A stretch of 37,496 bases of DNA. Source: a virus. How positions within the stretch are numbered: position 1 is the stretch's first letter; the number at the start of each line of letters is the position of its first letter. This document shows positions 1 to 37,496 of the stretch, piece after piece. The notes beneath the pieces are model-generated. The model saw only the letters and a program-made list of their open reading frames with translations. It had not been told where the DNA came from and ran no database searches. The translations under genes and the position numbers were made by a program. The stretch spans positions 1-37,496 of IMG/VR virus record IMGVR_UViG_3300031651_000007, one strand, 5' to 3'.

Positions 1-17
1 ATTTTCAGTTTATTACT

Positions 18-389
18 TTATAATTTAATACCCCTATCCCTGTGTGCTTCTCTTCCTGACTTTTTATTATGACATCTTGCAGTCATTGATTGTAGATTTG
101 ATAGTAATAATGGTTCTCCGTATTTACCATTCTGTGTATCGTAAGGATCAATAGGATTGATAGGAATAATATGATCCACTGTATTGGCCTGTAGTATTCT
201 ATTTCTGCGTTTACAATCTTCACATTCACAAAATGGATTTAATTTAAGCTTTACCTCTCTTATTCTTTTCCATGCTTTCGAGTTATAGAACCATGTTGGT
301 GTTATCTTTCTTCCTTGTCCTTGTTCTTTATTATAATCTCTCTTTGGTAGTTCCCAGGGTTTTCTTTTTTTTATATAAAGCTTAGACAT
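18..389 (-). CDS. HNH endonuclease (packaging-associated)
   Basis: A 123-residue HNH nuclease. The Cys pairs (NPFCECEDC), VDHIIPI with the catalytic His, a following Asn (LSNLQ) and the final CHNKKSG His/Cys make a standard zinc-stabilised HNH fold. In HK97-like phages this nuclease lies next to the terminase and helps TerL cut concatemers. Here it is the last gene at the left edge, and on a circular map it would lie just upstream of TerS at 37458. I place the start at ATG 389; the frame also has a TTG at 395. The upstream gene stops at 392, so the two touch. Confidence 0.88.
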   Translation of the reverse strand: MSKLYIKKRKPWELPKRDYNKEQGQGRKITPTWFYNSKAWKRIREVKLKLNPFCECEDCKRRNRILQANTVDHIIPINPIDPYDTQNGKYGEPLLLSNLQSMTARCHNKKSGREAHRDRGIKL

Positions 390-391
390 AT

Positions 392-568
392 TCAATTCAA
401 ATATAGATGTTCTTCAAACATATAGTTAAATACTAAATCTTCTTGAGCTGTCATTATTCTTTTTGGCAACCCATCTTTAGAAAGTTGAAATACATATTGC
501 TCATAACAGAGATGAATATCTTCATCAGTTCCGAATAAGCAAAACAATATGGGATTTGTACCTTTCAT
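392..568 (-). CDS. Small hypothetical protein, first gene after the attenuator
   Basis: A 58-residue acidic protein starting MKGTNPILFCLFG, with no motif I recognise. Its ATG is only a few bases after the U-run of the terminator at 575-616, and its stop lies 3 bases beyond the HNH ATG. It is therefore the first product made when transcription passes the terminator and is probably cotranscribed with HNH and terminase. Its function is unknown. Confidence 0.6.
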   Translation of the reverse strand: MKGTNPILFCLFGTDEDIHLCYEQYVFQLSKDGLPKRIMTAQEDLVFNYMFEEHLYLN

Positions 569-574
569 TATTAT

Positions 575-616
575 TAAAAAAGCCTATCACGAAAATAGGA
601 AGGATCGCAATAGGCT
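575..616 (-). terminator. Rho-independent terminator between early operon and HNH/terminase
   Basis: On the minus strand AGCCTAT (616-610) pairs with ATAGGCT (587-581) and runs straight into six T. A short CGA/TCG pairing can extend the helix inside the loop. The element ends a few bases before the ATG at 568, so it controls entry into the HNH-terminase operon. Confidence 0.7.
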
Positions 617-660
617 AAACTTAAACATCTCATGAATCTTAATACTAAACCCTATTGCGA
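605..660 (-). promoter_or_regulatory. Alternative (antiterminator-like) hairpin overlapping the terminator
   Basis: TCGCAATAGG (660-651) is a perfect 10-base complement of CCTATTGCGA (614-605). The second segment shares most of its bases with the left arm of the terminator at 575-616, so the two helices exclude each other. This is the layout of an attenuator. No ligand or protein site can be named from sequence. Confidence 0.55.
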
Positions 661-687
661 ATATACAAAATATATCAAATATTACAA
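658..687 (-). promoter_or_regulatory. Candidate Bacteroidetes-type promoter for the late operon
   Basis: TTG at 687-685, a 19-base spacer, then TATATTCG at 665-658 match the TTG/TAnnTTTG consensus at all but one -7 base. It overlaps the stop codon of the gene at 682-816. A transcript starting here would begin near 651 and would lack the first arm of the antiterminator hairpin. Confidence 0.4.
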
Positions 688-816
688 ATAATTATTCTCA
701 ACATCATCAAACATATTTTCAAATTCTCTTCTTTTGAAGATAGAAAGACCAATAAAATAGAATATTAGAGCTATCGACTGAAATAATATTTTAATATGTT
801 TAAATAGCTTTTTCAT
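682..816 (-). CDS. Small single-span membrane protein
   Basis: A 44-residue product. A basic N-terminus (MKKLFKHIK) is followed by one hydrophobic segment (about residues 9-26) and an acidic tail. The ATG overlaps the stop of the upstream gene in an ATGA arrangement, which supports translation. It is the last gene before the attenuator. The family is not recognised. Confidence 0.55.
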   Translation of the reverse strand: MKKLFKHIKILFQSIALIFYFIGLSIFKRREFENMFDDVENNYL

Positions 817-995
817 TTGATACAAGATTTTATTATTATTTCTGCAAGTTTATCTAAAGAATAATCTGATTGATGGTATTTTTCAACATTACCATAATGC
901 ATTCTTATCGCAAATAAGAATAAACATTTAGCGCCTTCTTTATCAATACCTAATTCGGCACATCGTTTCTTATAATCATACCAATAACCTTTCAT
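813..995 (-). CDS. Hypothetical small phage protein
   Basis: A 60-residue product starting MKGYWYDYKKRCAELGI, probably all-helical and mildly basic. It overlaps the next gene by four bases (ATGA), which suggests translational coupling in the early operon. No known domain is visible. Confidence 0.6.
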   Translation of the reverse strand: MKGYWYDYKKRCAELGIDKEGAKCLFLFAIRMHYGNVEKYHQSDYSLDKLAEIIIKSCIK

Positions 996-1119
996 TGGCT
1001 TTATGTGTTATTAATTTCTCTTTCGATTCTTTTTTCTTGAATATTATAAGACAAACAATAATGATAAACTAGCCTATTGTTATACAAAATCTACCGAAGT
1101 AGTTAAGGAATTTTTTCAT
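976..1119 (-). pseudogene. Single-TM ORF interrupted by an in-frame TAG
   Basis: From ATG 1119 the frame reads 16 residues (MKKFLNYFGRFCITIG), a TAG at 1071-1069, then FIIIVCLIIFKKK and on to a TGA at 976. The hydrophobic segment spans the TAG, so the parts look like one small membrane protein broken by a nonsense codon. TAG serves as a normal stop elsewhere in the window (for example 8896 and 12752). Readthrough or a simple pseudogene are both possible. Confidence 0.35.
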
Positions 1120-1343
1120 CTTGAATGCTTTTTTAACTTTTTCAATAATCGTTTATTTGGAATAGCTTTAACCATGAATTTAATCTTATTTATGTACTTT
1201 GCGGCCAATTCTTTTTCTTCCTCCACATCAACATCCTGTTCGATCAAACACTGTTTAGCATATTCTACATCTTCCTGTAGCATTTTTAATTCAACACTAT
1301 CCAACCTTTGAAGAATCGTTTTGTCGTCATTATTAGTATCCAT
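1116..1343 (-). CDS. Hypothetical acidic/helical protein
   Basis: A 75-residue protein with an acidic first half and a very basic C-terminus (LLKKLKKHSR). It is probably helical or coiled-coil. No family is recognised. It lies in the run of small early genes between the methyltransferases and the terminase. Confidence 0.6.
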   Translation of the reverse strand: MDTNNDDKTILQRLDSVELKMLQEDVEYAKQCLIEQDVDVEEEKELAAKYINKIKFMVKAIPNKRLLKKLKKHSR

Positions 1344-1408
1344 ATTTCGCCAGTTTTTGTTGTATCACAATTTCTATTTTGATTTATATTTCTCTCCACG
1401 CGAGACTT

Positions 1409-1783
1409 TTAGTAATGTATTCCCGGTTTGAATGAAGAAGTAGTATCTTTTTCTTCAAATAAAGGTATATAAACTTTCTCAATCCACCATAGAAAATCCT
1501 CATCAAAGGCTATTTGTCGCCATTCAAATACTGAATGAGTTGCATAGAACCATTTCTCATATTCTTTCCATAGATAGAGAAATTCTTTTGCGTGTTCGTA
1601 ATTACAATCATACCATAATTCATCATCGAATTGAACGTAATAAGGAGGAGATTCTGCCGGTTCTTTCCAGTTAGTTGTTTTCAGATCATAAGCTATTGTC
1701 CGGCAACTTACACACCATGTTACGAGTAAAAACAACACAATAAATAAGATGATAGATAGCCAAGTGCTTTTTTGTATTTTCAT
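1409..1783 (-). CDS. Membrane-anchored hypothetical protein
   Basis: A 124-residue protein with an N-terminal hydrophobic segment (about residues 9-26, IILFIVLFLLVTW) followed by CVSC, then an aromatic, acidic, Trp/Tyr-rich extracytoplasmic part. It could be an uncleaved anchor or a lipoprotein, since a Cys follows the hydrophobic stretch, but no clean lipobox is seen. Its ATG overlaps the stop of the 39-residue gene upstream (ATGA). A host-envelope role such as superinfection exclusion is possible but only inferred. Confidence 0.6.
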   Translation of the reverse strand: MKIQKSTWLSIILFIVLFLLVTWCVSCRTIAYDLKTTNWKEPAESPPYYVQFDDELWYDCNYEHAKEFLYLWKEYEKWFYATHSVFEWRQIAFDEDFLWWIEKVYIPLFEEKDTTSSFKPGIHY

Positions 1784-1899
1784 GATCTTAGATTATTTAT
1801 AAGCCAATTAAGTTTAATACTTAAAAAGTCAAAACAAATAGCTAATAACAAAAATATTTTTGCTATTGGATAAAACAATATGTATATTATTATTTTCAT
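1780..1899 (-). CDS. Very small membrane peptide
   Basis: A 39-residue hydrophobic peptide (MKIIIYILFYPIAKIFLLL) with a basic end. Its stop overlaps the ATG of the next gene (ATGA at 1783-1780), the main argument that it is translated. Function is unknown. Confidence 0.45.
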   Translation of the reverse strand: MKIIIYILFYPIAKIFLLLAICFDFLSIKLNWLINNLRS

Positions 1900-1949
1900 T
1901 TTTTCACGATTTTATATATGTATGAACCATTTAACATAAATTAATTTTA

Positions 1950-2174
1950 TTAATCAGGCATTTTGACTTTATCAGGATTTTCTTTTTGCCACTTTTGAAA
2001 ATCTTCATGGATTTTATAAATTTCAGTCAACTGTTCAGTTGATATATCAGAGAAATAAGCAGCTAAACAATACATATTTATTGCAACAATTGATAATTTG
2101 TCTTGTGCGCGAACTACAAAAACAGGTTCATTCCTGCTCAATGCTTTTTCTAAAATGTTTCTTGGATCTTTCAT
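1950..2174 (-). CDS. Conserved hypothetical phage protein
   Basis: A 74-residue protein with the segment NEPVFVVRAQDKLS near residue 15, followed by a helical region. I know similar small proteins (EPVFVLR-QDKL type) from Bacteroidetes phages and prophages, without an assigned function. Its ATG overlaps the stop of the upstream gene. Confidence 0.7.
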   Translation of the reverse strand: MKDPRNILEKALSRNEPVFVVRAQDKLSIVAINMYCLAAYFSDISTEQLTEIYKIHEDFQKWQKENPDKVKMPD

Positions 2175-2419
2175 AATTTTTTTAGTTTATTGTAAAGTCC
2201 TTTATAGGTATTTCTGCTTTTTATAGCTGAAATTAATTCTTCTCTTAATTCAGAACATCTTCTTTTATACCAATCAAGATCAGATTGGAGTTTTTTGTAG
2301 TTAGTAGCCATTATTTCAGTAGCATCCGCAATCCTCTGTAATGAACCACAATTTATATTTTCAATTGTATTTTCATTAGATGCAAATAACCTTTTACTTT
2401 TATTTCTTAATGTTTCCAT
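2171..2419 (-). CDS. Conserved coiled-coil phage protein
   Basis: An 82-residue protein with LQRIADATEIMATNYKKL (about residues 27-44) followed by a heptad-rich coiled coil (YKRRCSELREELI). This layout is frequent in Bacteroidetes phage accessory regions, with no known role. It sits just after the adenine methyltransferase gene and overlaps the next gene by four bases. Confidence 0.7.
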   Translation of the reverse strand: METLRNKSKRLFASNENTIENINCGSLQRIADATEIMATNYKKLQSDLDWYKRRCSELREELISAIKSRNTYKGLYNKLKKL

Positions 2420-2426
2420 AATTATT

Positions 2427-3140
2427 TTAGAATATATTTAATTGTTGTTTATGTATTTCAAGTCTTTTACAAGCTGCTTCGTAATATTCTTTATCAATTT
2501 CATAGCCTGTTAAATCAAATCCCATATCCCAACAAGCAATAGCAATTGAGCCGGAACCTAAATGAGTATCGAGTATCTTATCTCCTTCTTTGGTGTAGTT
2601 TTTTAGTATCCAAATATAAAGTTCTACTGGTTTTTGTGTCGGGTGGATATCCATAGAACCAGAAAAAGGTTTATTATATTTTATCTCGCTATTTTTCCCA
2701 ATTTTTTTGCCACGCTTAAATCCAGAATGAATAAGTGACACAATTTTCATTGGTTTATTAAACGAAGTCCATGCCATTTCACCACTCGAATAAGTTTCTA
2801 ATGATTCAACTTTATCCCATATAATCCAACATGAAGAATCAAATGGAATTTTACTTATAAAATGGTTAGCTCCCCATATAATTTGGTTCTTACTTACTCG
2901 TAAAAGTTCAATAAAATATGCTTTATTCAGTGATTTATTATCCCATTTTTTGTTTTTGTAATCAGTTCGTTTTATAAATGAATTTTTTCTAGATTTATTT
3001 TTACCAATAGTTAATTTGTTATTTGCTCTACCAATTCCATAAGGCGGGTCTACAATAGCCAAATCAAATTGATTGTCTTTCATTTTAAGCATTGCCGGTA
3101 AACAATCTTCATTGTATAATTTTATTTCAGGTTTTCTCAT
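2427..3140 (-). CDS. Beta-class DNA (adenine-N6 or cytosine-N4) methyltransferase
   Basis: A 237-residue SAM-dependent DNA methyltransferase. The catalytic DPPYGIG lies near residue 33 and the SAM-binding DTHLGSGS near residue 192. This DPPY-first order is typical of the beta class (D12/N6_N4_Mtase). The central target-recognition part includes HPTQKPVELY. I choose ATG 3140 because it overlaps the upstream TGA (ATGA); ATG 3155 is also possible. It probably protects phage DNA from host restriction. No cognate restriction enzyme is certain. Confidence 0.88.
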   Translation of the reverse strand: MRKPEIKLYNEDCLPAMLKMKDNQFDLAIVDPPYGIGRANNKLTIGKNKSRKNSFIKRTDYKNKKWDNKSLNKAYFIELLRVSKNQIIWGANHFISKIPFDSSCWIIWDKVESLETYSSGEMAWTSFNKPMKIVSLIHSGFKRGKKIGKNSEIKYNKPFSGSMDIHPTQKPVELYIWILKNYTKEGDKILDTHLGSGSIAIACWDMGFDLTGYEIDKEYYEAACKRLEIHKQQLNIF

Positions 3141-3769
3141 AGTAATTTTCCCCATTGATCTGCCATTGCTTTTGCTATTCCTGGAAATGTTTTACTTCTT
3201 ATGTGTCCTCCGTCTGAATCTCGGCGAAGCAGAGCATACCATTTCTGCATTCTCTTACCGCTCGCAAATTCAATAAACTCCCCTTTATCTACATGGGTAA
3301 TCTCTTTATTAAATAAGTCTGGCTCTGAAGCATGAAACAGAGGGGGCAGATTATGAAGCCAAAGGCATGTTGTTTTTTGTGCTTCATTCCCGAAATAATA
3401 AGGTTGTATTATCTGATCTGGTTTCCTGTATATTTTACTCATTATCCCCACGGGGTTTTCTATCATCCACTTCGGAATATTTGTTTTAGCAAATGACATA
3501 AAAAAATCAATCCCCTGTTGTTGTCGTCCATCTTTACGCTTCTCCTCAAACCAAGCAGCACCCGATACAGCTAAATGAGTACACGGGGGAAATGCAAGCA
3601 TCATATCCCAACCTTTATTTAATTGCTCAAGGACATCACCTTGTATGTGCCATTCGGGGTGACCTCCGGAACATGGCAAAATATCACAACTATATGCCTC
3701 GTGTCCACGTTCTCGGAACGCTTTACATACTGCTTGGCTTTCCTCACATGCTATTAATACCTTTGCCAT
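3137..3769 (-). CDS. DNA cytosine methyltransferase-like protein
   Basis: A 210-residue protein of the phage C5-methyltransferase-like family. It opens with MAKVLIACEESQAV (Rossmann strand 1), has AFPPCTHL with the motif-IV Pro-Cys nucleophile near residue 62, and WMIENPVGIMS corresponding to the ENV motif. It is shorter than full C5 enzymes and lacks an obvious large target-recognition domain. Start and stop overlap both neighbours (TAATG upstream, ATGA downstream), so it is tightly coupled with the nuclease-like gene and the beta-class methyltransferase. Activity is uncertain. Confidence 0.75.
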   Translation of the reverse strand: MAKVLIACEESQAVCKAFRERGHEAYSCDILPCSGGHPEWHIQGDVLEQLNKGWDMMLAFPPCTHLAVSGAAWFEEKRKDGRQQQGIDFFMSFAKTNIPKWMIENPVGIMSKIYRKPDQIIQPYYFGNEAQKTTCLWLHNLPPLFHASEPDLFNKEITHVDKGEFIEFASGKRMQKWYALLRRDSDGGHIRSKTFPGIAKAMADQWGKLL

Positions 3770-4221
3770 TATAGTAATTTATGATTTAATTTAATCGCTA
3801 TTTCTTCCCATTTGTACATAGGCATTGATTCGTTATGAAGTAATGGAGCTTTTTTAATTGTTTTCAAATACTTATTCATACCGATTTTGCAAACTATTAT
3901 CAGACCGGCATAATCACATCCAGGGATTTCTTTTTGAGCGATTTCTTCGGACAGAACATAATAAAAATAATTCGGTATTGCTGTGATGTCTCTTTGTTCT
4001 GACAATGCTTTGTGTTTATCGGCTTTTTTAAAATCTTGTAAGTAATCGAACCGGCTGCATTTGATTTCAAACTCAGTTATAAAATTTCCGTTATTGTTTT
4101 TATCTATCGCCAGTAAATCAGATTCCCAAGTAAAGAAATAAATGTTTGGGATCATTATTTTGTAATAATATCGAAATTTCTCTCTGATTATTATTTTCTG
4201 TATGTCTTTTTCTGAGGTCAT
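3769..4221 (-). CDS. PD-(D/E)XK-like nuclease
   Basis: A 150-residue protein. WESDLLAID (near residue 29) followed by ITEFEIKCSRFDYL (near 47) fits the D...ExK core of the PD-(D/E)XK superfamily, as in MmcB-like repair proteins. Next comes a conserved helix with KADKHKAL. It lies between the Gp37/Gp68 gene and two methyltransferase genes with overlapping starts. It could be a repair or recombination nuclease or part of a modification system; I cannot decide. Confidence 0.6.
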   Translation of the reverse strand: MTSEKDIQKIIIREKFRYYYKIMIPNIYFFTWESDLLAIDKNNNGNFITEFEIKCSRFDYLQDFKKADKHKALSEQRDITAIPNYFYYVLSEEIAQKEIPGCDYAGLIIVCKIGMNKYLKTIKKAPLLHNESMPMYKWEEIAIKLNHKLL

Positions 4222-4976
4222 ATCGGATAATTTTGAATATTTAAACCTAAAGAATTTCTTTTATCAAAGAATGGAATGTTTGCTTCTTTGCATTGATCGT
4301 ATAAATTTCTTATCCATTCTATTTTCATTGGGCGCGCTTTGGGTCCGGTTTCGGGGCCAGATATTATCCAATCAATTTTAGGGTTTAATATTTGTGGTTG
4401 AATATTATAAGTTTCTCCTTCGTCTAAAAACCTCGGAGGCTGATAATTTTCATTGAATTCCCAGAAATATTTATATAAATCAATATCAGATAATAAAGGC
4501 TCACAACTTACAAATCTAACTGTTGCTGGTATCTGAAGTAAAATAGGAATTCTTTCATCTGCTGTTTTTTGATTTTCGGCTGTCACTCCTATCCAATTAT
4601 GATCATAAAAATGAAATGGAAATCCTTGCCATTTACTTTTCCATTCAACATATTCAAGTATTCGATTAGGTCTTTTTGTTAAAATTTGATATTCATGTTG
4701 TCCGGCCTTTAATGTCATTTCAATAACCTGATCTATCCATTCAAAAGGAACTGATTCATGAAATAAATCATTCCAAATTGCATAAGCAGTTGGTTTTTTT
4801 CTATGAAGTGGCCTTTCAAGTCTTTCAGGATGAAATACTATTCCAGTTTCTTTTCTGAATCGTTTTTCCATAGACATACTCCAACAATTTAAGCATGCCT
4901 CAGAAACAGGTGTACAGCCTTCGACTAATTTCCAGCCTTGATCCCACCATTGACCTTGATTTGTTTTATCAAACAT
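4218..4976 (-). CDS. Gp37/Gp68 family (DUF5131) phage protein
   Basis: A 252-residue protein of the three-Cys phage Gp37/Gp68 family. The N-terminal pattern EGCTPVSEACLNCW (Cys-x7-Cys-x2-Cys) is the hallmark and resembles a radical-SAM-type cluster ligand set. Other family blocks are ILTKRPNRI, WIGVTAENQ, RFVSCEPLL and WIISGPETGPKARPM. The biochemical role is not established. The gene starts one base after a 49-residue gene and overlaps the nuclease gene by four bases. Confidence 0.87.
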   Translation of the reverse strand: MFDKTNQGQWWDQGWKLVEGCTPVSEACLNCWSMSMEKRFRKETGIVFHPERLERPLHRKKPTAYAIWNDLFHESVPFEWIDQVIEMTLKAGQHEYQILTKRPNRILEYVEWKSKWQGFPFHFYDHNWIGVTAENQKTADERIPILLQIPATVRFVSCEPLLSDIDLYKYFWEFNENYQPPRFLDEGETYNIQPQILNPKIDWIISGPETGPKARPMKIEWIRNLYDQCKEANIPFFDKRNSLGLNIQNYPI

Positions 4977-4977
4977 T

Positions 4978-5127
4978 TTATTGAGTTTTAAATTTTGATC
5001 GAAAAATTGAGTTCAGTTTAATAAAAAGATGAATATTATCATTGATTAAAGCTCCATTCATGGCAATTTCAAGATCGTTTTTACTATTAAGAATTGCTTT
5101 TGCTATTTTTTCTTTGGTTTTTCCCAT
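4978..5127 (-). CDS. Small hypothetical protein
   Basis: A 49-residue basic protein starting MGKTKEKIAKAILNSKNDLEI. It fits exactly between the NinB-like gene and the Gp37/Gp68 gene, with a one-base gap downstream. The ATG and context support it. No domain is seen. Confidence 0.55.
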   Translation of the reverse strand: MGKTKEKIAKAILNSKNDLEIAMNGALINDNIHLFIKLNSIFRSKFKTQ

Positions 5128-5132
5128 GATTT

Positions 5133-5537
5133 TTAGATTAAACCTTTCGATTTGTAATAATTATAAGCTTCCAAAGCTGCTTTATCCTGCGGATCAGGAA
5201 TTACATGGCCTTCCTGTCTGGCATCAATGACAACTTTATCAATAAAATGTGAAGCTTGTTCTATACTAAACTGGCTTAATGAAATTCTGATTTTCTTTTC
5301 TTCATCCAGGATTGTTATTTCTTTGTAAATAGGGAACCTATCAAGATAATATTCGTAAATATCCTGGGGTTCATTCCCAGTATCATCAGCAACAATTGTA
5401 AAAACAAGCCAGATATACCGAAGTTGATTCATGGTTTTAGATTCCGGGATATGCTCAATTTTTATCCATTTCTTTTTAGCAAACATTTTATCAATGAATA
5501 TTATTGCTTGCTCTCTTTGTGATGGTTTATAAATCAT
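5133..5537 (-). CDS. NinB-like recombination protein
   Basis: A 134-residue protein. The segment SKTMNQLRYIWLVFTIVADDTG, split around residues 33-54, and the C-terminal block IDKVVIDARQEGHVIPDP are shared with phage NinB/Orf-like proteins, which aid recombination mediators in lambda. It lies next to the helicase loader, consistent with replication/recombination. Its start overlaps the 62-residue gene upstream (ATGA). The assignment is by motif memory only. Confidence 0.5.
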   Translation of the reverse strand: MIYKPSQREQAIIFIDKMFAKKKWIKIEHIPESKTMNQLRYIWLVFTIVADDTGNEPQDIYEYYLDRFPIYKEITILDEEKKIRISLSQFSIEQASHFIDKVVIDARQEGHVIPDPQDKAALEAYNYYKSKGLI

Positions 5538-5722
5538 TTTAAAATCTTACTTTTATAAATTTTCAATTCAAAATTATATGGGAATATATAAGCTAACTGA
5601 TTAACTGAATGATATAAAATAGCTAAATTATTTAATATTATATCAATATTGATTTTTCTGCAACTCCTTATATCCAATTCATTGTATTTTATTTTGAATA
5701 ATAACAATTCTATTTTCTCCAT
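5534..5722 (-). CDS. Small hypothetical protein
   Basis: A 62-residue, Ile/Leu/Asn-rich, probably helical protein starting MEKIELLLFKIKYNELDI. It overlaps the end of the helicase loader gene by 13 bases and the NinB-like gene by 4. No family is recognised. Confidence 0.55.
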   Translation of the reverse strand: MEKIELLLFKIKYNELDIRSCRKINIDIILNNLAILYHSVNQLAYIFPYNFELKIYKSKILK

Positions 5723-6333
5723 GATTCGCCTTTTAATTCAATAAAATTAAACATTTCAATAAATCTATCGAGTAATTTATCGGGGTAAATTTTACTAAGT
5801 TCTTTTTGATTTAAATTACTCGTGCAGTGTGTTAATTTATTGTTATCAGTAAAAACTTCATAACGAGCCATTAACATTGATTCGTATTCATCCCTGAAAA
5901 CAGTTCCATAATTTTTAACATCATAATCTTTTTCTATTCCGAATTCATTGATTAATAAATTAATTGGATTTCTATATTTTCCCCGATCATCAGTTTTAAT
6001 ATTGAATCCAAATAAATCAAGATTTTTTTCAAGTTTGAAATGGTTAAGGATCCTTTCGACTGAAGAAACAAGGAAAGCATTTGGATGAAATGCGTATAAT
6101 TCAGATAAATATTTTCTGAGAATCAATAACACAGTCGATTTCCCGATCCCTGGTTCACCATAAATATACAATCCTTTGTTAATATCGTATTTACAATCTC
6201 TTTGACCGTTGAAATATTTTAACAATTCCGGTAATAATTCTTTTAGTTCTTTTGTATACACATAATCTTTCCCTGCAATTTTGGCATAGATTTTTTTATG
6301 TTCAATCAAATCAAACATTTTATTAGTTGACAT
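5710..6333 (-). CDS. DnaC-like helicase loader (AAA+ ATPase)
   Basis: An AAA+ ATPase of the DnaC/IstB type. The Walker A is GEPGIGKST. The Walker-B region reads LLINEFGIE instead of the usual LLIDD(L/I), so the metal-binding Asp position is Asn-Glu. A sensor-like HCTSNL and an arginine-finger-like LLDRFIEMF follow. It should load the replicative helicase onto the initiator complex. The frame is open to ATG 6387, but that would overlap the upstream gene by 65 bases; ATG 6333 or 6318 is more likely. Confidence 0.8.
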   Translation of the reverse strand: MSTNKMFDLIEHKKIYAKIAGKDYVYTKELKELLPELLKYFNGQRDCKYDINKGLYIYGEPGIGKSTVLLILRKYLSELYAFHPNAFLVSSVERILNHFKLEKNLDLFGFNIKTDDRGKYRNPINLLINEFGIEKDYDVKNYGTVFRDEYESMLMARYEVFTDNNKLTHCTSNLNQKELSKIYPDKLLDRFIEMFNFIELKGESWRK

Positions 6334-7090
6334 TTTTTGCCCTTTGTTCAAATGTTCTTTGTGTATGACTTCTTTGATTGGTTTCATTTGAATAATTTAA
6401 ATATTTTTGTAATTTATCCGTTCTTGTAATAAATTCAGGTGTTAAATATTTTGGATTTTCAATATGAAATTTATCATTTTTACAATTTTCGATTGCTTGA
6501 TATATTTCTTTAATAGTAAAACCTTCTTTTATCCTTGCATTTAATTGCCTTTTTGTTTTATCATCAATTATTCGAATTTTTTTATCAGTTATTTCATTAA
6601 ATCGTTTTAGAAAATCACTATATATATTTTTTACTTTACTTTCCTTTACTTTACTTTGTGGAGTTTCCGGCAACGTTTGGGGTGTTTTTGATTCGGAAAC
6701 CTTAGTTTCCGTAACATTAATCCCGTTTTCGATTCGTAAACTATTCAAATCCTTAGTTCTTTTACCGAAAACACTTTCTGATCTCTTATCTAATTGAGGG
6801 CAAAAAACATATCCATTTACCTGTTTTAATAACTTAATATGGAATAAGTATTCGGAAACCTGGGTTAATTCGTCGGAAACTATGTTTAAATCTCCGGAAA
6901 CTAATTCTATTTCTGTTTCATCCCATTTCAAAATTAGTAAATCAGCCTCGCAAAGAATCTCCAATAACATATTATAAATAGCATAACCTTTATGCTCAAA
7001 CTTAGCTCTCAATGCTTTTATTTTTCTATCATTCCGCATTGAATTGTCATGAGGAAAATAATCTAAATTGTTTTTTTGTGGCCTTGCCAT
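6323..7090 (-). CDS. DnaD-like replication initiator (DUF4373 N-terminus)
   Basis: A 255-residue protein. The start MARPQKNNLDYFPHD and a winged-helix N-terminal half are typical of the Lin1244/Lin1753-like DUF4373 domain. The C-terminal half (SDFLKRFNEITDKKIR, then an RLKxGF-type region) is a phage replisome C-terminal domain. This type binds the origin and recruits the helicase loader, whose gene follows directly. I choose ATG 7090 over 7129 because family members begin with MARP or MARK. The proposed origin region lies just upstream. Confidence 0.82.
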   Translation of the reverse strand: MARPQKNNLDYFPHDNSMRNDRKIKALRAKFEHKGYAIYNMLLEILCEADLLILKWDETEIELVSGDLNIVSDELTQVSEYLFHIKLLKQVNGYVFCPQLDKRSESVFGKRTKDLNSLRIENGINVTETKVSESKTPQTLPETPQSKVKESKVKNIYSDFLKRFNEITDKKIRIIDDKTKRQLNARIKEGFTIKEIYQAIENCKNDKFHIENPKYLTPEFITRTDKLQKYLNYSNETNQRSHTQRTFEQRAKNVN

Positions 7091-7125
7091 CTTACAAATA
7101 ATTTGTAATTGGTTAATAAAAAAAA

Positions 7126-7287
7126 TCAAACCTTATTTCTAAAGAATGATTTATTAAACATTTTTTTCTGTTCTACTGTGCCAGCATTAACTCTATTGTA
7201 AACAGTTTTTTCCGATCTTATTTGTTCAATAAGCATAAACTGATCAATCGAATAATACTTCTTATCTTCTATTGTAATTACAGACAT
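7126..7287 (-). CDS. Small HTH-type DNA-binding protein
   Basis: A 53-residue protein from ATG 7287 (MSVITIEDKKYYSIDQFML). YSIDQFMLIEQIRSEKTVYNRV looks like a short excisionase/MerR-like winged helix, commonly found directly upstream of phage initiator genes. An ATG at 7344 would add 19 residues. It could regulate replication genes or act at the nearby candidate origin. Confidence 0.6.
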   Translation of the reverse strand: MSVITIEDKKYYSIDQFMLIEQIRSEKTVYNRVNAGTVEQKKMFNKSFFRNKV

Positions 7288-7557
7288 CAAGTAAATTTTA
7301 ATCCTTAAAAACCCGGATTCCCACCGGTTCCATGATTCTCTCATGTAGAGCCAGGTTTTAGCCTGGGTTAAAAATTATTATTCTTCGTGATCCTCTTTCT
7401 TTTTAATATAAGCCGTAGATTTAATTTTCCGGCTCTCGGATTTTTATGAGGTTTATCACTATACCCTTGCACGGGCTCGTTAACTCTTTCATAATGTGTG
7501 CAACCATCACTTATAAGCTTAACGATTTTTTTGTTTTTATTTTCAAAGAATAATAAT
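7288..7557 (-). other. Long untranslated leader with a GC-richer core
   Basis: About 270 bases separate a perfect -7 element from the HTH gene. Within it, about 7380-7530 is richer in G and C than its surroundings and contains short stems such as CCAGG/CCTGG (about 7352-7367) and CCC/GGG. One minus frame stays open (…YERVNEPVQGYSDKPHK…) but has no ATG. A 28-residue ATG frame and a 35-residue plus-strand frame also exist; none is convincing. A structured leader RNA or a decayed gene are both possible. Confidence 0.35.
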
Positions 7558-7565
7558 CAAATATA
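7558..7565 (-). promoter_or_regulatory. Perfect TAnnTTTG (-7) element upstream of replication genes
   Basis: TATATTTG on the minus strand at 7565-7558 matches the Bacteroidetes -7 consensus exactly. No TTG lies at the usual 19-21 base spacing; the nearest upstream one is 29 bases away. It may be a factor-assisted promoter for the HTH-initiator-loader genes. Confidence 0.35.
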
Positions 7566-7639
7566 GTTAAAATTTTAGATTTTTGGGTTATTTGCAAACT
7601 TTTTTTTTAATTTCTAAAATCATCAAAATGAATCCTTTT

Positions 7640-8081
7640 ATTCATGCGGTTTATAGAGGGTTAAAAATAAAAATTTTCAGAGTTTAAATTCCTTTATTAC
7701 ACTTTTCAATTTTTTGTTTGAAGAAAAAAGTTTAAAATTCAAAGTTCAACTTTTTAAGTTTTTATAAAATGAAAAAAGTGTGAAGTTCAAAGTTTAACTT
7801 TTAACTTTCTTAAAAATAATTTCACTCCCCAAATTTAAAACTCAACTTTTAACTTTTTTTCAAACTGAAAAAAGTCTGGAGTTCGAAACTCAACTTTTCA
7901 ATTTTTTTCAAAATAAAAATCTTTCACCTTTCAAAGTTTGAATCTCTAAAAGTTTTCAAAAATAAAAAAGTTCAAAGTTCAAAGCTTAACTTTTCAATTT
8001 TTTGTAAATTGAAAAAAGTTCAAAGTTCGCAGCTGCAATCTCTAATTTTTAATAAATGCAATTTTTGAAACCCGCATGAAT
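7640..8081. repeat. AT-rich hairpin-repeat region inside an inverted repeat; candidate origin
   Basis: No gene is seen between 7566 and 8191. TATTCATGCGG (7639-7649) is perfectly complementary to CCGCATGAATA (8072-8082), and the match continues into GTTT with one bulged base. The 415 bases inside are nearly pure A/T. They carry several degenerate copies of a hairpin unit of the form AACTTTTCAATTTTTT / ATTGAAAAAAGTT, for example around 7704, 7842, 7893 and 7991. The position just upstream of the initiator and helicase-loader genes suggests a replication origin with iteron-like elements. This is inference. Confidence 0.45.
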
Positions 8082-8191
8082 AGGGCGTTGTAGGAGGTTG
8101 AATTTCAAAAAAATGGGAGAAAATGAGATTTTTGCTCAAATTTAAAAGTTTTTAAAAAAAATAGTGATTTTTTATTAAAAGCAAATAGTGA

Positions 8192-8338
8192 TTATGAATT
8201 GTTAATCATATCATCATAATCTTTATATCCTTGATTTTGTGCATCTAAATCTTCGGCATGACCATAATATTGTTCGGGTTTATAATCTCTACACCCTAGA
8301 CAAAAACCGCTACAAGTACAAGCATAAATACATCCCAT
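8192..8338 (-). CDS. Small Cys-rich protein
   Basis: A 48-residue protein whose first 16 residues carry five Cys (MGCIYACTCSGFCLGC), then an acidic tail. It may bind zinc or form disulfides. It is the last gene before the AT-rich non-coding region. No family is recognised. Confidence 0.45.
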   Translation of the reverse strand: MGCIYACTCSGFCLGCRDYKPEQYYGHAEDLDAQNQGYKDYDDMINNS

Positions 8339-8350
8339 AATTATTTTATT

Positions 8351-8467
8351 TTAAATTAATTTAATAGTGATTATAAAATATTTCAGTTGAATTTTTACAA
8401 ATCTGAGTTGTTTGCAGTAAGAAAACCACCAACGAAAGTAATTAGCTTTTTTGATTTTGATGTTCAT
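8351..8467 (-). CDS. Small basic peptide (tentative)
   Basis: A 38-residue, Lys/Phe/Ile-rich reading frame (MNIKIKKANYFRWWFSYC). It fits between two better-supported genes with 11-13 base gaps. It could be chance in such AT-rich DNA. Confidence 0.3.
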   Translation of the reverse strand: MNIKIKKANYFRWWFSYCKQLRFVKIQLKYFIITIKLI

Positions 8468-8478
8468 TTGAATAAATT

Positions 8479-8892
8479 TTAAGCATATTCCCATTCAAAC
8501 CCTCCGGCCTTTCCTCTTTCTCCCTTCAATACCTTTGAAATATTTTCTCTTTGAATACCAGTTTTTATAGCTGCGTTATTGATTGAAACAAAATAACCTA
8601 CGATTCTCCCTTTCTTTAACATCTCAATTGGTTTTGATGTTTTACATTTTCCTGGTATATATTTTCTCTTAGATTTATTCCCAGGTTTAAACATTGTTTT
8701 TTGTAATTTATTTCTCCATTCTTTAGGTAATTTTATTCCCTTATTATTCGCAATTCCCCCATCCTTACAACCCTCTAAGAATTGCGAATAATGAACCGTG
8801 AATATATCCCTCCCACAACCGAAACTTATCTTTCCATAGCAATCCCATCGCGTAGGAACAGACGAATAACTATGAATACAGGTAAGTTTCAT
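8479..8892 (-). CDS. NUMOD1-type DNA-binding protein, no visible nuclease
   Basis: A 137-residue protein. The C-terminal region GYFVSINNAAIKTGI ... GERGKAGGFEWEY matches NUMOD1, a DNA-binding helix-turn-helix module that normally follows HNH or GIY-YIG homing endonucleases. The middle has KPGNKSKRKYIPGK, akin to NUMOD linker motifs. I see no HNH or GIY-YIG catalytic set. It is either a homing-endonuclease remnant or a domesticated DNA-binding protein. It starts 3 bases after the upstream stop. Confidence 0.6.
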   Translation of the reverse strand: MKLTCIHSYSSVPTRWDCYGKISFGCGRDIFTVHYSQFLEGCKDGGIANNKGIKLPKEWRNKLQKTMFKPGNKSKRKYIPGKCKTSKPIEMLKKGRIVGYFVSINNAAIKTGIQRENISKVLKGERGKAGGFEWEYA

Positions 8893-8895
8893 TGG

Positions 8896-9048
8896 CTATG
8901 AAGAGGATAAAATTTCCATAGCCATTCTGAAACCAGCCTTAAAGTCTCTAATAGTATTAGAAACGTCAGGTGCAAATTCAGGAAGATTATATTCTTCTCC
9001 ATGTATTTCTTTAGCATAAGATTCTGCGCATGCTCGTACATAATCCAT
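8896..9048 (-). CDS. Small hypothetical phage protein
   Basis: A 50-residue acidic protein starting MDYVRACAESYAKEIHGEEY with a C-terminal FKAGFRMAMEIL helix. Proteins of this layout occur in Bacteroidetes phages without known function. It ends in TAG, 3 bases before the ATG of the NUMOD gene. Confidence 0.55.
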   Translation of the reverse strand: MDYVRACAESYAKEIHGEEYNLPEFAPDVSNTIRDFKAGFRMAMEILSSS

Positions 9049-9111
9049 AATAAATTTTATTTTAGATTAATAATAAAGTAAATTTCCACACCCAATGAAA
9101 CCTTCCCATAT

Positions 9112-9240
9112 TCACGGTTCATTAAAAGGAATATGTCCTTTTAAAAACTTCCCAGTTATTGGATTAATACCTTTTACTTCTTGAATTGAAGGTATATGAA
9201 GTTCACAATTAAAAGCATCAGATGTAATATTATTGTTCAT
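9112..9240 (-). CDS. Small protein with a NUMOD-like motif
   Basis: A 42-residue protein whose C-terminal half, NPITGKFLKGHIPFNE, resembles the K-GH-P-N linker seen in NUMOD/HNH proteins. It may be a fragment related to the NUMOD gene downstream. Its ATG is 3 bases after the end of the small membrane peptide gene. Confidence 0.4.
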   Translation of the reverse strand: MNNNITSDAFNCELHIPSIQEVKGINPITGKFLKGHIPFNEP

Positions 9241-9243
9241 TTT

Positions 9244-9324
9244 TCAACAGCTTATTAACATAATAATTAACAGGAATATTAAGAATCCTGTCCAGGCAAT
9301 TTTATATATGTTTTTTTCTTTCAT
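9244..9324 (-). CDS. 26-residue membrane peptide
   Basis: MKEKNIYKIAWTGFLIFLLI followed by IMLISC: a short basic start and one transmembrane helix. Its ATG overlaps the stop of the 55-residue gene (ATGA at 9324-9321), which argues for translation. Function is unknown. Confidence 0.4.
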   Translation of the reverse strand: MKEKNIYKIAWTGFLIFLLIIMLISC

Positions 9325-9488
9325 GATTCTTTGAATATTTGCGTGATTTTGCCTTTGATTTCTCGTTTTTGAATGCTCAGTAAATCATTTAAGCACCTTC
9401 TCAGCTCTTGCTTATTTTCGCCTCCGAATTTATCAGTTATTAACAACTTCATTGAGGCAATTGTTTCTTTATAATAGCAATTACGCAT
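9321..9488 (-). CDS. Small helical hypothetical protein
   Basis: A 55-residue charged protein (MRNCYYKETIASMKLLITDK at the start, ITQIFKES at the end). It starts two bases downstream of the 102-residue gene and overlaps the membrane peptide gene. No domain is recognised. Confidence 0.5.
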   Translation of the reverse strand: MRNCYYKETIASMKLLITDKFGGENKQELRRCLNDLLSIQKREIKGKITQIFKES

Positions 9489-9490
9489 AT

Positions 9491-9799
9491 TTATAAATTA
9501 TTAAGGAAATGTCTGAATTTTCTTTCGGCATTTTTCATATTTAATGCTTGTCGATATAAGCATTTCGGATCATAATTCACTCTCATTTTATATCGTTCTT
9601 TTCCCTCGGTATCTATCATGACCTGGCGAATAATTTCAACTTCTTTTATATCCCCGGTTTCAATATTCAGCGAAAAAAGTTTAAGTCCCTTTTTATATTT
9701 CATCCTGCCAAATAATTTGTATTCATGTTTCACCTGGCGGACGATTTGAGGCCGATCAATTTCCCTGAGAACGGGATCTATATTGAGTGAATCTTTCAT
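9491..9799 (-). CDS. Hypothetical phage protein
   Basis: A 102-residue, basic protein. The centre is predicted beta-rich (LKLFSLNIETGDIKEVEI) and the C-terminus helical (QALNMKNAERKFRHFL). It overlaps the upstream gene by four bases. It is part of the early recombination operon; function is unknown. Confidence 0.6.
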   Translation of the reverse strand: MKDSLNIDPVLREIDRPQIVRQVKHEYKLFGRMKYKKGLKLFSLNIETGDIKEVEIIRQVMIDTEGKERYKMRVNYDPKCLYRQALNMKNAERKFRHFLNNL

Positions 9800-10125
9800 G
9801 ATTTCTGATAATAACCTATTCCTGTATGTATTCTTGGATTTTCAAATATTCCTGTAAGTAATTCAACATTTACGTTTTTTCTATATAATTGTCCTCTTCC
9901 ATTTTTAGGATGATCAAGATAAGTCGTAACACTCATTTTTGTAATGTAAATATTTATTCTACAATCGAATCTATTGATTTTTTTATGGTAATACATCATA
10001 CCAATGTTATCCTGGTATTCGATTAAAAGCCATCCATAATCTGTTGCAATACGATCTATGAATTCAATCCTGTCAGGAATAGAATCCGGATAGCCTATAC
10101 GTTTTTTACATTTTATTTCTGTCAT
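9796..10125 (-). CDS. Conserved hypothetical phage protein
   Basis: A 109-residue protein with NIYITKMSVTTYLDHPK (about residues 57-73) and a C-terminal block LLTGIFENPRIHTGIGYY. I know this pattern (a TK-T-x(n)-HPK centre and ENPRxHTGxGYY end) from other Bacteroidetes phages, where it is unannotated. The four-base overlaps on both sides show coupling. Confidence 0.7.
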   Translation of the reverse strand: MTEIKCKKRIGYPDSIPDRIEFIDRIATDYGWLLIEYQDNIGMMYYHKKINRFDCRINIYITKMSVTTYLDHPKNGRGQLYRKNVNVELLTGIFENPRIHTGIGYYQKS

Positions 10126-10433
10126 TCTGTAGCTTTTTTGATTGCTTCTTTTGCTTCTCTTATCATTGAGCTTTCATATTCTAATTTCTGATTGTCAGTA
10201 AATTTGATAAATCTTTGTAATGCCTTTAACAATTCAGGTGCAGCAGCTATAAGTTTTGCGTTAGCTTTTGTCTCTCCTTTTCTAATTGATAATTGGCAGA
10301 TAGTTTGAGTTGATGAACCAAAATCAGTTAATACGTGAACTTGTTTTTTCGTTCCTGGTAATAAAGGTTTAGATATCCTCATAAACCATTTTCCAGATGT
10401 GAATTTAAATTTCTTATATTGAAACATAATCAT
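10122..10433 (-). CDS. Conserved hypothetical phage protein (ANAKLIAAAPELL motif)
   Basis: A 103-residue protein. A beta-rich first half is followed by KANAKLIAAAPELLKALQRF, a motif widespread in small phage proteins of unknown role. It overlaps the YqaJ gene end by 20 bases; ATG 10427 is an alternative start. Confidence 0.65.
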   Translation of the reverse strand: MIMFQYKKFKFTSGKWFMRISKPLLPGTKKQVHVLTDFGSSTQTICQLSIRKGETKANAKLIAAAPELLKALQRFIKFTDNQKLEYESSMIREAKEAIKKATE

Positions 10434-11052
10434 ATTTATGATAGTTTTCTATTTGTGTTTTTATTAAAGGTATAATTTTATTAAGCCTTGTTTCAAATGT
10501 AGCGAATAATGATTCATCAGGTAATACTTCTTTAATAAATGGTTTCATCCCGGGATAGTATGACATGAAATACCACTTAGGTAATTTAGTTACGAATAAA
10601 GCTCCCTGTACCTGCTTAACATATTCCATTGGAAGTCTATTTTCATTAATATATCGTAAATGTGTTTTTCGTAGTGGACATTTGATTTCTAAACCTGATG
10701 TATAATTCCCCCCTATTTTTATTAATCTATCAGGAGAAACCCCTATCCATTCAAAATAAGGTGTATTTTCATCAGGGGTAATAAATCCAATTTCCTGTAA
10801 TTCAAATCCGGTAACTTCAGAAAATTCCTTCGCTGCATCAGATTCAAATTCAATACCTCTTTCCATTATATCATTTGAGTAACTTTCTTCTGATATTCCA
10901 GTAAGAATTTCACCGGCTAAATTGAGTATTAAATCCTGATAGCCTTTTTTTGATTCCCCTGAAACGAGTGTTTGAAATGACGTCCCGGTTATTCTTCCTA
11001 ACCTTATTTCATGCCAAGCCTCTGATCGTTGTTCAATATTATGTATTATCAT
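10414..11052 (-). CDS. YqaJ-family phage exonuclease
   Basis: A 212-residue lambda-exonuclease-like (YqaJ/PD-(D/E)XK) recombinase. RSEAWHEIRLGRITGT at the start, MERGIEFE near residue 64, GVSPDRL near 104 and LEIKCP near 122 are the family's active-site blocks. It resects double-strand ends to give 3' single strands for annealing. The OB-fold-like gene directly upstream, coupled by an ATGA overlap, is the probable partner. Confidence 0.9.
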   Translation of the reverse strand: MIIHNIEQRSEAWHEIRLGRITGTSFQTLVSGESKKGYQDLILNLAGEILTGISEESYSNDIMERGIEFESDAAKEFSEVTGFELQEIGFITPDENTPYFEWIGVSPDRLIKIGGNYTSGLEIKCPLRKTHLRYINENRLPMEYVKQVQGALFVTKLPKWYFMSYYPGMKPFIKEVLPDESLFATFETRLNKIIPLIKTQIENYHKYDYVSI

Positions 11053-11468
11053 GAATCAAGTGTTTTATCAAGATTAACCATAAAATGAAATAATTTTTCT
11101 GCTGCCGGGAGCATATCTTTAAATTTAATTTTATTAGCAACAACCAAATCTTTAGCATAAGAAGCTGCAAATCCGGAATACCTGGATTGTTCTTTTTTAA
11201 TCGCACGGCCTCCTGTCGATTGGAAATTACTTCGCATAGGTTTTATTTTTATCCAATCATTTTTCCCGTCTTTACCCTTAATTGTTTCAAGAGTAAATTC
11301 AGCTTCTTTCCCTTCAATGAAGTACTTTTGTTCTTTCGACTTTGATGTATATAAAGCCTCTATTTTCTCTAAATTTTCATCAATAAAGATAATTTTATGA
11401 AGATGCTTCAAACCGAATTTATCTTCATACTCTTTTATCCATAATGCTTTAATTATTTCTGCTTTCAT
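11049..11468 (-). CDS. Probable OB-fold single-strand DNA-binding protein
   Basis: A 139-residue protein. Residues 1-75 look like five beta strands of an OB fold (EIIKALWIKEYEDKF, then EAEFTLETIKG, DWIKIKP). The C-terminus (IKKEQSRYSGFAASYAKDLV) is a helical part seen in phage SSB-like partners of YqaJ. No acidic SSB tip is present. It could instead be an unrelated annealing accessory protein. The gene overlaps both neighbours. Confidence 0.5.
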   Translation of the reverse strand: MKAEIIKALWIKEYEDKFGLKHLHKIIFIDENLEKIEALYTSKSKEQKYFIEGKEAEFTLETIKGKDGKNDWIKIKPMRSNFQSTGGRAIKKEQSRYSGFAASYAKDLVVANKIKFKDMLPAAEKLFHFMVNLDKTLDS

Positions 11469-11644
11469 ATTATTGATTTAAGTTCATTAATAAAATCCTG
11501 ATCAACTTCTAATTTCCTTGCTATCTGAATTAAGTCAGACAGTATATCTTCAGGGTACAAACTTTTAGTTACAAATTCAGAATCTATATAACTTCTGAAT
11601 GCTCTTATGATATGCTTTTCTTCTCTTGGTTTTAATTTTACCAT
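11465..11644 (-). CDS. Small helical protein between pentapeptide and SSB-like genes
   Basis: A 59-residue protein starting MVKLKPREEKHIIRAFRSYI. Its ATG lies inside the stop region of the pentapeptide gene (GAATGGTAA), and its TGA overlaps the next ATG (ATGA), so both junctions support it. No domain is recognised. Confidence 0.6.
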   Translation of the reverse strand: MVKLKPREEKHIIRAFRSYIDSEFVTKSLYPEDILSDLIQIARKLEVDQDFINELKSII

Positions 11645-12393
11645 TCTATTGCTTCTTGTTTAGTTATAAAAAAATGAATCCCATAAGAACAATCTATGCG
11701 AATATCATTATCCCATTTGTCTGCGTATGTTAATCTACCTACTTTATAAATTGTTTTTGAATCTCTTTGACCATACATTTCTTTTATAAGATTGCCTTTT
11801 GAATCAATAATTTGTAATGTTTTTACAAATTTTGCCCTGCATTTTCTACTTATTAAATTACTCGTTCGAGGGCTTTTTGCAGGAATTTCAATTTTTGCAA
11901 TACATTCATTTGCAAGTTTTTTCCAAGCTATAAAAGAACCTTCAGAAGGAATAATTTGAAAATGATATATTATTTGTTTAATTTCTGCGCCTGTGAGGTC
12001 TGCGCCTCTGAGGTCTGCGCCTCTGAGGTCTGCGCCTGTGAGGTCTGCGCCTCTGAGGTCTGCGCCTCTGAGGTCTGCGCCTCTGAGGTCTGCGCCTGTG
12101 AGGTCTGCGCCTCTGAGGTCTGCGCCTCTGAGGTCTGCGCCTGTGAGGTCTGCGCCTGTGAGGTCTGCGCCTGTGAGGTCTGCGCCTCTGAGGTCTGCGC
12201 CTCTGAGGTCTGCGCCTCTGAGGTCTGCGCCTCTGAGGTCTGCGCCTGTGAGGTCTGCGCCTGTGAGGTCTGCGCCTGTGAGGTCTGCGCCTGATTTTAA
12301 TGCTTCCAATAAAGTATCTTTAATTGTATTTCCACTTTTTTCATACTCAAAAAGTATACTTCCATAAATTGATTTGATTTGTATTTTTATCAT
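11638..12393 (-). CDS. Pentapeptide-repeat protein with C-terminal DUF5758-like domain
   Basis: A 251-residue protein. After a 35-residue beta-rich N-terminus (MIKIQIKSIYGSILFEYE) come 20 consecutive A-D-L-(T/R)-G pentapeptides (residues 36-135), which should form a right-handed quadrilateral beta-helix of about five turns. The C-terminal domain (residues 137-251; FIAWKKL ... GIHFFITKQEAIEW) matches the DUF5758-type domain often fused to phage pentapeptide proteins. Some pentapeptide proteins mimic DNA and bind gyrase, but that is not shown here. I choose ATG 12393 to avoid overlapping the upstream gene; ATG 12420 is possible. Confidence 0.88.
   Translation of the reverse strand: MIKIQIKSIYGSILFEYEKSGNTIKDTLLEALKSGADLTGADLTGADLTGADLRGADLRGADLRGADLRGADLTGADLTGADLTGADLRGADLRGADLTGADLRGADLRGADLRGADLTGADLRGADLRGADLTGAEIKQIIYHFQIIPSEGSFIAWKKLANECIAKIEIPAKSPRTSNLISRKCRAKFVKTLQIIDSKGNLIKEMYGQRDSKTIYKVGRLTYADKWDNDIRIDCSYGIHFFITKQEAIEW
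11989..12288 (-). repeat. 20-unit 15-bp tandem repeat coding the pentapeptides
   Basis: Twenty perfect 15-base units GCAGACCTCA(C/G)AGGC, read on the coding strand, differ only at one base (ACA Thr or AGA Arg). In order from the N-terminus the units are TTTRRRRTTTRRTRRRTRRT. Synonymous sites are identical throughout, and the array is strikingly GC-rich for this genome. Confidence 0.97.
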
Positions 12394-12404
12394 TGTATTA
12401 AAAT

Positions 12405-12617
12405 TTATAAATCTTCCCAATCCGGAGCATCAGATTTAGTTTCTCCACAAATAGGGCATTTGAATATTTTGAAACTCTGATAAGTTCTTCCTATCTTGAT
12501 AGTTTCTGCATCCCATTCTTCCATGTAGCATTCACAATCATCGCACCAGGGATTTTCTATCTGGTTCCAGGGAGCATTAGGATCGTTCTCGCTTATACTT
12601 GGAGGTAGATTGCTCAT
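12405..12617 (-). CDS. Zinc-ribbon small protein
   Basis: A 70-residue acidic protein with two Cys pairs, WCDDCECYME near residue 24 and FKCPICGETK near 52. The layout is a zinc ribbon. It lies just upstream of the pentapeptide gene with an 11-base gap. Function is unknown. Confidence 0.65.
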   Translation of the reverse strand: MSNLPPSISENDPNAPWNQIENPWCDDCECYMEEWDAETIKIGRTYQSFKIFKCPICGETKSDAPDWEDL

Positions 12618-12690
12618 TGTCTTTGTCTTTTTCTATTAAAAGTATTACAGACTTCTTAGTAAATAATAAAGGCTTTGCTTTGTAGTTCAT
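12577..12690 (-). CDS. Small basic ORF after the terminator (tentative)
   Basis: A 37-residue frame (MNYKAKPLLFTKKSVILLIE) that begins just below the terminator at 12704-12732 and overlaps the zinc-ribbon gene start by 41 bases. It may be a leader peptide or chance. Confidence 0.25.
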   Translation of the reverse strand: MNYKAKPLLFTKKSVILLIEKDKDNEQSTSKYKRERS

Positions 12691-12703
12691 CTTTAATGTT
12701 TTT

Positions 12704-12732
12704 AAAACCTTGCCACCAGAAGGTAGCAAGGT
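12704..12732 (-). terminator. Rho-independent terminator
   Basis: On the minus strand ACCTTGCTACC (12732-12722), a TTCT loop and GGTGGCAAGGT (12717-12707) form an 11-bp stem with one G-T pair, followed by TTT. It closes the 13219-12752 group of small genes. The zinc-ribbon/pentapeptide genes downstream need readthrough or their own promoter. Confidence 0.8.
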
Positions 12733-12751
12733 ATATAACCAACCAATACAA

Positions 12752-12886
12752 CTATAAATCAGATAAAGGAAATCGAAGTTTACCTGTACTCATTATCAAA
12801 TCTTTTTGCTTTGGACTTAAATTGTCCTGCCCTTGATTCAATACCTTTTCTCTGAAATTTAGCATAAATCGCTTGTAAGGTGTCAT
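12752..12886 (-). CDS. Small hypothetical protein
   Basis: A 44-residue charged protein (MTPYKRFMLNFREKVLNQGQ at the start) ending in TAG about 20 bases before the terminator stem. It is the last gene of this transcription unit. No family is recognised. Confidence 0.5.
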   Translation of the reverse strand: MTPYKRFMLNFREKVLNQGQDNLSPKQKDLIMSTGKLRFPLSDL

Positions 12887-12909
12887 AGTTTCTGATTTTA
12901 GTTAAACAA

Positions 12910-13017
12910 TTACCACCCTATCGGTATGGTAAGACATAAGATCGTAGAGACTGAAACCGCAATTAATATTATAATGGCAGCTAAGATTTTGATTTGTTTT
13001 TGTAAAGGTGTTTTCAT
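12910..13017 (-). CDS. 35-residue membrane peptide
   Basis: Starts MKTPLQKQIKILAAIIILIA: a basic N-terminus and one transmembrane helix. It begins four bases after the stop of the upstream gene. It is one of several tiny membrane peptides in the early region. Function is unknown. Confidence 0.45.
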   Translation of the reverse strand: MKTPLQKQIKILAAIIILIAVSVSTILCLTIPIGW

Positions 13018-13021
13018 ATTA

Positions 13022-13219
13022 TTAGATGTGTTTAAATGCTTTAATAATCCCGGTTTTTTGATAATTTGCACCTTGCATTAAAGAAAGTCTATAAGAAGCT
13101 ATTGCAAATGCTTTTTTATTTTCCCATTGTGAACAATAAAGAAAAATTTTACAATGAGCAATAAATTCATTATCACTTATATTTCTAACGTCATTTTCTG
13201 TAAAATTTGTTGTTTTCAT
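13022..13219 (-). CDS. Hypothetical protein, first gene of a promoter unit
   Basis: A 65-residue protein starting MKTTNFTENDVRNISDNEFI, helical with a Trp/Cys centre. Its ATG lies 23 bases below a good Bacteroidetes-type promoter (13243-13273) and a TGACGAA double site. No known domain is seen. Confidence 0.6.
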   Translation of the reverse strand: MKTTNFTENDVRNISDNEFIAHCKIFLYCSQWENKKAFAIASYRLSLMQGANYQKTGIIKAFKHI

Positions 13220-13242
13220 TGTATTAGGTTTAGATTAATAAT

Positions 13243-13273
13243 TAAATTTAAATGCAATTACTTTAAAATACAA
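13243..13273 (-). promoter_or_regulatory. Bacteroidetes-type promoter for 13219 and downstream genes
   Basis: TTG (13273-13271), 20-base spacer, TAAATTTA (13250-13243): a match to TTG/TAnnTTTG with one mismatch in the -7 box. It sits 10 bases downstream of the TGACGAA double repeat at 13281-13308, a natural place for an activator or repressor to act. Confidence 0.6.
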
Positions 13274-13280
13274 AAAATTT

Positions 13281-13308
13281 TGACGAACGTACTAAAAACA
13301 ATGACGAA
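13281..13308. promoter_or_regulatory. Paired TGACGAA direct repeat, copy 1
   Basis: TGACGAA occurs at 13281 and again at 13302 (21 bases apart, two helical turns), with ACTAAAAACA between. A 28-base block here matches 14123-14150 at 24 positions. It lies in the 3' end region of, and just beyond, the HTH gene and directly upstream of the promoter at 13243-13273. Confidence 0.55.
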
Positions 13309-13311
13309 AAA

Positions 13312-13500
13312 TCAGTTATTTCTATTTCTTAATGTATGGTTTAGATTTCGGTTTTTAAATACTTTATCCATCGCATTTAACAATTCACTGACAAAAGCCT
13401 GGTGAATCTTAGGTATCTTATTTTTGCGAACTGTTTGGCGGGAGCCTGAAAGCATCCGGCTTAATTCGCCCCAATTTATTAAGTCTTTTGGATTCATCAT
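13312..13500 (-). CDS. Small HTH DNA-binding protein
   Basis: A 62-residue protein. NPKDLINWGELSRMLSGSRQ followed by TVRKNKIPKIHQAFV is the pattern of a small helix-turn-helix family in Bacteroidetes phages (GELSR-L-G-R-T/S-IRKNKIP). It lies between two repeat-bearing promoters and is a candidate binder of the TGACGAA or AACACA sites. It starts by ATGA overlap with the upstream gene. Confidence 0.65.
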   Translation of the reverse strand: MMNPKDLINWGELSRMLSGSRQTVRKNKIPKIHQAFVSELLNAMDKVFKNRNLNHTLRNRNN

Positions 13501-13796
13501 TCATCAATTTCAATTATTCCTGAATAATTTATTTTGCCGATTCTAATAGTCATTTCTAAATCAGAATGTCTAATGATAACATCTTTCAAAGCAGTTACAT
13601 TAGTTTCTTTAGTCCCGTTTAAAGAAGAAATAATCTCGTCACCTTCATTTCTGTAAACGTATTTTTTTTGAAATAATGTCGTAGCAAATGACATTTCACC
13701 ATTAGAATTAGCAATTACTTTACTTGCATCATTTATGGCTATTTTGTTAATCAAAGCACCGTTTCTAGTTTCTGTTAAAATTTTGGATAGTTTCAT
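13497..13796 (-). CDS. Hypothetical protein in the regulatory operon
   Basis: A 99-residue, mostly beta-predicted protein starting MKLSKILTETRNGALINKIA. It is cotranscribed with the HTH gene downstream (ATGA) and with the 73-residue gene upstream (four-base gap). No family is recognised. Confidence 0.6.
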   Translation of the reverse strand: MKLSKILTETRNGALINKIAINDASKVIANSNGEMSFATTLFQKKYVYRNEGDEIISSLNGTKETNVTALKDVIIRHSDLEMTIRIGKINYSGIIEIDE

Positions 13797-13800
13797 TTTA

Positions 13801-14022
13801 TTAAAATTTAGATGGATAAATTCTATTACATTCTACATTTGTATAATATGATATTTGGCTTATTACTTCGTCTTCATTTTCAAGTTCTTCTTCGAACCCA
13901 ACAAGTTTATAGTAAGAATTTCCTCTTGAAATGTTTACTTGGATGTATTTTTTATCAAAATAAACTCTCATCATGTCCCTTCTTGGGCTCCAAATTTTTC
14001 CGTTTAAAAGATCTAGTTTCAT
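13801..14022 (-). CDS. Hypothetical protein, first gene of the repressible operon
   Basis: A 73-residue beta-rich protein from ATG 14022 (MKLDLLNGKIWSPRRDMM). An upstream start at 14067 would lie inside the promoter and is unlikely. It is the first gene below the operator-promoter at 14054-14117. It might be an autoregulator, but no HTH is visible. Confidence 0.6.
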   Translation of the reverse strand: MKLDLLNGKIWSPRRDMMRVYFDKKYIQVNISRGNSYYKLVGFEEELENEDEVISQISYYTNVECNRIYPSKF

Positions 14023-14053
14023 CTTTGTATGTTTTAGTATTAATTTGATGGTA

Positions 14054-14084
14054 TAAAGATAACACATTTGTGTGTACTATGCAA
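14054..14084 (-). promoter_or_regulatory. Bacteroidetes-type promoter with an embedded operator
   Basis: TTG (14084-14082), 20-base spacer, TATCTTTA (14061-14054). A palindrome AACACA-TT-TGTGT fills the spacer next to the -7 box (14061-14073), where a bound protein would block polymerase. It drives the 14022-13312 genes leftward. Confidence 0.65.
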
Positions 14085-14117
14085 GTGTTTTGCTAATTAT
14101 TTTAACACATTTGTGTT
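14061..14117. promoter_or_regulatory. Twin AACACA/TGTGTT palindromic operators
   Basis: Two copies of the palindrome AACACATTTGTGT(T), at 14061-14073 and 14104-14117, are spaced 43 bases apart (about four helical turns). Copy two is perfect with 6-base arms; copy one ends in G instead of the last T. The phasing suggests cooperative binding of a dimeric repressor. Confidence 0.65.
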
Positions 14118-14122
14118 ATTTT

Positions 14123-14150
14123 TGACGAATGTACAAAAAACAGTGATGAA
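14123..14150. promoter_or_regulatory. Paired TGACGAA direct repeat, copy 2
   Basis: TGACGAA at 14123 and TGATGAA at 14144, again 21 bases apart, in a block matching 13281-13308 at 24 of 28 positions. It lies upstream of the operator-promoter and directly below the terminator at 14191-14219. Confidence 0.55.
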
Positions 14151-14190
14151 CGTATCTTTTTATTTGATAAACCGACTAATATCTTACACG

Positions 14191-14219
14191 AAAAAATCCC
14201 CGCCATTAAGCGAGGATTT
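14191..14219 (-). terminator. Rho-independent terminator
   Basis: On the minus strand AAATCCTCGC, loop TTAATG, GCGGGGATTT and a T run make a 10-bp stem with one mismatch and a U tail. It ends the 81-residue gene at 14253-14498 and insulates the promoter region below. Confidence 0.8.
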
Positions 14220-14252
14220 CTCAATTGTTAACCCTATCTACTTAGAAAAAAC

Positions 14253-14498
14253 TTATTCTTCTTCGGGAAGAATTTCTTCAAGACCGGCAAAAATTATATC
14301 AACAACTTCAAGTACAACAGGTCTGATTTCCGGGTTCTTTTTATCGGCTGCATCAAGGATTCTTTCGATTCCCTGGTTGTCAATTAAACTGATTGCCGGG
14401 CCGTCGAGTGCTTCTGCTAATTTGTTATTAAGTTTTACAAGCTTGTCAAGAGTTTTTTCTTGATCTGGAGTTAAGGCTCCTTTTCTTTCTTCTGGCAT
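14253..14498 (-). CDS. Conserved small acidic phage protein
   Basis: An 81-residue acidic helical protein starting MPEERKGALTPDQEKTLDKL, with a C-terminal VVDIIFAGLEEILPEEE. I know similar MPEERKGxLTPEQE proteins from Bacteroidales phages and elements; their role is unknown. It is a stand-alone gene with its own terminator. Confidence 0.65.
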   Translation of the reverse strand: MPEERKGALTPDQEKTLDKLVKLNNKLAEALDGPAISLIDNQGIERILDAADKKNPEIRPVVLEVVDIIFAGLEEILPEEE

Positions 14499-14604
14499 AA
14501 TTGTACAATTTTAAATGATTAATAGCTATTATCGAATGCAAGTTACTTAAATTAATTAATTTATCAAATAATTATATAAATATTTTTTCATGTGAATATT
14601 TTTT

Positions 14605-14715
14605 CATAATATTGCTAACGATTGAGGCTAAGAAACGTAGCCTTGTAATCACGTTTCAAAATTTGGTAGGAACTTTATTGGATATGTTTTTTAGCCTTTG
14701 TCACCGCCAGTATTT
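14605..14715. other. attC-like / cassette-end region
   Basis: The stretch contains TAACGATTGA (from about 14615), a hairpin AGGCTA-AGAAACG-TAGCCT (about 14629-14648) and GTCACCGCCAGTATT (from 14700). After the following gene the sequence AATATTGGCGGTAACG mirrors the last element, and TAACGTTCGA echoes the first. The folded, imperfectly palindromic layout is like an integron attC, but the canonical core triplet pattern is not met, so this is tentative. Confidence 0.35.
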
Positions 14716-14724
14716 AATTGCAAA

Positions 14725-14940
14725 ATGGAAACAACAGAATTAAAACAAATTATCAAAAACATTAAAGAAATGAATCCTTATCCAGTTGATATTTTTCCTG
14801 AACCATCTGATGAAGATTGGAAAAAGATAGGAAAATTCCTGCAATCTCACGGTAAAAATCCTGATAGAATATTTGCTAAATGGGGGAGAATGGTTTGGGA
14901 AAACTGCGTTAATTGTATGGAAGATTATTTGCCGTCTTAA
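14725..14940 (+). CDS. Cassette-like hypothetical protein
   Basis: A 71-residue acidic protein from ATG 14725 (METTELKQIIKNIKEMNPY). It has three Trp in its second half and two Cys near the end (CVNCMEDYL). It is the first gene of a plus-strand island in an otherwise leftward genome. Imperfect inverted ends, ACCGCCAGTATT upstream and AATATTGGCGGT downstream, hug the frame. An upstream ATG at 14698 would start inside the flanking repeat. Function is unknown. Confidence 0.6.
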   Translation: METTELKQIIKNIKEMNPYPVDIFPEPSDEDWKKIGKFLQSHGKNPDRIFAKWGRMVWENCVNCMEDYLPS

Positions 14941-14987
14941 TATTGGCGGTAACGTTCGATCAAAATTTTTCACTAACACTTAAATAT

Positions 14988-15218
14988 ATGAATAGAAGCA
15001 AGTTAATATGTGATAGATTCAAAGGATGTTTGCATAATGGAGAAATAGAAAACACTGATTTGGTGAATCTATTTTCATATATAGCCAAAGATATTCTTAA
15101 TCTTCAAACGAGAACTTCTTACGGCAAAGAGCATGGAAAATGCTATAATGCTCATCAATGGGCAAAAGGTGAGCGTATTGAAATTAAAGGACATGAGTTT
15201 ATTGTTGATAATAAATAA
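14988..15218 (+). CDS. Small hypothetical protein
   Basis: A 76-residue protein from ATG 14988 (MNRSKLICDRFKGCLHNGEI). It has a helical first part and a basic, Gly/His-rich second part (YGKEHGKCYNAHQWAKGE). It is the second gene of the plus-strand island. No family is recognised. Confidence 0.5.
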   Translation: MNRSKLICDRFKGCLHNGEIENTDLVNLFSYIAKDILNLQTRTSYGKEHGKCYNAHQWAKGERIEIKGHEFIVDNK

Positions 15219-15226
15219 AAAAAATT

Positions 15227-15367
15227 ATGACCACTATTATTTGGATTCTTTTCTTCATGTTGGGTATTTGTATTTTATTAATATATATTATCCTTTGGAG
15301 AATGCAAAATATTATTAATAATATTCTGTATGAAATTGAGATTTTAAAAAAACATTTCAGTAAGTAA
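15227..15367 (+). CDS. Small single-span membrane protein
   Basis: A 46-residue product: a hydrophobic segment (about residues 3-24, MTTIIWILFFMLGICILLIY at the start) followed by an amphipathic, Asn/Lys-rich helix. It starts 8 bases after the previous stop. It may be a membrane regulator or lysis accessory, but this is only position and shape. Confidence 0.5.
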   Translation: MTTIIWILFFMLGICILLIYIILWRMQNIINNILYEIEILKKHFSK

Positions 15368-15393
15368 GATTTTTAACTTTATAAATAAATTAT

Positions 15394-15453
15394 ATGATTA
15401 CAAAAGAACAATTAATCGAATTCGGAATGTCTGAATATTTGAAAAACAAATAG
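15394..15453 (+). CDS. 19-residue peptide, possibly a truncated gene
   Basis: MITKEQLIEFGMSEYLKNK. The opening MITKEQLIE-GM is a familiar start of longer small phage proteins, so this may be a truncated remnant or a leader peptide. It ends two bases before the ATG of the zinc-ribbon gene. Confidence 0.35.
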   Translation: MITKEQLIEFGMSEYLKNK

Positions 15454-15455
15454 CG

Positions 15456-15680
15456 ATGCAAGATTTAGAGCAAATATATAATGATACACAAGCATGGATG
15501 TTTTTTGAAGGAGAAACAGAACATGAAACAATAGGAGTTTATTGCAGATGTCCAGAATGTGGTAAATATGTTAAAAGAGGCAATATGCTTATGAATGGAC
15601 TTGGAGAAGTAAAATTTAAAGGATTTGTTTGTAAACAACATGGAGAAATACAACCGTATTATGACCGTGATTGTGCGTAA
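15456..15680 (+). CDS. Zinc-ribbon hypothetical protein
   Basis: A 74-residue acidic protein with YCRCPECGKYV near residue 29 and FVCKQHGEIQPYYDRDC near the end: a Cys-x2-Cys and Cys/His pair typical of a zinc ribbon. It is the last gene of the plus-strand island and converges on the lysis genes 33 bases away. I see no strong terminator between them. Confidence 0.6.
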   Translation: MQDLEQIYNDTQAWMFFEGETEHETIGVYCRCPECGKYVKRGNMLMNGLGEVKFKGFVCKQHGEIQPYYDRDCA

Positions 15681-15713
15681 TATAAACAATTCAAATTAAA
15701 AAATGAATAATCT

Positions 15714-15944
15714 TTATCCTTCCTTAATCATTCTCTTAGTAGAAAAGTGACCTGACTTATAGTGATCAATAAGTGATCCTCCGGTAAGTGTTATAAGAAT
15801 AACTTTTACTACTGCATACCATCCTCCGGTCAATGGTATTAATCCGACTTCTACAAGATTTAAAAGAATAAGACAAAAGATTGTTTTATTTCCCTTTGCC
15901 AAATCCCATGCTTTTTTTAGTAAGTTTTTAATTTTTGCTTTCAT
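15714..15944 (-). CDS. Holin-like membrane protein
   Basis: A 76-residue protein. A basic N-terminus (MKAKIKNLLKKAWDLAKG), two hydrophobic stretches (about residues 21-37 and 43-60, around PLTGGWYAV and LITLTGGSLI) and a charged tail fit a small phage holin. It is the last gene of the late operon, directly after the endolysin. The assignment is from topology and position. Confidence 0.5.
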   Translation of the reverse strand: MKAKIKNLLKKAWDLAKGNKTIFCLILLNLVEVGLIPLTGGWYAVVKVILITLTGGSLIDHYKSGHFSTKRMIKEG

Positions 15945-15956
15945 GGATATATTATT

Positions 15957-16421
15957 TTAAGGATTTACAAGTTCTGCATGAGGCCGGTCGTCGAATGTCT
16001 GGTCAGTCAGTATTTCACCGTCCATATCCCAGTTGCCTCCCCAGCGTAATTTATGGGTGATTTTTCCTGCAGCATACAGTATTTCAGTAACAGCGTGCAA
16101 TAACCCGGCAATATAACTCAACGCTTCTTTGTCCCAGGAAGCTTTCCCGTTTATAAATGCATAATAGTCGACAGCCAGGGAAGGTTTGTAATTGTGTTTC
16201 CCTTTTTTGTGGATCCCGTCGATCTGGCTTTTGCCGGCCCTGTAATATTTGTATTGATCGGCAATGGATCTGTTCCCTTCTGAAACACCGAAATCAACAT
16301 TTGAGATCGCTATAGCCGTTTCAAAAATAAGGATCAGATCAGGGTGACATGTATATAGTTTCTCCTTCGATCTTATACCAAAACTGAATTTTGCTTTGAA
16401 ATTTTTAAGAAGTTCATTCAT
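15957..16421 (-). CDS. M15-family endolysin (L-alanyl-D-glutamate peptidase type)
   Basis: A 154-residue cell-wall peptidase. FGVSEGNRSIADQ (near 44), KHNYKPSLAVD (His76, Asp85) and WGGNWD with DRPHAEL (His148) are the zinc-ligand and active-site blocks of peptidase family M15. It should cleave peptidoglycan stem peptides at the end of infection. There is no signal peptide, so a holin must release it. It is flanked by membrane-protein genes. Confidence 0.9.
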   Translation of the reverse strand: MNELLKNFKAKFSFGIRSKEKLYTCHPDLILIFETAIAISNVDFGVSEGNRSIADQYKYYRAGKSQIDGIHKKGKHNYKPSLAVDYYAFINGKASWDKEALSYIAGLLHAVTEILYAAGKITHKLRWGGNWDMDGEILTDQTFDDRPHAELVNP

Positions 16422-16424
16422 TTC

Positions 16425-16745
16425 TTAAAAAAATAAATATCCAATTACTATTAAAATTGCTGTTAAAATTATTGATCCAAACGCGATAACTGTTGTAATA
16501 TACCATCGTTTTTGTACCTTGTTTTTTTCATCCTGGCGAATTATTGTTTCAATAGATGCCTGAAACTTATCAAAACCACTTACAGCCGTTCTTAATGACT
16601 TTACAGTTTCGTTTAATTGAATGACTGAATCTTGTAATCTTATTGTTGCTTTGCTAAGCCCATCATTTCCATTGCCCATTACTTCTTTATAAACTGCATC
16701 GAGCTTAGTGTCAATCCTAACTATTTTTTCTTTCTGACTTTCCAT
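16425..16745 (-). CDS. C-terminally anchored coiled-coil protein (XhlA-like lysis protein)
   Basis: A 106-residue protein. The soluble N-terminal part has heptads (KIVRIDTKLDAVYKEV ... IQLNETVKSLRTAV) and ends in one transmembrane helix (about residues 82-105). Haemolysin XhlA-type lysis accessory proteins look like this. It begins 3 bases after the 63-residue gene and ends 3 bases before the endolysin ATG. A spanin-like role is an alternative. Confidence 0.5.
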   Translation of the reverse strand: MESQKEKIVRIDTKLDAVYKEVMGNGNDGLSKATIRLQDSVIQLNETVKSLRTAVSGFDKFQASIETIIRQDEKNKVQKRWYITTVIAFGSIILTAILIVIGYLFF

Positions 16746-16748
16746 TTT

Positions 16749-16940
16749 CTATCCTCCTGTTATATCAATATATCCGGCGATCCAATAAAGGATTAACCAG
16801 GTTAAAAACAATCCTCCTATTATAATCGTAGGCAACCATTTAAAGAGAAGCTTTCTTCCTTTATATTTCATTAAAAATATTCCCTGACCGGCAAGCCAGA
16901 TTATTATTAATAGTATCGGTGATATTTGATCGAAAGTCAT
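16749..16940 (-). CDS. Two-span small membrane protein (holin candidate)
   Basis: A 63-residue protein with two transmembrane helices (about residues 5-22 and 35-57) joined by a basic turn (KYKGRKLLFKW). The size, topology and position at the head of the lysis cluster make it a holin candidate alongside 15714-15944. Confidence 0.5.
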   Translation of the reverse strand: MTFDQISPILLIIIWLAGQGIFLMKYKGRKLLFKWLPTIIIGGLFLTWLILYWIAGYIDITGG

Positions 16941-16967
16941 TTTTTCAAAAATCTTCTATAAAAATAA

Positions 16968-19784
16968 TCAAAAGCCACTCATTGTAATTATTAAATCTGA
17001 TACTAATTGTTTTAATGTTCCTTCATATCTATAAATAGATGTGTTTCCTACTACGCTGGGGAAATTATCTGAATTATTTACAGCCGCATAAACATATCCA
17101 TTGTGTTCACAGATTGCTATATCTTGTTTTTGATCTACACACCATTCAGAATCAAATGTAAATATTTCACCATTGTATTGATATTGCCAATCATCTTCCC
17201 CCCAATTTTCTGAAGTAAACCTCCAGACAGTTGAGGGAATAGGCCCATGAAACCATGCATGATAAGTATCATCAACTTTTAATAAAAATCCACCACTAAA
17301 AACCCTATAAGTTCCTAATAAGATTGAATTTAAAGAATCTCCAGTTTTAAAATCCATATTATATAATGAATTACCTTCTATCAAATAAGAATTCCATCCT
17401 CCGCCAATTCCTCTGGTTGATGCAAATCCTTTATATATTCCATTATCATTAATTATAGAAATATTTTGAACTTCTCCATTTCTATCAGATAGAAATACCT
17501 GTTGATCAAAAAAATTAATCCCATCTAATGATTTTGCAATATTACCATACGAGGACATTATATATATAGTATCATTTTCATAAAAAGCAAACGGTCTGCA
17601 ACTTGCTAATGGTAATCCGGTCGCAGCAATTGGTTCACTCCAAGTAAAGCCATCATCAACACTATATGCGCGTGATATTTCAGTACCTCCTACCGACTCG
17701 TCTGCATTCCATAAAAATAACGTATCTCTAATGCTTAAAATACCCGGTTCCTGTCTTAAATAACCATCCGGGGCAGTACTCGGAAAATCTAACATATATT
17801 CCCATTTATTAAATTCTTTATCTTTAAAAACAGGGATGCCTCTATTTCTTGCTAACTCTTCACCTATTGGAATATTCCCTTCACCAATTTCAAAATCAAA
17901 TATTTGGACATCACAAAAATTTGATTTTGAACCATCATTATAGCAACCAAAAGTAAATGGCTCCCCCCCAGTAACTCGAATTGTTTTAAAATCATGAGGA
18001 TTCATGGTAATTTCATTAATATTTAATTTTAATAAACCCCAACCGTTAACGTCATTTTTAATAAAGCGCATTGAAAAATAATTTACACTTCCGGCAGTCC
18101 AGGAAGCTTTTGTTGTAGCATAACTATTTCCTATATGCCCCTCCCACATATAATTAAAATTTAATGTGCCATTATTTTGTAATCGAAAATTAATAAAATT
18201 ATCAGCATCATAGTATCTTGAAAAAATAGTTTTTACACCATCTCCCGCCTGATGATCTGATTTTAATATCCAATTAAAACTAAGCCAACCAAAATCTGGT
18301 AATTCTCCTTCAATAGTTGCATAAGCATTTGTACCGTTACAATCTAGCACAGTTCCAAAATCATTACTTATGAGTGTTGCATTTGTTAATTCAATAGTAT
18401 TGCCTACTCCTTCACTATCATAAAGAGAATTAAACTTATATAAATTTCGTGTAGTTGTATATGCTGATCTGCGTTGAAACATTTCATCCCAATCTACTGA
18501 AGTGTTTGAAGTTTCATCCCATCGCATTGTTATTGTTCTCGTTGAATTTGCTGGAATATTTAATTTAACAAATACTTTTAATTCATTGTTGTCTGTATTA
18601 ATAACATCAATATAATGGTCTAATCTTACCCCGTTTCTAGTGAAATATAAATTTTCGATATTACTAGGAAATGCATCATTAATAAAATAAGAATTGTCAA
18701 AATCTATTTCAGCGATGTAATTATTTAAGCTATGAGGATTTGATGAATTATTAAATGTTATAGTTATATAACTATAGTTAAATCTCGAATTTTGATACAA
18801 TGAATGCATTATTGATGTTGATATAGCCCTATCATAAATTCTAAAGTCCTCAATTTTACCTAAAAATTTATAGCTTGTATTTTCTCTCGTCCCTAAATTA
18901 CAGTTCGTCATTGAACTGGGATTTTTTACTGTTCCAGAATTTTTTAATTCCGTATCAATATATATCGAAGCTACACTTCCTGTTTTTATAATAGATATAA
19001 AATACCATGTATCAGCATTTACAGTTATACCTGATGAAACATTACCATAACTACCACTATAAGTATTGAATCTGGGAATTAAATTAGACGCATCTACCGA
19101 TATCATTTCTGTTCCGGAAACATTTGAATTTCCAAATATTCCTTTGAGTCCTGTATAATTTTTTGGATTAATCCAGAATGTAATTGCATAATTGACTGAT
19201 CCATTTAATTCAATAATATTACTACCAATTAATACATCATTAACTCCATCAAAATACATTTGAACTGAATCAGTTTTAAACCATAAAATCTTAGGTTGAT
19301 TGATGCCGGTTGATTGAGTTAAATTATATGAACTTCCTTGATCTGTTATACTTCCAATACATCCTATATAAAACTCTTCCGTTTCACTTGCTGTACAAGA
19401 TTGGTCTAAAATTATCACTGAAGATGAAGCAACAGTATCTGTAATTGTATAAACTGTTCCGCTTTCAGGATCACCAAACCTCACGGCATTACCAATTATT
19501 ACATTATCTCCCCCATCAAGCGTTACTGTTGAGCCGTCGATAGAACTTATTAAATCTCCTGTTGAATTAAAAGTTAAACTATCAACATTGTTTTCATAAT
19601 AACTTGACCAATAAGCAATTAGTCCAATAGTAGAACTATCAGTTAAATCATACACCACATCAGGACTAATTATTATTGTGTTGCTTAGTTCGGTTATTGT
19701 GTCTGTCTTTGCTATTCTTATTGTATTTTGTCCGAAAGACAAACTCCAGATAATAAGCAATAATATTGTAAGTCGTGTTTTCAT
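16968..19784 (-). CDS. Large exported LamG/DUF2341/Asp-box glycan-binding protein
   Basis: A 938-residue protein. A Sec signal peptide (residues 1-18, MKTRLTILLLIIWSLSFG) is followed by Gln19. Next come a LamG-like jelly roll (about 145-335), a DUF2341-like domain (about 336-425), a second LamG-like region (about 445-640) and a C-terminal beta-propeller-like region (about 660-930). The last contains the Asp box SVDDGFTW, as in sialidases and other glycosidases. It should bind and perhaps cleave host surface glycan. It may be a tail spike or a host-secreted depolymerase. It is coupled to the gene upstream (ATGA). Confidence 0.7.
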   Translation of the reverse strand: MKTRLTILLLIIWSLSFGQNTIRIAKTDTITELSNTIIISPDVVYDLTDSSTIGLIAYWSSYYENNVDSLTFNSTGDLISSIDGSTVTLDGGDNVIIGNAVRFGDPESGTVYTITDTVASSSVIILDQSCTASETEEFYIGCIGSITDQGSSYNLTQSTGINQPKILWFKTDSVQMYFDGVNDVLIGSNIIELNGSVNYAITFWINPKNYTGLKGIFGNSNVSGTEMISVDASNLIPRFNTYSGSYGNVSSGITVNADTWYFISIIKTGSVASIYIDTELKNSGTVKNPSSMTNCNLGTRENTSYKFLGKIEDFRIYDRAISTSIMHSLYQNSRFNYSYITITFNNSSNPHSLNNYIAEIDFDNSYFINDAFPSNIENLYFTRNGVRLDHYIDVINTDNNELKVFVKLNIPANSTRTITMRWDETSNTSVDWDEMFQRRSAYTTTRNLYKFNSLYDSEGVGNTIELTNATLISNDFGTVLDCNGTNAYATIEGELPDFGWLSFNWILKSDHQAGDGVKTIFSRYYDADNFINFRLQNNGTLNFNYMWEGHIGNSYATTKASWTAGSVNYFSMRFIKNDVNGWGLLKLNINEITMNPHDFKTIRVTGGEPFTFGCYNDGSKSNFCDVQIFDFEIGEGNIPIGEELARNRGIPVFKDKEFNKWEYMLDFPSTAPDGYLRQEPGILSIRDTLFLWNADESVGGTEISRAYSVDDGFTWSEPIAATGLPLASCRPFAFYENDTIYIMSSYGNIAKSLDGINFFDQQVFLSDRNGEVQNISIINDNGIYKGFASTRGIGGGWNSYLIEGNSLYNMDFKTGDSLNSILLGTYRVFSGGFLLKVDDTYHAWFHGPIPSTVWRFTSENWGEDDWQYQYNGEIFTFDSEWCVDQKQDIAICEHNGYVYAAVNNSDNFPSVVGNTSIYRYEGTLKQLVSDLIITMSGF

Positions 19785-21526
19785 TTTTTTTTATAATTTA
19801 AAAATAAGAACGGTAAAAGCAGGATAAGCCACCAGAGAGATTCTATTTTTGCCGGAGTATACATAGTACTATTAGGATTATGAAGTTCATAACCACTTAT
19901 TGAATCATTTGCTGGAATCCATGTATTGAAATTATCAAAGAAAGCTGTATCGTTTGGAGATGTTTCCGGATTTTTAAAATGAGTAATATAAAATTCATCT
20001 ATTTTCATATCGTCTCCCTCGTCCTGCATGAGGGCAAGTTCGTCTAATTGGAACACCATCACTCCATCTATCCATGTTTCCATTATTCCATCAAAATTAG
20101 GATTGCTTTCGGTAAAAGTGTTCATTACCAATCTTATTGTAATATTGTACCATTGATTATTAGATATGCTTACACTTCCATTATAATGATATGTTCCAAC
20201 AGCCCAGGGGCAAGTCCCGTCTGCCGGAGAACCGCCCATATTCGTTCTATTTGTATTTGGAGTTTGATCATAATGATAGGTTACCAATTTATTACTTGCA
20301 AAAAGATGTTTGGCTATAAAACCATATCCCGGATCAGGACAACTTGGCCCCATAACCGGATCGTCAGGGCCTCCAGCAAATCCTGGCATTTTAGCCCATT
20401 GTCCCTGATCATAAGAAACACCAAAACGTATATTATAAGTTAGATACATTTCATCAAAATCTGTTAAAGTATTGGCTATTAAAGGTAATCCCATACCAAA
20501 ACCATTAAATGCAGCATCATTTTCAATAGCCAATACTTGTGTGCTTTCTCCGTTAATTTCATCTTCAAGTATGTCTAAATAATCATTTGCATGGTAAATA
20601 CAACTTATTGTATCAGGAAAATACTTAAAGATTGTATCTTCATCACAAATGCCAATAGTCATATTTTCAAAATCTATTGTTCTGTAAATAGTAAAATCTC
20701 CTGTTTCAGAATCAAGATCAATATATTGTCTTACATTATTGTAATTTATTCGGGATGTAATTCCATTGTAATTCAATGCATATCTTGGAGGAGCTGTTGT
20801 CGTTTCTTCTTCTTCCCAACAATTAAAAGGATAAGCGCATCCGGTTCCTGAATTATATAACGAATCCAATTGATTTGTTGTAAGTGCTATCCCTTTATAA
20901 ATTGAACAATCATCAATATCTCCGTTCCAATAATCCGATACACCCGTTGAATTTCTGCCGATAATATTTGTTGATGCTCCTAAACCGAAATCATTATTAT
21001 AAGTAACCGTTGAATATGATCCGTCAACACCAAGAATAAGATTGTTTGTAGTTTCTGTGGAATTAAAACTTGCTACGATAAAATGCCATCCTTCTATTGA
21101 AATTGTCGGGCCGTCAGGAGAGGTATTTACTCCTATTTCTCTTAGTACAATAGCGCTTGTACTTGTGTTTACTGCAAAACAAGCTGCCCCGGATTCTCCG
21201 CCAAATACAGTACGATAATCATCTCCCGTCAATACATCAGCATATACCCATGCTGTAAAAGTAAAATCCTGGTCATACATTTGTAATGCAGCAACATCAG
21301 GCATTGTAAAATAATCTCCATCGCCGTCAAAAGCAATACAATATCCTAATTTTCCAGCCTGTTGGTATACCGGATCACCGCTTGCCGTACCATCATTTGT
21401 GCTTACCAAATCCACAATATCACCGGACGATTCTTCCATCGCCCAATAAGATGTTGGGGAAGATACTTGCCCGTTGACAAAATTTGTCAAGATCAAAAAT
21501 GTCAATATGATCGAATATCTTATCAT
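19781..21526 (-). CDS. Exported LamG + PL14-like polysaccharide lyase with C-terminal anchor
   Basis: A 581-residue protein. The signal peptide (1-19) precedes Gln20. A LamG-like domain spans about 25-225. Residues about 280-535 resemble polysaccharide lyase family 14: GQWAKMPGFAGG (Lys379), Tyr-His-Tyr (417-419), WYNITIRLVMNT, then ETWIDGVMVF and DEFYITHFKN. The Ser-x-Arg pair expected in PL14 is not seen, so activity is unsure. It ends with a hydrophobic helix (565-577) and Lys-Lys-Lys, an inner-membrane-type anchor that is unusual for a virion fibre. It starts by TAATG overlap. Confidence 0.65.
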   Translation of the reverse strand: MIRYSIILTFLILTNFVNGQVSSPTSYWAMEESSGDIVDLVSTNDGTASGDPVYQQAGKLGYCIAFDGDGDYFTMPDVAALQMYDQDFTFTAWVYADVLTGDDYRTVFGGESGAACFAVNTSTSAIVLREIGVNTSPDGPTISIEGWHFIVASFNSTETTNNLILGVDGSYSTVTYNNDFGLGASTNIIGRNSTGVSDYWNGDIDDCSIYKGIALTTNQLDSLYNSGTGCAYPFNCWEEEETTTAPPRYALNYNGITSRINYNNVRQYIDLDSETGDFTIYRTIDFENMTIGICDEDTIFKYFPDTISCIYHANDYLDILEDEINGESTQVLAIENDAAFNGFGMGLPLIANTLTDFDEMYLTYNIRFGVSYDQGQWAKMPGFAGGPDDPVMGPSCPDPGYGFIAKHLFASNKLVTYHYDQTPNTNRTNMGGSPADGTCPWAVGTYHYNGSVSISNNQWYNITIRLVMNTFTESNPNFDGIMETWIDGVMVFQLDELALMQDEGDDMKIDEFYITHFKNPETSPNDTAFFDNFNTWIPANDSISGYELHNPNSTMYTPAKIESLWWLILLLPFLFLNYKKK

Positions 21527-23274
21527 TAATTGAAATCGATTATTTTATAAACAAAATATATTTTCGCATCTCCTTCGCCTGTATCCATATCATCCAAATC
21601 TAACCAATAAGGAGCGTTTGCATCCATTGCTAAAATTGAAGTTCCATAAAGTTCCTCTAAATAATCACTTCCCGTAGCGGAAGGATAAAACTGATCAACT
21701 GTTGAAGTAAATATCTGTGCCCCGACTTTATATCTGTTAAAAGCCGTACCTGCATTTTTATATGTTTTTATATATGAATCAACAACATTGGTATAAGCTG
21801 CTGTGACATAATTAAAATATATACCGATTCTTATTGGAAATATAACCTTTCCGCTTCCCGGAGCAGGAATGAGCATTATGCTGTCCCCAGCTAAAATATT
21901 AGCACTTGAAATTGATATTAAAGTATCGTATATTATTCCTGCGCTATGGTTATTAAACGTTGCGTTATCGCCGAAATTCACATCACCATTTATATTCAAA
22001 ACTTCATCAACATCCAATGTATCATAGTCAGCCTTAGTAGTATCGGCAACCAGAGGAACAGTATCGTAATAAGTAAGTGTATTATCATAGACAAGAACCA
22101 CCCTGTAATCAGCATCGGCTACTTCTGCACTATCAAGAGTGCCTCCTACTCCACCATCGTTTAAACTTCCAGTAGTATCTATATAAACATATTCTCCATT
22201 ATTTTTTGCATAAACATATAAATCAGAATCTTCATTAAAATATAATGCACCGGGATTTGGATCCGGAGGTAAGTTATCAGTTATTATCGGAATTAATTGA
22301 ATTGCCGGCGTTATAAATAATGGCCTGGTTATATATGGATCATAATCTACCCAATCAAATGTTATGTTTAAATATGGATTAACATCAAATGGAGTTACTA
22401 TTGCAGTAGTACCATAGACGTTATTATATAATTTTGTATCACCTATATATATAGTATCAGCACGAAAATTTTCTACTGGTTCATCGAAATAAACATCACC
22501 TATAAGATCAATATCTCCGGTAATTGTAATATCAGGAGCTTCCAATTGTATTTCTGTTCCCGATGCTAGTTTTGTAATATCTTCACCTTGATCCCTAATA
22601 TATCCATATCCCGAATCATCAATAAGATTCAAGTCATAAGTTGATGTGTTGATTGTTGTATTAGCTAACAATGTAGATGGCAATGTTAATAATTCAGATA
22701 AAGTTACAGGATCAACTTCTGTCGTCACATCTTTAAAATACATAGTATCACCTGACATAGTTATATATAATTCTTCAGTAATACTACCAAAATGGATCCC
22801 CTGAGTTAAGGCTCTTTTTGTTGATGACTGATTTATTAATACTCTATTATTAAAATAAGATAATCCATAAACATATAACCTATAATTAGTGTAAGAACTT
22901 CCCGGATCATCGCCAATGTACAAACCTAAATAATTAGCCCCGTCTTTAGGGACAAGTGTCCTGCTTGTATTTCCTCCTGATATTCCTGTACGCTTTAAAA
23001 AATATCCTTCGCCTGAAAATAATGTATTCATATCTGCTCTTAAATCAGCAGCAGAATCTATCAATGCTAATAAAGCAATTTGCAAACTATCACCTATAAG
23101 ATCAGTTAAGGCAAGCCCGGTAAAATGTTTATCCGTAGCACCATCTAACAGATAAAAATATTCCGTTGCTGATCCTGATAAAGAAGATTTTGCAGGTAAA
23201 TTATCTACCGATTCGTCTTGAGCAGTTAAAATTACGCTCAAAAATAATCCTATTATTACTATTAATTTTTTCAT
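21526..23274 (-). CDS. Tail fibre-like protein with a signal peptide
   Basis: A 582-residue protein. Residues 1-18 (MKKLIVIIGLFLSVILTA) form a signal peptide before Gln19. The rest is low-charge, Asp/Thr/Ser-rich and beta-predicted, with fibre-like segments (DITITGDIDLIGDVYF, NINGDVNFGDNATFNN). It ends in a compact C-terminal domain (about 450-582) that could be receptor-binding. It overlaps the upstream tail gene by ATGA. Fibre function follows from position and composition; no family is recognised with certainty. Confidence 0.55.
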   Translation of the reverse strand: MKKLIVIIGLFLSVILTAQDESVDNLPAKSSLSGSATEYFYLLDGATDKHFTGLALTDLIGDSLQIALLALIDSAADLRADMNTLFSGEGYFLKRTGISGGNTSRTLVPKDGANYLGLYIGDDPGSSYTNYRLYVYGLSYFNNRVLINQSSTKRALTQGIHFGSITEELYITMSGDTMYFKDVTTEVDPVTLSELLTLPSTLLANTTINTSTYDLNLIDDSGYGYIRDQGEDITKLASGTEIQLEAPDITITGDIDLIGDVYFDEPVENFRADTIYIGDTKLYNNVYGTTAIVTPFDVNPYLNITFDWVDYDPYITRPLFITPAIQLIPIITDNLPPDPNPGALYFNEDSDLYVYAKNNGEYVYIDTTGSLNDGGVGGTLDSAEVADADYRVVLVYDNTLTYYDTVPLVADTTKADYDTLDVDEVLNINGDVNFGDNATFNNHSAGIIYDTLISISSANILAGDSIMLIPAPGSGKVIFPIRIGIYFNYVTAAYTNVVDSYIKTYKNAGTAFNRYKVGAQIFTSTVDQFYPSATGSDYLEELYGTSILAMDANAPYWLDLDDMDTGEGDAKIYFVYKIIDFN

Positions 23275-25184
23275 TGCCTTCCTTTTAGTTTTATTCGACC
23301 TCCAGATTTTAATCTTAAATAACCACCAGATTTTAATTTTAAATATCCTCCTTCCAATCCTCCTCCAATTTGTACCAATACAACTTTATGAGTATCATCG
23401 GCATAGTTAATTTCATCATTAATAATCATGAATTGGATCCCATTTTCCTGAATAATATTTGATATGTTGAATTCACCTAATATATTCCCCTCTCTTTTTA
23501 TTTTTGGAGTGATATGATTCCTGCAAATTTGATCTGAAATTACTTCATTTAATGATCCTGTTTCGGATTCTCCTTTTTTATACCATTCTGAAGTTGCTAT
23601 GTAACCATCGTCATCTTTATAATAAAGACCTCCCATATAAATAATATCTTTATTATTATACTCTGGCAAATCACCAATTAAAGTTTCATAAGTCTCACTT
23701 ATATTATTATTTTCATCAATTGTAGTCGTTAATTCAAGTTCTTCCGGGAATGATTCATTAACTGGTTCCAGTTTTACATAAGAATCATTTATATTAACTA
23801 CAAATCTTAAAGTTGTATCTATATTTATAGTACCTCCTAATTCAGGAACTCTCGGATTTGAATTAATAGTAACATAATCTATATATAAACTACCTGTAGC
23901 ACATATAGGAAAACTTTTTATTTCTATTCCATATCTTGTTTCTTCAGATAATTCAGACCACCATATTGGTTTTTTATTATCAATGTTCCAATATCCTTCA
24001 TGATCAAGATAATATTTATGACCTGTAATTGTATTAATATATAAATATATCTTACCCATTACATAATTAATAGCTTGAATTGTATACTTTATATTTAATA
24101 TTTGGGGTCCAGAAGTTATTTCTCCTAAATAACTCCTTATTTTTTTTGTATCATCTAATAATGGATACCGTGTTGGCAAAAAAAGTAATCCATCTGAATA
24201 GCCAGGATAAATATCTCCTATATGCGGAAAATGAACATATCCAGGGCCGGCATATCTAAAATTCTCATTCATAATATTATCATCTAATCCGTAATTCTGG
24301 ATTAATACAAGCTCTTTCCATGCCGGTAATACTATATCATTTGCCCATTCATCTACCCAGGCACATAATGTTTCATCCGGCTCCGAAGATTCTGTTATTT
24401 CAATGATAGGATCATAATTTGATGAATTGACAAAATTACCCTGATAATCATATCTGCGTCTTACATATTCTGCATTTTGAGCATTTATCTGAATGATTTG
24501 AAAATAAGAATTGCTTTGACGCAATGTCAAATGAAATCTTCGCAATAATTGTTCAAGTACTTCATAGCATGATTTTGCTTCGCCATCATCATACATTTGT
24601 TCTGCATTGAAATATGTCTGCTCTAAAGGTGAATCATCATCAGTGCTGTCCATGTGACTTTCATATATATAACAGGATTCAAAAATATTAAGATTCAACC
24701 CCAAGCGAGCTAAAATATCTATAATCGTTTGTAGTATTTCCTTCTTCCCTTCAAAATTATCTCCTTCAGTATCTATCCATTTCATGTCTTTCAAAGCTCC
24801 AAGTGTATCACTTGCTTTTACCGCAATGGAATATTCAATAGGTTTGTGAGGCTCACTATATGTGTCCGGCAATAACCATCCATACCAAATGTATCCGCTT
24901 TTCCAATAAAATGCCAATTTAAAACGTTTTCCATCAGAGGTCATCAGAGAATAAAATTGGCGATCTGTATCTGATTCCATTTTTAGAGTTAATACCGATC
25001 CTCTTATTGGAGATTCAAGTGTTTCATCCGGGGCTTCTGTCTTTAAAATAAGAGGTTGTTCATAAGGCATATCAACATTTTGGCTTTCTCCAGCTCCTAA
25101 ATCACGTTCCTGAATATAAGCCCAAATTGACCTATTCCAGAAAGATGTTTTACATAATGCAAGATATTTATTATTATATGCCAT
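23271..25184 (-). CDS. Large tail/baseplate protein
   Basis: A 637-residue protein directly after the tape measure gene, where the distal tail and tail-associated proteins lie. It has no signal peptide. The N-terminal 150 residues (WYGWLLPDTYSEPHKPIEYS) resemble the tip protein seen in Bacteroidetes siphophages. The C-terminus ends in a short tandem repeat, GGYLKLKS, GGYLRLKS, GGRIKLK. It probably forms the tail tip. The start overlaps the tape measure stop (TAATG). Confidence 0.6.
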   Translation of the reverse strand: MAYNNKYLALCKTSFWNRSIWAYIQERDLGAGESQNVDMPYEQPLILKTEAPDETLESPIRGSVLTLKMESDTDRQFYSLMTSDGKRFKLAFYWKSGYIWYGWLLPDTYSEPHKPIEYSIAVKASDTLGALKDMKWIDTEGDNFEGKKEILQTIIDILARLGLNLNIFESCYIYESHMDSTDDDSPLEQTYFNAEQMYDDGEAKSCYEVLEQLLRRFHLTLRQSNSYFQIIQINAQNAEYVRRRYDYQGNFVNSSNYDPIIEITESSEPDETLCAWVDEWANDIVLPAWKELVLIQNYGLDDNIMNENFRYAGPGYVHFPHIGDIYPGYSDGLLFLPTRYPLLDDTKKIRSYLGEITSGPQILNIKYTIQAINYVMGKIYLYINTITGHKYYLDHEGYWNIDNKKPIWWSELSEETRYGIEIKSFPICATGSLYIDYVTINSNPRVPELGGTINIDTTLRFVVNINDSYVKLEPVNESFPEELELTTTIDENNNISETYETLIGDLPEYNNKDIIYMGGLYYKDDDGYIATSEWYKKGESETGSLNEVISDQICRNHITPKIKREGNILGEFNISNIIQENGIQFMIINDEINYADDTHKVVLVQIGGGLEGGYLKLKSGGYLRLKSGGRIKLKGRQ

Positions 25185-27019
25185 TACGTTATTAATTGTT
25201 TTTCAATTGCATATCTTGAATGTGATAAATCAATATCACTTCCTTTTATTGTACCGTTAATATTTATATCGATTCTCATTCTTTCTCCATATTGGCGATT
25301 TATATTTCTTGTAGGATCAGTATTAGTTTGTGTTGTAGAAGGAAGCGTTACTCCTTGTCCTCCGGTTTCACCAAGATTTTTTATTCCTGCTTTTATAGCA
25401 GCAGCCATAGCTATTAATGTAACTCCGGCAGCCAATGCTATATAAGGGTTTAATGACATGAGCGATTCATTAAAAGCAAATATTCCGGAAGCAACAACCA
25501 ATAACATTTCGCCAAGTTTCATAAGTATATCAGCAATAGGTGTAAGAATTGCTTTGCTAAAATCAAATTGTTCGCCTGTAGCCATTATCTCACCCATAGA
25601 CTGTGCAAAACTTGAAACCATATAAACAAAACTGTCCTGAATAAATCTATTTGTTGCTGTTACTCCTGCCTGAAATTCCCGTAGTTTAACTAAGAATTTA
25701 TCGTAATTTTCTTCTGCTTGTTTAAGGTATTCTGAATTTCGTGCTATTAAATATGCAGGATCAAGATTTTCCTTTTGATCAAGAGCAAATAATTTATCAT
25801 ATTCTAAAGACAGCCTTCCGGCGGAAACTCCTAAATTATAATAATCTTCAATTCTTTGCTCAATACGATCATGTTCTTCTGTATCGGATACATTAGAAAT
25901 TGTTATTCCTTGTTTCTTTTGTAATTCAATACGTTTTAATTCAGCATTTGTTAATTCATTTAACCATTTTATCTGTTCCTGGTATCCTTTTATTTCCTCA
26001 TTTGCAAGCGCAATAGTTCTCAAATCTCCTTTTAAAGCTTCATCTTTTATTTTTTTCTGTTCTTTAATTTTCTCGTTAAGATCATCAAACCATATTACTT
26101 CTTCTTTTATTTTTTTTGTTAATTTTTTCTTCTCCTCGTTTAATTTTTTTTGTTTTTCCCATGCTTCAAAAATAAATTTTGCATGATCGGTAAGTATATC
26201 ATTATTCTGTAATAATACTTTATCCTGATATTCAATTGCAATACCTGTTTCTTTCGATGCCTGTTTTAAATCATTCCATAATTTCTTTACCTCAGTACCT
26301 TCTTCAATTTGAGTTTTCAGCCATCCCATGAAAGTTTTATCGCCACTTTCTACCATTCCTCTTCCTACTTCTTCCATATAATCACCCCAGGCATTTTTCA
26401 ATTGCACGTAAGCCCCTATACCAGCTTCTGCTGCTGCAACTGCCTGTCCTCCTACCTGATCATTTAAACCTTTTATTGCACTTTCAAGTCTTTCCGTACT
26501 TCCTACTGCTCCTTCAACTGTTATACCATAACGAGTTAACGCATTTGTAGAACTACCGACTGTTTTTGCAATTAATTCTGCTGATGCTGCTAAATCCATA
26601 CTTTTTGCGGTCGCAAAATCTTGAGCTAAAGGAAGTAATCTTTTTAAAGCTTCTTCATTTTCACCTAATACCTGCGCTAACCTTGCTGCTGCTGCAATAG
26701 TTTGTTCATCTCCGAACAAGGTCTTTTTTTGTAATTCACTTGCCTGATCAAGTAATTTATCCTGAATATCCCTTCTTCCATCTAACGCTGTTAATAAACT
26801 TGCTTCTGCTTTTGCCTGTACATCATAAGCCTGAATAGATTTCTTAGTAAAATTGATCAACATTTTCACTGAAAATGCAGCAGCAAGCGCACCCCCTAAT
26901 GCAGCAGCCCCTTGCTTCATAAGATTCATCTGTTTCATTGAACCTTGAAGCCCCTGGTTGAATTTCGATGCATCCGTAGTCAACCGTATACTAAGAGCCG
27001 CTAATATATCTTTTATCAT
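25184..27019 (-). CDS. Tail tape measure protein
   Basis: A 611-residue protein with the tape-measure pattern: an amphipathic N-terminus (LTTDASKFNQGLQGSMKQM), an Ala/Gly-rich hydrophobic segment (about 34-52), long charged helices (about 290-420) and late hydrophobic segments (about 500-540). It sets tail length and later enters the host envelope. By the usual ratio of about 0.15 nm per residue the tail would be near 90 nm, a rough inference. It overlaps the frameshifted chaperone frame by 29 bases. Confidence 0.88.
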   Translation of the reverse strand: MIKDILAALSIRLTTDASKFNQGLQGSMKQMNLMKQGAAALGGALAAAFSVKMLINFTKKSIQAYDVQAKAEASLLTALDGRRDIQDKLLDQASELQKKTLFGDEQTIAAAARLAQVLGENEEALKRLLPLAQDFATAKSMDLAASAELIAKTVGSSTNALTRYGITVEGAVGSTERLESAIKGLNDQVGGQAVAAAEAGIGAYVQLKNAWGDYMEEVGRGMVESGDKTFMGWLKTQIEEGTEVKKLWNDLKQASKETGIAIEYQDKVLLQNNDILTDHAKFIFEAWEKQKKLNEEKKKLTKKIKEEVIWFDDLNEKIKEQKKIKDEALKGDLRTIALANEEIKGYQEQIKWLNELTNAELKRIELQKKQGITISNVSDTEEHDRIEQRIEDYYNLGVSAGRLSLEYDKLFALDQKENLDPAYLIARNSEYLKQAEENYDKFLVKLREFQAGVTATNRFIQDSFVYMVSSFAQSMGEIMATGEQFDFSKAILTPIADILMKLGEMLLVVASGIFAFNESLMSLNPYIALAAGVTLIAMAAAIKAGIKNLGETGGQGVTLPSTTQTNTDPTRNINRQYGERMRIDININGTIKGSDIDLSHSRYAIEKQLIT

Positions 27020-27362
27020 TGAATCGTAATCTTATTTTTTTACTCATTTTAATCTGTTGTTTTTTTGTCATTTTTGTATCTTTTATCTTTTCTTTTTCCC
27101 AATTAAAAACAACAAAATCAGTTACTTTTTTGTACTGATTTATAGATTTAACCTGTGCGTTATGCCAATGAACATGATTCCATCTTGCGACTTCATAAGC
27201 TAATTTTATTTCTCCGTCTCTTTTTTTTACTAAACCAGAGTAAGCATTAAAAATTTCACGATGTGTAAGATATTCAAGCTCATTAATACCAAGCGACAAC
27301 TCTCCTAAAACTATTTCGTCAATCCTGTCAAATGTTATTTTTTCTGATTTTCCGGATTTATT
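26991..27362 (-). CDS. Tail assembly chaperone, frameshifted (gpT-like) extension
   Basis: From the A10 slippery run at 27370-27361 the -1 frame is open to 26991 (about 123 residues) and continues into LTHREIFNAYSGLVKKRDGE and WNHVHWHNAQ, a typical T-extension segment. Its only upstream start-like codon is TTG 27299, with no early ATG. It is best read as the C-terminal part of a roughly 237-residue fusion with the 122-residue chaperone upstream. Confidence 0.75.
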   Translation of the reverse strand, partial: NKSGKSEKITFDRIDEIVLGELSLGINELEYLTHREIFNAYSGLVKKRDGEIKLAYEVARWNHVHWHNAQVKSINQYKKVTDFVVFNWEKEKIKDTKMTKKQQIKMSKKIRLRFNDKRYISGS

Positions 27363-27703
27363 TTTTTTTTCTCTGTCTGCGGTATTGAATTTGAATATAT
27401 TTTCAATACATCAGGTATAATAGTAAGATCATCACCCAATGATTCGTATAATTTATCAAAAGTCAAATCCAAGTCAATACCCATTAAATTACAGCCGGAA
27501 TCAATGGCGGAATAAATCAACAAAGCAAGATCGTCAAATTGAGCAAATGTTAAATTACTCAAATCCTTTAAAGATTGAATATAATCATAATAATCATTAA
27601 GATTATCAATAGGAGGTTCATGATTTTTACAAAATCTCCTTATAGCTCCATTGCCGAATTTAACAGGATACTTCTTACCGGAAATAGTTATCTTTTCAAT
27701 CAT
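27335..27703 (-). CDS. Tail assembly chaperone (gpG-like)
   Basis: A 122-residue protein after the tail tube gene and before the tape measure gene, the fixed position of tail chaperones. It starts MIEKITISGKKYPVKFGNGA and has helices (LTFAQFDDLALLIYSAID). Near its end it reads QTEKKKINPENQKK over a run of ten A, the frameshift site. It coats the tape measure protein during tail assembly. Confidence 0.78.
   Translation of the reverse strand: MIEKITISGKKYPVKFGNGAIRRFCKNHEPPIDNLNDYYDYIQSLKDLSNLTFAQFDDLALLIYSAIDSGCNLMGIDLDLTFDKLYESLGDDLTIIPDVLKIYSNSIPQTEKKKINPENQKK
27361..27370 (-). promoter_or_regulatory. A10 slippery site for -1 frameshifting
   Basis: GAG followed by ten A on the coding strand. 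It provides the A-AAA-AAA form of a -1 slippery heptamer. The zero frame stops 8 codons later; the -1 frame runs on without a stop into the chaperone extension. Transcript slippage on A10 is an alternative mechanism. Confidence 0.7.
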
Positions 27704-27704
27704 A

Positions 27705-28136
27705 TTATGATATTACACTCTGTGTCCATTCTCCTGCTGCTTCCCAGCTAAAATTACCTTCTGCATTTTCACCATACATTCCGAATGAAAGTGCAACACC
27801 ACTCCATTGTGCCGGGCCGGTAAATTCATAATCTCCGGCATTATCATTAGTAACTTTCAATGTTACTTCTGTGCCGGCAAGTAAATCCTCAACTACATTT
27901 TTAATATTGACAACCGGTACTCCTTCATTATCAAGAATAGCATACAGAACATTACAGGTTCCGTTTGCATCATAAGTGCCTTGTTTTCTTACGGCCCATC
28001 TTCCATCTGTTTTATTTCTTAATATTCTTGGAGTATGAGTGATATTAATATCATCACTAACCGCAAAAGCTACGGCCGTGCCATCAATAAAAAGAGTTAT
28101 CTTCCCTCCTTCAAATACATAATTAGTTGCTGCCAT
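27705..28136 (-). CDS. Major tail tube protein
   Basis: A 143-residue beta-rich protein starting MAATNYVFEGGKITLFIDGT, with ALSFGMYGENAEGNFSWEA near the C-terminus. Together with its location between the connector genes and the tail chaperones, this matches TP901-1-like tail tube proteins. The next gene starts one base later. Confidence 0.75.
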   Translation of the reverse strand: MAATNYVFEGGKITLFIDGTAVAFAVSDDINITHTPRILRNKTDGRWAVRKQGTYDANGTCNVLYAILDNEGVPVVNIKNVVEDLLAGTEVTLKVTNDNAGDYEFTGPAQWSGVALSFGMYGENAEGNFSWEAAGEWTQSVIS

Positions 28137-28329
28137 TATTTTGCGTATTAAATGGTTTTACAATTTTTTTATTTTTTTTACCAATTTTAAAAGTCTCTGC
28201 TTTTCCTTCACTTATTAATTTATTAGCAAGTTCATTAATAAGTAAATGCCTTGAGCCTTTTTTCCAAACCTTATTTTTATTTTTCTTATTGGGTTTGTAA
28301 TCTTCAAGTAAAATAATTTCTTTTGGCAT
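28123..28329 (-). CDS. Small basic protein in the tail region
   Basis: A 68-residue Lys/Asn-rich protein starting MPKEIILLEDYKPNKKNKNK, overlapping the tail tube start by 14 bases. It has a centre HLLINELANKLISEGKAE like a short edge-binding helix. A tail accessory role is inferred from position only. Confidence 0.5.
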   Translation of the reverse strand: MPKEIILLEDYKPNKKNKNKVWKKGSRHLLINELANKLISEGKAETFKIGKKNKKIVKPFNTQNNGSN

Positions 28330-28340
28330 ATTTTTATTTT

Positions 28341-28706
28341 TTATCGTTTAAATCGTAATCTGTAATCCTGGCGTATATTGTGTTTATCTGAATTAAAATC
28401 GAGATCATCCGACTGATCTTGAAAAATTATACTCGTTATTTCAACAGTTCCAACAGTTCCCGAATAATAATCCAACTCAGTCCTTACACTTTCTGCCAAT
28501 ATTTCAGCATCAGCAAGAACATCAGAATAAACATCAATTATAAGATGTAAAAAATCAGCATGAGATAAATCAGATTTTGTATTTGATGGCTCTGTCCCTA
28601 ATATTCTATAAACAACATAATCACCTGGTTTACCCTGTGGAAATTTATTAGGATAATTTTCTCTGGTTACACTATTTAACAGCGTATGTATAGCTTCATG
28701 AATCAT
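28341..28706 (-). CDS. Tail completion/terminator protein (DUF3168-like)
   Basis: A 121-residue protein starting MIHEAIHTLLNSVTRENYPN, with beta-strand blocks YVVYRILGTEPS and LHLIIDVYSD and a C-terminal RQDYRLRFKR. The size and order after the HK97-gp10-like gene match gp17/DUF3168 tail-completion proteins. Confidence 0.6.
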   Translation of the reverse strand: MIHEAIHTLLNSVTRENYPNKFPQGKPGDYVVYRILGTEPSNTKSDLSHADFLHLIIDVYSDVLADAEILAESVRTELDYYSGTVGTVEITSIIFQDQSDDLDFNSDKHNIRQDYRLRFKR

Positions 28707-29194
28707 TATTTATATACTTTTGGAACAGCCGATTTTAAATAGTTTACTGTTACCCTCGCAAGTTCCTCACGAATAAATCCAAATACTTTAATATTCGTCT
28801 GATCCCACGCTTTTTCAAAGAACTTATTAGCATTAATTCCGGTCCCTTTTCTTGCATATCCTGTAGTTTCTCCTTTTGATCTTGTTCTTTTACCGAATCC
28901 CTTAGTTCCTTCATGAATGAACCATCCATACCATCCCTGGTATGTAAATTTTTTCCCTATTCTTATTGCAACCCATATAGCGGCTCCTTTTCTGTTCTTA
29001 TCATTTACTATTCCTACTGATTTACTTAAAGTTTTAGTTCTCTTAGGCGCATTTGCCCTTACTTGCTTTACAAGTATCCCTCCTCCTTTTCTTAAAGCTT
29101 TTAATTGTAATTTCCGAGTAATTTTACTCGGCAAAATACGCAAAGCTCGTTCAAGTTTTGGTAATCCTTTTATTTCAACAGTAGCAATAGGCAT
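28706..29194 (-). CDS. HK97 gp10-like head-tail/tail protein
   Basis: A 162-residue protein. IATVEIKGLPKLERALRILP at the start, LRKGGGILVKQVRANAPKRT (near 50) and GWYGWFIHEGTKGFGKR (near 88) are typical of the HK97 gp10 family. It acts in tail completion at the head-tail join. TAATG overlap joins it to the downstream gene. Confidence 0.82.
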   Translation of the reverse strand: MPIATVEIKGLPKLERALRILPSKITRKLQLKALRKGGGILVKQVRANAPKRTKTLSKSVGIVNDKNRKGAAIWVAIRIGKKFTYQGWYGWFIHEGTKGFGKRTRSKGETTGYARKGTGINANKFFEKAWDQTNIKVFGFIREELARVTVNYLKSAVPKVYK

Positions 29195-29599
29195 TTAAGG
29201 TACAAATTCATACGTGTAAATATAAACAGTACTGTCAGCGGAAGCATCAACATTCCATATCCGGAAACAAGTTTCATCCCAATCATAATCTATTAAAAAT
29301 GATTTCCTGCGAATCGCTGACCCTTCAATCATTCTTGGAGCTGAATAATCACATAAAATAGAATCAGCACTGCCAAAAAGATAAAAAGTTGGTTTACTAT
29401 CACCGGCATCCGGCCCTACACAAATATAAACATCACCGTCAAGATCAGAATAATCTACAAATACTACCTCTTCATTTAAACCAGGAATACATATCATAGT
29501 ATCGTTATCAGCAGCAGGAGTTATCAGCGAATCTATTACCTGTTGTCCAAAGCAGGATATTGAAATTCCAAATATTATACTAATTATTAATTTTTTCAT
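29195..29599 (-). CDS. Exported small protein inside the connector cluster
   Basis: A 134-residue protein with a signal peptide (1-18, MKKLIISIIFGISISCFG) before Gln19-Gln20. The mature part is acidic, with Asp-rich segments (VDYSDLDGDVYICVGPDAGD). It is coupled to both neighbours: it overlaps the head-closure gene by four bases and ends one base before the gp10-like gene. A secreted protein in the middle of the head-tail connector cassette is unexpected. No family is recognised. Confidence 0.65.
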   Translation of the reverse strand: MKKLIISIIFGISISCFGQQVIDSLITPAADNDTMICIPGLNEEVVFVDYSDLDGDVYICVGPDAGDSKPTFYLFGSADSILCDYSAPRMIEGSAIRRKSFLIDYDWDETCFRIWNVDASADSTVYIYTYEFVP

Positions 29600-29913
29600 T
29601 GGTTATCTTTCTTTTTACATTCGATTGTCATTTTATGTCTGTCAGAATAATCAACATTAAGAATATCCCAATATTGCTTTTTCATATAAATCCTCATCTC
29701 CTGAGTTATTCCGGCATAATAGTGTGCTGTCAATTTAACTACTTCAAAACCTATTTTCTGTTGACTTTCCTCATTTTCACTACTTGATTTTTGTGCCACA
29801 GAAACCCATAATATACAATTTGTAGACCATGATAGTATTAATTCTCCTAACCCGTTTTTTTCTTCATTAGATTTTTCAATAATGACTTTTGTATCTAATT
29901 TTCCAATATTCAT
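29596..29913 (-). CDS. Head closure / head-tail adaptor protein
   Basis: A 105-residue protein from ATG 29913 (MNIGKLDTKVIIEKSNEEKN), which overlaps the upstream stop (TAATG). The beta-rich pattern with DILNVDYSDRHKMTIECKKK at the end matches Phage_H_T_join (SPP1 gp16-like) adaptors. It follows the connector gene, as expected. Confidence 0.72.
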   Translation of the reverse strand: MNIGKLDTKVIIEKSNEEKNGLGELILSWSTNCILWVSVAQKSSSENEESQQKIGFEVVKLTAHYYAGITQEMRIYMKKQYWDILNVDYSDRHKMTIECKKKDNQ

Positions 29914-30509
29914 TATATCCAATCTTCTATATGATTCGATACTATCTGTTTATAACCAAATGGCAATTCATTAATCTGGGTTCCTGTCATCACCTGTTGA
30001 GGATTTTCAAAAAAATGCCCTATTAATAATAAAAGAGCCGAAATAATATCTCCCGGTATTTTATCAGCAGTCGCATAGCCGCAAGTAAAAGTAATTTGTA
30101 CATTATTTAATTTATCCTGATTCAAGTCAGGAAAATCTCCGTTTATTAAAATCCTACCGGGATAAGAAAACAAATCACTATCATAATTTTCAGATGAATA
30201 TTCACTCAATTCTGTTTCGCCATTGGGATAATATTTAATATATGAAATGGCAATAAGTGGTTCCTTATGAAGCAGAATATGACAATTTCTTCTTTTATTA
30301 TACAAAGGCCAATCATCAAGATCGAGACACCATGTTGCAGATATTAACTGAATATTCGGACAATCTTTTTCAAATTGGTAACGGGCGCCATATATCGCCT
30401 GCTGCAATTTAGTATCATAACTCGTATCATCTTCATGAATACTACATTGAGTGCGTGCAGCCGGGAGTAAAACAGGCTCACTTGCAGGAGCTGTTACCAA
30501 TCTATACAT
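29913..30509 (-). CDS. Head-tail connector protein (phiE125 gp8 / gp6-like)
   Basis: A 198-residue protein. YRLVTAPASEPVLLPAARTQ at the start and ITFTCGYATADKIPGDIISALLLLIGHFFEN near 138-168 (only quoted in part) are classic for the phiE125 gp8 connector family. It forms the ring under the portal. TAATG overlaps join both neighbours. Confidence 0.88.
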   Translation of the reverse strand: MYRLVTAPASEPVLLPAARTQCSIHEDDTSYDTKLQQAIYGARYQFEKDCPNIQLISATWCLDLDDWPLYNKRRNCHILLHKEPLIAISYIKYYPNGETELSEYSSENYDSDLFSYPGRILINGDFPDLNQDKLNNVQITFTCGYATADKIPGDIISALLLLIGHFFENPQQVMTGTQINELPFGYKQIVSNHIEDWI

Positions 30510-30997
30510 TATCCAAAAACAATTAATAAATCTATGCTTTCTACTGCTGTACCGGCTAAATCAATTGTCTTAGCTCCGGATGCTACATCAGGTGTATCAA
30601 TATCACAAAAGGCAAGTAAACGTTGACCGGCAGTAAGATCAATAGACCATCCGTCTCCGAATAATTCATATCCGTTTGAAGCTCCGTCAGATAAAGTTAT
30701 AGCCCCTGTATTCGTACTTGTAGGTATTGCTGAAATAATACGTACTTTTTTGCCCGTAGTAGCAATAGTATTGCCTCCTTTGTCTGATAAATCAGTTAGA
30801 TCAATAGTCGCGGAACCGTCAGTCAATGCTACAGTGCCTTCATATACCAATTCTACATCAGGAGAACTATAAGCCGAATATCTTTCATCAAGGCTATGTT
30901 TATGAGTAATTTTATCATCATTAACATCTGATAACCCTAAATCCTCAATTACTTCGAGAATCATTTTTAATGATACGCTTTTTACTGAAGATGCCAT
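30509..30997 (-). CDS. Probable capsid accessory/decoration protein
   Basis: A 162-residue protein. A short helical N-terminus (VKSVSLKMILEVIEDLG) is followed by a beta-rich, Thr/Ser/Asp/Gly-rich domain (TIDLTDLSDKGGNT). It lies between capsid and connector genes with no signal peptide. The composition suggests a head fibre or decoration protein; no family is certain. Confidence 0.5.
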   Translation of the reverse strand: MASSVKSVSLKMILEVIEDLGLSDVNDDKITHKHSLDERYSAYSSPDVELVYEGTVALTDGSATIDLTDLSDKGGNTIATTGKKVRIISAIPTSTNTGAITLSDGASNGYELFGDGWSIDLTAGQRLLAFCDIDTPDVASGAKTIDLAGTAVESIDLLIVFG

Positions 30998-31374
30998 TAT
31001 TTCTTAATTTTTCGTTTGGGAGTTTCAATTATCGCTTTTTCTACTTCAGGTTCCGTTGCCTGTTCTGATTTCTTAGGATATAAATATTCCAAAACATCAA
31101 AAGCAATCTTCTCGGTTACACCTGAAAGCTTTTCAAGATTATCAATTTCCTTGATATTTTCAATAGAATCAAATCCAAGTTTATCAAATAATTCCCTGTG
31201 AGGGAATGATCTTGGCAGGCCAATTTCAGATCGAGGCTTATCAGCCCCAACCTGGATGGCATATTTTAACCGTATAAGTTCATTTGCCTGCTTTTCTTCC
31301 AAATCAACTTCATCATTGATAAAATAAGCAAGGCCAAATGATTTAACCGGGGATTTTACAAATTTAATCCTCAT
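30997..31374 (-). CDS. Head-region hypothetical protein
   Basis: A 125-residue protein. The N-terminal 50 residues are beta-rich (MRIKFVKSPVKSFGLAYF). The centre NIKEIDNLEKLSGVTEKIAF looks like a helix-hairpin-helix, and the C-terminus is very basic (PKRKIKK). Stop/start overlaps join both neighbours. A head-assembly role is inferred from position. Confidence 0.5.
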   Translation of the reverse strand: MRIKFVKSPVKSFGLAYFINDEVDLEEKQANELIRLKYAIQVGADKPRSEIGLPRSFPHRELFDKLGFDSIENIKEIDNLEKLSGVTEKIAFDVLEYLYPKKSEQATEPEVEKAIIETPKRKIKK

Positions 31375-31847
31375 TAGTTTTCTGGTTTAATTAAATAATA
31401 TGTCGCCCCTAATGTTGAAGTATGTGTCCCCGATGCATCATAAAATACACGATAAATAGGATAAGCAACGGTAGTAACCCACAATGTACTTGCAGCATCT
31501 ACGGCCACTAATGTATCATTAGCAGCAAGCAAATCCGAATTACCGGAATTTAATGTTACAAAATTAGTTCCGTCGATACTTGCCTGCAATATAATATTCC
31601 CGGCAGTTGTACCTGTTAATTGTGTTGCTACTGGCTGTATCGCTAATTTGTAACCCTTTGTAAATCCTCTATAACCGGAACTTGTATATCCAAGTCCGAT
31701 CCATACATCACCGGTGTTGGTAGCCGTATCTGTAGCTAAAACAAAAGTTGAAGCTCCCGTTTGTACTGATCCGGCATCATCTGTTCTTTGGCCATAAACC
31801 AATATAGTAGATACAAGTAGTATCGCTATTAAAATATACTTTTTCAT
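31374..31847 (-). CDS. Exported protein at the decoration-protein position
   Basis: A 157-residue protein with a signal peptide (1-19, MKKYILIAILLVSTILVYG) before Gln20. The mature part is a Thr/Ala/Gly-rich beta protein (IILQASIDGTNFVTLNSGN). It follows the capsid gene directly, where decoration proteins are usually coded, but the export signal argues for a periplasmic or surface destination or for unusual processing. No known family. Confidence 0.6.
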   Translation of the reverse strand: MKKYILIAILLVSTILVYGQRTDDAGSVQTGASTFVLATDTATNTGDVWIGLGYTSSGYRGFTKGYKLAIQPVATQLTGTTAGNIILQASIDGTNFVTLNSGNSDLLAANDTLVAVDAASTLWVTTVAYPIYRVFYDASGTHTSTLGATYYLIKPEN

Positions 31848-31858
31848 TTTATTAATTT

Positions 31859-33205
31859 TTAAGATGTTTTTGCGTCTAAAATTGCTGCAAAGCTTTCTGC
31901 ATGCATCACTGCTACATCGGCAAAAATATTAACAACCAGCCTTAACATTGCCTGAGTACTTAGAGAATAAGGATCAGGAAGTATTTCCATGCCTCCCCAC
32001 TGACCAATTGCAAGATCACCCCAATTTCCAAATAAAATAGCACTACAAATACCACTTGCTGTTCCTTTGGTAAGTGATGAAGATACCAGGTTGGAAATAC
32101 CAACAGGATAACCATTTATTTCGGTTGCATTTACAGGCCATACAAATAATCCGGAACCCTCATCAACTTTTGTTTGTTTCAGGCGTCCGCGAACTTTTGC
32201 ATTTGTAACATAAGCCATGCCATTTACATCTGCATTATCTTGTGCAACTTCTGTTTCAAGCTCAATCATGTGATTAAGTGTTGCAAAACCCCCATTTGTG
32301 CCAATAGCTACTGAGCCAATATCTGCTGTTGCAGCTACTCCGGTAGGCGATCCTCCTGTTCCATCACCATGTAAAGCAGCATATTCAATACCATTATTCA
32401 TCGCAGTCATAAGCCGTCTGCGTATTCTCGCTTCAATACTCGGTGAAGTTTGAATAAGCAACAAATTAGACAAATCAACGTATGTGCCAACTCTCTTCGG
32501 AGACATAGTTACCTGGGTAAGTGTTGGAGAACTCTCGGCTCCGGCATCAGTTTCACCTTCCCAGGTAGCAGTCGGAACTGTTAATTCTTTCGGAAATGCA
32601 ATATTTCCTACCAGACCGGACATAAAATCAGCCCCTACTTTACGCAAAACAGAACGATCCCAAAGATACTCAATGAAATCCTTCAATTCAGTAGCTACTG
32701 CATAGCCACCTTCTCCAACAGTACCTGCAGTCATATCACGTTTTTCACGTTTACCACTCAGAACCATGAATGGAACAGCCAAAGCATTATCACGATAAGA
32801 AATACCTTCATTCTTACCCTGTATTCTAGCTTCTTTATCCATTTCGCTTTCAATACCATCCAACTGACCTTTACTTGCCCATTGGCGAACAGCTTTCAGA
32901 AATGAATATGACCGAACTTCTTTAACCTCTTTTTCTTTCTGAGATTCAGCTATTTTTCTGGCTGCCTGACGTTGTTTTTCCTGTTCAAGTTCTTCGGTAG
33001 CTTCAATAATACCATCAAGATCACGAATTTCTTCCAAAAGTTTTTCGTATTTTGTGGTTTCTTCGTCATTCAGATCGCGCTTTTCCTTTTTTTCATTCAC
33101 GCAACCTTCAAGAAGTGCGGTCATTTCACCATCTTTAACCGCCCTTTCTTCTTTTAATTCCTTACTCGTTTTTGTGAGTGAGGGAGCATACTTTTTTTCT
33201 TTCAT
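31859..33205 (-). CDS. Major capsid protein, HK97 fold
   Basis: A 448-residue protein. An N-terminal charged coiled coil (about 10-110, a delta-domain scaffold) is expected to be removed by the protease coded upstream. The shell domain follows, with AVPFMVLSG, RKVGADFMSGLVGNIAFP (near 190), WEGETDAGAESSPTL and the C-terminal EILPDPYSLSTQAMLRLVV. The length and order match HK97-like capsids. Confidence 0.93.
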   Translation of the reverse strand: MKEKKYAPSLTKTSKELKEERAVKDGEMTALLEGCVNEKKEKRDLNDEETTKYEKLLEEIRDLDGIIEATEELEQEKQRQAARKIAESQKEKEVKEVRSYSFLKAVRQWASKGQLDGIESEMDKEARIQGKNEGISYRDNALAVPFMVLSGKREKRDMTAGTVGEGGYAVATELKDFIEYLWDRSVLRKVGADFMSGLVGNIAFPKELTVPTATWEGETDAGAESSPTLTQVTMSPKRVGTYVDLSNLLLIQTSPSIEARIRRRLMTAMNNGIEYAALHGDGTGGSPTGVAATADIGSVAIGTNGGFATLNHMIELETEVAQDNADVNGMAYVTNAKVRGRLKQTKVDEGSGLFVWPVNATEINGYPVGISNLVSSSLTKGTASGICSAILFGNWGDLAIGQWGGMEILPDPYSLSTQAMLRLVVNIFADVAVMHAESFAAILDAKTS

Positions 33206-33207
33206 TA

Positions 33208-33810
33208 TTAAATATGTTTCAGATTTAAAAATTCAACTTCTCTTTCTGCTAATCCTATCGGATAACTTTTTTCTTCTGCTTTTTCTTCTTTATTTAATGT
33301 TTTTTTAAACTCTTCCATACTTCTTTTAGCCACTGTAGTATCAGGATAAGCCGGAAAAACAACAGGAGAAAGATCATAAACCTTTCTCAGTTTGGTAATT
33401 GTGCGAACCATTACTCCATTTTCATCTTCTGACCATTCCTCACCATTTCTTTCAACTATAAATCCAAAAGAGGAACCTTTTATCTCTTTGCGTTCGATAG
33501 AAATTACCAAATCCTTATAAGTAGTCTTTTCAGAAGGCTCAACAGTATAACGAACTCCTTCATCCTCAACTTTAACTTTTAAAGTATCAGGACTGCGCCC
33601 AATTACAAAATTAGGATCATGATTTGTCATACTGACAGTATCATTCCAATCAATTTCTTTTACTGCTTCGGGTTTTATGATTTCCACAAACCCACCAAGA
33701 TTTACAGATCGCTTGTCAAACACAATTCCAAGCCCGGTAATTCCCTTTTTACCTTCGGCTCTTTCTTCAATCTGAAATCCTGATTCTATTATTCTACGTT
33801 CAATTTCCAT
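33208..33810 (-). CDS. Prohead protease (HK97 family, U35)
   Basis: A 200-residue protease from ATG 33810 (MEIERRIIESGFQIEERAEG); a longer frame to 33882 lies inside the portal gene and is unlikely. GLGIVFDKRS, MTNHDPNFVIGR (catalytic His) and EIKGSSFGF (catalytic Ser) are the HK97 protease blocks. It cleaves the capsid delta domain. It overlaps the portal end by 11 bases. Confidence 0.9.
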   Translation of the reverse strand: MEIERRIIESGFQIEERAEGKKGITGLGIVFDKRSVNLGGFVEIIKPEAVKEIDWNDTVSMTNHDPNFVIGRSPDTLKVKVEDEGVRYTVEPSEKTTYKDLVISIERKEIKGSSFGFIVERNGEEWSEDENGVMVRTITKLRKVYDLSPVVFPAYPDTTVAKRSMEEFKKTLNKEEKAEEKSYPIGLAEREVEFLNLKHI

Positions 33811-35062
33811 CTTTTTTATTATTTTTAATTTCTTTAGCAAGTTTTTTAGTAACAAGATCAACCATTTCATCGGTATAAACATTGACAGGCATCATAAACT
33901 GCTCTAATCCTTCTGCCGGATTCATATCTTCCAAAGCCCGCACTTCATTTCTATTCATCCATCCATCCAATACAGCACCATGATAAAATGCTGACCGTGC
34001 AGCACTGTCGCCTCGCATTAAACTGTTTATATTGAATTTAAAATAATGATCGACTTTTTCTTTCTCTGTTAATAGTTTATTTTTAGCTTCGAGTTCAAAT
34101 TGAATAATCCAGGGCAAAAGAGTGTCCATTACATATTCAGTAGATTGATGTTCTATATTATTAAAATGAGCGTTTGCAAGATCCATAAGTTTATGAGGAG
34201 GTATTCTTGTCATTCTTGAAAATTGGCGAACAGTAAATTCCTGTTGTTCAATAAGCTGTACTTCACTCGGATTCAACCCAACTTCTTTAACTTCCAGCCC
34301 TGGTGCTAAAACATGAGGTTCATTTTTTTTATTATCTTCAATCCATTTACTTTTCAAGTGTTTTTCTACATCAGGATCAATACCTTTTGTCGACCCCTGT
34401 GCCGGAACCAATGCTACTTTTTTAAGCCCATTAACAAATTGATTGTTAGAATAATTCTGCGAAGCAAGCCCTCCTCCGATAATTTCTTTTGCTACATGTA
34501 AAAGCGGACGGCCTTTAATCCCATTATATCCGATCCCACGTATATGAAAAACATCTTCAGGCCTGAATGGATTATCAAAACCATGAACCCGATACCATAA
34601 TTCATTATCAATAACATAAGGTTCAACATCTATTGGTTTTTCAATTAGACGTAATTCTATTGGTCGTGCGTTTCCATCCCTGATAACCAATGAATAACCA
34701 TTACCCCAGCTTATAGCATGTATGATCATTGTTAACCGCCAATGAAAGCTATTAATAATTTTACTTGGATTTGTAAAAAGCAAATCACCGGATTGATGAT
34801 TTACAGGTATTCGGTTTATCCCTTCTTTTTTAAAAACTCCACCTGATATTTTTGCAATATCTTCGCCAATAACTTTCAGCCCTGCATAATAAACAGGAAG
34901 AGTAAGAGCTGTTTCAGGACTAACAGAAATTCCCGAAGATGTAAATAAACCTAATAATTGCTGGAGCCACTCTTGTGGATTCTTAATAGAAGAAATCGGA
35001 CTTGTAGCCGATCTTGATTCCCAGGATAATATCTCCCGGCCGAATAAATTAATTTTACCCAT
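33800..35062 (-). CDS. Portal protein, HK97 family
   Basis: A 420-residue protein from ATG 35062 (MGKINLFGREILSWESRSAT). ALTLPVYYAGLKVIGEDIAK (near 55), PFRPEDVFHIRGIGYNGIKG, FTVRQFSRMTRIPPHKLMDL and HFNNIEHQSTEYVMDTLLPW are signature blocks of Phage_portal. It forms the dodecameric DNA entry ring and docks TerL. Confidence 0.93.
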   Translation of the reverse strand: MGKINLFGREILSWESRSATSPISSIKNPQEWLQQLLGLFTSSGISVSPETALTLPVYYAGLKVIGEDIAKISGGVFKKEGINRIPVNHQSGDLLFTNPSKIINSFHWRLTMIIHAISWGNGYSLVIRDGNARPIELRLIEKPIDVEPYVIDNELWYRVHGFDNPFRPEDVFHIRGIGYNGIKGRPLLHVAKEIIGGGLASQNYSNNQFVNGLKKVALVPAQGSTKGIDPDVEKHLKSKWIEDNKKNEPHVLAPGLEVKEVGLNPSEVQLIEQQEFTVRQFSRMTRIPPHKLMDLANAHFNNIEHQSTEYVMDTLLPWIIQFELEAKNKLLTEKEKVDHYFKFNINSLMRGDSAARSAFYHGAVLDGWMNRNEVRALEDMNPAEGLEQFMMPVNVYTDEMVDLVTKKLAKEIKNNKKDGN

Positions 35063-35122
35063 ACAGGAGAACAAATAAATAAAATTTTTTTACAAAAAAA
35101 CAATGATTTGTTAAGTGAATTG

Positions 35123-35311
35123 TTAAGTATTTTTACGATAACGGTGTAAAATAACCTGAAATGTTTGCCAGTTCTTGTATTTACGATGCCCAAATTTTAG
35201 CAGAAAATCACTTTCCGCAGCTTCATAAGCCTCCGGATAGCTGTCAAATTTAGGTAAATTTCTAAAATAAGCAGCTATGAAACTATCAAGATGCTGACTT
35301 TTGTACCTCAT
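35123..35311 (-). CDS. Conserved small protein between terminase and portal
   Basis: A 62-residue protein from ATG 35311 (MRYKSQHLDSFIAAYFRNLP), overlapping the TerL end by 26 bases. The pattern YEAAESDFLLKFGHRKYKNW recurs beside terminases of Bacteroidetes phages. It may be a packaging accessory; no function is established. Confidence 0.65.
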   Translation of the reverse strand: MRYKSQHLDSFIAAYFRNLPKFDSYPEAYEAAESDFLLKFGHRKYKNWQTFQVILHRYRKNT

Positions 35312-37001
35312 TTTGCATTCTTTTTCTGTAATAATCATTAATATCATCTTCAAATAAGTGCGCTAAATATTCACCAACTGCCATAACAGCAGCTACCATA
35401 CCATCAACTTTCCCCTTGCTTTTACCTTTGTGTATTTTTCTGTTCCCTGCCGGATCAGTCCACAAAACAACATTTGAATTCATCCAACGCAAAACAGGAT
35501 TACCACCATGATTTATTTCTTTCTCCATTACCAATGCTTCAAGTTCATTTATAGGCGGTGTCATTGAAATATATCCCTGCCTGAATCCTGTTAATTCCAA
35601 TCCCATTTCTGTAAGTTTCTGACCTACTCCGAATTCGATATAAGCCGTATCAATACCTATGCTTTTTACATCAAAATTACTTAATAAATCATACATTTCC
35701 TGTGCTTCTTTATCCATATTGATATTTTCATTGCCCACAACTGATAAAAATCCTTGCTGATACCATGCCTGATAATCAATATCATCCGGATTTCCCTGTA
35801 ATTTTGATTCTGGGATCCAAAACATACAGTATAAATCAATGGGCTTTTTATCTGTAAATAGACAAATCATGGCATTTATATCCACTCTCTTTGCCAAATC
35901 AATACCAACATGACATGGCCGGCCTTTTAAATCTTCTAATTTTATAGGATACTGATTGCATTTCATCCAGTTTTCATCCGATATATAATCAATTTCTGAA
36001 CTACACCAGATATTTAAGTTCTTAGTTTTAAAATTATTTATTCGTGATGGATTATTTTTAGCATCCAAATATTCATCAGCTAAAAATTTCTTCAATGATG
36101 GTATGGCTTTTATCGAAGGGTTAGCTTTCAACCATGACTTTTCGTCTTCCCAATTATCACCCTCATCAAGCGTATAAATTATTACAAATTTATTATCTTG
36201 TTGTAAAATACCTTTTAAAATTTTAACACAAACAGCTCTTTCATTATGACACGCCCCTCCTATTGTTGTCCCTGCTGTTGTAATTGTTAATATATGAGGA
36301 TTTCGCCTAGCTCCCATTGACGATTTCATAACATTCATCATACTATCATCTTTATGAGCATGATATTCATCATTTATACCAGCATGACAATTCAATCCAT
36401 CCTGAGTATTTGAATCACTTCCAAGTGGTTTCCAAAAACTAAAAGTGGATTCATTGAATATTGATTTTGTATAGCAGGTAATAGATTCTTGTAGAAGAGG
36501 TGAAATTTTAATCATATTCTTTGCATCTGTAAATACAAGCCTTGCCTGGTCTTCTTTAGTGGCAAATGAATAAACTTCAGCTGCATTTTCTCCGTCAGCA
36601 TCTAAAAAATATATCCCATTACCTGCAGCAAAAGCAGATTTCCCGTTTTTTCTCGCAACTTCAATATAAGAATAATTAAATCTCCTGGGATCATCAGAAC
36701 TTTTTCTCTTTCCTTGTTGAATCTTCCATCCGAAAATATTCCAATTAACAAACATCTGCCAGGGCTGTAGTTCAAAAGTCCTGCCCGCAAACTCACCTTT
36801 ATAATGCCTTAAAAATGAAAAAAACCGAATACTCTTTTCGGCTGCTTCTGCATCATGATAAATTCCCCTGTCTTTTCCTGTTCTTAAATCTTCCAAATAA
36901 CGCTTAATAGATAATTTAGTCAATTCACAGGAAGGAATTTTACCAGATAAAATATCATCACAATATTTATGAACTATTCCCCGAATGCTTAAATTGTTCA
37001 T
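35286..37001 (-). CDS. Terminase large subunit
   Basis: A 571-residue DNA-packaging motor. The ATPase half has a Walker A-type ARKNGKSAF (116-124) and a Walker B-type GINDEYHA (Asp211-Glu212). The nuclease half has Asp368 (HVGIDLAKRV), GIDTAYIEFG and a late Asp in GKVDGMVAAVMA. It belongs to the Terminase_1 type of HK97-like phages. It overlaps the small-subunit end by 35 bases. Confidence 0.95.
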   Translation of the reverse strand: MNNLSIRGIVHKYCDDILSGKIPSCELTKLSIKRYLEDLRTGKDRGIYHDAEAAEKSIRFFSFLRHYKGEFAGRTFELQPWQMFVNWNIFGWKIQQGKRKSSDDPRRFNYSYIEVARKNGKSAFAAGNGIYFLDADGENAAEVYSFATKEDQARLVFTDAKNMIKISPLLQESITCYTKSIFNESTFSFWKPLGSDSNTQDGLNCHAGINDEYHAHKDDSMMNVMKSSMGARRNPHILTITTAGTTIGGACHNERAVCVKILKGILQQDNKFVIIYTLDEGDNWEDEKSWLKANPSIKAIPSLKKFLADEYLDAKNNPSRINNFKTKNLNIWCSSEIDYISDENWMKCNQYPIKLEDLKGRPCHVGIDLAKRVDINAMICLFTDKKPIDLYCMFWIPESKLQGNPDDIDYQAWYQQGFLSVVGNENINMDKEAQEMYDLLSNFDVKSIGIDTAYIEFGVGQKLTEMGLELTGFRQGYISMTPPINELEALVMEKEINHGGNPVLRWMNSNVVLWTDPAGNRKIHKGKSKGKVDGMVAAVMAVGEYLAHLFEDDINDYYRKRMQNEVQKSAS

Positions 37002-37458
37002 AAGGATTTTTAGGCTTATTCTGATTGATAATTGCTGCCATTTTGATAAATGAACTTGGCGTCATTCCAAATTCTACACAAAGAGATTTTATATTTTTGA
37101 AAGCATTCTCTGCTATCTTCCGATTAGGATTGATTTCGGGTTTCATCTTACCAATAACTGAACCTTGTCGATTTACTAACTTCATTGATTTTATATATAA
37201 TGAAATTTCAGAAACAAGAATCACAAATGTTTCAACATTGAATTCATTAATAACTCCATGATGAAATAGTCTATTGCCTAAATCATTATAAAAATCTTTC
37301 CCCTCTTTTGTCAGATAATCTGGAGGTTCCGGTAAAAAATCTAAAGGAGCTAATTCAGTGTCTCCACTCATCCTGCATGGTTGATCTGTCCCACGAAGTT
37401 TTTTAACTCCATCACTCAACCTTTTTTTACCACTTCCTGATCTTGCACCTCCTGACAT
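36967..37458 (-). CDS. Terminase small subunit (P27 family)
   Basis: A 163-residue protein. The Gly/Ser/Lys-rich start (MSGGARSGSGKKRLSDGVKK), PPDYLTKEGKDFYNDLGNRL (near 46) and the C-terminal CVEFGMTPSSFIKMA match the P27/Terminase_4 family, which recognises phage DNA for packaging. It is the first late gene at the right edge; the remaining 38 bases to the edge show nothing notable. On a circle the HNH gene precedes it by about 55 bases. Confidence 0.88.
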   Translation of the reverse strand: MSGGARSGSGKKRLSDGVKKLRGTDQPCRMSGDTELAPLDFLPEPPDYLTKEGKDFYNDLGNRLFHHGVINEFNVETFVILVSEISLYIKSMKLVNRQGSVIGKMKPEINPNRKIAENAFKNIKSLCVEFGMTPSSFIKMAAIINQNKPKNPYEQFKHSGNSS

Positions 37459-37496
37459 ATCTCAAACTTTTGAAATTGCACGAAAAAAAACGAAAG

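Follow-up and report, generated by a model that had tools for sequence, protein, structure and literature searches.

Five late-region phage proteins with Bacteroidota-type signal peptides and Gln at +1: candidate virion-surface proteins with proposed attachment after export

Virions of tailed phages are normally assembled in the cytoplasm. At the level of their N-termini, the closest described counterparts of the phage proteins reported here are the Bacteroidota signal peptidase I (SPI) substrates that follow the Q-rule (PMC5837995, PMC10653852), with which they have in common a basic end, a hydrophobic run, small residues at −3/−1 and Gln at +1. As an average over Bacteroidetes species, Gln is found at +1 in 71% of the predicted SPI substrates (PMC5837995). 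The known Q-rule substrates are host envelope or secreted proteins, whereas the genes described below belong to operons for the head, connector and fibres of a phage. Among phages, Q-rule genes were described in the Nixviridae prophages of Porphyromonas gingivalis as genes of unknown function and possible envelope modifiers, and capsid proteins with signal peptides were also mentioned for P. gingivalis phages (PMC10367356). XepA, a phage protein of Bacillus subtilis, is exported and absent from particles (PMC6834076).

The window analysed here is the whole stretch of a 37,496-base virus record, the minus strand of which carries all late genes. By screening its 53 genes with a strict home-made heuristic for the n-, h- and c-regions of signal peptides, exactly five genes, all of them late and named A to E, were found to encode a signal peptide followed by Gln at +1 (SP+Gln), with small residues at −3/−1. 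All five are intact ORFs, and the coordinates and the Gln at residue 19 or 20 that the first-pass annotation had given for them proved correct. These genes and their surroundings are arranged as follows.

31859..33205, minus strand: major capsid protein, HK97-type (PHROG 617, E 5e-71; Phage_capsid, E 2e-40)
31374..31847, minus strand: protein A, 157 aa, small beta-sandwich (predicted), immediately behind the major capsid gene; signal peptide 31791-31847, cleavage site ...ILVYG, then Q20, Gln+1 codon 31788-31790
30997..31374, minus strand: connector-region gene after A; homologue L009:648-950, there directly after the capsid gene
30509..30997, minus strand: 162-aa protein without signal peptide, also absent from L009
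29596..29922, minus strand: connector gene upstream of B; homologues L004:9457-9786 and L005:4704-5033
29195..29599, minus strand: protein B, 134 aa, flanked on both sides by head-tail connector genes; signal peptide 29546-29599, cleavage site ...SCFG, then Q19, Gln+1 codon 29543-29545
28706..29194, minus strand: connector gene downstream of B; homologue L009:1833-2390
21526..23274, minus strand: protein C, 582 aa, fibre position; signal peptide 23221-23274, cleavage site ...ILTA, then Q19, Gln+1 codon 23218-23220
19781..21526, minus strand: protein D, 581 aa, with a LamG domain and a polysaccharide-lyase-14-like part; signal peptide 21470-21526, cleavage site ...FVNG, then Q20, Gln+1 codon 21467-21469
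16968..19784, minus strand: protein E, 938 aa, with a LamG domain and followed by the putative lysis genes; signal peptide 19731-19784, cleavage site ...LSFG, then Q19, Gln+1 codon 19728-19730
15714..16940, minus strand: putative lysis cassette directly after E, comprising three small hydrophobic-segment proteins and a peptidase-like endolysin

The start codons of A-E are hardly in doubt, because each ATG either overlaps with the stop codon of the upstream gene or lies at most about 12 bases away from it. To obtain a null expectation, residues 2-40 of every protein were shuffled, which yielded 0.022 genes per genome with an SPI signal peptide and Gln (maximum 1 in 2000); when residues 1-14 were kept fixed and only residues 15-40 were shuffled, five of five was reached in 0 of 5000 trials. 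With a Gln frequency of 3.1%, the chance of finding five Gln is about 3e-8, while the 71% prevalence of Gln at +1 in Bacteroidetes makes five of five the expected look of export by such a host. A similar rule applied to a comparison set of 259 ORFs near related capsid genes (L005-L022) returned eight signal peptides, none of them with Gln, and SP+Gln was found in 4 of 197 prophage ORFs of Bacteroidota versus 2 of 269 of others, numbers too small to separate the groups. Judged from their residues, the N-termini of A-E are with high probability signals for Sec export and Q-rule processing. No NCBIfam or Pfam match to a type IX secretion C-terminal sorting domain was found in A-E, and comparison with PHROGs and NCBIfam gave no usable name for any of them, except a sub-cutoff TafC match of the LamG part of E. 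A sixth hydrophobic, signal-peptide-like N-terminus, lacking the Gln, occurs on a 124-aa protein at 1409-1783 of the window, which is possibly spanin-like or lipoprotein-like; a pentapeptide-repeat protein (ADLTGADLRGADL...) is encoded at 11638-12420.

Some 12 bases separate the end of the major capsid gene from the start of A, and the capsid protein carries no signal peptide. The closest colinear relative, L009, shares the order of the genes from capsid and connector to tape and distal tail, and has a similar-sized gene at the place of 29596..29922; A, B and the gene at 30509-30997 have no counterpart there, which indicates that A and B are accessory genes inserted into a conserved head operon. 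The place of C, D and E is between tail genes and lysis genes, downstream of homologues of tape measure and distal tail genes, and within the lysis cassette the segment 15957-16421 resembles the D-Ala-D-Ala carboxypeptidase gene of phiST (E 2e-7). Carbohydrate-binding or polysaccharide-degrading domains were found in D (LamG, PL14) and E (LamG) and none in C, the position of which is that of SP+Gln virion proteins in Cellulophaga phages. D terminates in ESLWWLILLLPFLFLNYKKK (window 19781-19843), a hydrophobic stretch with KKK that could act as an inner-membrane anchor after export. No homologues of B and C were detected in viral contigs, none of C, D and E in any fetched locus, and D had no match in annotated phages; by analogy with the Cellulophaga proteins described below, C-E are candidate fibre or adhesin proteins.

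Protein A belongs to an undescribed beta-sandwich family. It had no direct match in annotated phages, Pseudanabaena phage Pan5 being reached only via L002, and a first genome scan with A1 gave no match. A profile search seeded by A, one viral relative and the remote Pan5 relative retrieved 23 viral loci, in 21 of which the family-A gene comes after a major capsid homologue, directly or past one small gene. A signal peptide with Gln was present in all 21 capsid-adjacent members, counting a few, among them L041 and three that carry a charge close to the cleavage site, that the script missed or mis-cut and that were read by eye; Gln occupies +1 in 17/17 of the distinct members examined, always preceded by A, S or G. 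In several pairs, not all, the signal peptides are far more diverged than the mature parts (identities of 32% versus 87% for L041/L047, and 52% versus 96% for L044/L049). Such divergence with a kept Gln is the trace expected of selection for a cleavable export signal and not for a particular sequence. Two more family-A genes follow a capsid gene in prophage L066 (a Bacteroidetes MAG) and in L090 (a contig binned to Polynucleobacter), and from this gene position it is plausible that A is a component of the particle. A Bacteroidota host may be suspected for the phage of the window from L066 and from the SP+Gln analogues in Cellulophaga phages, with the Polynucleobacter bin of L090 standing in contrast. 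The Bacteroidetes Q-rule reading of the first-pass annotation is well supported, since the A family conserves both the signal peptide and the Gln, and the two are seen again in other Bacteroidota phages. As to whether homologues keep the N-terminus, a point on which that annotation had made its reading depend, the record is divided: it is kept in the 21 capsid-adjacent members, while the remote members L053 and L052 have, respectively, a signal peptide without Gln and no signal peptide, and none is present on the SGNH hydrolase of phiST considered below.

The remote relative of A in Pan5 (ON968456; L025:3908-4309) adjoins the capsid gene, is annotated as a cement protein and has SP+Gln. The occurrence of a Bacteroidota-type signal peptide with Gln in a cyanophage means that the gene or host assignment merits a second look. 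The 68 kb contig IMGVR_UViG_3300020045_003522 harbours two pairs of capsid and family-A genes (L045, L054) about 41 kb apart, L051 has tandem family-A genes (4800-5240 and 5276-5701), each with a signal peptide and Gln, and many other family-A members contain two A domains in one protein.

AlphaFold2 modelled A (pLDDT 61, weak) and its relative L045 (pLDDT 75) as a small beta-sandwich. The best structural neighbour of the A-family model was XepA from PBSX, a prophage (Z 10.0 across 108 residues, 12% identity). The jellyroll cement protein of BPP-1 (3j4u chain H, Z 7.8) and a capsid chain of phage 7-7-1 (Z 7.3) were also recovered, and because a structural Z below 8 possibly reflects only a common arrangement, the fold does not separate a cement protein from an exported XepA-like protein.

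Proteins with the same N-terminal features are recorded in the particles of other phages. Among 106 checked proteins labelled as virion-detected by MS/MS in seven Cellulophaga phages, 12 have SP+Gln, the labels being GenBank notes on those other phages that are silent on signal-peptide removal, and several of the 12 being homologues of each other across phages. They comprise four proteins of phi10:1 (gp091-094, consecutive and in the fibre region), three of phi19:1 (gp101-103), three of phi18:3 (gp085-087, where only the fibre region was fetched and 3/3 is not a genome-wide rate), and one each of phiSM (gp08) and phi39:1 (gp26). Tail fiber protein and virion structural protein are among their PHROG names, and SP+Gln is also found in the same fibre cassettes of phi13:2, phi46:3, phi19:3 and Ingeline_1. 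These 12 proteins challenge the premise of the first-pass annotation that export is not normal for virion proteins, and such analogues make particle membership likely for the fibre-position proteins of the window. The labelled proteins could also be exported proteins that stick to particles at purification.

SP+Gln was found in none of the checked MS/MS-labelled proteins of the podovirus phi4:1 and the crAss-like phi14:2, and phage 11b has no SP+Gln at all, its fibre genes being devoid of signal peptides; thus, the export route is not required by Bacteroidota phages. In the tail region of phage 6H, only one gene has SP+Gln, a further sign that the trait is not universal. The SGNH hydrolase of phiST shares a lyase/hydrolase fibre module with signal-peptide proteins (66% identity) and has a different N-terminus without signal peptide, showing that this module occurs both with and without one. 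Some major capsid proteins of related, Bacteroidota-type phage loci (L035:813-2330, L037:3127-4581, L055:3160-4602, L070:5350-6831 and L084:5872-7227) begin with a hydrophobic segment, sometimes two, that resembles a signal peptide or membrane anchor and is absent from the capsid protein of the window; proheads of these phages may begin on the membrane.

The O-glycosylation motif of Bacteroidota, D(S/T)(A/I/L/M/T/V) (PMC10897501), occurs 29 times in A-E versus 13 expected. Neither the other late proteins (11 versus 12) nor the early ones showed an excess of it, and permuted motifs showed no enrichment in A-E. One D-T-X site is invariant across 15 family-A rows, the excess in the family being about one site per protein. 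In the SP+Gln proteins of Cellulophaga phages (L030, L027, L026, L058, L060), the motif is depleted (17 versus 36 expected). O-glycosylation was therefore rejected as a general mark of SP+Gln phage proteins and kept as a hint, with the enrichment in A-E being compatible with passage through the periplasm.

From the signal peptides, the Gln at +1, their conservation and the gene positions, all read from sequence, and from the GenBank notes that place equivalent proteins in Cellulophaga particles, we infer a route by which A-E would become part of their own particle. Late in infection, the Sec translocon of the host would export A as a small capsid-associated beta-sandwich protein, C-E as fibre or adhesin proteins, and B, to which no role is assigned; SPI would cut before the Gln, which host glutaminyl cyclase would convert to pyroglutamate. 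In the periplasm, part of the chains may also receive O-glycans at D(S/T)X sites. Stored there or at the envelope until holin and endolysin release the particles, the mature proteins would then attach to capsids and tail tips. We give an even chance to this explanation, that A-E are virion-surface proteins that are Sec-exported, trimmed, Gln-capped and attached to particles at or after lysis. It is the leading one in our ranking, ahead of an envelope-acting role outside the virion, which in turn is ahead of assembly in the cytoplasm. The MS/MS notes bear in the same direction on the two possibilities raised by the first-pass annotation, favouring, at least for fibre-region proteins, the addition of virion parts after export over a separate programme that loads the periplasm.

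The fibre-region SP+Gln proteins labelled as virion-detected in other phages argue against the view that A-E are exported and yet not part of the virion, acting instead on the envelope late in infection in the manner of morons or XepA, by superinfection exclusion, by binding or degrading capsule or polysaccharide, or by helping lysis. This view draws on the conserved export signals, on A and B being accessory insertions and on the possible C-terminal membrane anchor of D, and it is how the authors of the P. gingivalis phage study read their own Q-rule genes (PMC10367356). The fold of A can be cited on both sides, in that XepA, exported and absent from particles (PMC6834076), is the best structural neighbour of the A-family model, while the jellyroll cement protein of BPP-1 is another neighbour; A, however, adjoins the capsid gene and not the lysis cassette. 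Taken together, a role confined to the envelope appears doubtful, though a serious contender.

Assembly in the cytoplasm, with the N-terminal segment left uncut or removed by a phage protease and serving as an assembly or membrane-tethering element, or persisting as a leftover of a host gene, would conform to the normal mode for virions, and others have assumed that the prohead protease removes the hydrophobic start of some related-phage capsid proteins. Nevertheless, Gln at +1 and a small residue at −1 are kept despite strong divergence of the signal peptides, a pattern that fits host SPI and glutaminyl cyclase and for which a phage protease or a structural helix offers no fitting cause, and signal peptides with Gln are carried by unrelated mature proteins; we therefore regard cytoplasmic assembly as unlikely. 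That the five N-termini reflect mere chance or artefact, namely hydrophobic starts in an AT-rich genome picked up by a heuristic predictor, or wrong start codons, is already contradicted by the shuffling null of 0.022 per genome, by starts at or near the end of the upstream gene and by conservation in relatives, and this is hardly credible.

Attachment at or after lysis, if extended beyond this phage, would mean that many Bacteroidota tailed phages finish their outer surface outside the cytoplasm, with capsid-decorating and fibre proteins being Sec-exported, pyroglutamate-capped, possibly glycosylated, and attached at exit; we advance this generalization tentatively, at slightly below an even chance. 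If true, Sec, SPI, glutaminyl cyclase and possibly the Bacteroidota O-glycosylation system would be phage host factors, modifications made by the host could be present on fibres exported first, and the dying cell could become coated from pools of fibres in its periplasm. Were capsid-decorating or fibre parts attached at exit, tailed-phage assembly would not be completed in the cytoplasm. The culturable Cellulophaga phages allow a direct test of the export prediction, and signal peptide plus Gln is of practical help in spotting phage surface proteins that lack a name and in recognizing a host as a member of the Bacteroidota.

In the open-licence literature, where a full-text search on the subject turned up the P. 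gingivalis study (PMC10367356) alone, no report tying Q-rule phage genes to virion parts was found, and neither the virion link, nor the family that is syntenic with capsid genes and conserves its signal peptide, nor the count of MS/MS-labelled proteins was encountered in the literature searched. Compared with the Q-rule genes of P. gingivalis prophages, the present case adds a capsid-syntenic family and matching proteins labelled by MS/MS as virion components. To our knowledge, typical cement proteins have no signal peptide. A resembles the jellyroll cement proteins (BPP-1 3j4u chain H, and Pan5 by annotation) in its capsid-adjacent gene and in the similar size of its predicted beta-sandwich, but the structural match is weak. 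With XepA/YomS of the B. subtilis prophages, A would have in common a beta-sandwich (Z 10 for the A-family model) and the character of an exported phage protein; XepA, however, is a non-particle protein of a lysis cassette with 12% identical aligned residues, whereas A lies next to the capsid gene. For C, D and E, the counterparts are the fibre cassettes of Cellulophaga phages (phi10:1 gp091-095, phi18:3 gp085-087, phi19:1 gp101-103, phiSM gp08-09 and phi39:1 gp26); no sequence similarity was detected between C, D or E and the proteins of these cassettes, which have SP+Gln, are mostly consecutive, lie in the fibre region and contain polysaccharide lyase or adhesin-type domains.
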